A stretch of 47,186 bases of DNA, taken from Acidimicrobiaceae bacterium. GTDB taxonomy: Bacteria; Actinomycetota; Acidimicrobiia; Acidimicrobiales; RAAP-2. Position 1 is the first letter of the stretch, and each line of letters begins with the position of its first letter. The notes beneath the pieces are model-generated. The model had not been told where the DNA came from. It did no database searches and saw nothing but the letters and a program-made list of their open reading frames with translations. Made by a program: the position numbers and the translations under genes. The DNA lies in assembly GCA_003155915.1 (NCBI GenBank), contig PMFA01000028.1:1-47186 (forward strand), given 5' to 3'. This document shows, piece by piece, positions 1-47,186 of this stretch.

Positions 1-1
1 G

Positions 2-295
2 GTAACGACCACGACGACGCCGTCTGGTCCGGGAAGGTTGTTCGCCAACAAGGTGCACAGTGACGCGATTATTGGCAGGACCGTAAGGCTCGCCATAACG
101 GGTCACGGGTTCTACGCTCAACCGAGGGTCACCAGCAATGATCGTGGCACCAGGGTTGGTGTCCAACACGACTACGGCAACTTGATAATCGTAAAAGTAA
201 CGACCCCCGCTAATTCGCGTCCGGGCCACTACACCTTCACGATCCGCGATGCCAACGGCAAGACTTGCAGGGTGAATTACTTCGCGAAGTATTAA
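2..295 (+). CDS. C-terminal part of a probable secreted protein (cut by left edge)
   Basis: The frame is open to the left edge and ends at TAA 293-295, so this is the 3' end of a longer gene. The first visible residues form a short Thr-run and Pro/Gly linker (T5-P-S-G-P-G), typical of a spacer between a secreted or anchored part and a terminal domain. The following roughly 80 residues alternate hydrophobic and polar positions, with a GHGFYAQP-type segment, and end in an aromatic-rich strand. This suggests a small beta-sandwich (IPT/Ig-like), but I do not recognise a family. An internal TTG at 38 could be called as a start but has no ribosome binding site, and the upstream frame is open. A strong terminator follows 17 bases after the stop. 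Function unknown. Confidence 0.5.
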   Translation, partial: VTTTTTPSGPGRLFANKVHSDAIIGRTVRLAITGHGFYAQPRVTSNDRGTRVGVQHDYGNLIIVKVTTPANSRPGHYTFTIRDANGKTCRVNYFAKY

Positions 296-312
296 TAACA
301 CTCATCCACATT

Positions 313-350
313 GCACTAGGCCCCCTCTTATGAGGGGGCCTAGTGCTTTT
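313..350 (+). terminator. Rho-independent terminator
   Basis: A perfect 15-bp stem (313-327 with 332-346) closes a 4-base loop and is followed by TTTT (347-350). It lies 17 bases after the stop of the left-edge gene and would end its transcript. Confidence 0.9.
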
Positions 351-856
351 GGTGTGTGGTATCGACGCAGAATTGTCAAGCGTTGAGACGCGCTGACCTA
401 TTTCACCCGTTCGTTGTCAACGGTTGGGCTGCGCCAAGTCGACTCGGGCGAGCCCTTCAAGATTCCCGCAACGGTCACATTCATTTGGCCCATTCTCTGA
501 AAATGACGTCGGTTTGACAATTTGATTGAATGAGATTGGACCGTTTCTTGCATCAAAGCAACCTGCCATTTCCACCTTTGATTTGTCGCCCCTTCAATCT
601 CAGAGGGTTCGTCGAATCACGGAACCGGACGGAGAAGGTCTTTGGGAGAAGTAATGGCTATATGTCCGCCGCGTCCGACTAAGTGGTCGAAGTCGAATAG
701 GTAATTGTCGGTCCTCCTGCGGGTTGAGAATGTTCAGCGGGGCCATGGACGATAAAGTTGAAGAGTTCGCGGCTCTACCCCGTAGCGATTCGAAGCAGAA
801 TGCAACGCCGTTGGTTATCGCATACCTCGGATGTTGGGGAGGTGAAGGGAGACTAA
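351..856. other. Intergenic stretch, no gene seen
   Basis: About 500 bases without a convincing reading frame. There is a TTGACA at 514-519 that could be a -35 box, but no good -10 at the right spacing. The last 15 bases hold the purine-rich ribosome binding site of the next gene. No relic was recognised. Confidence 0.5.
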
Positions 857-1720
857 ATGCCGACCACTATTAGCGTTGTCATCCCAACCTATAACTCCGC
901 TTCGGTGATTGAACAATGCCTCGCGAGTATTAACGATCAGACGTACGCCGCGCAAAATGTTGTGGTGTGTGACGGAGGAAGTTCAGACGCCACGATTGAC
1001 ATCGCTACTTCCTGCGGTGCAACCGTGGTTCGTTCTTTGGCGAGTCGATCGGCACAGCGAAACGCAGGGGCCCTGAGAGCCTTAGGGGAATACGTCGTCT
1101 TCATCGATTCCGATATGAAGCTAACGCGCACCGTCTTGGAGGATTGTGTCAAGACCTTCACTGAACGCGACGCGGCCCTCGTCATCCCAGAAGTTGACAT
1201 CGGAGAGAGCTACTGGGCACGGGTCAGGGGATTCGAACGCTCCTTTTACAAGGGCGTCTGGTGGCTTCAGGGCGCCCGATGTTTCAGGAAAGCACAGTTT
1301 CTAACAATTGGAGGATTTGACGTTGGGCTAATTGGTGCTGAGGATTGGGATTTGGACGAACGAATTCGACAGTTTGGCGGCGTGCGCGAGATCGCGGCAT
1401 CCATTGAACACGACGAAGGTCGGGCGAACCTTAACGAACTCATGAAGAAGAAGACTCATTATTCGAAGAGTTTTCAAGTGTTCTGGGAAAGGCATCCTGA
1501 GCGTGCAGCACTGTGTTTCTCGTCGCGCCGCCGCGCGTGGTTAATCGCGCGCCGACCCGATCGGCTCGTGAGACATCCGATGTTGGCATTGGGATTGTCC
1601 TCGATCGGTGTTCTGGAGATCCTTGTGTCGAGGGGCTGGCTGAAGCGATGGGCTAGTAGTTCTGAGGAGCAAACTTTGGAGGGCAGTTTGAATCCCATAG
1701 TCACCGACGGTTCAGAATGA
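857..1720 (+). CDS. Glycosyltransferase family 2
   Basis: A 287-residue GT-A fold glycosyltransferase, expected to move a sugar from a nucleotide- or lipid-linked donor onto a glycan at the inner membrane face. The N-terminus has the GT2 hallmark SVVIPTYNSA, followed by the DGGSSD turn (39-44), the metal-binding DSD (84-86), and a W-rich acceptor segment ending in AED (161-163), which would supply the catalytic base. The C-terminus (about 230-255) is hydrophobic and may touch the membrane. The ATG at 857 is preceded by GGAGG-like purines. The donor and acceptor cannot be told. It lies 83 bases before the DUF268 gene on the same strand, so the two probably share a transcript. Base composition is less GC-rich than the core genes to the right. 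Confidence 0.9.
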   Translation: MPTTISVVIPTYNSASVIEQCLASINDQTYAAQNVVVCDGGSSDATIDIATSCGATVVRSLASRSAQRNAGALRALGEYVVFIDSDMKLTRTVLEDCVKTFTERDAALVIPEVDIGESYWARVRGFERSFYKGVWWLQGARCFRKAQFLTIGGFDVGLIGAEDWDLDERIRQFGGVREIAASIEHDEGRANLNELMKKKTHYSKSFQVFWERHPERAALCFSSRRRAWLIARRPDRLVRHPMLALGLSSIGVLEILVSRGWLKRWASSSEEQTLEGSLNPIVTDGSE

Positions 1721-1803
1721 GATGGGAACGTATCGTGTCGATTGTTTATGGACAAGGTGAAAGGTGATGGAGGAATTGGTCCGACGATTTCGGAGGATGA
1801 AAG

Positions 1804-2649
1804 ATGGAACAAATGGATGATGCAACGAAGGATCCTGCGCCGCTGAGTCAGCGAATTCCACGAATTCGAGATCGATCTCGGGCATATCAAATTAGTTGGG
1901 CGCTGTTGGATCTATTTGGAATTGATGTTTACCCTCATCGGACACGAAACGCAATCAAGGGATTGCCCCGATTCTTCTCTGATTGGAGAAAATTCAACCG
2001 ATTGGTAGGCGACGTCAACGGAAGAGCCAGACTATCGGCACTGTATCCCGTGCTTGCTGATCGATTCGAATCGGCAGGTGAGATTGACGCCCACTATTTT
2101 TACCAGGACATTTGGGCCGCGAAGCGAGTCTTCGCCTTCAATCCGAGCCACCATATGGACATCGGATCACGTTTGGATGGATTCGTTGCTCACGTGCTGA
2201 GTTTCAAGTCAGTTACCGTAATCGATATTAGGCCAGGGCCCGTATCGATGACCGGGCTGAGTTTCCTACAAGCCGATGCAACGACACTGAGCGGTATAGA
2301 GAGTGATTCGATCCCATCGCTGTCGTCCCTGCACGCTGCCGAACACTTCGGTCTTGGTAGGTACGGGGATCCGATTGACCCGTCAGCTCACCTCAAGTTC
2401 ATGGCTGCACTTGTTCGGGTTCTACAGCCTGGTGGCAGACTCCTATTCTCGGTTCCAACGGGAGTGGAGTGTGTCCAATTCAATGCTTGTCGAGTCCTAT
2501 CACCTGGCACAGTTCTGAAGGCCTTCTCCGAATTGACGCTGGTCTCCTTCTCGGCCATCACTGACCAGGGTGAGTTCCTGGAAGACTGCGGAGTCGATGT
2601 TGTTGAGCACGCTGCATTCGGTTGCGGTCTTTACGAATTCACTAAGTAG
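1804..2649 (+). CDS. DUF268-family methyltransferase-like protein
   Basis: A 281-residue protein matching the DUF268 pattern. An aromatic HYFYQDIWAAKRV block (97-109) leads into HMDIGSRLDGFVAHV (117-131), which is the glycine-containing SAM-binding loop. Then come a DIRPGP acidic strand (141-146), LQADAT (155-160), and an HAAEHFGLGRYGDPIDP block (177-193) characteristic of the family. DUF268 proteins sit in polysaccharide clusters and have a Rossmann methyltransferase core; their substrate is not known to me. The ATG at 1804 has GGAGG at 1792-1796. It follows the GT2 gene on the same strand, suggesting a role in decorating or capping the same glycan. The first residues up to about 25 look disordered. 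Confidence 0.85.
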   Translation: MEQMDDATKDPAPLSQRIPRIRDRSRAYQISWALLDLFGIDVYPHRTRNAIKGLPRFFSDWRKFNRLVGDVNGRARLSALYPVLADRFESAGEIDAHYFYQDIWAAKRVFAFNPSHHMDIGSRLDGFVAHVLSFKSVTVIDIRPGPVSMTGLSFLQADATTLSGIESDSIPSLSSLHAAEHFGLGRYGDPIDPSAHLKFMAALVRVLQPGGRLLFSVPTGVECVQFNACRVLSPGTVLKAFSELTLVSFSAITDQGEFLEDCGVDVVEHAAFGCGLYEFTK

Positions 2650-3063
2650 ATTTAGTTGTTTGATTAAATGACGTCCACTTAATGGGACAATCAGTCCCAC
2701 GAGGACCGAGGTTGATCGGAAATGCCTCTTCAACGAGTTCCCTTCAGTGACGTCAGGGACCTTGTTGCACCCATGAATGGGAGTTGTGAGAGGTTCCATC
2801 CGAACCAAGCTGTAGATTCTCTGATCACTCTGAACTAGTGTCACAAAATTGTTCCATAAGCTGTCAAACAAAAGTCCGGACCCATGGCCTGTCGCGAGCA
2901 ATCACCCATGGACAACTGAAATTGTCGAAAGATGACTTTGACGTTTGTTCATGTAGGTGCGTGCCCGTTAGTGAGAAGCGCATGAGTCACAGCGATCCAT
3001 CGTGGCGTAAATCGATCCTGGCTACTCGTCGTCTAGGAAACGACCTTTTGTGTGCCATCATGA
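2650..3063. other. Intergenic stretch upstream of a transposase relic
   Basis: About 410 bases with no convincing gene. A 6-bp hairpin (2683-2688 with 2694-2699) lies 34 bases after the DUF268 gene but lacks a T-run, so it is a poor terminator. An open frame at 2838-3077 has no ribosome binding site and no recognisable content. The stretch may hold further decayed transposon sequence. Confidence 0.4.
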
Positions 3064-3312
3064 AATCTCGCCCGTGACGTCAAGCAACTGAAACCGCTCA
3101 ACGTCCTAGACATCTTCACCCGAGAGTACCGGGCCGTGGGGACCGCACCTTCCGTGATCGCCGACGACGTGACGACACTCGTCGTACGTCAATATATGAC
3201 CGTTACGCCGAATGAACTTGCGGTACCACGTCGAACACATACCGACGTGCGATGTGGCAATTCGTCGATACTTCAGATACTCCAGCGAAAGCTTGCACTC
3301 AACGAAGCGTGA
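3064..3312 (+). pseudogene. Relic of an IS3-type transposase (DDE core fragment)
   Basis: The plus-strand frame between stops at 3061-3063 and 3310-3312 reads LKPLNVLDIFTREYRA (from 3088), then ADDVTTLV, then THTDVRCGNSS and an LQRKLALNEA-like stretch. Order and content match the DDE core of IS3-family OrfB: the LNVxDxFTRE strand carries the first catalytic Asp, (D)ADDVVAVL is the next helix, and (x)HxRxDNGPEF carries the second catalytic Asp. Here the second motif is decayed (CGNSS in place of xDNGPE), no start codon or N-terminal half is present, and a stop cuts the frame before the third catalytic residue. It is a dead fragment, not a gene. It lies against the 3' end of the epimerase gene. 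Seen directly: the frame and motifs. The family assignment is from memory of IS3 sequences. Confidence 0.6.
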
Positions 3313-3338
3313 AGTCGCTGGACTAGCGCCATGATCGC

Positions 3339-4331
3339 TCAGGCTGAAAGTTGTGCCGCCAGTTGGTCGTAAACCCATCGATACGTCACTTCGAGTCCGT
3401 CGCGCAGATGCGTTGAAGGTTGCCATCCAAAAACTTCTTGTATCAGCGTGTTATCACTATTTCGGCCACGCACTCCTTTAGGAGCGTCAAGATCGTAGTG
3501 CCGTTCAAGAGAAACGGCCCCTATCTCCTCGACAATGTCGACCAATTGATTAATGCTGACCAACTCGGCGGAGCCGACATTCAGCGGCTCAACATAGTCG
3601 CCAGTAAGTAGTAGCAGCGTGCCCTTAAGGCAGTCATCGATGTAAGTGAAACTACGGGTTTGAAGACCATCACCCCAAATCTCTATGTCCTTGCGATCAG
3701 TTAGTTTGGCCTCAGCCACCTTGCGACAAATAGCCGCAGGCGCTTTTTCTCTGCCGCCCTGCCAAGTACCTTCCGGCCCATAGATGTTGTGATAACGCGC
3801 TATTCGGGTAGCGACACCAAAATCTTCACGAAAGTGACGGCACATCCGTTCTGAGAAGAGTTTCTCCCATCCGTATCCATCCTCCGGCATTGCCGGATAC
3901 GCGTCCGACTCCTTCAATGCGGTCACGTCGGTCTTGGTCTGATGTTCTGAGGCGTAAACACACGCCGACGATGAGTAGAAATAGCGCTCCACCTCTCCGT
4001 GTCGAGCAGCTTGAAGAAGATTCGTATTGATGAGGACGGTCAGCATGCAAAGAGCCTTGTTGTTCTCGATGAAACCCATTCCACCCATATCTGCCGCTAA
4101 GTTCACCACGTAGCGAACTCCACTAACGGCCTGATTTGCAGCGTCAATAAGCGACAAATCAGATTGAATTGCTTCCACTTGAGACGGCAATTGGTACCAC
4201 TCCTCAAGTGGCTTAATGTCAACCCCGCGCACCGACTGGTGACCAGACCGAATCAGTTCAGCCATCAGATGACCTCCGATGAATCCACCGGCTCCCGTCA
4301 CCAAGATCGTCGACTCTTTATCCAATTGCAT
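3339..4331 (-). CDS. GDP-mannose 3,5-epimerase-type NAD-dependent epimerase
   Basis: A 330-residue short-chain dehydrogenase/reductase of the extended type. It has the NAD-binding GAGGFIG (13-19), the family-typical ADMGGMGFI (80-88), SSSAC with Cys124, the catalytic YxxxK at Y153/K157 (DGYGWEKLFSERMCRHF), the block HNIYGPEGTWQGGREKAPAA with Lys196, and SFTYIDDC (227-234). Cys and Lys at these places match the acid/base pair of plant GDP-mannose 3,5-epimerase. The expected reaction is GDP-mannose to GDP-L-galactose and/or GDP-L-gulose, feeding glycan synthesis. Length is normal for the family. It is transcribed behind the GT4 gene on the same strand, 116 bases downstream. A paralogous 3' fragment lies at 7326-7481. 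A related bacterial NDP-sugar epimerase with another substrate remains possible. Confidence 0.88.
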   Translation of the reverse strand: MQLDKESTILVTGAGGFIGGHLMAELIRSGHQSVRGVDIKPLEEWYQLPSQVEAIQSDLSLIDAANQAVSGVRYVVNLAADMGGMGFIENNKALCMLTVLINTNLLQAARHGEVERYFYSSSACVYASEHQTKTDVTALKESDAYPAMPEDGYGWEKLFSERMCRHFREDFGVATRIARYHNIYGPEGTWQGGREKAPAAICRKVAEAKLTDRKDIEIWGDGLQTRSFTYIDDCLKGTLLLLTGDYVEPLNVGSAELVSINQLVDIVEEIGAVSLERHYDLDAPKGVRGRNSDNTLIQEVFGWQPSTHLRDGLEVTYRWVYDQLAAQLSA

Positions 4332-4447
4332 TCTAAAACCTCAGTTTCTAGATCAACAAGCCAATGTATACCGCGTGTTACGGAATGCTAACCATTTCAG
4401 ACATGAGTCTAAAGGTCAAGTTGGTCCATCGGTGGGTTCGGGAAACG

Positions 4448-5662
4448 TCACTTCGGTTTCCAACGAGAATCGATTGGAGTTAGTGCATCAGCAAAAATGG
4501 ACTCCCAATCCAAGCCCTTCATCATGTTGAACGCGCTAGTCCGCCGATAGTCACGCTCACGGTCGTTCTCTGAAAGTAACAAGCAGATTCCGCGAGCGAC
4601 CTCCTCGACAGTGCCTTTCACTAGGACTGCACAACCCGACTCCTCAAGCGAATCGGCATTGTACGGTACGCGGGTCATAACAATGGGAAGACCGGCAGCC
4701 AAGTAGTTTTTCAATTTGCCCGGATCAGCAAACTGTGTGAACGACTCCTCGGACTCAAGATACGTTGCAAGGCCAATGGAAGCGGAACTGAGAAGTTGCA
4801 AGACTTCGTCCTCGTCTTCGATGTATCCCGTGAATCTCACGCGATTCTCAACTCCAACGTTATGAGCCATCTCCGCTAATGCCGCTTGGTACGGTCCGCT
4901 TCCAATTACGACGAGGTCTACGTCGCTGAAAGACTCCGCGATTAGTGGTAGCGCTGCGATCACGTGTTGCAATCCTTGCTTCTCGAGTAAGTGACCGAGA
5001 AACACGAGCCGGTTCGGAAGTCGAGGCCCATTTGCGATCTCAGAATTAACTCGGACAACACCGATTTCTACAATTCTTGTGCGCTTCTGAGAGAACCTAC
5101 CAATCAGTGACCAGAAGGTACCGTGCCAGCGACCTTGGTCAATCGCGGGCGATACGTTCCATGTCTCAGTTGCGAACAGCGCTGCCACACGATCGGAAAG
5201 ATGATAGATGCCATTAAGGATGTTGTTGTCGAAGCGCTTGGGTGACCAGTCGATCACGTAGAAGATAACGCGCTTTGTGTGTTTCATTGCCCGCAACATG
5301 ATTCCGGCGATGCAGTTCAACGCGTCGACTCCGATGAAGAGGTCACTTTTAGGAGAGAATTGACGAACCCAGCGAATTGTGAGTATGACTTCTTGAAGGC
5401 GGATGACAGGTTCGGCCCCCCTCAGCAAATGCTGGCCTGTTTCGACCAGCTTTCCATCCTCGAATAGTCGGTAGCTCGACATCGCCGGCGATTCGTAGAC
5501 AAGCGGGTGAAAAATCGAAAGAACTTTCGGACATTGTTGTGTCAGATACGTTTCAAGGTGAATGGCCGGGCCAGTTCCCCTAACGTGCGTCACGATTACG
5601 GCAACGGTGCCCGACAAGAGATGCGTCGTTGCTTCTTCTGAGTTCTCAGCATCTTCGCCCAT
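4448..5662 (-). CDS. Glycosyltransferase family 4 (GT-B)
   Basis: A 404-residue GT-B glycosyltransferase. The N-terminal half carries VAVIVTHVRGTGPAIHLETYL, the first Rossmann strand and acceptor-side loop. The C-terminal half has the group-1 pattern NRLVFLGHLLEKQGLQHVI, DLVVIGSGPY, VRFTGYI, then FADPGKLKNYLAAGLPIVMT, the nucleotide-sugar binding region. The usual ExxxxxxxE signature is altered: an acidic residue and a Lys (ADPGK) stand in its place, as in GT4 subfamilies that resemble TagE/WcaI-like enzymes. Donor and acceptor are unknown. The first 14 residues are acidic and variable; ATG at 5662 was kept for lack of a better start. It is the first gene of a minus-strand pair with the epimerase. 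Confidence 0.85.
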   Translation of the reverse strand: MGEDAENSEEATTHLLSGTVAVIVTHVRGTGPAIHLETYLTQQCPKVLSIFHPLVYESPAMSSYRLFEDGKLVETGQHLLRGAEPVIRLQEVILTIRWVRQFSPKSDLFIGVDALNCIAGIMLRAMKHTKRVIFYVIDWSPKRFDNNILNGIYHLSDRVAALFATETWNVSPAIDQGRWHGTFWSLIGRFSQKRTRIVEIGVVRVNSEIANGPRLPNRLVFLGHLLEKQGLQHVIAALPLIAESFSDVDLVVIGSGPYQAALAEMAHNVGVENRVRFTGYIEDEDEVLQLLSSASIGLATYLESEESFTQFADPGKLKNYLAAGLPIVMTRVPYNADSLEESGCAVLVKGTVEEVARGICLLLSENDRERDYRRTSAFNMMKGLDWESIFADALTPIDSRWKPK

Positions 5663-5856
5663 AACTACTACGACCTAATTCGTATCGTTTTCGACGGTTG
5701 TTGCTCACTCCGAACGATCTGCATTGGAACCTCGAATCCCTCGTTTAGCGCATGTCAACGAAATAGTCGCCGAATCATAATGATTCCCAAGTCACCTTGA
5801 ACGAATGCCCAGAGGAATTGTTAGCAATCATAACAAGCGCGATTCACGTACTTTGA

Positions 5857-6261
5857 GTGGCCTTAGATCACACGCACGTTTTGAAATTGTGCTTGAAAGG
5901 GTCACAAACCTTCACTCTCGCGTCGGCGACAACCAGAACCTTTACGGGTGACATCCGCGGAAGCCCTCACCCGTATAAGAACCGACTCGCCGTTGCAACT
6001 AAGAAGGCGGCTCGAAATCTCGCGAGTTTAGACATGACCCGTCGCAAGTTCATCGCGCTACCTGGTCGTCTCACGCGTCATTCTCGAGGTCGCCTGCGGC
6101 ACACCGGTCGACTTCCAGCGCGATCAAGTTGCAAACTTCGCCGTAAGTGTGGTTCGACTCGTCCACATGTCTGTCAATCACCGAAAGAACGGCCGAGTCG
6201 TGTTCGACAAGGAGATTTCGATGACGAACCGATTGGTCATTGGACGGTCGCGGTGGATTAA
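5857..6261 (+). pseudogene. Possible transposase C-terminal relic
   Basis: An open frame of 134 codons begins at a GTG with no ribosome binding site, inside a 663-base stretch otherwise without genes (5663-6325). Its middle (about residues 48-85) reads TKKAARNLASLDMTRRKFIALPGRLTRHSR, which resembles the basic C-terminal end of IS1380-like transposases (an R-rich helix, a LxxxPxRLxRxxR motif, then an aliphatic/Pro tail). The rest has no recognisable domain and is rich in Arg and Ser, as in non-coding frames. I take it as a possible relic. It could equally be a chance open frame, so the confidence is low. Confidence 0.25.
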
Positions 6262-6325
6262 GGCGTAACCAATCAGACCCGCCGCGGTCAGAGTATCCTA
6301 CGTGGATGAACGCACAGGGGGGCGA

Positions 6326-7231
6326 ATGAAGCCACCGGAGAGTTTGGCGACCTTTGGCCGCAACGTTCATTCTCAAAACGGTGAGGATGGCATCATCGCG
6401 GAAGTTCTTCGGAGAATCAGCGAGACTCATGAGCTCAGCCGCTGGTGCGTGGAGTTCGGGGCGTGGGATGGAGTGTACCTCTCCAATACCTGCTGTCTGA
6501 TTCGCAACGAGGGCTATCACGCTGTGCTCATCGAGCCAGACCCGAAAAGATTCGCCAAGCTCTGCGAGAACTTCCCAGAGGACACGGTGATCAAGTTGAA
6601 ATCTTTTGTCGGGGTATCTGGCGAGAATTCGTTAGATTCGCTGCTTGAGCGCGCTGGCTGCCCGCGCGACGTTGATCTTGTCTCGATCGACATTGACGGT
6701 TGTGACTATCACGTCTTTGAGTCAATTCACGATTTTCAGCCGAAAATAGTTTGCATTGAGTACAACGGCACAATCCCCAATGAGGTTGATTTCGTGCAAC
6801 CCCTCGACTTTGATCTGAAGTGGGGTACCAGTGCGTCAGCGATCTGCAGAATGGCCGAAGACAAGGGCTATCTTCCGGTGGCGGTCACGGCAACTAACTT
6901 GATCTTGGTCAGGGACGACTTAGTGGAGCTTGTGGTTTCGCGGGAGTGTGCATCCCTGACAGTCCTGCGAGATGACACCGATACGCGGAACTTTATTTTT
7001 AGCGGATACGACGGCACGGTATTGACGAAGGACCCTCTGCGACTTCCCTGGCATCAGTTCACGGCGCCCCCGCAATCTATTCACGTCCTGCCACGTTGGC
7101 TGAGAAAGTACCCCGGTGACTACCGGAGATTTGAACAGGGGGCGTTTTTGCTATTTTTGGCAATCAAATCCCCAAGTCAACTGCCCTCGATCCGCGTGCT
7201 GCGCGAAACGTGGGCACGCCACTCTCGCTGA
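6326..7231 (+). CDS. FkbM-like SAM-dependent methyltransferase-fold protein
   Basis: The protein has 301 residues from ATG 6326. An in-frame GTG at 6302 would add eight residues, but the purine run AGGGGGG sits five bases before the ATG, so I prefer the ATG. Residues 14-24 (VHSQNGEDGII) and 41-50 (CVEFGAWDGV) form the SAM-binding loop pattern, followed by AVLIEPDPKRF (66-76), the acidic end of the second strand, and LVSIDIDGCDYHVFESI (118-134). This matches the FkbM-like family, in which many members O-methylate sugars. The C-terminal 100 residues are less conserved and include FIFSGYDG and a PRWLRKYPG segment. Probably modifies the glycan of this locus. Its start lies just right of a possible transposase relic. 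Confidence 0.75.
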   Translation: MKPPESLATFGRNVHSQNGEDGIIAEVLRRISETHELSRWCVEFGAWDGVYLSNTCCLIRNEGYHAVLIEPDPKRFAKLCENFPEDTVIKLKSFVGVSGENSLDSLLERAGCPRDVDLVSIDIDGCDYHVFESIHDFQPKIVCIEYNGTIPNEVDFVQPLDFDLKWGTSASAICRMAEDKGYLPVAVTATNLILVRDDLVELVVSRECASLTVLRDDTDTRNFIFSGYDGTVLTKDPLRLPWHQFTAPPQSIHVLPRWLRKYPGDYRRFEQGAFLLFLAIKSPSQLPSIRVLRETWARHSR

Positions 7232-7325
7232 CGGCACGAAGATCTAGGTCCCAGTCTGTCTACAGTTTTTGGATCACGTGGTCCACTGTGACAGCCGCTC
7301 CGATGTACACGCAATGGTTGGCGAA

Positions 7326-7481
7326 CTAGTGGGTGGTCACCTGGTCGCGGACCCAGCGGTAGGTCACCTCGAGGCCGTCTTGGATAGGGCTTGATAGCGA
7401 ACACGGTGAATGAAAAGACTTTGCTTCGTGTTGGCCGATCGATTCTCCCGCATGGTTGAGATCAGGTTTGTACCGTACTGT
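7326..7481 (-). pseudogene. 3' relic of a second epimerase gene
   Basis: The minus strand from 7397 to 7326 reads LSSPIQDGLEVTYRWVRDQVTTH then stop. This lines up with the last residues of the complete epimerase gene at 3339-4331 (THLRDGLEVTYRWVYDQLAA), including the DGLEVTYRWV core and the stop position. Further upstream (about 7460-7430) another frame reads ENRSANTKQ, similar to the GRNSDNTLI segment of the intact enzyme, so at least one frameshift separates the two pieces. No start, NAD-binding or catalytic region remains. This is the decayed tail of a paralogous NDP-sugar epimerase. The open frame on the overlapping register (7177-7404) is only a shadow. Confidence 0.6.
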
Positions 7482-7525
7482 CTAATTCTCCGTCGATCGG
7501 GCGAAAGAGATTCCAAGACATAAGA

Positions 7526-8152
7526 CTATTTGTGGGTTACGCAGATAATTGAACCGACACATGTCACGGAGCGGTCGGGGTATCGATTCAGGATAATTGA
7601 TTCAAGTTCAGTGAGTGTCGGATAGTCATTCGTTCCGTCGAAGTTGTCGGCGTCATCGATGAGAATCACATCGTCATATTGGCGCTGCAGTACCAACTCG
7701 AGTTCGCCAAGGATAGGTGTGTCAATCTCACCGCGGGCGGTGAAGCCTTTGGAGTAGTGGGCATCCAGCCAGAAGATTGCTGGCTCATTAACGGCCGCAA
7801 CCATTTTTGGCAACTCGACGGAACTGTCGCCTTGGAAGACCGAGACCTGGGCAAGCCGACGAAACCGACGTACAGCTTTGCGATACAGTTCCGGGTCGAG
7901 TTCAACGGTTAGTAACCGGTCAAAATTGCCTTCCTGTGCGTTGATCATTTCGCCGAGATAGGTTCCGGTCTCTACGAACACGCGGATACCGTGCTCTACG
8001 GCGTGGCGGCGAATGGTGAGAATCTTCGTTAGATATGGCGTAGGACCAACTCTTCCAGCGGCCTCCCAGGCTGCAAGCTCCTTGGTGCGATGGCGTCTAA
8101 GTAACACCTGACCAAGGCGCGATGACAGTAATTGACGGCGAAACTTTTGCAT
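7526..8152 (-). CDS. Class I SAM methyltransferase-fold protein, function unknown
   Basis: A 208-residue soluble protein. RVFVETGTYLGEMI (57-70) is the glycine-containing SAM loop after the first strand, LTVELDPELYRKA (81-93) gives the acidic residue after strand two, VFQGDSSVELP (105-115) is strand three, and FWLDAHYSKG (127-136) with ILIDDADNFDG supplies strand four and a metal- or substrate-facing acidic cluster. The pattern is that of small sugar-cluster methyltransferases (similar to TylF/macrocin-type or cephalosporin-hydroxylase-like families), but I cannot name the family firmly. The N-terminal 25 residues are basic and may bind membrane or nucleic acid. It reads toward the epimerase relic and ends 44 bases before it. 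Probably acts on the glycan of this region. Confidence 0.7.
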   Translation of the reverse strand: MQKFRRQLLSSRLGQVLLRRHRTKELAAWEAAGRVGPTPYLTKILTIRRHAVEHGIRVFVETGTYLGEMINAQEGNFDRLLTVELDPELYRKAVRRFRRLAQVSVFQGDSSVELPKMVAAVNEPAIFWLDAHYSKGFTARGEIDTPILGELELVLQRQYDDVILIDDADNFDGTNDYPTLTELESIILNRYPDRSVTCVGSIICVTHK

Positions 8153-8520
8153 TCAGGAAAGCCTAATAGTGAAACTTGGACATACAGGAGACCAACACTC
8201 ATTACTCAAACATCTAGAAGGTTGGAAAGCCGACACCTAGGGCCCATGTAACGCCCAGGCGACATTGCCAGCAATCAAGAGTGCCCTAAAGAGGCGTCTG
8301 ACGAAGAGTTTTAGCCATGAAGCCTCAACGTGGACTTCAGCTTCGCAAGCGGAGAACGCCCGTTCGATTCTCGTCGCTCGCCTCAAGGCTTCGAGTCAAG
8401 AACTCAATGATTAGCTTTGACGCGAATTGACTCATTTCACACTTGATTTTTCGAGGTGGCACTATCGTTCGCCGCGTTTCAGCACCGCGGCTATACGAGA
8501 TCGATTTCTGAACGGTTATT
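8153..8520. other. Intergenic stretch, no clear gene
   Basis: About 370 bases between two minus-strand genes. The minus strand holds a 46-codon open stretch (8397-8260) reading IERAFSACEAEVHVEASWLKLFV-like sequence between stops, with no ribosome binding site. It might be a decayed gene end, but no family is recognised. No terminator with a T-run was seen. Confidence 0.35.
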
Positions 8521-10689
8521 TCACGCGTCCGTTGAGAGGATGGGTTCTTCCGTAGAGGGCTCTGAATGACTCCGAGGGTGACGTCTCCGATACGTCGACC
8601 GTGTCATGGAGACGATGGGTTGACCTGCCAAAACCATGAGATACAACACGGTAATGAGACCGCCGACCGTCACCGCAAGGTTGGGGAGGAACACAACCCA
8701 GCCGGATTTGCCGCCGGTGAACTTCATTTGGGTGCCGATACCGCCGATGACTTTTTGGCTCGTAACGTCTATCCCCAAACCGATTGCGGGCGACGGTAGT
8801 TCGAACGGCGACAGAATTGAATGTCTTGAACTACTCGCGGATTGACGACGGCAGTCAACATGAATGAATCCGGCGAGAAATAGTGCGTCATTAACTTGGC
8901 AACCTTTGCCCCAAATTGGTGTTCGCACGCGCCCAGGAACATCAAACACCAACTCGGTGCCGAGGTTCTTTTCGGGCAGTCCGTCTCTTCGTAGTGACGA
9001 AACGAATCTGTTCAACAACGCTCGCTGTGATGTCGGCAATTGGATGTCAACTTCGACAATGAGACTCGTCACGCCAAGCTGGCGTGCCTGATCCACCAAA
9101 TGCGTCACGGAGGCTCTGCTTGGCGGTTCCGTTTCTAATTGCTGATCGAATGTACCCACGGAAACGTTGAGCGCTGAAATACTGGGCGATCGAACTGACG
9201 CCCCCAATAACGTCGGGTCGGACACCTCTCGATCGCTCCACACGTAATGCGTAAGTCCCGCGGGTTGAATCACGGCGTCGAGCGGCCAGTACGCAATTTC
9301 GAGTGACGTCCCTTTCGGGACCTTGCTGGATATCGCGTTATACGATGCCGGAATTTGGATGGGACGATAGGTTCCCCAGAATGCAATGAGGGAAGGTGCA
9401 CAAGCTGCAACAAGCAGGATGAATACCGCTACGTCTTTCAATAGCGCTTGTCGTGCAACTCGGGGGCGCGAGGAGTCTTCACCGTGTGCGAGCGCACGCG
9501 GCGTGACCCATAGAGCGAGAGCGATAGAAAGAGCCGCGACGAAAGGCGATGCCAATCTTGCGGGTTCTCGAGTGAGGCTTCTCAGGATGTCGTTGCCGAA
9601 GAAGGGCCACGCGCGAATCAATTTGAAAATCCAGCCGGTAGCGCCAGCGGTTCCAAACCCTAAGACGAGTCCCACGAGGATAAGGGTACGCAGCATCATT
9701 TGATGACCTGAAGCAGTGTCCAACTTCGGTTCGTGATCGAAGCCGACGGCGACATGCCAAATTGCCATGATGACAAGAACCACGACGGCGAAAGTACTAA
9801 TGGCCAATGGCAGGATTCCTGCGTATTGGGAAAGGTCGAGGTGCGGCCACCAAAAATCTCTCAGTTCCAATAGATCAGTGACGGGATGCGCACTTTGAAG
9901 AGGCGGCCCATTGCTCGAATATACGAGTGACGTTAGATGTGATGGAAAAAGAAGTGTGAATAGATAAGGACAAATCCAAAACGCGCCGACACCCAGAAAG
10001 GTGATTCCCAGCCTGCCCATCGTGCGGAGAATGCCTCGACGCCCACCTCTTCGCATGGTTGTCGCGACGATCGCGCACACGATCGCAGCCATCACCCAAC
10101 TCACCAATCCTCCGAGGAAAAGAACTGCAATCGGCAACCACAACGGTGTTTTCTCACCTTCTCGGATGCGAATCGTGCCAAGAATGAGAAGTGGAAGGAG
10201 GCAGTAGCCCGTCCAGTAATAGAAGTATCCGAAGAATTCGAGAGACCAGGGATTGAAGACAAAAAACAGTGCCGCGAGGCAGCCACCGGCGAATGTGGCG
10301 CCGAATTTCCTCGCGAGAGAGAATGCTCCTCCCGACGCGGCGGCCGTCATGAGTAACGGCACGATCTTGCTCCACGCGGCGGCGTTCAGTGGAATTCCCA
10401 AATGAGAAATCAACCAGATGACTGCCGCGAACGGTTGGAAGAAAACACCTTGCGATCCGATGTTCGAAATTCCACCCAGAAGACTGAATCCTCCAAGTGA
10501 CCACGCGGTGTCGGCGTGCAGCGACGCATCGAAAGCGGGGTCGCGCTCGAATACGTAACCGTGGCGAAGGAGCATGGGCGTCCAAAGCACCACAGCTGCG
10601 AAGATCGCCAGAGCGATTGAAGGATGTCCGACGACTCGGATTCGGAGCCGGGAAACTCGTGTCATAGTCGCATCGCGCCCAACATTCAT
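8521..10689 (-). CDS. Large polytopic membrane protein, GT-C-like
   Basis: A 722-residue integral membrane protein with about a dozen hydrophobic segments in the first 430 residues, an extracytoplasmic soluble domain (about 435-640), and a last membrane segment before a basic, Ser/Arg-rich tail. The layout and short motifs (FERDPAFDASLHADTAW early, FNPWSLEFFGYFYYWTGYCLLPL, then LRSLTREPARLASPF) resemble GT-C glycosyltransferases that use polyprenyl-phosphate sugars, and the gene at 15461 has the same plan with FNRLFVGHFALLIGYALLPF and MREPQKFLM. The acidic residues in the first loop could be catalytic. Exact activity unknown. It starts three bases after the stop of the 312-residue gene, so it is the last gene of the minus-strand operon from 15159. 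A second ATG lies at codon 9. Confidence 0.7.
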   Translation of the reverse strand: MNVGRDATMTRVSRLRIRVVGHPSIALAIFAAVVLWTPMLLRHGYVFERDPAFDASLHADTAWSLGGFSLLGGISNIGSQGVFFQPFAAVIWLISHLGIPLNAAAWSKIVPLLMTAAASGGAFSLARKFGATFAGGCLAALFFVFNPWSLEFFGYFYYWTGYCLLPLLILGTIRIREGEKTPLWLPIAVLFLGGLVSWVMAAIVCAIVATTMRRGGRRGILRTMGRLGITFLGVGAFWICPYLFTLLFPSHLTSLVYSSNGPPLQSAHPVTDLLELRDFWWPHLDLSQYAGILPLAISTFAVVVLVIMAIWHVAVGFDHEPKLDTASGHQMMLRTLILVGLVLGFGTAGATGWIFKLIRAWPFFGNDILRSLTREPARLASPFVAALSIALALWVTPRALAHGEDSSRPRVARQALLKDVAVFILLVAACAPSLIAFWGTYRPIQIPASYNAISSKVPKGTSLEIAYWPLDAVIQPAGLTHYVWSDREVSDPTLLGASVRSPSISALNVSVGTFDQQLETEPPSRASVTHLVDQARQLGVTSLIVEVDIQLPTSQRALLNRFVSSLRRDGLPEKNLGTELVFDVPGRVRTPIWGKGCQVNDALFLAGFIHVDCRRQSASSSRHSILSPFELPSPAIGLGIDVTSQKVIGGIGTQMKFTGGKSGWVVFLPNLAVTVGGLITVLYLMVLAGQPIVSMTRSTYRRRHPRSHSEPSTEEPILSTDA

Positions 10690-10692
10690 TGG

Positions 10693-11631
10693 CTACGCTG
10701 CACTGTCATAAGACTCGACAAGTCCGATCGCCGCTCGGAATTCCTGTCTCAGCGATGGTGAAGCGTCTCTAATACTGGCCTTAAAATCTCTAATTATCGC
10801 CGAACCATTACCCGATTTCTGCCATTGAAACGCTGCCTGGACTGTCATTCGCCACGAACTCGACTCATTCGTCGTCAGCATGTGCTCGCGAACCGATTTA
10901 GAAATTGCGTGGCTTTCCTCGACGAAATACTGATTGAGGCCCTCGACGAGGCCAATGGGACTCTCTATGTTGATGGAAGCTTGCACGAGCAGTTCATCTA
11001 AGTTGGCAGCAGTACCGGTCGCACCAACATTGCTTGCCCATTCCGAAGCAAGGAAATACTGCTCGTACGCAGACGGAGAGAAGTTCCGCGGCAGTTCTCG
11101 CAGGGTGGCCTCAAGCGCAGGGAGAATCAGATTGTTCTCGGACAACGAGACAGCGCTCCCCTCAATTGATGTGTTGAAGTGATTGCCACCAAGGACTTGT
11201 TCGGAAACGCTCGCTAGGAGCACTATTCCTACGAACATGGCAATAACAGAAATTTGTCGTCGTGTGGCGACATGAACGAAGATGCGATTGTCGGAATTTG
11301 TCTCTGGTTCGACATCTAGAACCGTCGAGGTGGGAGCGAGATTCGTCGAGCCAACCTCAGTTGCAACGTCGTCATTTTCGGACAATGTAATTTCCAATTT
11401 CGACCGATGCTGAACATTTAGGTACGCAATGAAGACGATAAAAATCAACGTGAGAGATGCAAATGTGTCACTCAGTCGCGATGCCCAGATATAAAAATGA
11501 CCAGAGTCAATTGTTATCGAATCAGGGAACAACGCGGCGACGGCACCTGTGGACATGCCGATCATCACGACCCAGATCGCTGTTACAGCGAGGGCCGCGA
11601 TTCGCATTCGACGCTGCGTCAAGATGTTCAA
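10693..11631 (-). CDS. Membrane protein with extracytoplasmic domain, unknown
   Basis: A 312-residue protein that I do not recognise. Three hydrophobic segments are visible: about 11-35, 50-73 and 125-143. A polar, Glu/Asp/Thr-rich loop (75-120) lies between the second and third. The last 170 residues are soluble and helical-looking, with a Trp-containing stretch (SSWRMTVQAAFQWQ) and FKASIRDASPSLRQEF. An odd number of segments and the basic N-terminus place the C-terminal domain outside. The start is a TTG preceded by AAGGA; it overlaps the stop of the 76-codon gene by four bases (TTGA), which implies translational coupling. The next gene follows after three bases. Its place between a flippase-glycosyltransferase fusion and a GT-C-like protein suggests an accessory role in glycan export. 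Confidence 0.65.
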   Translation of the reverse strand: MNILTQRRMRIAALAVTAIWVVMIGMSTGAVAALFPDSITIDSGHFYIWASRLSDTFASLTLIFIVFIAYLNVQHRSKLEITLSENDDVATEVGSTNLAPTSTVLDVEPETNSDNRIFVHVATRRQISVIAMFVGIVLLASVSEQVLGGNHFNTSIEGSAVSLSENNLILPALEATLRELPRNFSPSAYEQYFLASEWASNVGATGTAANLDELLVQASINIESPIGLVEGLNQYFVEESHAISKSVREHMLTTNESSSWRMTVQAAFQWQKSGNGSAIIRDFKASIRDASPSLRQEFRAAIGLVESYDSAA

Positions 11632-11858
11632 GTAATCCTTGGACGTACGCGCCTCATCTCCGCGACAGCGTTACGCGCGCGCCGCGAATAATCGTTTACG
11701 AAACTTCGATCCAAGTGCTGCGTCAACGATGCGTCCGAGTCCTCCCTATCAACGGGCTCTGGCACCGAGGACTGCGGTGGCAATCCGACATTTAGCATCG
11801 ATTTTCCATTTAGAACACCTGTCCGGACTGGGAGACGACTAGTCATCACGTGGACCAT
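11628..11858 (-). CDS. Small basic protein, unknown
   Basis: A 76-residue frame beginning at ATG 11858, 16 bases after the stop of the large fusion gene, and ending in a TGA that overlaps the TTG start of the next gene by four bases (TTGA). That arrangement supports a real, coupled gene in the operon. The sequence is hydrophilic: a short N-terminal part with a few Met/Val, a Pro/Ser/Asp-rich middle, and a basic C-terminal third (YSRRARNAVAEMRRVRPR). No membrane segment, cysteine pair or known motif. The ribosome binding site is weak (GAG about 15 bases upstream). It could also be a decayed remnant of a larger reading frame, so certainty is moderate. Confidence 0.45.
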   Translation of the reverse strand: MVHVMTSRLPVRTGVLNGKSMLNVGLPPQSSVPEPVDREDSDASLTQHLDRSFVNDYSRRARNAVAEMRRVRPRIT

Positions 11859-11874
11859 AATCGTTGGGCTCAAT

Positions 11875-14800
11875 CTACGCCCGGTCATTTGGCACTCCAA
11901 GGATTGTCGTGACGGATGAATTGACCATGGTGTTTGCGGGCAGAGCATCTGCATCCGTCTCTAAAAGAATTCTCCGAGCGACGTCCTCCCACGGGATAAC
12001 CCCCTTCGGAGAAATGGCTGGTAGTCCGTCGCGTAGCCAGATTTCGAGCGTCTCGCGGAGAGTTTTAGCCAGTTGTTTCGGATTGGCCGCGGTGAGAACA
12101 CCCTCAGATGCAAGAACAGAATCTCGGAGACCGGCTACGTCGTAGGTAACCGAAGGCGTCCCGACCGAAGCAGCTTCGGAAACGACGAGCCCCCAACCCT
12201 CTCGCACTGACGTCGCGATGAGTACGTGCGCTCGTGCAAGTCGCTCCAGTTTCTTGGCGGGTGGCACTTTTCCAAGAAAGACCACGCCTTCAGGAGCCAT
12301 TCGGCGTAGGTCATCCTCCATGGGGCCAGAACCAATTATCCACATGACGGCATCCGGCATGCTCTCCTGAAGAATTTCAAATGCGCGAATGGCTTCGTCA
12401 GGTCTCTTATGTGACTCGAGTCGCCCGACAAAAATGACTGTTGGCCGAGACTCGCGTGGGACATTCGGATGCGTGCTCAACGGGTTCTGACCAATTGGAA
12501 CGACAACGATTCGCTTGAGGCCATACGCCTCAAGCGACTCTCTGCTCGACTGCGAGATCGTCACGGTGGGTATATCGCGATACGCGCGCAGCCACTTTGG
12601 CTCAAGCCAATATCTACCAACTGTCGACACCGGAAATGGCATCTGGTAGGACCAGAGTTCCCGGCAAACTTGGAACGTGAGAGCGATGACCGGCGCATCA
12701 TCGACCCATTTTGGAGTTAGGAATGGACGAGTGTTCACTTCGTCGATTATCAGATCGAACTTGCCACGGCCTTCCTCAAGGTAGAAGCGCATCGCTTCGC
12801 GGTAGACGCTGTATTGAGTACCGCGTCGAATGATGTGAACGCCGCCAATTTTCTGGTTTGCCGGTCTGCCTTCGACCGAAGCACAAAAGAGCGATACGTC
12901 GTGACCCGCTCGCACCCACTCTCGGGCAACGTTATTGGTGTAAATTTCGGCGCCGCCTGCTTTTGGATGCGCCAGATCCCGCCACGTGAAGATAAGTATT
13001 CTCAATGGCCGAGCATTGGGAACTGAACTCGGTGGTCCTTGCGGGACTGACTCGTGGAATTCCTCATCAGAACTTGATTCAAAAAGTAGTGACTCGTCGG
13101 GGTTCTTCTCATGATCCCGGTCGTAGAAGCGAAGGATCCGAAGTCGATAGAAGATGGCGAGTGTGTCAATGAGCATGGCGAACGCAGAACGTACTGAGAT
13201 TGCACTACCAAAACGATGATCAATTCTCACGGGCATTTCAATGAAGTTCCGAAAGCCTTGCTTACGGGCCACGACGAACAACTCAAGGTCGAAAGCGTAG
13301 CGCTTCTCAATCATGAGAGGCAGCGCAATGGAAAGAACATCTCGCCGGATGATTTTCACACCAGTTTGAGTATCTCGAATCGGCAATCCGAACAACGTCC
13401 GATTGATTTGTTGATAACCCCATGAATACAATCGCCGGAGGGGCGGATATGAGACCACGGATCGCGGATGTCGTTTGCTCCCGAAAACTATGTCCGGTTG
13501 CTCTCGACGAATGATGTCCAGGAAGTCAGTCAATACGTCGGCCGGAATGTCACCGTCTCCTTCAATAAAGCCGAGATATTCGCCACGCCCCAACGCGAGT
13601 CCTGCCCGCAACGTAGCCGCCTTTCCTTGAACTAGGTCAAGGTGAACGAACCTGAGGTGGTCCGTGGAGAGCGCCGCCAGCTGGTCGTGACCTGGTCCGG
13701 TACTTTTATCGGAAACCACAATAACTTCGTACGTGATTCCCGATTTTGAAAGCGTCTCCACGACGTCGCCAATATGGCTTCCGAAGTGGGTGCCACGGTC
13801 ATAGAACGGTACGACCAATGTGAGATCGAGATCAGCGGGACTCAATTCGCCCAGCGTTTCACCAATTTCAGCCTCGTGTGATGAAGCTCTCGCCAACGCG
13901 ATCAACGCCGGAATGCCCGTCGCAAATACTGTTAGCACGCTGATAATCAACATGATCACCGCGACTGACGTCATACTCTGATGTCGCAGGGAGATCAAAA
14001 TGATGGCCAATCCGACTCCAAGCCACGGCGTCAGCGCTACTAGTGAGCGGCGCGCCAGATGCAAATACACAAAGAGGCTCAAGATGCCTATCGCTGCAGA
14101 GGCGAAAGCCAAAGGACCAACAATTGAAATCGTGCTGATGTATTTTGAGCCGAAGAGTACGTGTACGACGAGGCTCGAGAAAACGGTGAGCGTGCCAGCG
14201 GTCAAAATGCCGACAAATGTTGTGATCTTGAGGGCTTGGATGAAGACTCTGCGGCTCTCAACACTGGTTCCACGCCCGCTCGCCCAATGTGGAAACGCAA
14301 TGGTGACGATGGCGCCGGGTACAAACAACGCGATATGTGCTGCGACTGCTCCTGCGGCGTATCGACCAGCGACGGTGGCGGAGAAAAAGTGACGGGCGAG
14401 AAAGGTGTCAACGCCGATGAAAGTGGTGTAACTGGCAAGGGACGCAACTGATAACAACATGTCGCGTCGCTTCGCACGTACCACAGATCCCCCTGGGTGG
14501 CTACGAACTTTATGGCGGGCCGAGAAAATCAATGAGCCAGTGACAAATGCTTGGGCTCCAATAGTGGCGATGATTGCGCCCGAAACGCCGAAACCGGCGG
14601 CGACCATCGCGGCACCGAACAACAGACGTATTAGTCCGCCCCCTACGAAGGTGGCGAAGGCCACCGCGCGAAAGCGGTACTCGCCGATGAGCGAACCTTG
14701 CAAAACTGCGCCTACGGTTGCCAGAGGAATCCACGCGCTCACGAGAAGAAGTGGGACCGGTGAACCGATATGCAAGAACCCGTCAATTAGAGGGGTCAAT

Positions 14801-15159
14801 GAGGCAAACGCCATTTCGGCGATGACGCCAAGGACAATCGCACGCCAAATCAGCCTGCTGAGTGAGAATGACTCATCGTTCTCAGTATGAGCAATCACTG
14901 CCTGCGTCACCGCAAGTTGCGCCGCGCCAACAGGTACGGTGAGCAAACTGAGAATGCTCAGAATCGCACCGACGGCTCCGTAGTGTGCTGGACCCAGTAA
15001 GCGACTAATGACGATATGGAAGAGGAAGTTCGAAACGTTCACGCCGGCCGTCGCAAACAAAAACGATACGGCACCTCGACTGAGAATTCCCGAAGAAAGC
15101 TGGGACCAAATTGCAGCAACCCGCTGGCGCGGAGAATGTCGCAATCGGGTTTCCATCAT
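11875..15159 (-). CDS. Flippase - GT2 - GT4 three-domain fusion
   Basis: A 1094-residue single chain of three units. Residues 1 to about 425 are a polytopic MOP-superfamily flippase (Wzx-like), starting RGAVSFLFATAGVNVSNFLF and ISRLLGPAHYGAVGAI, with about twelve membrane segments. Residues about 443-680 are a GT-A family 2 transferase (LVVPFYD, EVIVVSDKS, DGD at 535-537, FGSKRHPRS, QTGVKIIRR), resembling dolichol-phosphate-mannose synthase-like enzymes. Residues about 718-1094 are a GT-B family 4 transferase (FTWRDLAHPKAGGAEIY, VFVGRLESHKRPDEAI, and E987-x7-E995 in REGWGLVVSEA). The frame is uninterrupted across both junctions. The start is ATG 15159 or the adjacent ATG 15156, each with GGAGGGGG upstream; a TTG at 15210 would add 17 residues without a site. 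It heads a minus-strand operon. Likely couples lipid-linked sugar synthesis to export. Confidence 0.85.
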   Translation of the reverse strand: MMETRLRHSPRQRVAAIWSQLSSGILSRGAVSFLFATAGVNVSNFLFHIVISRLLGPAHYGAVGAILSILSLLTVPVGAAQLAVTQAVIAHTENDESFSLSRLIWRAIVLGVIAEMAFASLTPLIDGFLHIGSPVPLLLVSAWIPLATVGAVLQGSLIGEYRFRAVAFATFVGGGLIRLLFGAAMVAAGFGVSGAIIATIGAQAFVTGSLIFSARHKVRSHPGGSVVRAKRRDMLLSVASLASYTTFIGVDTFLARHFFSATVAGRYAAGAVAAHIALFVPGAIVTIAFPHWASGRGTSVESRRVFIQALKITTFVGILTAGTLTVFSSLVVHVLFGSKYISTISIVGPLAFASAAIGILSLFVYLHLARRSLVALTPWLGVGLAIILISLRHQSMTSVAVIMLIISVLTVFATGIPALIALARASSHEAEIGETLGELSPADLDLTLVVPFYDRGTHFGSHIGDVVETLSKSGITYEVIVVSDKSTGPGHDQLAALSTDHLRFVHLDLVQGKAATLRAGLALGRGEYLGFIEGDGDIPADVLTDFLDIIRREQPDIVFGSKRHPRSVVSYPPLRRLYSWGYQQINRTLFGLPIRDTQTGVKIIRRDVLSIALPLMIEKRYAFDLELFVVARKQGFRNFIEMPVRIDHRFGSAISVRSAFAMLIDTLAIFYRLRILRFYDRDHEKNPDESLLFESSSDEEFHESVPQGPPSSVPNARPLRILIFTWRDLAHPKAGGAEIYTNNVAREWVRAGHDVSLFCASVEGRPANQKIGGVHIIRRGTQYSVYREAMRFYLEEGRGKFDLIIDEVNTRPFLTPKWVDDAPVIALTFQVCRELWSYQMPFPVSTVGRYWLEPKWLRAYRDIPTVTISQSSRESLEAYGLKRIVVVPIGQNPLSTHPNVPRESRPTVIFVGRLESHKRPDEAIRAFEILQESMPDAVMWIIGSGPMEDDLRRMAPEGVVFLGKVPPAKKLERLARAHVLIATSVREGWGLVVSEAASVGTPSVTYDVAGLRDSVLASEGVLTAANPKQLAKTLRETLEIWLRDGLPAISPKGVIPWEDVARRILLETDADALPANTMVNSSVTTILGVPNDRA

Positions 15160-15460
15160 GCCCCCTCCAACCAGGAAAAAGTCTGGCCAATTCGCAGTTG
15201 TGAATTTCAAAAAATTCTAACAAGAAACCACAACAAGAACTCCCAGTTTGAAGTGAATGATGAACCAGCGATTGGCCACACGCTGCCAACTCTCACTCCG
15301 CCCCGTGACCATATCGTCAGATTTCGTTGCAATGGCTCGGCCTTATTTCTGGATCGTTGCCATTGCGGACAAGGATTATTGTCCGAAGATGGGGTGGAAG
15401 TTGAATCGTGAAGTTACGGGCGTCGACGCCAAGGCTGATGGTATGAGATGCCCTCGGAAG
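15160..15460. other. Divergent intergenic region
   Basis: Separates the minus-strand fusion operon from the plus-strand GT-C-like gene, so promoters for both should lie here. The part at 15205-15260 is AT-rich. The plus-strand frame is open back to 15257 (ATG ATG), which would add 68 residues to the GT-C-like protein, but that extension has no ribosome binding site and looks non-membrane and non-conserved. No clear -35/-10 pair can be asserted. Confidence 0.4.
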
Positions 15461-17701
15461 ATGACGAGTCAACGGATTTCACAAATGCTGCGTCACCCCG
15501 ATGCCGCAACCCTGATTCTCGGATTAGTCATTGGCCTTGGCGTGTGCGCACCTTTACTCGGCGGCGGTCGGCTGTTCCTTCTGGACTGGACCGTCGGACC
15601 TCATGACGCGATCGCCACCCCTGCGGCCTTAGGTCTCAATGGGGGTCTCACGACCGGTATCGGCGGATCCGTCATCTTCGCAATACTGAACAACGTTTTT
15701 GGCAGTGCGTCAACGTGGCTACCGATGCTGGCGTTTTTTCCGATTGCCACCGTTGGGGCGGGGCGCCTCGCCGGCCGGTCACGATGGTCGCGCTGTGCGG
15801 CGGGAACGCTGTACGCGGTCAATCCGTTCGTCTTCAATCGTCTCTTCGTAGGTCACTTCGCTCTCCTCATCGGCTACGCCCTCTTGCCCTTCGCCGTCAA
15901 AGCTGCCATTCGCTCGCTTTCATCGCGGGGCCTGCGATGGTGCGTGCCGGCACTGTGGTGGGCGGGGCTCACGTCGCTGAGTCCCCACTTCGCATGGATC
16001 TACGGCCTCGTCGTTCTCGGCGTCGCGATAGTTGCCGTATCAACCAAGCAACATCCATTACGTCGTGTGACTGGATGGTTCGCGACGTGCGTGGGTGCAT
16101 TCGCGCTCATGAGCACATACATCATTTTGCCGAACGGTTCGACCAATTTGTCCACGCAAATCGGATCGGTCAGTCTCAATCTTTATAGGACCAATGGCGA
16201 TCCACATTTGGGGCTCTTCGCAAACGTGCTGGCCTTGTACGGTTTCTGGCGAACTGGCCCCGGTCCCGAACTCCCCAAAGACGTCATCATCGGATGGCCG
16301 TTCATTATGTTCGCGATTCTCGTGATCGTCGGTGTCGGGGCCTGGTACGCATTGCGACGGATTCCGGTGAAGGGCGAAGCGACGGACTCCACGAGCGAGA
16401 CTGAAGGGGAGAGTACGACGGGTCAATCGTTAGGCCCAACGACGACCTCGATCGCCGTCGATGAGACGGTCAACCAGTCGAACGCCGTCGATCAACGAAG
16501 GCTGGCGATTCTGCTCGTCTTCGTCGGCGTGGCGGGGTACTTCTTGGCGCTCGGCAATCAGGGACCGACCGGTGGGTTGTTCTTGTGGGCCTATGACCAC
16601 GTGCCCTTCTTCTCGATCATGCGAGAACCTCAGAAGTTCCTCATGCTGCTCGCTCTGGCGTACGCGATTCTTTTCGGTTGGGGAGTTGAACGACTGTCAC
16701 AAGTCGACGTATCTCCGACAAAAGTCGGTGCGGCTGCAACTGCGGCGCTTATTGGCGTGGTTCTTCCACTCGGCTACTGCGCCACCATTTTCGACGGATT
16801 GGCGGGGCAGGTCACCTCCAGTCCGTTGCCACCGGCGTACCAGCGCGCCGATGCCCTGATGGGCACGGGCACGGGAAACATCCTCGTCCTGCCGTGGCAC
16901 ATATATATGGAGTATCCCTTCACCAGTGGTCGAGTGATAGCGAACGTCGGGCCAACGTCGTTTCGACGAAACGTGATCTCGGGGGACAACGTCCAAGCCG
17001 ATGACGTCCAGACGCAATCGACATCTCCTCGCTCCGCGTACCTACAGCAGTTGTTCCTCAATGGCAGCAAGACGAATAATTTCGGAGCGCTCGTGGCTCC
17101 ATTGGGGGTGCGGTACGTCGTGCTCTCCAAGGCGGTGGACTGGCCTGCCTACAGTTGGCTCAACCACCAAAAGGACCTCAAACTCGTACTCGATGACCAA
17201 TCGCTCGAAGTGTGGCGCAACGTCGCGTATAGGGGCGTTGGTCAACGAGTCACGAAGTTGACTTCGGTCTCGGGAATCGCTGGGCTACTCTCACTCGCCA
17301 AATTGAACGAACTCGGGGCCGGAGCCGTGGTGAGGAGCGAAAGTGCACCTGGTGTCGCCACCTCGGTACCCGGGGTCACGAGTTCGCCCGCGTCAACGAC
17401 GCTTCCGTCCGTCCGGCAACTGTCGCCGGTGGCGTATCGAATTTCTTCAGGCACGCCGGGTTGGGTGACCGTCGACACCACCTACCAACGCGGTTGGTCC
17501 TTTGACGGCCACGCGGCGAAGGCGACCGCCGAGGGCACCGTCCTCGTCCGTGTGGGCGCCCAAGGTGGAGTCCTCGAATATACGCCCTGGCGATTGGTCC
17601 GCCTCGGCTACATCATTTCGGCCGGCACTTTCGTCGCACTTGCACTCGTCCTCATTGTCGAACCGCGACGACGAAAGAGAACTCGCGTTCGCGTGCGTTA
17701 G
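15461..17701 (+). CDS. Large polytopic membrane protein, GT-C/YfhO-like
   Basis: 746 residues from ATG 15461; ATG 15443 or 15257 in the same frame are alternatives and no start has a strong ribosome binding site. The first 430 residues hold ten or more membrane segments, with LDWTVGPHDAIATP in the first external loop, YAVNPFVFNRLFVGHFALLIGYALLPF, LSPHFAWIY, and PFFSIMREPQKFLMLLALAYA. A Thr/Ser/Glu-rich cytoplasmic-looking loop (about 305-340) interrupts them. A long extracytoplasmic part (about 460-720) contains VLPWHIYMEYPF and RNVISGDN, and a final membrane segment ends in a basic tail. The plan is shared with the gene at 8521 and with YfhO-like GT-C proteins that transfer sugars from undecaprenyl phosphate. 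Substrate unknown. It is the last gene before the housekeeping block and is already as GC-rich as that block. Confidence 0.72.
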   Translation: MTSQRISQMLRHPDAATLILGLVIGLGVCAPLLGGGRLFLLDWTVGPHDAIATPAALGLNGGLTTGIGGSVIFAILNNVFGSASTWLPMLAFFPIATVGAGRLAGRSRWSRCAAGTLYAVNPFVFNRLFVGHFALLIGYALLPFAVKAAIRSLSSRGLRWCVPALWWAGLTSLSPHFAWIYGLVVLGVAIVAVSTKQHPLRRVTGWFATCVGAFALMSTYIILPNGSTNLSTQIGSVSLNLYRTNGDPHLGLFANVLALYGFWRTGPGPELPKDVIIGWPFIMFAILVIVGVGAWYALRRIPVKGEATDSTSETEGESTTGQSLGPTTTSIAVDETVNQSNAVDQRRLAILLVFVGVAGYFLALGNQGPTGGLFLWAYDHVPFFSIMREPQKFLMLLALAYAILFGWGVERLSQVDVSPTKVGAAATAALIGVVLPLGYCATIFDGLAGQVTSSPLPPAYQRADALMGTGTGNILVLPWHIYMEYPFTSGRVIANVGPTSFRRNVISGDNVQADDVQTQSTSPRSAYLQQLFLNGSKTNNFGALVAPLGVRYVVLSKAVDWPAYSWLNHQKDLKLVLDDQSLEVWRNVAYRGVGQRVTKLTSVSGIAGLLSLAKLNELGAGAVVRSESAPGVATSVPGVTSSPASTTLPSVRQLSPVAYRISSGTPGWVTVDTTYQRGWSFDGHAAKATAEGTVLVRVGAQGGVLEYTPWRLVRLGYIISAGTFVALALVLIVEPRRRKRTRVRVR

Positions 17702-17953
17702 TTCCGATCCTTGGCTGGAGATCGGTTGAAGGCTGCGGGACTCTTCTGGTCGTGAAGAGGGCAACGATTGATCCTTTGCGGGACCGGGCATTCGTTGACT
17801 CGCGTTTTCCCTTGCGAAAAGGGATTTTCCGTGATCTGGCACACTGCAGAAGGCAACGCCTCGTGAATGAGTAGGTCTAGTGGCCTTAAGTACGTCCGGT
17901 GTCCTAGCCTTATAGGAGAAGAGGGCATCGTCGTCACTACTTAAAGGGTCTTT

Positions 17954-18985
17954 ATGGTTGATAGTCGTTTCTCGCTTTTGGGTCGTGATATGGCGGTTGA
18001 CCTCGGAACTGCGAACACGCTGGTCTACGTGCGCGGCCGCGGCATCGTCTTGAACGAGCCCTCCGTGGTTGCCGTCGACGTCAAGGACGGAAAGCCGCTC
18101 GCCGTAGGCGCCGAGGCCAAGCGCATGATCGGTCGTACCCCGAGCAACATCCAGGCCATCCGGCCCTTGAAGGACGGCGTGATCGCGGACTTCGAGATCT
18201 GCGAGAAGATGTTGCGCTACTTCATCCACCGCGTCCACCAACGTCGCTTCGCGAAACCGCGCATGGTGATCTGCGTGCCGTCGGGTATCACGGGCGTCGA
18301 ACAGCGTGCCGTCATGGAAGCGGCCGAGTTCGCCGGCGCGCGCAAGGCCTACATCATCGAAGAGCCGATGGCCGCCGCGATCGGTGCCGGTCTGCCGATT
18401 CACGAACCGACCGGCAACATGGTCGTGGACATCGGTGGTGGTACGACGGAGGTCGCCGTCATCTCTCTCGGTGGCATCGTGACGAGTCAGTCGATTCGCG
18501 TCGGCGGTGACGAACTCGACGAGGCATTGATCGCCTACGTGAAAAAAGAGTTCCAGTTGGCGCTCGGTGAGAGAACCGCTGAAGAGATCAAGATCCAACT
18601 GGGTTCGGCCTACCCGCTCGAAGAGGAGTTGCGCGCCGAGATTCGTGGTCGTGACCTCGTGACGGGCCTCCCTAAGACGGTCATAATCTCGACCGAGCAG
18701 ATTCGCAAGGCCATGGAAGAGCCGGTGCAGGCAATCGTCGACGCCGTGAAGGTGACGCTCGATCGCACGCCGCCGGAACTTTCGTCGGACCTCATGGAAC
18801 AGGGAATCGTCCTGACCGGTGGCGGAGCGTTGCTCGCGGGCATCGCGGCGCGACTCGAGTACGAGACGAACATGCCCATCATCGTGGCGAACGACCCACT
18901 CAACTGCGTGGCGTTAGGAAGCGGCATGTGCCTCGAAGAACTCGACGTCTTCGCGCGCATGTTGAAGACCAGTCCCACGCGCTAA
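17954..18985 (+). CDS. mreB: Rod shape-determining protein MreB
   Basis: A 343-residue bacterial actin that polymerises under the membrane and organises lateral peptidoglycan synthesis. Visible actin-fold motifs are [13 protein letters not shown] (phosphate 1), [20 protein letters not shown], the phosphate 2 loop [30 protein letters not shown], and the adenosine motif [13 protein letters not shown]. Full family length. ATG 17954 begins [18 protein letters not shown], typical of MreB. The 250 bases upstream hold no gene and should contain the operon promoter. It is followed three bases later by mreC, then mreD and mrdA, so all four act in one elongation complex. Its presence argues for a rod-shaped cell and against apical-growing lineages that lost mreB. 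Confidence 0.98.
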
Positions 18986-18988
18986 CCC

Positions 18989-19807
18989 GTGGCCACGGAT
19001 CGGACGAGGCGTCGGACGTGGACGATAGGCGCCACCGTCTCGGTGATCCTGGTCGTGCTCTACCTCAGTGGCGGCGTGATCTCGGGACTGCGCACGGCGG
19101 CAAATATCGTCACCTCTCCCTTCACCTGGACCGTCAATGAGATTGCGCGTCCGATCGGCCACATGTTCGCCGGCGCCATCAACTACAGCGACGTGGTCTC
19201 CCAGAATCAGAAGTTGCGCGCCGAACTGGGAAGGGCCGAATTCAAGGCCAACGAGGCGTGGGCTGAGAATCGACAACTCGAACAGTTGAGCACCCAGCTC
19301 GACGTGCCCTTCGTCGGCTCCCTGCCCACGGTCACGGCCCAAGTGTCGGCGCTCTCGCCGACGAACTTCGCGGCGACGGTCGATATTTCGAAGGGTGGCG
19401 ACAGCGGCGTCATGGTGGGGATGCCGGTCGTCGCCAATGGGGGACTGGTCGGCATTGTCACCGCAACGACTCCCCACGGCGCGACGGTTCGCCTGATCTC
19501 CGACGTGAAATCCCTCATCGGGGTGACATTCGGATCAGGCAATACGTCGATCGTCGTCAGCGGCCAGGGCGTCAACAACGGCCTCGGTGCGACGTCCGTG
19601 CCGCTCACGTCCTCGGTGCGTGCTGGCACGGTGCTCTCGACCAATGGCCTCGACGGCGGGCTCTACCCGCCGGGATTGCCGGTCGCCAAAGTCTCGAAGG
19701 TCACCCTCACGCCCGGCGCGGCGACGTACAACCTCTCGCTGCACCCGTTAGCGGACCTCCGCAACCTGTTCTACCTCGACGTGGTGTTGTGGGAGCCTTC
19801 CACGTGA
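18989..19807 (+). CDS. mreC: Rod shape-determining protein MreC
   Basis: A 272-residue bitopic membrane protein that scaffolds the elongasome on the outer side of the membrane. The start is GTG 18989, three bases after the mreB stop. A basic N-terminus (RTRRRTWTIG) precedes one membrane segment (about 11-33), then a coiled-coil stretch (about 70-100, QNQKLRAELGRAEFKANEAWAENRQLEQL) and the two beta-barrel domains with DISKGGDSGVMVGMPVVANGGLVGIV and PPGLPVAKV. This is the standard MreC layout and length. The stop overlaps the GTG of mreD by GTGA. Confidence 0.95.
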   Translation: MATDRTRRRTWTIGATVSVILVVLYLSGGVISGLRTAANIVTSPFTWTVNEIARPIGHMFAGAINYSDVVSQNQKLRAELGRAEFKANEAWAENRQLEQLSTQLDVPFVGSLPTVTAQVSALSPTNFAATVDISKGGDSGVMVGMPVVANGGLVGIVTATTPHGATVRLISDVKSLIGVTFGSGNTSIVVSGQGVNNGLGATSVPLTSSVRAGTVLSTNGLDGGLYPPGLPVAKVSKVTLTPGAATYNLSLHPLADLRNLFYLDVVLWEPST

Positions 19808-20316
19808 CGCGCGCGCTGATACCGGTCACGGTGGTCACCATGTTCATTGTCGGCGTGCAACTCTCGGTCTTCTCGAACTGGCGCTTCGCCGGCGTCGTGT
19901 TCATGCTCGTGTGGCTTTGGCCCTTCGCCCTGGGCCTCGCGGGCTTCACGACGCTCTCGATCTGGGCGGCGGTCGTGGCTGGCGTGTTCTTTGACACGCA
20001 CGCCGCGACGCCCTTCGGACTGACCGCGATGGTGGGCGTCGTGCTCGCCTTCGGCGCGTCGCGACTCGGCAAGGAGGGCGTCGGCGACCTCGACTCCGCG
20101 GCCTGGTGGGTGACGCCGATCTTGGCGGCCGGCGCGGGCTTCGCGGCGCCGGTGATCTACACCGCGGGCGGTGTGGGCGTCTTGAACTTCTCGTTGTGGC
20201 ACGGCAGTCTCGTGAATTCGATGGTGGTGAACGGCGTCGCGTTCTTCGTGTTGGCGAGGCCGGTCTCGCGACTCGCGCGTATGGTCGGTCGCGTCGGCGT
20301 TCGGGCGTACCGATGA
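19804..20316 (+). CDS. mreD: Rod shape-determining protein MreD
   Basis: A small polytopic membrane protein, 170 residues, with about five hydrophobic segments and almost no soluble domain, as expected for MreD. The start chosen is GTG 19804 in a GTGA overlap with the mreC stop; a GGGAG purine run lies about ten bases upstream. A further upstream in-frame codon at 19789 would overlap mreC more. TVVTMFIVGVQLSVFSNWRFAGV and a GVFFDTHAATPFGLTAMVG segment match actinobacterial MreD. The stop overlaps the mrdA start by ATGA, so the proteins are probably made in step. Confidence 0.9.
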   Translation: MTRALIPVTVVTMFIVGVQLSVFSNWRFAGVVFMLVWLWPFALGLAGFTTLSIWAAVVAGVFFDTHAATPFGLTAMVGVVLAFGASRLGKEGVGDLDSAAWWVTPILAAGAGFAAPVIYTAGGVGVLNFSLWHGSLVNSMVVNGVAFFVLARPVSRLARMVGRVGVRAYR

Positions 20317-22496
20317 AGGGCTCATGGCGCGATCGTCCCTCGGGATCGCTGTTTTCGCGACTGTGGCGCCCGTGGAGTTCATTGCACCCGTTTCGAGGCA
20401 AGGGCCGTTCGATCAACGAGCCCAAACCGGTCGGTATTCGCGACCTCGTCGCGGCGCCCGGTGACGTCAAGCTGCGACCCGAGCGTCGGTGGTACGTGAT
20501 TGGGGGGTTCTTCTTCTTGCTGTTCCTCCTGCTCGTGGGACGGCTCTACGTCCTTCAGATCAAGGACCACAAGCAGTCCGAGCAACAGGTCGCCAATAAC
20601 TCGCTGCGAGTCGCGACGATACCGGCATCCCGGGGACTGATCCTTGATCGCAACGGCACGCCCATGGTCGACAACGTGACGACCGTCGAGATCCGTCTCT
20701 CGCGCGCCGAGGCGACGTTGGACCCCGCGGTCAAGGGCACGCTCGCGTCACTCACGGGACTGAGCGTCAATCAGATTCGTAGCGACCTGGCCAACAAGGC
20801 CTACAGCCCGTACCAACCCGCGCCGATCCTCGCCAACGCGCCCGCGAACATCGTCCAGTTCATCAAACTGCACCCGTCGGAGTTCCCGGGCGTCTCGGTG
20901 CTCGACGTCTCGCGACGTTCCTATCCGCTGGGCGGCAACGTTGGATCCCAGGTGCTCGGCTACGTCGGTCCAATCACCGGAAACGAGATTGCGGCCCACC
21001 CGGGCGCCGGCTACCAGACCGACTCGACGATCGGCCAGACCGGTATCGAGGCCTTCTACGAGCAGTACCTGCGCGGTCACGACGGCACGAACACCATCGA
21101 AGTCGGCTCCAACGGCAGCGTCATCGGCACGCTTCACACGACCCAACCCAAGATCGGCGATTCGGTCGTGCTCAACATCGACGCCGGACTCCAAAGTGCG
21201 CTCGACGGAATCTTGAAGAGCGACATACTGCACGACCGCACGGTGCCCGACCCGCGCTCGGGGGTGCTGCCCAAGGCGATCAATGGCGCGGCGGTCGTGC
21301 TGGACGTCAACAACGGGGCCGTGCTCGCGATGTCGAGTTACCCGTCCTACAACCTGTCGTCCTTCGTGAACGGACTCTCGGACGCCCAGTTCAAGCATCT
21401 GCTCGCGGTCGGCGCGTTCAACAACTACGCGATCCAGGGTCTCTACACCCCGGGCAGCACGTTCAAGTTGGTCACGGCGACCGCTGAGATGCAGACCGGC
21501 GTCCTCTCACCCAACGTGTTGATCGACGACACCGGTCAGTTCAAGGTGCCGGGCTGTCACACGAATCCCAAGGGTTGCGTCTTCCACGACGACGAGACGA
21601 CGGGCCTCGGCCAGGTCAACCTGGTGTCGGCACTCACCGAGTCATCGGACTACTACTTCTATAACTTGGGCTATCTCTTCTGGTCCCAGCAGGCCAAGTA
21701 CGGACAGACGCCGATCCAGAACGTCGCCCACGACTACGGCCTGGACCAATACACGGACATCGACCTCCCCGACGAAGTTCAAGGCCGCGTCGACTCTCCC
21801 GAAGTGCGTAAGGAACTCCACGCCGAATCGCCTACGAATTTTCCCGACGTGAGTTGGTATACGGGGGACAACATCGAGATGGCCTTCGGCCAGGGCACGA
21901 CGGCGCTCACGCCGATCGCCCTCGCCAACGCCTACGCCACGTTCGCCAACGGCGGCAAGCGCTACGCGCCCGAGGTCGCAGCCGCGATCGTCAACGCGCA
22001 CGGTCAGACCGTTCTTCGCTACGGCCCGCGCGTGTTGGGCCACGTGAGTCTGCCGCCACGAGTGCGCGACCCGATCCTGCAAGGTCTCGAGGGCGTCGTC
22101 ATGAGTCCCTCGGGCACGGCGTATTTGCCGTTCAAGGACAACATCAACTTCTCGCTCACCTCGTTTCCGATCGCGGGCAAGACCGGCACCGCGAGTAACG
22201 GCGGGCTCAACATCGAGCCGAACTCGTGGTTCGTCGGTTTCGGGCCGACCACGCACCCGAAGTACGTCGTACTGTGCGTGATCGAAGAGGGTGGCTACGG
22301 CGCCGACGCGGCCGCCCCGGTCGTCGCACGGGCGTTCAACTATCTCGTAGCCCACCCCATTGGCCCGGTGAAGCTGAAGCGCGTCTTGACCACGCCTCCT
22401 TCTACGACCACGACCAAACCCTCCACGACGACGACCACGCCCGCCTCGAGCACCACGACGAGCCCAATTTCGACCACGACGACGACCCTGAAATAG
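20313..22496 (+). CDS. mrdA: Penicillin-binding protein 2 (class B, elongasome transpeptidase)
   Basis: A 727-residue class B PBP that crosslinks lateral-wall peptidoglycan outside the membrane. A basic cytoplasmic tail (1-58) precedes one membrane segment (about 59-80, GGFFFLLFLLLVGRLYVL), then the PBP dimer domain with ASRGLILDRNG (about 105-115) and the transpeptidase domain with SxxK STFK (382-385), the second motif SSD (444-446) and KTG (623-625), all intact. ATG 20313 overlaps the mreD stop; the frame extends further upstream inside mreD, but that part is a shadow. The tail after about residue 690 is a Thr-rich run (22387-22493) of TTTT blocks broken by Pro, Lys and Ser, likely a flexible, possibly glycosylated extracellular linker. 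No rodA follows, which is unusual. Confidence 0.95.
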   Translation: MKGSWRDRPSGSLFSRLWRPWSSLHPFRGKGRSINEPKPVGIRDLVAAPGDVKLRPERRWYVIGGFFFLLFLLLVGRLYVLQIKDHKQSEQQVANNSLRVATIPASRGLILDRNGTPMVDNVTTVEIRLSRAEATLDPAVKGTLASLTGLSVNQIRSDLANKAYSPYQPAPILANAPANIVQFIKLHPSEFPGVSVLDVSRRSYPLGGNVGSQVLGYVGPITGNEIAAHPGAGYQTDSTIGQTGIEAFYEQYLRGHDGTNTIEVGSNGSVIGTLHTTQPKIGDSVVLNIDAGLQSALDGILKSDILHDRTVPDPRSGVLPKAINGAAVVLDVNNGAVLAMSSYPSYNLSSFVNGLSDAQFKHLLAVGAFNNYAIQGLYTPGSTFKLVTATAEMQTGVLSPNVLIDDTGQFKVPGCHTNPKGCVFHDDETTGLGQVNLVSALTESSDYYFYNLGYLFWSQQAKYGQTPIQNVAHDYGLDQYTDIDLPDEVQGRVDSPEVRKELHAESPTNFPDVSWYTGDNIEMAFGQGTTALTPIALANAYATFANGGKRYAPEVAAAIVNAHGQTVLRYGPRVLGHVSLPPRVRDPILQGLEGVVMSPSGTAYLPFKDNINFSLTSFPIAGKTGTASNGGLNIEPNSWFVGFGPTTHPKYVVLCVIEEGGYGADAAAPVVARAFNYLVAHPIGPVKLKRVLTTPPSTTTTKPSTTTTTPASSTTTSPISTTTTTLK

Positions 22497-22808
22497 GTCA
22501 GATCGCCGGTCGCCGGGTCGCGGCGAGTAACCTGATGACGTTGGGCGTTTCTGTGCAAAATGTGCAGTGCGCGAATAGAACGCAGCAGTTGCGCGGTGCA
22601 GTTGTACCCCGCTCCTGCAAGCATTGAGGACTACACGTGGTACACGGCAGTGAAGTGACCCTATTTCTAACCTGGATCGTCGCTCTCTCGCTGACCCGTC
22701 ACGCCACATCTCCCAACACCTACGTCGCCCGATCCCCGTGGCGCGTTTCCACCCCCGTAAGCGCGGCGCACTGCGTCCCTTCACCTACGAACTCAAGGAG
22801 TACCCGTC
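22497..22808. other. Leader region upstream of the RNase E/G gene
   Basis: About 310 bases between mrdA and the RNase gene, with no gene recognised. An open frame at 22637-22849 has no ribosome binding site and ordinary shadow composition. The region ends in AAGGAG before the GTG at 22809. A long 5' untranslated leader would fit an RNase E/G gene, which autoregulates through its leader in Escherichia coli; here that is only an inference. Confidence 0.4.
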
Positions 22809-24443
22809 GTGAGCGACGAAACCAACACTCAATCCCCGTCATCGTCTAGCCCCCGCATCGGCGACACCCGTCCGGCACCACAAATTGGCGACACACGACC
22901 AGGATCTGGCCCGTCATCGAACGCTCAGGCGCCCGCGCGCCAAGGCCAAGGCCAAGGCCAAGGTCAAGGCGGCGGCAATCGACGTCGCCGTGGCGGCCGC
23001 GGCCGAGGTGGTCAAGGAGGCGCTCAAGGGGGCGGTCAAGGCGGTCAGCCCCGAAACCCCACTCGGCCCTTCGACACACCGGTCGAGGCGTCCGCGCCGG
23101 AAGCGGCCGGTGACGAGAGTGCGGCCGGTCGCGGCAAGAACAAACGTCGTCGCGGCGGCGAACGTCGCACGCGCGCCCAAGGTCGCTATCTCATGTGTGT
23201 GCACACGTCCAAAGAGGCCACGCACATCGCGACCCTCGAGGGCCGCACCATGGTCGAGTACACCGTCGCCAAAGCGGCCGACGAGACGAACCAGATCGAC
23301 GGCAACATCTACGTCGGAAGAATCCAGAACGTCCTGCCGGGCATGGAACTGGCCTTCGTCGACATCGGCATTCCGAAGAACGCGGTGCTCTATCGCGGCG
23401 ACATCTCCTTTGACATGGATGACGTTGAAGGCGCGTCGTCGAACGACAAGCGCATTGAACAGATGATCAGGTCGGGTCAGACGGTCATCTGTCAGGTCAC
23501 GAAGAACGCCATCGGCGCCAAGGGCGCGCGTCTCACGCAAGAGGTCTCGCTGCCGGGCCGCTTCGCGGTCCTCGTGCCCAACTCGAGCACGATCGGAATC
23601 TCCAAGCGGCTGCCCGACGGCGAGCGTCGACGGCTCCGCAAGATCATCGACGACGTCAAGCCCGAGCGTCACGGCATCATCATTCGCACGGCCGCAGAAG
23701 GCGTGACCGCGGACGACCTCGCACGTGACGTGAGCTCGCTCGCCGACAAATGGGCGGCGATCGAAGCCGAGGTCGCGAAGTCCAATCAGCCGCGTCTCGT
23801 CTATCGCGACCTCGACCTCGCGGTTCGGGTGTTGCGTGAAGAACTGAACGACGACTACCGCGGTGTGTTGATCGACGATCCAGTCCTGTTCGAGAAGGTT
23901 CGCGAGTACGTCCTCGCGGTCAATCCCGAGTTGGCCGACCGCATCGAGTACTACGACCGATCGACCGAGGAGCTGCCACTCTTCGAGCGTTATTTCGTCC
24001 ACGAGCAGCTCCACCGGGCCCTGGACCGCAAGGTCTTCCTGCCCTCGGGAGGATCGTTGATCATTGAACGCACCGAGGCCCTCACGGTCATCGACGTCAA
24101 CACCGGCAAGAACGTCGGGACGACGAATCTCGAAGAGACGGTCTTTCGTAACAACCTCGAAGCGGCCGAAGAAGTGGCGAGACAGCTGCGCCTTCGCGAC
24201 ATCGGCGGCATCATCGTCATCGACTTCATCGATATGGAGAACAAGGGCAACCGTGAGGCCGTCGCCTCGGCGCTGCGCCAGGCCCTATCTCGCGACAAGA
24301 CCCGCACCCAGGTCTTTGACATCGGCGAGCTCGGCCTCATCGAGATGACGCGAAAGCGCGTCAACGAAGGGCTCCTGGAGTCCGTGTCGAGCATCTGTAC
24401 GGTCTGTGACGGGCGTGGCTTCGTCGTCGAGACCGGTCTCTAG
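22809..24443 (+). CDS. rne: Ribonuclease E/G
   Basis: A 544-residue endoribonuclease for mRNA decay and rRNA processing. GTG 22809 follows AAGGAG. Residues 1 to about 125 are disordered: Gly/Gln repeats, then Arg/Gly-rich blocks, probably an RNA- or partner-binding arm. From about 130 come the S1 domain (GNIYVGRIQNVLPGMELAFVDIG), the 5' sensor/RNase H-like region, and the DNase I-like catalytic domain with Asp429 (TVIDVNTGKN) and Asp472 (IIVIDFIDM), 43 residues apart as in the E. coli enzyme (303/346). Cys530 and Cys533 (CTVC) stand 58 residues after the second Asp, matching the E. coli zinc link (346 to 404). The chain stops soon after the zinc link, so the RNase G-like core lacks the long C-terminal scaffold of proteobacterial RNase E. 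Confidence 0.95.
   Translation: MSDETNTQSPSSSSPRIGDTRPAPQIGDTRPGSGPSSNAQAPARQGQGQGQGQGGGNRRRRGGRGRGGQGGAQGGGQGGQPRNPTRPFDTPVEASAPEAAGDESAAGRGKNKRRRGGERRTRAQGRYLMCVHTSKEATHIATLEGRTMVEYTVAKAADETNQIDGNIYVGRIQNVLPGMELAFVDIGIPKNAVLYRGDISFDMDDVEGASSNDKRIEQMIRSGQTVICQVTKNAIGAKGARLTQEVSLPGRFAVLVPNSSTIGISKRLPDGERRRLRKIIDDVKPERHGIIIRTAAEGVTADDLARDVSSLADKWAAIEAEVAKSNQPRLVYRDLDLAVRVLREELNDDYRGVLIDDPVLFEKVREYVLAVNPELADRIEYYDRSTEELPLFERYFVHEQLHRALDRKVFLPSGGSLIIERTEALTVIDVNTGKNVGTTNLEETVFRNNLEAAEEVARQLRLRDIGGIIVIDFIDMENKGNREAVASALRQALSRDKTRTQVFDIGELGLIEMTRKRVNEGLLESVSSICTVCDGRGFVVETGL
22941..22970 (+). repeat. Five tandem 6-base units coding Gln-Gly
   Basis: Five copies of CAAGGC (the fourth is CAAGGT) at 22941-22970 code for alternating Gln and Gly near residue 45-54 of the RNase E/G N-terminal arm. 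In-frame hexamers like this can gain or lose units by slippage. Confidence 0.85.
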
Positions 24444-24483
24444 GGTGCGAGCAGTTGGCTCAATCGGCTACTATTGAATCCCT

Positions 24484-24795
24484 ATGTACGCCGTTATCCG
24501 TGTAGGCACATCTCAAGAGCGCGTCACCGAGGGCCAAGTCGTCCGCGTTGACCTGCGCCCGGAAGAGAATGGTGCCGAAATCCAGTTCGAACCCGTCCTT
24601 TTGGTCGACGGCGACTCCGTCGTCGCCGGACCAGCACTGAAGGGCGCGTCCGTCACCGGCACGATCCTTGGCGAGGAGAAGGGCCCGAAGATCCGGGCTC
24701 TCACCTACAAGGCGAAGTCGATCCAGCGCAAGCGTTGGGGTCATCGTCAGCACTACACGAGCGTCGAGATCACCAAGATCTCGCCCAAGGCCTAG
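24484..24795 (+). CDS. rplU: 50S ribosomal protein L21
   Basis: A 103-residue ribosomal protein of the large subunit that contacts 23S rRNA. MYAVIRVGTSQERVTEGQVVRVDL is the standard L21 start; the C-terminal signature is KRRWGHRQ-like (KRKRWGHRQHYTSVEITKI). Normal length. The gene lies 40 bases after the RNase E/G gene and 9 bases before rpmA. The ATG at 24484 has no clear Shine-Dalgarno sequence, so translation may depend on the leader or be nearly leaderless from a local promoter. Confidence 0.97.
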   Translation: MYAVIRVGTSQERVTEGQVVRVDLRPEENGAEIQFEPVLLVDGDSVVAGPALKGASVTGTILGEEKGPKIRALTYKAKSIQRKRWGHRQHYTSVEITKISPKA

Positions 24796-24804
24796 GAGAG
24801 TCCG

Positions 24805-25056
24805 ATGTCCAAGACCAAAGGCGGCGGTTCCACCAGGAACGGTCGCGATTCCAATGCCCAGCGCTTGGGCGTGAAGACCTTCGACGGAACTGCCGTAAAG
24901 ACGGGAAGCATCATCATGCGCCAGCGCGGAACCCAGTTCCACCCCGGCCGCAATGTCGGCATCGGCAAAGATGACACCCTGTTCGCGCTCGCTGAAGGAA
25001 CCGTGAAATTCGGCTACCGAGGCGGCCGAAAACTGGTTGACGTACTCGTCGGCTGA
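24805..25056 (+). CDS. rpmA: 50S ribosomal protein L27
   Basis: An 83-residue large-subunit protein whose N-terminal tail reaches the peptidyl transferase centre. [19 protein letters not shown] (7-25) and [27 protein letters not shown] are the L27 signatures. The start at 24805 has TAGGAG nine bases upstream. The N-terminus lacks the cleaved extension seen in some Firmicutes. A strong terminator follows directly, closing the rplU-rpmA unit. Confidence 0.97.
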
Positions 25057-25067
25057 GTTTTCCTCCT

Positions 25068-25110
25068 AAAACAAGAAACTCCCGGGCTTTGCCCGGGGGT
25101 TTCTTGTTTT
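25068..25110. terminator. Bidirectional terminator between rpmA and HU gene
   Basis: A 20-bp stem (25068-25087 with 25091-25110) closes a TTT loop with one G/T mismatch. The A-rich left arm base and T-rich right arm base provide U-tracts in both directions, so it can end both rpmA on the plus strand and the HU gene, which converges on it from the minus strand. Confidence 0.9.
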
Positions 25111-25119
25111 ATTCGAGCA

Positions 25120-25398
25120 CTACGCGCCTTTGACTGCCTTCTTGAAGGTTGAGCCAATGGAAACCTTTGGAGCATTAGAAGCCTTCACCTGAATGGCTTC
25201 GCCAGTCTGGGGATTACGAGCCGTGCGGGCCTTGCGGGCCACACGCTCGAAGGAAAGGAAGCCCGACAGAACAATCTTCTCACCCTTCGAAACATTTGAT
25301 ACCACAACATCTTCTAGGGCCTTGAGGACCTCAGCTACCGTGTTCTTGTTTGCGCCGCTTTCGGCAACAATCGCATCTACCAACTCGGCCTTGTTCAC
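25120..25398 (-). CDS. hup: HU-family DNA-binding protein
   Basis: A 92-residue nucleoid-associated protein that bends DNA as a dimer. The chosen start is GTG 25398 (VNKAELVDAIVAESG), with AAGGAG eight bases upstream; an earlier in-frame codon at 25458 would add 20 residues without a site. The HU fold is clear: two helices (KAELVDAIV, AEVLKALEDVVVSNV), GEKIVLSGFLSFE, then the DNA-binding arm with ARTARNPQTGEAI, where RNPQTGE is the conserved arm tip, and the last helix TFKKAVKG. It lacks the long Lys/Ala tail of mycobacterial HupB. It is a monocistronic minus-strand gene facing rpmA. Confidence 0.95.
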   Translation of the reverse strand: MNKAELVDAIVAESGANKNTVAEVLKALEDVVVSNVSKGEKIVLSGFLSFERVARKARTARNPQTGEAIQVKASNAPKVSIGSTFKKAVKGA

Positions 25399-25490
25399 CG
25401 GTCGACTCCTTACTCTTCGTTGAAACGGACTGGGAGTGTTCCCAGCAACCGGAGCCATCTTTACGCAAAATGGGGGAAATATTGGGATTT

Positions 25491-25518
25491 CTCATAAGAT
25501 TTCGCGGTTTCGGGCCAA
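25491..25518 (-). promoter_or_regulatory. Putative promoter of the HU gene
   Basis: On the minus strand TTGGCC (25518-25513) and TATGAG (25496-25491) are spaced by 16 bases in the AT-rich stretch upstream of the HU gene, about 90 bases before its start. Each box matches the sigma-70-type consensus only partly, so this is a candidate. Confidence 0.3.
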
Positions 25519-28545
<3,027 letters not shown>

Positions 28546-28567
28546 TGGCACCCGTTACGATTGCCCC

Positions 28568-29803
28568 ATGTCGATAGGAGCGCTGACGGCGCAGGGCCGC
28601 GCGGTCCGAGAGGCCGCCACGGCCCTGGGTCAGGCCTCGAACGAGCAGCGCTGCGCCGTACTGCTGCACGTGGCCGACCGACTCCAAGAGACCAGCGAGG
28701 AACTGCTCGCGATCAACGCGACCGACGTCGCGGCCTACCAAGAATCCGGCGCCGGCGTCGATCGACTGACGCTCACTGATGCGCGCGTCGAGGCCATGGC
28801 CGACACCTTGCGCGAGATCGCCCAACACCCCGATCCGCTCTTTGAAAGTGTGGACCAGAGCGTGCGTCCCAACGGACTTCGCGTCGAACGACTGCGCGTG
28901 CCGCTCGGCGTAATCGGCGTCGTGTACGAGAACCGACCGAACGTCACGAGTGACGTGGCGGGACTCTGCGTGCGAAGTGGCAACGCCGCCTACCTTCGCG
29001 GATCGTCCACGGCGTTCGCCACGAATCAGTTCATCGTCTCGCTCTGGCACGACGCCCTCGAAAAAGAAGGTCTGCCCGAGGCGGGCGTGTCACTGGTGCA
29101 GGACTCGTCACACGAGACGGCCACCGCGTTCATGCAAATGACCGACGTGTTGGACTGCCTGATCCCGCGCGGGGGACCAAGTCTGATCGCCGCGATGCGC
29201 GAACACGCACGCGTGCCCTACGTGCTCGACGGTGACGGCAACTGCCACGTCTTCGTCGATGAGTCCGCCGACCTCGACAACGCCGTGGCCATCGTGCGCA
29301 ACGCGAAGACCTCGCGGCCGGGCGTGTGCAACGCCGCCGAGACGGTGTTGGTCCACGCGTCCATCGCCGCCGACTTCTTGCCGGCGCTGTCGGCGGCCAT
29401 GCCCGAGGTGGAACTGCGCGCCGACGACGCGGCGCGACGGTACTTGAGCGACGCGACGCCGGCGCGTGACGAGGACTACGAACGCGAATTCCTCGACCTG
29501 ATCCTCGCGGTCAAAGTGGTGGACTCACTCGACGAAGCGATTGCGCACGTCGCGCGCTACGGCACGGGTCACAGCGAAGCGATCCTCACGCAGGACGCCG
29601 CGAACGCCGAGTCGTGGGTGAAGCGCGTCGACGCCGCCGCCGTGGTCGTGAACGCCTCGACGAGGTTCGTCGACGGTGGCGAATTGGGACTGGGCGGCGA
29701 GGTCGGAATCTCGACCCAGAAGTTGCACGCGCGCGGTCCGATGGGACTACGAGAGCTGACCTGTCTTAAGTGGGTCGTACGAGGAGAAGGACAGATTCGA
29801 TGA
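28568..29803 (+). CDS. proA: Gamma-glutamyl phosphate reductase
   Basis: A 411-residue NADPH-dependent enzyme that reduces glutamyl 5-phosphate to the semialdehyde, step two of proline synthesis. It has the aldehyde dehydrogenase fold: VPLGVIGVVYENRPNVTSDVAGLCVRSGNAAYLRGSS in the nucleotide-binding half and the catalytic Cys254 in RPGVCNAAE. The C-terminal part reads NASTRFVDGGELGLGGEVGISTQKLHARGPMGLREL. ATG 28568 starts MSIGALTAQG; the frame extends upstream into proB, but that is a shadow. The stop overlaps the start of the MoxR gene by ATGA. Confidence 0.96.
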   Translation: MSIGALTAQGRAVREAATALGQASNEQRCAVLLHVADRLQETSEELLAINATDVAAYQESGAGVDRLTLTDARVEAMADTLREIAQHPDPLFESVDQSVRPNGLRVERLRVPLGVIGVVYENRPNVTSDVAGLCVRSGNAAYLRGSSTAFATNQFIVSLWHDALEKEGLPEAGVSLVQDSSHETATAFMQMTDVLDCLIPRGGPSLIAAMREHARVPYVLDGDGNCHVFVDESADLDNAVAIVRNAKTSRPGVCNAAETVLVHASIAADFLPALSAAMPEVELRADDAARRYLSDATPARDEDYEREFLDLILAVKVVDSLDEAIAHVARYGTGHSEAILTQDAANAESWVKRVDAAAVVVNASTRFVDGGELGLGGEVGISTQKLHARGPMGLRELTCLKWVVRGEGQIR

Positions 29804-30747
29804 CCGCACTGGACCCGCGCGAAGAACTCGCCAAACGCCTCGGGCTCAAAGAGATCCCCCCGGTGCGCTTCGACTCCGCCAAGGACGTGTTGCAGCGACT
29901 GGCGGAGAACGACTACCTCAGCGACGACGCCATCGCCTCGGTCTGTTTTCTCGCCGACCGGCTCGCCAAACCGGTCCTCGTCGAGGGCCCGGCCGGTACG
30001 GGTAAGACCGCGCTGGCGCGAGCCGTCGCCGACGCGATCGGCGCGCGCCTGATCCGTCTCCAGTGCTACGAGGGGCTCGATGACTCCAAGGCCCTGTACG
30101 AGTGGAACTACCGCAAGCAACTCCTGCGCATCCAGGCCGGTCGCCCGGAGGGCGAGGGGACCGAAGACTGGGATCAGTTGGAAGAGGACATCTTCGGCGA
30201 GGAGTTCCTACTCACCCGGCCCCTGCTCGAAGCGATTTCGGCGAGCGACCCGGTCGTGTTGTTGATCGACGAAGTCGACCGTGTGGAACTCGAGACCGAG
30301 GCCCTACTGCTCGAGATACTTTCTGAGTACCAGGTGTCGATTCCCGAATTGGGTACCGTGCGGGCCAAGCAGATTCCGATGGTCTTTCTCACGTCGAACA
30401 ACACGCGCGAGCTCTCCGAGGCCCTCAAGCGGCGCTGTCTCTACCTCTACATTGGTTACCCGACCGTCGAGCGCGAGCGCGACATCATCGTTTCGCGCGT
30501 GCCGGGCATCACGACGACCTTGGCCGAACAGATCGCCCAGGTCGTGCGGTCGCTGCGCACGCTCGATCTCAAGAAGGCGCCCTCGGTCGCTGAGACCCTC
30601 GACTGGGCGCGCACGCTGGTCGTGCTCGGTCGTTCGGAGATCGGGGACGAGGACGCGGCCGAAACGCTGCACATCTTGTTGAAGTACCAGACCGACATCG
30701 AGCGCGCGACGAAAGAACTACTCGGTCGGCCCAAGACCGGTGCTTAA
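29800..30747 (+). CDS. MoxR-family AAA+ ATPase
   Basis: A 315-residue AAA+ ATPase of the MoxR group, which acts as a chaperone or remodeller for VWA-domain partners. Walker A is GPAGTGKT (63-70), Walker B is VVLLIDEVDR, sensor 1 is FLTSNN, and the arginine-finger segment is LKRRCLYLYIGYP; a lid domain follows. ATG 29800 overlaps the proA stop and has GAGGAGAAGG upstream. The next gene, a CoxE-like VWA protein, starts inside this one by 8 bases, as is typical of MoxR-VWA pairs. Similar CoxD/CoxE pairs mature the Mo/Cu site of CO dehydrogenase, but no dehydrogenase genes are present here, so the client is unknown. Confidence 0.93.
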   Translation: MTALDPREELAKRLGLKEIPPVRFDSAKDVLQRLAENDYLSDDAIASVCFLADRLAKPVLVEGPAGTGKTALARAVADAIGARLIRLQCYEGLDDSKALYEWNYRKQLLRIQAGRPEGEGTEDWDQLEEDIFGEEFLLTRPLLEAISASDPVVLLIDEVDRVELETEALLLEILSEYQVSIPELGTVRAKQIPMVFLTSNNTRELSEALKRRCLYLYIGYPTVERERDIIVSRVPGITTTLAEQIAQVVRSLRTLDLKKAPSVAETLDWARTLVVLGRSEIGDEDAAETLHILLKYQTDIERATKELLGRPKTGA

Positions 30748-32167
30748 TCTTCTCGGGGACTTCATCGGCGAACTTCGCGCCGCGGGCATTCCGATCTCCA
30801 TGAGCGAGCACGTCGACTCGGCCAAGGCCATGGAGGTGATCGACCTCTCGGACCGGTCGCTGGTGAAGAACTCGCTGGCCGCGACGCTGGTGAAAGACGG
30901 CGACCACATGCCGGTCTTCAACACCGCCTTCGAGGTCTTCTTTTCGACGCGCTCGTGGGACGCCGCCGCGCAGTTCATGGACGACGTCGACACCGACGAG
31001 ATGCAACGAGAAGGTGCCGCCGGGGCGAGTGGACCGGGACAGTCGCGCGGCGAAGGCGGCGGCGCGTCAAGCTCGCTCAGCGCCCAGGAACTGGCCGAGC
31101 TGCTCTTTCGCGCGCTGCGTGACGCGGATCGCGAGGCGCTTCGTCTCGCGGCCGGCGAATCGGTCACCCGCTACGCGGGTATGGAGCCCGGTCGCCCCGT
31201 CGGGGGGACCTATTACCTCTATCGAACGTTGCGCAACCTCGACCTCGAGAACCTCGAGCGGCGTCTCACGCAGGGATCCGGCGACGACGACCAGCTCGCC
31301 CAGCGACTCGCTCGCGAAGAGGCCCGTTCGCGCATCGAGATGCTGAAGGCCGAGATCGAACGGGTGATCCGGGAGCGTCTGGTCGAGGACCGCGGATCCG
31401 AGGCCCTGGCCAAGTCGGTGCGTAAGCCGCTGCCCGAAGACCTCGACGTCATGCACGCCAATCGAGACGAGATGGCCCAGCTCGAGCGCGCGCTTCGACC
31501 GCTGAGTCGCAAACTGGCCGTGCGACTGGCGCGCCGTCGCCGACGTCGTCGTCGCGGTCCGGTTGACCTTCGCCACACCGTGCGTCGCAGCCTCTCCACC
31601 GGCGGCGTACCGATCGACCTGCGCTTCAAGCCACCGCACCCGGCCAAGCCCGAGATCTTCGTCATCGCCGACATCTCGGGATCGGTAGCGTCCTTCGCGC
31701 GTTTCACGCTCCACCTGGTGCACGCCATCAGTTCGCAGTTCTCCAAGGTGCGCAGCTTCGTGTTCGTCGACGGCCTCGACGAGGTGACCCAACTCTTCGA
31801 GGGCATGGACGACCCGGCCGAGACGGTCGCGCGGATCAACGCCGAGGCCGACGTCATCGCCTTCGACGGCCACTCCGATTACGGGCGCGCGTTGTTGAGT
31901 TTCCACGACCGCTTCGCCAAGGACGTCACGCGCCGCTCGACGATTCTCATCCTGGGCGACGCGCGCAACAACTACCACCAGGCCCACGCCGAAGTGATCG
32001 CCGACCTCAAATACCGCGCGAAGGCGGTGTACTGGCTGAACCCCGAGCCGACGGCCTACTGGAACAGCGGGGACTCGATCGTGAGCCAGTACGCGCCGTA
32101 CTGCGAGAAGGTCATCGAGTGTCGCACGCTGCGCCAGTTGGAGATGTTCGTGGGAGAGCTCGCGTGA
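30740..32167 (+). CDS. VWA-domain protein, CoxE-like
   Basis: A 475-residue soluble protein. The N-terminal half is the CoxE-type region (LLGDFIGELRAAGIPISMSEHVDSAKAM) followed by a charged linker with a Gly/Ser/Ala stretch (about 93-113) and an Arg-rich block (RLARRRRRRRRG, about 264-275). The VWA domain (about 305-475) carries the metal site DISGS (311-315, DxSxS type), the FVFVDGLDEVT strand and the later Asp-containing HSDYGRAL and LGDARNN. GTG 30740 overlaps the MoxR gene by 8 bases. The stop overlaps the histidine phosphatase start by GTGA. Expected to work with the MoxR ATPase on an unknown client. Confidence 0.9.
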   Translation: MLNLLGDFIGELRAAGIPISMSEHVDSAKAMEVIDLSDRSLVKNSLAATLVKDGDHMPVFNTAFEVFFSTRSWDAAAQFMDDVDTDEMQREGAAGASGPGQSRGEGGGASSSLSAQELAELLFRALRDADREALRLAAGESVTRYAGMEPGRPVGGTYYLYRTLRNLDLENLERRLTQGSGDDDQLAQRLAREEARSRIEMLKAEIERVIRERLVEDRGSEALAKSVRKPLPEDLDVMHANRDEMAQLERALRPLSRKLAVRLARRRRRRRRGPVDLRHTVRRSLSTGGVPIDLRFKPPHPAKPEIFVIADISGSVASFARFTLHLVHAISSQFSKVRSFVFVDGLDEVTQLFEGMDDPAETVARINAEADVIAFDGHSDYGRALLSFHDRFAKDVTRRSTILILGDARNNYHQAHAEVIADLKYRAKAVYWLNPEPTAYWNSGDSIVSQYAPYCEKVIECRTLRQLEMFVGELA

Positions 32168-32856
32168 GTGACGCCGAGGACAAGCGCCTTCCCCCGGCGG
32201 GCTTTCGTCAACGTGGGCCGAAGCCCACGGGCACGCGCTTGATGTTGATCCGTCACGGTGAGAGTTACGCCAACGCCAACGGCCTCGCCGGCGGTCCTCT
32301 TGGCGACGGGGGACTGACCCCGCTCGGGTGCCGCCAGGCTCAGGCCCTCGCCGATCGCTTGACCTCGAGCAACGAACTGTCGAGCGCGACGGCCTTCTAC
32401 ACCTCGGCCCTGCCGCGCGCGATTCAGACCGGCGAGATACTGAGCGCGGCACTCCCGAAGACCCTCGAAGCGGTCGTGGACGCCGCGCTCAATGAGATCA
32501 GTGTCGGAGAGGGCGACGGTCTTCCCTGGGCCGAGTACGTCGAGCGCTACGGTTCACCGGACTGGGACCTCGATCCCGAGGCCCTGACGGCGCCGGGGGG
32601 TGAGTCACTGCTCAGCTTCCACGAGCGTTGCCGCGAGGCGATCGCACGACTCGTCGCGCGTCACCCCGAAGAGCTGGTGATCGTCGTCTGTCACGGCGGC
32701 TTCATCGAGCAGGCGATGAAGATCTACCAGGGCCTCGCGCCCGAAGTGCGACTGCGCCCACGCATCGAGAACTGTTCGATGACCGAGATCGAGTTCCGCG
32801 ACGGTTGGCGTCGACTGTTGCGCTACAACGACCGCGCGCCGTTGCCGGCCGAGTAG
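32164..32856 (+). CDS. Histidine phosphatase family protein
   Basis: A 230-residue member of the branch 1 histidine phosphatase (phosphoglycerate mutase-like) superfamily. RHGES at 30-34 places the phospho-accepting His at 31; the second His is in [10 protein letters not shown], and Arg/Glu residues in [11 protein letters not shown] and [11 protein letters not shown] complete the pocket. The start is GTG 32164 in a GTGA overlap with the VWA gene. The first 24 residues before the catalytic strand are basic and Pro-rich. Substrate unknown: such enzymes range from sugar phosphates to nucleotides. The last 34 bases overlap, tail to tail, the 3' end of the DAHP synthase gene on the opposite strand. 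Confidence 0.9.
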
Positions 32857-34205
32857 CGCTGCAAGAACTCCGCGACGTGAAAGGCCATGTCGAGGCTCTG
32901 GGTGGCGTTGAGCCGTGGGTCACAGATCGAGGTGTAGTTCAACTCGAGGTCGCCTTCGTTGAGGCGTGACCCGCCGCCGAGACACTCCGTGACGTTGTCC
33001 CCGGTCAGTTCGACGTGGAGTCCGCCGGGCCAGGTGCCGAGGTTCGACAGCAATTCGAAGAACTTGGAGGTCTCGGAGAGCACGTCGTCGAAGTGACGCG
33101 TCTTCTGTCCGCCCGAGGCGACGAAGGTGTTGCCGTGCATCGGGTCACAGGCCCACACGACCTCGCGGCCCTCGGCGCGCAGCGACTCGACGAGTGGCGG
33201 AAGCTTCACCTCGACGAGATTGTCGCCCATGCGCGAGATCAAGGTCAAGCGTCCGGCGTGGTTCTCGGGGTTCAGCACGTCCACGAGGCGAAGGAGTTCG
33301 TCGACGCCCATCGTCGGACCGACCTTCAGGCCGAGCGGATTGGCGACACCGCGCAAGAACTCCACGTGGGCGCCGTCGATCTGACGCGTGCGATCGCCGA
33401 TCCAGAGCATGTGGGCCGAGCAGTCGTACCAGTCGCCGGTCAGGGAGTCGCGGCGGGTGAGCGCCTGCTCGTAGGGGAGAATCAGCGCTTCGTGACTCGT
33501 GTAGAAGTCGACACCCTGCAGGGCCCCGTCGTCGTGGAGGTCGATGCCGCAGGCCTTCATGAACTGCAGGGCCCGCTCGATCTCGTCGGCCACGACTTCG
33601 TAGCGCTTGCCCTCGAGGGAGTTGGCGACGAACTCCTGATTCCAGGCGTGTACGCGCGAGAGCGCGGCGAAACCACCCGTGGTGAAGGCCCGCAGCAGAT
33701 TGAGCGTCGCGACGCTCTGGTGATAAGCGGCTAAGAGGCGCTCGGGATCCGGTCGTCGGGCGGTCTCTTCGAACGCCTCACCGTTGACGATGTGACCGCG
33801 AAAGGCCAGCAATCGCTGTCCTTCGCGCTCTTCGAACTCGTCGCTGCGCGGCTTGGCGAACTGTCCGGCGATGCGCCCGACCTTGATGACGGGCACCCCG
33901 GCCGCGTAGGTCAGCGCGACCGCCATCTGCAAGATGACCTTGAGCTTGTCGCGGATGGAGTCGGCGGAACCCTCGTCAAAGGACTCCGCGCAGTCCCCGG
34001 CCTGCAAGAGGAACGACTTGCCGTGGGCGACGAGTTCGAGGTGACCGAGGAGGCGGCGAGCCTCACCCGCGAAGACCAGCGGCGGCTTCGCCGCGAGATC
34101 GGCTTCGACGCGCGCGAGGTGTGCGTGGTCGGGCCACGTCACGTTCTGGGCGGCGTCGCGCGATCGCCACGTGCTCGGACTCCAGTCGTGCGGGGACTTC
34201 TCCAT
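32823..34205 (-). CDS. aroG: 3-deoxy-7-phosphoheptulonate synthase, class II
   Basis: A 460-residue class II (plant-type) DAHP synthase, which condenses phosphoenolpyruvate and erythrose 4-phosphate to open the shikimate pathway. DWSPSTWRS (7-15) is the usual start. The metal ligands are visible: Cys72 in [11 protein letters not shown], His in CDPMHGNT, Glu in GGLHVELTG, and Asp in DPRLNATQS. Other landmarks are [14 protein letters not shown] and [15 protein letters not shown]-like [11 protein letters not shown]. Length fits the family. ATG 34205 begins [10 protein letters not shown]. It is a single minus-strand gene between plus-strand units, overlapping the phosphatase gene by 34 bases at the 3' end. 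Class II enzymes of actinobacteria are feedback-regulated by aromatic amino acids, sometimes with chorismate mutase, which is not nearby. Confidence 0.96.
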
Positions 34206-34261
34206 CCATCAATCGTAGAGGTTCTGTGAACCGGCCTTCAATCGGTGTCTAGTGTTGGCGC

Positions 34262-34831
34262 GTGAACGTTCGGCGAATCGGTCTCTTCGGTGGGACCTTC
34301 GACCCGCCCCACTTCGGTCACGTTGCCGCACTTCGCGCCGCCGCCGCCAGCGGGCGCTACGACCTCATCGAAGTGACCGTCGCGGGCGATCCGTACCTGA
34401 AGCGTGTCGAAGGCGACGTGCGCGACGCCGCGCTTCGCCTGGCGATGGCGAGGGCGGCCTTCGGCGACCTGGACCTCGTCGAGGTGAGCGACCGCGAGAT
34501 CCGTCGTGCAGGTCCCTCGTACACGATTGACACGGTGCGTGAGCTCTTGGCCGACTGCGACGAGGTCGATCTGATCGTGGGCGCCGACCTGGCCGAACAA
34601 CTGAACGGTTGGCGCGAGGCCGATGAAATGCGAACGTTGGTGCGCGTGGGCGTGGTGCCGCGCCCCGGCGCGACGGCCGTTGTGCCTGATGGTTGGGTGA
34701 GCTACGAGATTCCCATGGACCCCGTTGATCTCTCGAGTTCCTACGTGCGAGGACTCGAGCCGACGTCGATGAACCTGCGCCACTATCTGCCGGAGTCAGT
34801 AATTCCGCTCTTCCAGAGCGCCCGAGGCTAA
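34262..34831 (+). CDS. nadD: Nicotinate-nucleotide adenylyltransferase
   Basis: A 189-residue enzyme that adenylates nicotinate mononucleotide to deamido-NAD in NAD synthesis. GLFGGTFDPPHFGH (8-21) holds the nucleotidyltransferase HxGH site (HFGH), and SSSYVRG near the C-terminus is the ISSTxxR-type phosphate loop. PSYTIDTVREL and LIVGADLAEQLNGW are also family-typical. GTG 34262 gives MNVRRIGLFGG. It lies 56 bases from the divergent DAHP synthase start, so a promoter is probably in that short gap. Followed by a tiny membrane gene and rsfS, as nadD-rsfS neighbourhoods usually are in this phylum. Confidence 0.95.
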   Translation: MNVRRIGLFGGTFDPPHFGHVAALRAAAASGRYDLIEVTVAGDPYLKRVEGDVRDAALRLAMARAAFGDLDLVEVSDREIRRAGPSYTIDTVRELLADCDEVDLIVGADLAEQLNGWREADEMRTLVRVGVVPRPGATAVVPDGWVSYEIPMDPVDLSSSYVRGLEPTSMNLRHYLPESVIPLFQSARG

Positions 34832-34841
34832 TGTCAGGGGC

Positions 34842-35021
34842 ATGGCAGTACGACTCTTCGACGCAACCGACCCACAGCCCACGAGGCTCCGGGGTCTGGA
34901 AGCGGCGCCGAGGAGTCGAAGAGAAAATCGTCGCTTGAAGCACCGATACGCAGTCATCGGAGTGGTGTCACTCGCGGTTCCCTTTGTCGCTGCGCTGGTC
35001 GTGCTCGGGGTGTCCCACTGA
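34842..35021 (+). CDS. 59-residue single-span membrane protein, unknown
   Basis: ATG 34842 opens a 59-codon frame 10 bases after the nadD stop and ends in TGA 35019-35021, directly before rsfS. The first 38 residues are hydrophilic and basic, with an Arg/Lys-rich run (RSRRENRRLKHRY) next to one clear membrane segment (about residues 39-57, VIGVVSLAVPFVAALVVLGV). Positive residues before the span place the N-terminus in the cytoplasm. The tight packing between two genes of a conserved pair argues that it is translated. In many relatives a LytR-CpsA-Psr-type membrane gene lies in this interval; this could be an unrelated or much reduced replacement, which is only a guess. No family recognised. 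Confidence 0.6.
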   Translation: MAVRLFDATDPQPTRLRGLEAAPRSRRENRRLKHRYAVIGVVSLAVPFVAALVVLGVSH

Positions 35022-35026
35022 GTGAC

Positions 35027-35419
35027 TTGGTAACGAGCGGCGAGACCTCTCGCGGCCCCTACTCGAATTTCGTTGCCGCACTGATCAACGCCGCGGTGAT
35101 GGCGGCCGAGGACAAGCTCGGTCGCGACACCGTCGTGCTCGACCTTCGCGAGCTCGTCGACTCCTTCGACGCCCTCGTCGTCGCCTCGGGCCGAAACGAT
35201 CGACAGGTGCGCGCCATCGCCGAAGAGGTTGAGCGACTCGTCGAGATCGCCGTCAAGATGAAGCCCATTCACGTCGAGGGTGTCGCCGGCGCCGAATGGA
35301 TCGCCCTCGACTACGGCGACGTCATCGTGCACGTCTTTGACGAGGCCGCTCGGGAGTACTACGACCTCGAACACCTCTGGAGCGCCGCGCCGGCCTTTCG
35401 CCCCGCGACAATCGCCTAA
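35027..35419 (+). CDS. rsfS: Ribosome silencing factor RsfS (iojap-like)
   Basis: A roughly 130-residue protein that binds L14 and blocks subunit joining when nutrients are short. The RsfS core is clear: INAAVMAAEDKLGRDTVVLDLREL, FDALVVASGRNDRQVRAIAEEVERLV, HVEGVAGAEWIALDYGDVIVHVF, and REYYDLEHLWSAAP at the C-terminus. The start is uncertain: TTG 35027 is used here, but CTG 35018 in the same frame, overlapping the stop of the small membrane gene, would give LSDLVTSG and is also possible. No ATG or GTG is available before the conserved core, and there is no good Shine-Dalgarno sequence. It ends three bases from the convergent lipoprotein gene at 35416 (overlap of four bases). Confidence 0.93.
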   Translation: MVTSGETSRGPYSNFVAALINAAVMAAEDKLGRDTVVLDLRELVDSFDALVVASGRNDRQVRAIAEEVERLVEIAVKMKPIHVEGVAGAEWIALDYGDVIVHVFDEAAREYYDLEHLWSAAPAFRPATIA

Positions 35420-36009
35420 CTGTTCGAGAGTCGCTGGAAGTCCTGGGTCGTTACGAAGATGGCTTCGCGCCCGTCGGGAATCGGTGAGTCCTGCGTCACG
35501 CCGGCGACGGTGATCTCGACCCCTTTGATCTGAATACCGAGCGTGAGCCCCACGTCGCGCGCGGTCAAGACCAGTTGGCCCACGGCGAGGACCTCCTGGC
35601 CACGCGGCAATTTGTTCAGCGTGGAGCCGAGGTCGATATAGCCGATCTCACCGCGAAAGCTCGCCGAGAGGATGATCAGGTTCTTCGGCAACGCCGACGT
35701 GTAGCCGCCGCCGGATTCAATCGTGGTAGGTCCGATGATGAGCTGGCGCAGCACCGAGGCGAGCACCGGGGGCGAGGGCACAATCCGGCTCGACGAGGAG
35801 AGGTGACCGGTAGCGTCCACGATGTACACCGGTTGGGAGATGAAGCGTACGCGCCCGTTGTTCGTTCCCGGGATGGTCTTGCCGAGCAGCCCGAAGGGGA
35901 CGTGCTGGGGTCCGATCACCTGCGGCGAGGAGGCCGTCGGGACCATCGTGCACCCGGCCAGCGCGAGGGCGCCGAGGACAAGCCCGAGAAGAGTGCGCAG
36001 TCGCCTCAC
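35416..36009 (-). CDS. GerMN-domain lipoprotein (LpqB-like, reduced)
   Basis: A 197-residue predicted lipoprotein. A basic start and hydrophobic segment end in the lipobox LAGC with Cys20. The rest is extracytoplasmic: a linker, then a GerMN-type domain (about 55-185) with VYIVDATGHL, VLASVLRQLIIGPTTIESGGGYTSALP, GEIGYIDLGSTLNKL and GQLVLTARDVGL. It is the third gene of a response regulator-kinase-lipoprotein operon, overlapping the kinase stop by four bases. In actinobacteria that order is mtrA-mtrB-lpqB, in which LpqB binds the MtrB sensor domain and has a GerMN domain plus a large beta-propeller. Here the propeller is absent. The link to LpqB rests on context and the domain, not on close similarity. 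Confidence 0.8.
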   Translation of the reverse strand: MRRLRTLLGLVLGALALAGCTMVPTASSPQVIGPQHVPFGLLGKTIPGTNNGRVRFISQPVYIVDATGHLSSSSRIVPSPPVLASVLRQLIIGPTTIESGGGYTSALPKNLIILSASFRGEIGYIDLGSTLNKLPRGQEVLAVGQLVLTARDVGLTLGIQIKGVEITVAGVTQDSPIPDGREAIFVTTQDFQRLSNS

Positions 36010-37397
36010 GGCTGCTCGCTTTGCACGATGGGCAGCAGAATCTGAAATCGGGCGCCCCCTTCGGGGCTCTCGGACACAGTGATCGTCCCGCCGAAGGCGC
36101 GCACGTGGTCGCGCACGAGCGCGAGGCCGAGACCGGTCCCTCGCGCGATGCCACGGTCGTGGGCCGCGCGTCCGCGAAAGAACCGCTCGAAGACGTGTTC
36201 GCGTTCATCGACCGGGACGCCCGATCCGGCGTCGTCGACGTTCACCGCAAGTTGCGATTCCTGCACGTCGATACGCACCGCGGCCGCGCCCGCGGCGTAG
36301 CGGTGGGCGTTATCGATCACGTTGGTGATGACCCGTTCGAAGCGCCGTCGGTCGACGAGCACGAGGGGATCGCCCACACCGTCGGCGATCTCGACCGGCG
36401 GTTCTTCGATGCCGTGGCGACGAGAGGCCGATCGCACCGACTGGTGCACGAGTTCAATCGCCGACACCGTCTCCAACACGAGCGGTGCGGCACCGGCGTC
36501 GCTGCGCGACATCTCGAGCAGGTCCTCGACCAGTGACTGGAAGATCGAGAGGTCGGCGACCAAGAGGTCCAGGCTCTCCTGGCCGGCCGACGTGAGATCA
36601 TCGCGGTGTTGTTGCAGCACCGTCGCGGTCGTGGCCAGCGTCGTCAAGGGCGAACGAAGTTCGTGACTCACGTCACTCGCGAAACGCGCGTCGCGTTCGA
36701 GTCGCTGGACGAGTTGACTGACCATCTGGTTGAACGACTCAGTGAGTTGTTGGACTTCGCGGTCGGCTCGATTCACTTGGAGTCGCGTCGTGAGCGCGCC
36801 GTCGGCGATCAGCGCGGCCGCGAAGGAGACCTCCTCGAGCGGGCGAACGGTCCGGCGCGTGACCCAGATGCCGCCGCTCATGCCCACGATCGAGGTGAAG
36901 AGCGCCCCGAGACCGAGCACGAGTGCCAGCAAGCGCAGGGTTTGTTCCAGGTTGGCGAGCTGAAACACCTCGAAGACCTGGGTTTCCACCGAGGGAATCG
37001 GCACGCCGACCACGAAGATGACGTGTCCGTCGGCGTTCAGGGTCTGTTCGGTCGCGTGACCGGCGCCCACCGTCTTGATGGTGGCCTGCTTCACGTCCAG
37101 CGTTGAGGCGCTGTTCGATCGCGCGAGCCACTGGTTATGGGTTTGGACGAGCACGTTCGAGGCCGTGGCCTTGTAAATCGAGTTCAGAAGGTTGGAGAGC
37201 TCCGTGGGCGAGGAGTACAAGGTGCTGCGTACCAGTGCGGCGTTCACGTAGCTCTGTTGCAGGTCCGTCTGTTGTTGGTTGGCGATGAGCAGTCGCCGGA
37301 CGCCGACGTAGGTGAGCGAGGCGAAGAGCGTGCTGATCACGAAGGCGCCGAGTCCGAAGGTCACGAGGAGGCGAAGTCGGAGACTCCGTCGTCGCAT
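36006..37397 (-). CDS. Sensor histidine kinase, MtrB-like
   Basis: A 463-residue membrane kinase. A basic N-terminus precedes the first membrane segment (about 10-32); an extracytoplasmic sensor region follows to about 155, then a second segment (about 157-180, LALVLGLGALFTSIVGMSGGIWV), a HAMP domain, the HisKA domain with His245 in SDVSHELRSPL, and the ATPase domain with N (ITNVIDNAHRYA), G1 (VDDAGSGVP), F (VFERFFRG) and G2 (GTGLGLALVRDHV) boxes. ATG 37397 overlaps the regulator stop by one base (TAATG); the longer open frame to 37535 runs into the regulator gene and is a shadow. Expected to phosphorylate the regulator encoded before it. Confidence 0.93.
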   Translation of the reverse strand: MRRRSLRLRLLVTFGLGAFVISTLFASLTYVGVRRLLIANQQQTDLQQSYVNAALVRSTLYSSPTELSNLLNSIYKATASNVLVQTHNQWLARSNSASTLDVKQATIKTVGAGHATEQTLNADGHVIFVVGVPIPSVETQVFEVFQLANLEQTLRLLALVLGLGALFTSIVGMSGGIWVTRRTVRPLEEVSFAAALIADGALTTRLQVNRADREVQQLTESFNQMVSQLVQRLERDARFASDVSHELRSPLTTLATTATVLQQHRDDLTSAGQESLDLLVADLSIFQSLVEDLLEMSRSDAGAAPLVLETVSAIELVHQSVRSASRRHGIEEPPVEIADGVGDPLVLVDRRRFERVITNVIDNAHRYAAGAAAVRIDVQESQLAVNVDDAGSGVPVDEREHVFERFFRGRAAHDRGIARGTGLGLALVRDHVRAFGGTITVSESPEGGARFQILLPIVQSEQP

Positions 37398-38071
37398 TAG
37401 ATGACCAGCTTGTACCCGGTGCCGCGGACCGTCACGAGGAAGATCGGGTTGGCCGGATCGGGCTCGATCTTCATCCGTAGACGTCGGATGTGCACGTCGA
37501 CGAGGCGGCTGTCTCCGAAGTAGTCGTAGCCCCACACCCGCTCGAGGAGGTCCTCGCGCGAGAGTGGCTTACCATTGTTGGAGGCGAGGTCGGTCAAGAG
37601 CCGAAACTCCGTTGACGTGAGGTGCAACTCAGCACCGTCGGAGTGGCGTACCACGCCCTCGTCGGGAATCACGTGCAGCGCGCCCAGCTGAAAGGCACCG
37701 GTGCTCTTCTCCGGACGTCGGCGAAGGTGCGCGCGCACGCGAGCGAGCAACACTTCGGGCACGAAGGGCTTGGTCACGTAGTCGTCGGCGCCCGATTCGA
37801 GTCCGAGCACGACGTCGGCGGTGTCGTCGCGCGCCGAGACGATCACGATAGGCAGGTCGCTCGCGTTACGCAGTGCCAGACACGTCTCGAATCCGGACAT
37901 GCCCGGCAACATGATGTCGACGATCGCCATGTCCGAGGCCATTCGGTTGAACATGGCGATACCGATTTCACCCGACGGGGCGTCGTCGACCACGAAGCCC
38001 TCACCTTCGAACATCAATCGAAGTGCGGTGCGGATGTGGTCGTCGTCTTCGACAATCAGGATTCGCGACAC
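37397..38071 (-). CDS. OmpR-family response regulator, MtrA-like
   Basis: A 224-residue two-domain regulator. The receiver domain has the acidic pocket EDDD (8-11), the phospho-accepting Asp52 in IVDIMLPG, and Lys101 in DDYVTKPF. A winged-helix DNA-binding domain (about 125-222) contains LTSTEFRLLTDLASNNGKPLSREDLLERVWGYDYFGDSRLVDVHIRRLRMKIE-type core motifs and ends GTGYKLVI. The chosen start is GTG 38071 with GAGGGGG seven bases upstream; GTG 38098 would add nine residues. MtrA in other actinobacteria controls cell-wall hydrolases, division and DnaA-related functions; the targets here are unknown. It is first in its operon and divergent from xerC, 74 bases away, so their promoters share that gap. 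Confidence 0.92.
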   Translation of the reverse strand: MSRILIVEDDDHIRTALRLMFEGEGFVVDDAPSGEIGIAMFNRMASDMAIVDIMLPGMSGFETCLALRNASDLPIVIVSARDDTADVVLGLESGADDYVTKPFVPEVLLARVRAHLRRRPEKSTGAFQLGALHVIPDEGVVRHSDGAELHLTSTEFRLLTDLASNNGKPLSREDLLERVWGYDYFGDSRLVDVHIRRLRMKIEPDPANPIFLVTVRGTGYKLVI

Positions 38072-38145
38072 TCGTTCCCCCTCGGATTCCTCGTCCACCT
38101 TAGAAGGTCATTCATCCTTCCACGGGTCGTTACTAGCCTTGGGAC

Positions 38146-39054
38146 GTGTCACCAAAACCTAACGGCGTTCGGGCCAGCGCGCAGTGGCACCTGCGGGACT
38201 ACGCCGTGACGCTTCGCGCGACGGACCGGGCCGAAGCGACCCAGAGGGCCTATCTGAGCGACCTCGAGGCCCTCATTGACTGGGTAGAGGCGCGAGACCT
38301 CCGTCGACCCGATCAGGTGACGATGCGCGTCCTGCGCGACTACCTGGCGTTCATGACCGAGCGCGGGGACGAACGGACCTCGATCATTCGACGTCGTGCC
38401 TCGTTGCGGGGCTACTTCTCCTGGATGGTCCAGCGCGGGCACCTCGAAGAGAGTCCGGCCGCTCGACTGTCGGCCCCGCGTCCGAATCTTCGACTGCCCA
38501 AGATCGTCGTTCGTGAACAGCTCGACACGCTGCTCGACGACGATTGGGGCGAGGACGCGTGGGCCACGTTGGACCGCGCCGTGTGCGAAGTCCTCTACGG
38601 CGCGGGGCTTCGCGTGAGCGAACTGTGCGGACTGAACGTGACCTCCGTCGACTTTCGCCAGGGACTGCTTCGCGTTATGGGCAAGGGCCGAAAGGAGCGC
38701 ATCGTGCCGCTGCATCGCCGGGGACTCGAAGCGGTGCACCTGTGGATTGAAGACGCGCGCGATGACGTCACGCGCACCGACTCGCCGCCCGAGGCCCTGT
38801 TCTTCAACCGACGGGGCCGCCGACTCGGACCGCGTGACGTGCGCCGCATCCTGGACAACCGGATCGCGCGCGGACACGTTCACCCCCACGCGCTGCGCCA
38901 CACCTACGCGACACATCTGCTCGAAGGCGGCGCGGACCTGCGCGTCGTGCAAGAGCTCCTCGGCCACGAGAGTCTCACGACGACGCAGATCTACACCCAC
39001 GTTTCCAAGTCCCGACTGCAGAAGGTCCATCACGACACCCACCCGAGGGGCTAG
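38146..39054 (+). CDS. xerC: Tyrosine recombinase XerC
   Basis: A 302-residue site-specific recombinase that resolves chromosome dimers at dif with a partner recombinase. The N-terminal SAM-like domain (to about 105) precedes the catalytic domain with Arg156 (GAGLRVSELCG), the Lys in GKGRKERIVPL, His248 and Arg251 (HALRH), His274 (LLGHESL) and the nucleophile Tyr283 (QIYTHV). The set is complete, so it should be active. XerC rather than XerD is suggested by its place next to rpsB, as in mycobacteria. GTG 38146 is the first start in the frame after the divergent promoter gap; a longer frame is not available. Confidence 0.93.
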   Translation: MSPKPNGVRASAQWHLRDYAVTLRATDRAEATQRAYLSDLEALIDWVEARDLRRPDQVTMRVLRDYLAFMTERGDERTSIIRRRASLRGYFSWMVQRGHLEESPAARLSAPRPNLRLPKIVVREQLDTLLDDDWGEDAWATLDRAVCEVLYGAGLRVSELCGLNVTSVDFRQGLLRVMGKGRKERIVPLHRRGLEAVHLWIEDARDDVTRTDSPPEALFFNRRGRRLGPRDVRRILDNRIARGHVHPHALRHTYATHLLEGGADLRVVQELLGHESLTTTQIYTHVSKSRLQKVHHDTHPRG

Positions 39055-39069
39055 CTAAGCGCGAGCGAG

Positions 39070-39183
39070 TAGAATATTTCGGCTCTCCCGCTGTGGGTGA
39101 GTTGACGATATGTTCCCGTGGTTTCGTACGGTCGCCTTCGGGTGCACCACGGGGATCGAGCAACCGAACGGAAGGAAAAAAAC
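39070..39183 (+). promoter_or_regulatory. rpsB leader with possible -10 box
   Basis: TAGAAT at 39070-39075 is a good -10 match after the xerC stop, though no matching -35 is seen. It would give an S2 leader of about 100 bases. Short inverted segments (around 39110-39165, CGTGGTTTCG against CACCACGGGG) may fold, but no known S2 leader motif was recognised. GGAAGG precedes the GTG start. Confidence 0.3.
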
Positions 39184-40137
39184 GTGGCACTTGTCACCCT
39201 GCAAGAACTACTGGACTCCGGAGTTCACTTCGGACACCAGACCCGCCGTTGGAATCCCAAAATGCGCCGGTTCATCCTCGGCGAGCGCAACGGCATTTAT
39301 CTGATCGACCTGCGCAAGACGCTGCTCGGCATCGAGACGAGTTACGCCTACGTGCGCGACCTCGTCGCCGACGGGGGAGTGATCCTCTTCGTGGGCACCA
39401 AGAAGCAGACCCAGGGTCCCATCGAGGACTACGCCAAGGCCTGCGGCATGCCCTTCGTGAACCAGCGTTGGCTGGGCGGCATGCTCACCAACTTCGCCAC
39501 CGTGGCCGGTCGCGTGAAGCGCATGGTCGAGCTGCGATCGATGCAGCGCGCCGGTGACTTCGACAACATGCCCAAGCGCGAGGCGCTGCGCCACAGCCGC
39601 GAACTCGAGAAACTCGACCGCAACCTCTCCGGTATCGCGAACCTCGACCGCGTCCCCGACGCGATCTTCGTGATCGACACGAAGAAGGAGCACATCGCCG
39701 TGACCGAGGCGCGCAAGCTCGGCCTCCCGGTCGTCGCGGTCGTCGACACGAACTGTGACCCCGACGTGATCGACTACGTGATCCCCGGCAACGACGACGC
39801 CATCCGCTCGGGTGCGCTGCTCTGTCGTCTGATGGCCGACGCCGTCACCGAAGGCCGTTACATCCGACAGAACCGTCCGGTCATCTCCAAGCAGACTTCC
39901 GCCCCCGCCAACCGGGCCGCGCTGATCGAAGAGTCACCCGTCGTCACTGACGTCGTTCCAGAGACGCCGGTCGACGGGTTGGCCGACGTCGCGCCAGAGA
40001 TTGCTCCTGACGACGCGCCGGAACTCGTCATCGTCGACACGCTCGAGCCCGAGGCCGAGAAGGCACTTCCGGTGGGCGACGAAGCTACTGAGACCGAAGC
40101 GACGACGGAGTCCGAGGACTCAACGGCCAAAGCCTAA
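39184..40137 (+). CDS. rpsB: 30S ribosomal protein S2
   Basis: A 317-residue small-subunit protein. GTG 39184 ([27 protein letters not shown]) has GGAAGG about eight bases upstream; the open frame from 39118 is upstream leader. S2 landmarks are [59 protein letters not shown] and [19 protein letters not shown]. After the S2 core (about residue 230) an 80-residue acidic, Pro/Thr/Glu-rich tail follows, similar to the extended tails of some actinobacterial S2 proteins; no domain is seen there. tsf follows after 35 bases that include a run of eight T. Confidence 0.96.
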
Positions 40138-40172
40138 ATTTTTTTTAACCGAGAATCAAAGAGGAGAACAAG

Positions 40173-40964
40173 GTGGCATTCACCGCGAAGGATGTGCAAG
40201 CGCTGCGCCAAGCGACGGGGGTCGGGTTTCTCGACGCCAAAAAGGCTCTCGAATCCTGCGACGGCGACATGGAAGAGGCGCGGAAGTGGCTCCGCGTCCA
40301 GGGCAAGGCGTCGGCCGCGAAGCGCGCCGACCGTGAAGCTGGCGAAGGTGCCGTCGCCGTCGTGCGAAACGGCAACGTCGCGGCGATGGTCGAGATGCGT
40401 TGTGAGACTGACTTCGTAGCGAAATCCGAGGAGTTCGTCTCGCTCGTCGACGAGATCGCGGCACGGGTCTGTGCCGAAGGAACCGACGCCGTCTCGCAGT
40501 TTGACGACCAGATCGAGAAGTTGTTGACGACCTTGAAGGAGAACATCTCGATCGGGCGCGTCTATCGACTCGAGGCCGGTGATGATGAGGTCGTCGACAC
40601 CTACATCCACCAGCAGGCCGGACGCGGCGTGAACGGCGTCTTAATCGTGGTGAAGGGTGCCTCCGAAGAGGTCGCCCACGAGATCGCGGTGCACGCCGCT
40701 TTCACGAAGCCCCTGTACCTGAATCGTGAGGACGTGCCGCAGTCCGAGATCGACGCCGAGCGCAAGACGGTCGAAGAGATCTCTCGCAACGAGGGCAAGC
40801 CCGAAGCAGCGTTGCCCAAGATCATCGAAGGTCGAATGAACGGCTGGTTCAAGGACCGCGTCCTCGTCGAGCAGAGTTACGTGAAAGACGAGAAGCAGAC
40901 CATCGCCCAGTTCTTGGGTAGCGCCTCGATCACGGCGTTCGCCCAAGTGGTCATCGGGGGATAG
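40173..40964 (+). CDS. tsf: Elongation factor Ts
   Basis: A 263-residue guanine nucleotide exchange factor for EF-Tu. The N-terminal UBA-like domain includes LRQATGVGFLDAKKALESCDGDMEEARKWLR (the second line of the family signature), and CETDFVAKSEEF (77-88) is the TDFV motif that displaces Mg from EF-Tu. A core of two subdomains follows. GTG 40173 has AGAGGAG about seven bases upstream. The spacer after rpsB holds a poly-T run that may act as a weak attenuator. pyrH starts nine bases after the stop. Confidence 0.96.
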   Translation: MAFTAKDVQALRQATGVGFLDAKKALESCDGDMEEARKWLRVQGKASAAKRADREAGEGAVAVVRNGNVAAMVEMRCETDFVAKSEEFVSLVDEIAARVCAEGTDAVSQFDDQIEKLLTTLKENISIGRVYRLEAGDDEVVDTYIHQQAGRGVNGVLIVVKGASEEVAHEIAVHAAFTKPLYLNREDVPQSEIDAERKTVEEISRNEGKPEAALPKIIEGRMNGWFKDRVLVEQSYVKDEKQTIAQFLGSASITAFAQVVIGG

Positions 40965-40973
40965 ATCATCAAA

Positions 40974-41684
40974 GTGCGCCGCGTGGTCCTGAAGCTGTCG
41001 GGCGAGGCCCTCGCCTCGGCCGCGAGCGACGAGACCATCGACGCCTCGACCGTCGACTTCCTCGCCTCGGAGATCGCCCGGGCGATGGAGCGAGGCAACT
41101 TAGAACTCGCGGTCGTCGTCGGTGGCGGCAACATCTGGCGCGGTGCCACGGGCGCGATGGCCGGCATGAACCGCGCGAACTCTGACCTCATGGGCATGCT
41201 CGGGACCGTCATCAACGCCCTGGCGCTGCAAGACGCCATCGAGACCCACGGTCGACCGACGCGCGTACTCTCGGCGATCGGGATGGACCAGGTGGCCGAG
41301 CCCTACATCCGCCGGCGCGCCGTGCGACACCTCGAAAAGGGCCGCGTCGTGATCTTCGCGGCCGGTATGGGTAATCCCTATTTCACGACCGACACGCCCG
41401 CCGCCCAACGCGCGGCCGAGATCGAAGCCGACATCGTCCTGAAGGGCACTCACGGCGGGGTCGACGGCGTCTATTCCGAGGATCCGCGGGTCAATCCCAA
41501 GGCCACCAAGTTCGAAGAGCTGTCCTTCGACGAGGTCATCTCGCGCGACCTTCGCGTCATGGATATGACGGCGATCACGTTCTGCAAGGACAATCGTCTG
41601 CCAATTCGGGTCTTCGACCTGATGGCTGATGGAAACTTGGGTCGCGCGCTCGACGGTCAGGCCGTCGGTACGCTGGTGAGGTAA
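40974..41684 (+). CDS. pyrH: Uridylate kinase
   Basis: A 236-residue hexameric UMP kinase of the amino-acid kinase fold, producing UDP for RNA and sugar nucleotides. VVLKLSGEALA (the phosphate-binding Lys), VVVGGGNIWRG, MGMLGTVINALALQDAIE and VLKGTHGGVDGVYSEDPR are family signatures. GTG 40974 follows tsf by nine bases; VRRVVLKLSG is the usual opening. The TAA overlaps the ATG of frr (TAATG), as in most bacteria with this order. Confidence 0.96.
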   Translation: MRRVVLKLSGEALASAASDETIDASTVDFLASEIARAMERGNLELAVVVGGGNIWRGATGAMAGMNRANSDLMGMLGTVINALALQDAIETHGRPTRVLSAIGMDQVAEPYIRRRAVRHLEKGRVVIFAAGMGNPYFTTDTPAAQRAAEIEADIVLKGTHGGVDGVYSEDPRVNPKATKFEELSFDEVISRDLRVMDMTAITFCKDNRLPIRVFDLMADGNLGRALDGQAVGTLVR

Positions 41685-42253
41685 TGGAAAACGAACTCGT
41701 CGAGCTAGTGATGGAAGACACTCGTGACCGCATGGCGAAGGTGATCGAGCACGCCAGGTCCGAGTTCGCCACGGTTCGCACCGGCCGAGCGTCCTCGGCC
41801 ATTATCGAGAACCTGATGGTCGAGTACTACGGCACCGACACGGCCCTGAAGCAGCTCGCGAACTTCTCGGTGCCCGAGCCACGTCTGCTCGTCGTGTCGC
41901 CCTTCGACAAGGGCGCGATGGCGTCAATCGAAAAGGCGATCTCCAACGCCGATCTCGGACTCAATCCCTCGAACGACGGCGTCGTCATTCGCCTCACGTT
42001 CCCGTCACTCACCGAAGAACGTCGTAAGAGCTTCGTCAAGATCGTCCACGCCAAGGCCGAGGACGGACGAGTGGCGTTACGGGGATGCCGACGTCACGCC
42101 CGCCAAGAACTCGAGGCCCTGGAAAAGGACAAGAGCATCTCGAGTGACGACCTCGAGTACTACGAGAAGATCCTTGACAAGATGACCCAAGAAGAAGTGG
42201 CCGTCGTGGACGCGCTACTCGCTCACAAGGAGCAAGAACTACTTGAAGTCTGA
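41684..42253 (+). CDS. frr: Ribosome recycling factor
   Basis: A 189-residue two-domain protein that splits post-termination ribosomes with EF-G. Domain I helices and the hinged domain II are recognisable: MAKVIEHARSEFATVRTGRASSAIIENLMVEYYG, FSVPEPRLLVVSPFDK, LNPSNDGVVIRLTFPSLTEERRKSFVKIV and the last helix. The normally very conserved block R-N-[IV]-R-R-D before the last long helix reads R133-G-C-R-R-H138 here: the key arginines (R133, R136, R137) are kept, but Asn, Val/Ile and Asp are changed. Length is normal, so the gene is probably functional. ATG 41684 overlaps pyrH by one base, and cdsA starts 11 bases before the stop. Confidence 0.95.
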   Translation: MENELVELVMEDTRDRMAKVIEHARSEFATVRTGRASSAIIENLMVEYYGTDTALKQLANFSVPEPRLLVVSPFDKGAMASIEKAISNADLGLNPSNDGVVIRLTFPSLTEERRKSFVKIVHAKAEDGRVALRGCRRHARQELEALEKDKSISSDDLEYYEKILDKMTQEEVAVVDALLAHKEQELLEV

Positions 42254-43547
42254 CGACGACGACGGCACGCTGTTCGACGAACCCACGGGCGAGATGCCCG
42301 TCGTGAGCTCGACCGACTCTCGGGTGACGATCACCGGCGCCGAGATCGCCGCCGACGCGGCCGACGAGACGATGATCATCGACCCCACGACGTTGCTGCC
42401 GCACTGGACCGACGCCCCGACCGGGCAGGTGCCGATCGTCGTGGCTCGCGAAGCGGCCGACAGCGACGACCCCTGGTCGGCAATCCCCGCGCCGGCGTGG
42501 CGTGAGGGCGAGGCCGACTGGGTCGCTCACGAGGACCAGTTCGATACCGCCATCCTCGCCGGTGAACAGCGCGAAGACACGGCTCGGCCCTGGGAGTTCA
42601 TCGAGACCGAGGTGCCCCACGTCGAGGAGGTCGTGACCGAAGCGCCGCGACCCGAACCGGACCGCATCCAGCGCACGCGCCGGTCGATCTCGGCGAACCC
42701 ACTCGCCGGTCGCGCCGTTCGCCAGAGCAACGACCGCAACTTCTCTCGTTCGCTCGTGACGGGTGTGCTGCTCGCCGCCGTCGTCTCGGGGGTCTTCGTC
42801 TTGGGCGCCCTGCCCGTGACGGTGATGGTCCTCGTCGTACTCGCCCTGGCCGGGGCCGAGGCCTACGCCGGGTTCCGCTCGGCCGGGGCGCACCCCGCCA
42901 CGGTGCTCGGCATCGTCGCGATCCTCACGCTCGGCGTCGCCGTCTACAACAAGGGCCTCACCTCGGTCGGGGCCGTGAGCGTCCTCCTGATCATCTTCGG
43001 ATTCGTCTGGTACCTCAACGCGGATCGAGCCGTCGACGTGCTCGACGGACTGGGCGCGACGATCTTCGTCTACGTCTGGATCGGGGTCATCGGTTCCTAC
43101 GCGCTGCTCTTCGTGGCCCCGCACTCATTCGTCCACGGACACGGACTCTCCTACCTCTTCGGCGCGATGGTGTTGACGGTCGCCAACGACTCCGGGGCCT
43201 TCGTCGTGGGGCGACAGTTCGGCAAGCGACCGCTCAACAGGCTGCTCTCGCCGAGCAAGACCATTGAGGGCACCGCGGGCGGCACGATACTGACGCTCGT
43301 GGCGGGTGCGTTGCTCTTACCGATCATGAGCGTCTGGACGCGAAAGGCGGGCCTGGAAGCGGCCGTCGCGATTTCGATCGTGGTGCCGCTCGGCGACCTC
43401 TTCGAATCGATGGTGAAGCGAACCATTGGCGTCAAAGACCTCGGCCGTCTTTTGCCGGGGCACGGCGGACTGCTGGACCGTATCGACGGACTGTTGTTCG
43501 CACTGCCCACGATGTACTACCTCTGCCACGTCCTCAAACTGGGCTGA
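42243..43547 (+). CDS. cdsA: Phosphatidate cytidylyltransferase with long N-terminal extension
   Basis: A 434-residue membrane enzyme that makes CDP-diacylglycerol for phospholipid synthesis. The CdsA domain starts near residue 170 with seven or eight membrane segments and ends in the signature SKTIEGTAGG and GDLFESMVKRTIGVKDLGRLLPGHGGLLDRIDGLL, with the metal-binding acidic residues. In front lie about 165 hydrophilic, acidic residues (Asp/Glu/Pro/Thr-rich, then a basic ISANPLAGRAVRQSNDRNFSR stretch before the membrane), more than twice the length of the usual N-terminus. The start is a TTG at 42243 overlapping frr by 11 bases; a shorter in-frame start (ATG at 42294) is possible. dxr begins three bases after the stop. 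Confidence 0.93.
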   Translation: MKSDDDDGTLFDEPTGEMPVVSSTDSRVTITGAEIAADAADETMIIDPTTLLPHWTDAPTGQVPIVVAREAADSDDPWSAIPAPAWREGEADWVAHEDQFDTAILAGEQREDTARPWEFIETEVPHVEEVVTEAPRPEPDRIQRTRRSISANPLAGRAVRQSNDRNFSRSLVTGVLLAAVVSGVFVLGALPVTVMVLVVLALAGAEAYAGFRSAGAHPATVLGIVAILTLGVAVYNKGLTSVGAVSVLLIIFGFVWYLNADRAVDVLDGLGATIFVYVWIGVIGSYALLFVAPHSFVHGHGLSYLFGAMVLTVANDSGAFVVGRQFGKRPLNRLLSPSKTIEGTAGGTILTLVAGALLLPIMSVWTRKAGLEAAVAISIVVPLGDLFESMVKRTIGVKDLGRLLPGHGGLLDRIDGLLFALPTMYYLCHVLKLG

Positions 43548-43549
43548 CG

Positions 43550-44716
43550 ATGCCGACAGTGCGGCGCAGCGTCGCGCTCCTTGGCGCCACCGGATCGATC
43601 GGGACCCAGACCCTCGACGTCTTGCGTCGCGAACCGGAACTGTTCGAGCTCGTAGCGCTCTCCGGCGGTGAACAGCTGGGGGAACTGGCGAGCATCGTCA
43701 ATGAGTTCCACGTCACGCGCGTCGCTGTCATCAGCGACGCCCATCGCGACACGTTGGCCCAACTCGTGGGGGCCAACGTCGACATCGTGGTCGGCGACGA
43801 AGGTCTCAGCGCGCTCGCCGCGAGCGCGGACATCATCGTCAACGCGGTCCTCGGATTCGCCGGGCTTCCGGTCACGCTCTCGGCCCTGAAGGCCGGGAAG
43901 CGACTGGCCCTCGCCAACAAGGAGTCGCTCATCGCGGCGGCGCCGCTGGTGGCGAGGGTCCGCTCGACGCCCGGGGCGACGATGCTGCCAGTCGACTCCG
44001 AACACTGCGCCATCCACCAGTGCCTCGCGAGCTCACCGGGCGAGGCGGGTTACCCTGACGTGCGACGACTGTTGCTCACGGCCTCGGGGGGACCGTTTCG
44101 CGGGTGGTCCCTCGACCAACTTCGCGGCGCGACCAAGGCCGACGCCTTGAACCACCCCACGTGGTCGATGGGGGCCAAGATCACGATCGATTCCTCGACA
44201 CTCATGAACAAGGGACTTGAGGTGCTCGAGGCCTCCGCGCTCTTCGGCATCGCCGTCGACCGGGTCGAGGTCGTCGTGCACCCGCAATCGATCGTGCACT
44301 CGATGGTCGAGTACGTTGACGGCTCGGTACTCGCCCAACTCTCGCGCCCCGATATGCGCCTCCCGATCGCGTACTGCCTCGGGCTGCCGGTACGCCTCGA
44401 CCATGGATGGGGCGCGATCGATTTCACCCAGGACCTGGAGTTGACGTTCGAAGCGCCCGATCCCAAGGCCTTTCCCGCGCTCGGCCTCGCCTACGAAGCC
44501 TCCCGGCTCGGAGGAGCGGCGCCCGCGTGGTTGAGCGCCGCGAACGAGGTTGCCGTGGCGGCGTTCTTGGCCGACGACATCAGTTGGTGCGACATCATCG
44601 ACGTCGTCGCGCGAGTGATGGACGGCTACGTGGCCGACCCGTTGGATTCCTTAGCCGACCTGGTCGCCAACGATGCGACCGCGCGAGCGCGCGCCCACGG
44701 TATTCTCAACCAATAG
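43550..44716 (+). CDS. dxr: 1-deoxy-D-xylulose 5-phosphate reductoisomerase
   Basis: A 388-residue enzyme of the MEP isoprenoid pathway that makes 2-C-methyl-D-erythritol 4-phosphate with NADPH. ALLGATGSIGTQTLDV (9-24) binds NADPH, LANKESLI is the second landmark, and VDSEHCAIHQCL, LLTASGGPFR, PTWSMGAKITIDSSTLMNKGLEV and HPQSIVHSMVEY form the metal and substrate site, all intact. Length is normal. ATG 43550 follows cdsA by two bases. rseP starts two bases after the stop, and ispG, another MEP gene, comes after that, the usual actinobacterial order. Confidence 0.97.
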   Translation: MPTVRRSVALLGATGSIGTQTLDVLRREPELFELVALSGGEQLGELASIVNEFHVTRVAVISDAHRDTLAQLVGANVDIVVGDEGLSALAASADIIVNAVLGFAGLPVTLSALKAGKRLALANKESLIAAAPLVARVRSTPGATMLPVDSEHCAIHQCLASSPGEAGYPDVRRLLLTASGGPFRGWSLDQLRGATKADALNHPTWSMGAKITIDSSTLMNKGLEVLEASALFGIAVDRVEVVVHPQSIVHSMVEYVDGSVLAQLSRPDMRLPIAYCLGLPVRLDHGWGAIDFTQDLELTFEAPDPKAFPALGLAYEASRLGGAAPAWLSAANEVAVAAFLADDISWCDIIDVVARVMDGYVADPLDSLADLVANDATARARAHGILNQ

Positions 44717-44718
44717 TC

Positions 44719-45966
44719 ATGGATTCGAACCCCGAGACCCGTCGGTCCCTGATCATCCTTCTCGTCGGCACCGTCGCCTTCGTGGCGTTGCTCACGTGGT
44801 GGGTCGGCTGGGCGCTGCCGCTCGTGATCTTCGCGATCATCTTCATCGTGATGGCCCACGAGTTCGGTCACTTCATCACGGCCAAGCGCGCGGGGATGAA
44901 GGTCACTGATTTCTTCGTCGGCTTCGGGCCGGTCATCTGGTCGACGACCATCGGCGAAACGCGCTACGGCGTTCGCGCGATTCTTGCCGGCGGTTACGTG
45001 AAGGTCCCGGGCATGACCTGGACCGAAACGATTCCCGAGGACGAAGAAAAACGAACGTACCGATCGGCGTCGTATCCCCGAAAGGCCCTGTTCGCGTCGG
45101 CCGGATCGCTCATGCACGTCGTGATGGCGTTGCTGCTGGCCTGGGCGGCACTCACCTTCGTCGGGCTCCCCTCGACGAGCCACGTCGGCGTGGGCGCTTT
45201 CACGAAATGGCAGGGACACCAGGAGAACGCCGCGCAACTCGCCGGATTGAAAGTCGGCGACCAGATCGTCGCCATCAACGGCGTCGCGATCACCAGCGAT
45301 GACCAGTTGATCAGCGTCGTGAGTCACGACACGGGAAAGCGCCTCACGATACTGATCCAGCGGGCCGGTCGTGAGCTCACCCTGCACGCCACGCCCGTGA
45401 ACGGCGCGAGCGTCAAGGTCGGCGGCAAGCCCTTGGCCCAGCACGGGTATCTGGGCGTGGGAATCGAGAACCTCCCGGGCCGTGACACCTGGTACGCCGC
45501 GATACCCGGTTCGGTCACCGAGGTCGGATCACTCATCGCAACGGCCGTGCACGCCATCGTGCACGTCTTCTCGCCGGGTGAGTTCTCGAGTCTCTTCCAC
45601 CAGGTCGCGTCGCCCGCCGCGGCGACGAACCCCACGAATCAGGCGACGCGACCGGAGTCCATCGTGGGGGTCGTGCGAATCGCGGTCCAGAGCACGCAGA
45701 CGGGTCCCGGGGACCTCCTGCTGATTCTTATGGCCGTGAACATCTTCGTGGGCGTGCTCAACATGTTGCCGATGTTGCCCCTGGACGGTGGCTACGTCGC
45801 GATCGCGACCTACGAACGGCTGCGTTCGAAGCGCGGGCTGCGTTATCACGCCGACGTCAACAAGATGGCGCCCTTCATCTACGCCTTCATGGGCGTGCTC
45901 CTCGTGCTCTTCGCCAGCACGCTCTTCCTCGACATCGCCCACCCGATCGCCAATCCCTTCCGTTAG
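44719..45966 (+). CDS. rseP: Site-2 protease RseP (RIP metalloprotease)
   Basis: A 415-residue zinc protease that cuts membrane-anchored regulators within the bilayer. The first membrane segments are at about 10-50, with the zinc site HEFGH (47-51) and the third ligand in LDGGY (355-359). A PDZ domain (about 165-240) lies between, with AAQLAGLKVGDQIVAINGVAI, followed by an extended loop and the last two membrane segments. ATG 44719 follows the dxr stop by two bases; a longer open frame from 44407 is a shadow within dxr. Its substrate, usually an anti-sigma factor or division regulator, is not encoded in this window. Confidence 0.96.
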   Translation: MDSNPETRRSLIILLVGTVAFVALLTWWVGWALPLVIFAIIFIVMAHEFGHFITAKRAGMKVTDFFVGFGPVIWSTTIGETRYGVRAILAGGYVKVPGMTWTETIPEDEEKRTYRSASYPRKALFASAGSLMHVVMALLLAWAALTFVGLPSTSHVGVGAFTKWQGHQENAAQLAGLKVGDQIVAINGVAITSDDQLISVVSHDTGKRLTILIQRAGRELTLHATPVNGASVKVGGKPLAQHGYLGVGIENLPGRDTWYAAIPGSVTEVGSLIATAVHAIVHVFSPGEFSSLFHQVASPAAATNPTNQATRPESIVGVVRIAVQSTQTGPGDLLLILMAVNIFVGVLNMLPMLPLDGGYVAIATYERLRSKRGLRYHADVNKMAPFIYAFMGVLLVLFASTLFLDIAHPIANPFR

Positions 45967-46002
45967 TGCTTCAGCGCGCGCGTAAACGGGCAGACTGGAA
46001 CC

Positions 46003-47186
46003 GTGGACGTCACCGCTAGCCCCCTCAGTCCCCGCCGAAAGACCCGTCAAATCGCCGTCGGTGCGGTCAAGGTCGGCGGCGACGCGCCGATCTCGGTCCA
46101 ATCGATGACGACGACGAAGACGGCCGACGTCGAAGGGACGCTCCAGCAGATCTACGCGCTCGCGGCCGAGGGCGCCGACATCGTGCGCTGTACGTGCAAC
46201 GAGGTCGCGGCCGCCGAAGGACTCGCCCAGATCGTTCCGCGTTCGCCGGTGCCGATCGTCGCCGACATCCACTTCCACGTGGAGATGGCCCTCGCGGCCC
46301 TCGAAGCCGGCGTCCAGGGACTGCGTCTCAATCCCGGCAACCTGCGAAAGCCCGAGGAGATAAAGCTCGTCGCCTCCGAGGCGCGCGACCGCGGCGTACC
46401 GATTCGCATCGGCGTGAACGCCGGCAGCCTGCATCCCGACATCTACGAACGCTTCGGTGGCGCCACGCCCGAAGCCCTCGTCGAATCGGCGCGACTGGAG
46501 TTGGCCTACTTCGAAGAGGTCGGCTTTGACGACGTCAAGATCTCGGTGAAGGCGTCCTCGGTCGCGACCATGATCGCGGCGTACCGGTTGGCCTCGGAGA
46601 CCTTCGAGCACCCACTGCACCTCGGCGTGACTGAGGCCGGGCCGCTTCCCGGCGGACTGTTGAAGGGCACCGCCGGGATCGCGACACTGCTCGCCGAAGG
46701 CATCGGCGACACCTTGCGTTATTCGTTGACCGCCGATCCGGTCGAAGAGGCGCGCGCCGGTCGCACGCTCTTAGAGGTCCTCGGCCTGCGTGAACGAAAG
46801 GGACTGGACCTAATCGCCTGTCCGAGTTGCGGTCGCGCCGAGGTCGACGTCATCAAAGTCGCCAACGAAGCCCAAACGGCGTTGCAGGCATTGAACCTGC
46901 CGATCCAAGTCGCGGTGATGGGCTGTGTCGTCAACGGTCCGGGCGAAGCACGGCACGCGGACCTGGGAATCGCCGCCGGCAAGAAGCGCGGTCACCTCTT
47001 CATCAAGGGCAAGATCGTGCGCGTCGTGAAGGAGGACGAGATGGTCGAGGCGCTCGTCGAAGAGGCCAAGCTGATAATGGCCGAAGGCGTCGAAGCGCGA
47101 CTGGCGGCGCGCGACCAAGGCGCCGAAGCCGAAGCCGAAGCCGACCGCGCGTTGTTGCTCGACGACCGAGGGGCCGACGTCAATCA
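46003..47186 (+). CDS. ispG: 4-hydroxy-3-methylbut-2-enyl-diphosphate synthase, 3' end cut
   Basis: At least 394 residues of the iron-sulfur enzyme that reduces MEcPP to HMBPP, the next-to-last MEP step. The frame is open to the right edge with no stop, so the last residues are missing. The TIM-barrel part has VGGDAPISVQSMTTTKT, GADIVRCTCNE, VADIHFH and RLNPGN. The C-terminal part holds the cluster ligands Cys273 and Cys276 (ACPSCGR), Cys308 (MGCVVNGPGE) and Glu315. Family length is about 360-390, so only a tail is lost; the visible tail is a repetitive Glu/Ala stretch. GTG 46003 lies 36 bases after rseP without a strong ribosome binding site. Confidence 0.95.
   Translation, partial: MDVTASPLSPRRKTRQIAVGAVKVGGDAPISVQSMTTTKTADVEGTLQQIYALAAEGADIVRCTCNEVAAAEGLAQIVPRSPVPIVADIHFHVEMALAALEAGVQGLRLNPGNLRKPEEIKLVASEARDRGVPIRIGVNAGSLHPDIYERFGGATPEALVESARLELAYFEEVGFDDVKISVKASSVATMIAAYRLASETFEHPLHLGVTEAGPLPGGLLKGTAGIATLLAEGIGDTLRYSLTADPVEEARAGRTLLEVLGLRERKGLDLIACPSCGRAEVDVIKVANEAQTALQALNLPIQVAVMGCVVNGPGEARHADLGIAAGKKRGHLFIKGKIVRVVKEDEMVEALVEEAKLIMAEGVEARLAARDQGAEAEAEADRALLLDDRGADVN
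47122..47145 (+). repeat. Four tandem 6-base units coding Ala-Glu
   Basis: GCCGAA is repeated three times followed by GCCGAC at 47122-47145, inside the C-terminal tail of the ispG gene, coding for a short Ala-Glu run after the enzyme core. A site where slippage could change the tail length. Confidence 0.8.

Follow-up and report, generated by a model that had tools for sequence, protein, structure and literature searches.

The window (the whole stretch of DNA analysed, 47,186 nt) carries a complete gene in which a MOP/Wzx-type flippase, a GT2 glycosyltransferase and a GT4 glycosyltransferase follow one another in a single chain of 1094 aa (nt 11875..15159, minus strand). Judged from its domains, we lean slightly towards a sugar-lipid pathway protein in which GT2 would prime, GT4 would extend and the flippase would export, with a GT-C protein making the final transfer. 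Recurrence of the fusion in related soil bacteria suggests that loading and export are carried out by one machine.

The fusion gene

The gene starts with an ATG at nt 15159, preceded by GGAGG (the sequence before the ATG is GGAGGGGG), and its stop codon ends at nt 11875. The minus-strand frame is uninterrupted from a TTG at nt 15210 to nt 11875 (1111 aa plus stop). The original prediction had the frame and the length of 1094 residues right; the strand is specified here as minus, the plus strand having been ruled out by stops throughout the interval. Neither a stop nor a frameshift was found at the two domain junctions of the window's gene. Pfam matches above the curated cut-offs are Polysacc_synt_3 (residues 50-343), Glycos_transf_2 (448-609), Glyco_transf_4 (735-890) and Glycos_transf_1 (901-1039), and the AlphaFold2 (AF2) model of the chain (mean pLDDT 88) shows a 12-helix MOP/Wzx-type flippase followed by GT2 and GT4. 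Pfam, the model and the unbroken frame thus confirm the three domains, their order and their fusion in one frame. The top Foldseek row for the whole chain was 8qoy, a capsule-synthesis multienzyme (E 8.7e-12), which was not taken as the same architecture (TM 0.24-0.26, rmsd 26).

Between the window and a relative of 85% identity, dN/dS by the NG86 method is 0.085, 0.096 (GT2) and 0.089, with dS of 0.78-0.95, which indicates purifying selection on each of the three domains; the linkers diverge faster. Promoter- or terminator-like sites between nt 11500 and 15600 were not above the level of shuffled sequence.

The three domains

The flippase domain (residues about 20-437; nt 13849..15102, minus strand) has 12 transmembrane helices by our own count in the AF2 model, and PF13440 scores 63.3 bits on it against a cut-off of 23. 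Its best structural match is the lipid III flippase WzxE (Z 33.8, 3.2 Å over 383 residues), with MATE structures at Z about 32; a PDB search with the flippase profile gave no chain at E 0.1 or less. WzxE transports a diphosphate-linked oligosaccharide. By Pfam profile, model and WzxE match the domain is a 12-helix member of the MOP superfamily and of its Wzx-type family, with the flipping of a lipid-linked sugar as its predicted function.

The GT2 domain (GT-A; residues 444-685; nt 13105..13830, minus strand), identified by Pfam, the AF2 model and profile and fold comparison, begins about six residues past the last flippase helix and is modelled without transmembrane helices of its own. Its profile finds GtrB first among solved structures (1.1e-23), then DPMS (8e-22), chondroitin synthase (3.6e-21) and, later, ArnC (7e-18). 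Another search gave six solved GT2 relatives, again with GtrB among the best and including 9jma (1.9e-4), a glucosyltransferase acting on a diphosphate-linked lipid. In sequence and fold the domain is nearest to GtrB, DPMS and ArnC, which are polyprenyl-phosphate glycosyltransferases, and it is predicted to charge polyprenyl phosphate.

The DGD that had been pointed out at residues 535-537 is present, but the canonical DxD aligns at 533-535 and there the window reads E-G-D; residues 533-537 (nt 13549..13563, minus strand) are E-G-D-G-D, where the family mostly has D-[AG]-D-G-D. In the alignment of 93 distinct GT2 rows (duplicate copies of loci are left out, as is L125, whose GT2 duplicates or lies within the GT2 of L122), D occupies position 533 in 91, the exceptions being the window and L112. 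Since the wider family has the canonical DxD and the window's GT2 lacks it, the latter is labelled GtrB/DPMS-like, with putative activity. The window carries D454, R455, K485, G488 and E533, at positions whose usual residues are N, P, G, D and D (90, 72, 91, 91 and 91 of the 93 rows, respectively). L112 is also changed at 455, 488 and 533, and at 485, where it has E; at 454 it has N, the substitution there being shared by the window with a single other row. D484, D535, D537, D596, D624 and E626 are retained in the window. The replacement of near-invariant positions in the window and its nearest relative makes GT2 activity there uncertain, despite the strong purifying selection.

A linker of about 30 residues (686-715; nt 13015..13104, minus strand), mostly disordered in the AF2 model (pLDDT under 50 over most of 681-712), tethers the GT4 domain (residues 716-1073; nt 11941..13014, minus strand). 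Pfam, the model and structure comparison (MshA, Z 31.9) identify this as a GT-B fold with an EX7E motif, whose glutamates are E987 and E995, as had been proposed. The idea of two sugar transfers at the flippase mouth calls for refinement: GT2 resembles polyprenyl-phosphate sugar synthases and lies close to the last helix, whereas GT4 is held by a flexible tether, and the GT2 of the window itself is substituted at near-invariant positions.

Fused, split and extended forms in relatives

Of the searches for relatives, one covered the best 80 of 218, another scored at most 7 candidates per genome and two others at most 2. At least 15 non-identical flippase-GT2-GT4 chains were found, from 15 assemblies: ten are complete ORFs in ten assemblies, four are ended by contig ends, and one (L120) has a frame break within GT4. 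The same domain order with intact frames, on which the original prediction had staked its case, is therefore present in several genomes. L121 is labelled three-domain in the tree on the basis of Pfam because its GT4, which scores 39 bits with the GT4 profile, belongs to a different subfamily. The flippase-GT2 label of L184 rests on 56 bits, below the 60-bit cut used for the architecture counts.

Two chains, of 2134 and 1877 aa, run on without a frame break into an AftD-like membrane protein of the GT-C type. The AftD-like profile scores 1382 bits on L116 (residues 1082-2126) and 584 bits on L118. L119, labelled three-domain in the tree, is probably a third such four-part chain, its tail being 53% identical to the L116 junction over 51 residues. 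A separate homologue in L087 shares 34% identity with the L116 tail over 915 residues and exceeds the Pfam GT-C_AftD cut-off (39 vs 26 bits).

Other relatives have a flippase-GT2 chain with an adjoining GT4 gene, a flippase-GT4 chain, or three adjoining genes. A separate GT4 gene lies directly behind 12 of the 25 flippase-GT2 rows, five of these pairs overlapping by 1 or 4 bases. Three separate adjoining genes, an arrangement that had been named as evidence against a fusion, do occur (3 of 93 GT2 rows, all distant relatives), yet the fusion is intact in other assemblies; the coexistence of fused and split forms indicates a labile fusion and not an artefact. The flippase-GT2 ORFs of L091, L093 and L130 begin with extra stretches of 500-600 aa, two of which are 39% identical and which at first looked like additional domains. 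The opposite strand of these bases, however, carries a divergent MmpA-like gene, so that the stretches are most likely shadow ORFs.

Neighbouring genes

Divergent from the fusion gene is a gene for a polytopic protein of up to 814 aa (nt 15257..17701, plus strand), whose true start is probably further downstream. It is a candidate GT-C partner: NCBIfam MmpA scores 154.5 bits, under the cut-off of 210, and a homologue adjoins the fusion in several relatives. Pfam finds no domain in the protein, and its profile drew no PDB chain at E 1 or less. Downstream of the fusion lie two membrane proteins with no Pfam match, one of 312 aa (nt 10693..11631, minus strand) and a polytopic one of 722 aa (nt 8521..10689, minus strand), the latter a possible membrane partner by position. 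GT-C-like genes occur in the same chain or within 6 kb in 26 of 41 fused rows compared with 5 of 49 'solo' GT2 rows, where the profile training set contained 9 of the 11 positives that come from three- and four-part rows, and the 'solo' rows include loci whose flanks are truncated at contig ends and others whose long N-terminus has no assignment. Of the parts of a multi-component transmembrane glycosylation system, a putative GT-A synthase and a predicted flippase are in one chain, with the DxD altered in the window; a GT-C partner has homology support in L116 and L118, whereas the 814-aa neighbour in the window is MmpA-like and poorly modelled (pLDDT 52). GtrA-type candidate flippases are also present in the window's genome.

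Proposed function and alternatives

In the pathway that we favour, GT2, anchored by the flippase at the cytosolic face, would place a first sugar on polyprenyl phosphate, GT4 would add a second sugar to that lipid-linked sugar, and the flippase would carry the resulting glycolipid across to the outer leaflet. The last step, attachment of the glycan to an envelope acceptor, would fall to a GT-C protein, which is part of the chain in L116/L118 and may be the separate neighbour in the window. Being fused would anchor GT2, set the ratio of the parts and pass the lipid from enzyme to flippase; we infer that synthesis and export are physically coupled. In favour of this pathway are the domain order and folds, the ranking of GtrB and DPMS in the GT2 profile search, the recurrence of three-domain chains, the AftD-like extensions and GT-C-like neighbours, the GT4 genes behind flippase-GT2 rows and the lack of a PF02397 priming transferase in the window's genome. 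Against it stand the substituted GT2 of the window, the presence of chondroitin synthase and 9jma among the solved GT2 relatives, the Pfam, MmpA, PDB and model results for the 814-aa neighbour, and the GtrA-type candidate flippases.

A classical Wzx-pathway protein is a rather unlikely alternative. GT2 and GT4 would then supply inner sugars of an oligosaccharide on undecaprenyl diphosphate whose priming takes place elsewhere; the finished repeat unit would be flipped by the Wzx domain, and an outside polymerase would join the units. The closeness of the flippase fold to WzxE speaks for this, as do extension by GT4, which suits an oligosaccharide, the diphosphate-linked substrate of 9jma (one of the six solved GT2 relatives) and further glycosyltransferase and sugar-nucleotide genes at nt 857-5662 (Pfam). 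Against it, lipid monophosphate is the substrate of the best solved GT2 relatives, GtrB and DPMS, the fusion is often found together with GT-C-like proteins, and no PF02397 priming transferase was found in the window's genome (95.65% complete; PF02397 alone as primer query).

More improbable still, GT2 in the window and L112 may have lost its transferase role and serve instead, between flippase and GT4, as a spacer or a regulator, leaving flipping and the GT4 step. Substitutions at 485, 488 and 533 confined to these two rows, and that at 454, would fit such a loss; the retained acidic residues and a GT2 dN/dS like that of the other two domains do not, and by the account in PMC5526996 the PfDPMS residue aligned here with 533 does not coordinate the metal, and its replacement by alanine leaves some residual activity. 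That separate genes were joined by an assembly or annotation artefact is scarcely credible: some relatives do encode the parts separately, and the frame of L120 is broken, but ten complete ORFs in ten assemblies, the 85%-identical relative among them, and purifying selection on all three domains argue otherwise.

A bolder version of the favoured sugar-lipid pathway, held tentatively, is that in soil Acidimicrobiales-like bacteria the whole sequence of priming, extension, flipping and transfer has been fused stepwise, giving a single polypeptide that reaches 2134 residues. GT2 would pass its glycolipid straight on to the flippase, and in these Actinomycetota polyprenyl-monophosphate sugars would be exported by MOP proteins. 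Those proteins would then fill a role for which papers on comparable envelope pathways describe the flippase as unidentified (PMC9671496, PMC11754754). As the natural fusion binds flippase to enzyme, substrate and coupling are testable on one purified protein, with split and fused relatives as ready-made controls.

Comparison with known systems

Among the open-licence PMC papers listed for flippase-glycosyltransferase fusions, none reports this fusion in its title or the opening of its abstract. The jobs of GT2, flippase and GT-C are divided likewise in GtrA/GtcA - GtrB/CsbB - YfhO systems, where, however, the flippase is described as a small GtrA-type protein and not a MOP protein (PMC7389260). 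In mycobacterial Ppm1 one species has a polyprenyl-phosphate sugar synthase attached C-terminally to a membrane domain, and others encode the two as separate ORFs of an operon; the membrane domain has six segments and is not called a flippase there (PMC3485146). A MATE-fold protein also stands beside a polyprenyl-phosphate sugar synthase in M. tuberculosis: Rv3630 (MATE-like), Rv3631 (PpgS, GT2) and Rv3632 (putative flippase) (PMC8562490, PMC9671496, PMC3485146). These are separate genes, adjacent by locus number and likened here by description; PMC9671496 calls the flippase of that synthase's lipid unidentified.

Lactococcal WpsA/WpsB - WpsC - WpsG (Wzx-type) - WpsJ (GT-C) and streptococcal GacI/GacJ/GacK/GacL (PMC10821137, PMC8035078) share the proposed division of labour: a GT2 makes the sugar-phosphate-prenol, cytoplasmic glycosyltransferases extend it (in lactococci), a Wzx-type flippase exports it and a GT-C protein transfers it. 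There GT2 acts with a membrane partner, GacJ or WpsB, as separate proteins, whereas here a flippase is fused upstream of GT2, together with GT4 and sometimes GT-C. The partner is described as a 3-helix membrane protein, not a flippase, and is joined to neither GT4 nor GT-C (PMC10821137). Natural GacJ-GacI fusions and an engineered WpsB-WpsA fusion have the membrane protein N-terminal to GT2, and of the two engineered WpsA/WpsB orders only that with the membrane protein first was active (PMC10821137), which is the order seen here.

Reading frame, domains and predicted structure

The original prediction of a fused gene at 11875–15159 is borne out by the open frame and by Pfam, but the gene lies on the minus strand. 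A single minus-strand frame runs uninterrupted from 15210 to 11875, with an ATG at 15159, preceded by GGAGGGGG, giving 1094 residues; the plus strand of 11875–15159 has many stops. Pfam places four families above cut-off along the chain: Polysacc_synt_3 (residues 50–343), Glycos_transf_2 (448–609), Glyco_transf_4 (735–890) and Glycos_transf_1 (901–1039). An AlphaFold2 model built from 55 sequences (mean pLDDT 88.4, pTM 0.69) agrees with this division into flippase, GT2 and GT4. By our count on the model, the flippase part is a 12-helix bundle (residues 30–437); the GT2 fold starts at residue 444, and residues 681–712, mostly of pLDDT <50, precede the GT4, which carries the expected EX7E glutamates at 987 and 995. 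The fusion is the sole PF13440 match in the window's genome.

Structurally, the flippase matches the lipid III flippase WzxE (Z 33.8, 3.2 Å, 383 residues) and MATE transporters (Z about 32), and the GT4 matches sucrose-phosphate synthase (Z 32.6), MshA (Z 31.9) and BshA (Z 31.1). In the Foldseek list for the whole chain, the top row was the capsule multienzyme 8qoy, with a TM-score of only 0.24–0.26, and ArnC, GtrB and DPMS ranked 30, 41 and 43 for the GT2 part. A single-sequence search with GT2 returned GtrB (4e-7), the diphosphate-lipid glucosyltransferase 9jma (1.9e-4) and DPMS (3.9e-4), and a profile search GtrB (1.1e-23), DPMS (8e-22), chondroitin synthase (3.6e-21) and ArnC (7e-18). Whereas each GtrB protomer is described as carrying two membrane helices (PMC4728340), the window GT2 has none of its own in the AlphaFold2 model, and shows a moderately hydrophobic helix at 652–675. 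We infer that the flippase would serve as the GT2's transmembrane anchor.

Distribution and history of the fusion

A search of 99 genomes from the window's genus gave matches of E 1e-60 or stronger in 20, and nine of the 99 carry the three-domain gene: the window's own (G000), G451 (85% identity), G445 (66%), G449 (63%), G464 (52%), G010 (54%, split between two contig ends), G473 (43%), G011 (43%) and G035 (flippase and GT2 60% identical, GT4 from another subfamily). In G354 the flippase-GT2 (706 aa) and GT4 (387 aa) are two overlapping ORFs.

A wider set of 93 distinct GT2 sequences with their loci (rows) combined a scan of named genomes (best 80 loci of 218 relatives) with genus, class and phylum loci, duplicates removed. 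It holds at least 15 three-domain chains (14 by profile, and locus L121 by Pfam), all in the predicted order, and a further 25 flippase-GT2 chains. Ten three-domain ORFs are complete (window, L112–L116, L121, L123, L086, L088), although the frame of L116 starts near the first flippase-profile residues and its N terminus is slightly short; four (L117, L118, L119, L122) are cut by contig ends, and L120:7956–11251 has a frame break inside GT4, from either sequencing error or decay. In the remaining 53 rows the GT2 ORF lacks a flippase at a 60-bit cut; in three of these, flippase and GT4 are neighbouring genes, the separate arrangement that the original prediction takes as normal. The fusion is genuine and recurrent.

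Among the matches listed, most records carry Acidimicrobiaceae or Acidimicrobiales titles or are unplaced Actinomycetes MAGs; one is entitled Streptosporangiaceae and two Acidobacteria. The Acidobacteria titles (L121, L123) are probably wrong, as contigs of equal length in G035 and G011 group in the window's genus, and so probably is the Bifidobacterium breve title of L184 (an equally long contig, C91 of G145, groups in the window's class).

Five changes account for the three-domain label on the GT2 tree, still five when only starred branches are enforced, and six when four-part rows (see below) are merged into it; the flippase tree takes six, or five with only starred branches enforced. Sister relationships between three- and two-domain chains recur (L122 with L127; L115/L120 with L126, the latter labelled two-domain on a contig that stops 124 bases behind the gene), so these trees indicate that the fusion has been repeatedly gained or lost. 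A GT4 gene lies directly behind flippase-GT2 in 12 of 25 rows, and in five of these (L127, L149; L150, L091, L094) the two genes share 1 or 4 bases. Flippase-GT4 fusions also exist (L135:4859–7594, L136:2491–4950, L137:7950–10388); these stand divergent beside flippase-GT2 fusions, a pairing of two distinct flippases that are each joined to a separate transferase. The fused flippases of L036 (G011) and L088 (G473) are only ~28–30% identical to the window's, a separate neighbouring flippase ~39–40%, and GT2 and GT4 ~53–54%; this flippase module reflects fast evolution or replacement. In L121 (L035 in G035) the GT4 has been swapped for another subfamily, with flippase and GT2 still ~60% identical.

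The GT2 active site

The window GT2 retains D484, D535, D537, D596, D624 and E626, and deviates at D454 (N in 90/93 rows), R455 (P in 72/93), K485 (G in 91/93), G488 (D in 91/93) and E533 (D in 91/93). Its 85%-identical sister L112 departs likewise at 455, 485 (as E), 488 and 533, and keeps N454. The PfDPMS residue that we align with 533 is, as described in PMC5526996, no metal ligand, and its alanine variant retains residual activity. Between the window and L112, dN/dS is 0.085 for the flippase, 0.096 for GT2 and 0.089 for GT4. The window GT2 is thus under constraint but, with near-invariant residues altered, a putative enzyme of uncertain activity.

Four-part chains and GT-C-like neighbours

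In L116:5446–11850 (2134 aa) and L118:3–5636 (1877 aa) the frame runs on past GT4 into a large polytopic AftD-like protein. An AftD-like profile, whose training set included L116, matches L116 at 1082–2126 (1382 bits) and L118 at 1204–1798 (584 bits). By pairwise BLAST the L116 tail is 34% identical over 915 residues to the separate neighbour in L087, and 43% over 930 to that in L043. Two of six separate homologues or tails (L035; L087, 39 vs 26 bits) passed the Pfam GT-C_AftD cut-off; Pfam gave no family for the other four (L116 tail, L088, L043, L086), nor for the tails of the whole L116 and L118 chains. The L119 chain stops at a contig end with a tail 53% identical to the L116 junction over 51 residues, and is probably a third such chain.

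GT-C-like neighbours, AftD-like or MmpA-like, were counted by profile up to 6 kb away or inside the chain itself. Matches were found in 9/13 three-domain, 2/2 four-part, 15/26 flippase-GT2 and 2/3 three-gene rows, and in 5/49 of the rest (solo); the profile training sets held 9 of the 11 positives of the first two groups, and only L124 of the flippase-GT2 rows. The excess in fused over solo rows (26/41 vs 5/49; Fisher p 1.2e-7) is to be read with kinship among rows and unequal flank lengths in mind. The divergent neighbour of the window fusion (15257–17701) is MmpA-like, scoring 154.5 bits with the NCBIfam MmpA model, below the cut-off of 210, and is a candidate GT-C protein. In the nearest relative, the MmpA-like neighbour (L084:7115–9315) is two ORFs owing to a stretch of unknown bases (X), with no shown frameshift. 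The N-terminal 500–600 aa of L091, L093 and L130 were rejected as fusion parts, being antisense to an MmpA-like gene and most likely shadow ORFs that are open to mis-annotation as fusions.

Fusion of other glycan enzymes also seems to occur in the window's genome: by eye, a 1088-aa ORF on another contig (L205:1572–4838) opens with a GT2 and then runs into a long hydrophobic stretch that resembles GT-C. The glycan cluster (1–18000) has a G+C content of 0.50–0.58, against about 0.61–0.68 in most of 18000–47186, and its end adjoins ORFs resembling, by eye, mreB (17954–18985), mreC and a penicillin-binding protein.

Proposed mechanism and comparison with known systems

Architecture, folds, conservation and neighbours are the direct observations behind the following scheme. 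GT2 would charge polyprenyl phosphate, GT4 would extend the sugar laid down by GT2, the flippase would export the lipid-linked product, and a GT-C protein would perform the transfer outside. Priming by GT2 is mildly favoured because a search for PF02397 primers found none in the window's genome, which has two GtrA-type matches elsewhere. The coupling of synthesis and export at the flippase mouth, as originally proposed, is plausible, and is strengthened by the existence of four-part chains. An equivalent scheme is described for the lactococcal Wps and streptococcal Gac systems (PMC10821137, PMC8035078), and is here proposed for a single chain. According to PMC10821137, a lactococcal fusion of a membrane protein and a GT2 showed activity only when the membrane part preceded the GT2, which is also the order in the window fusion.
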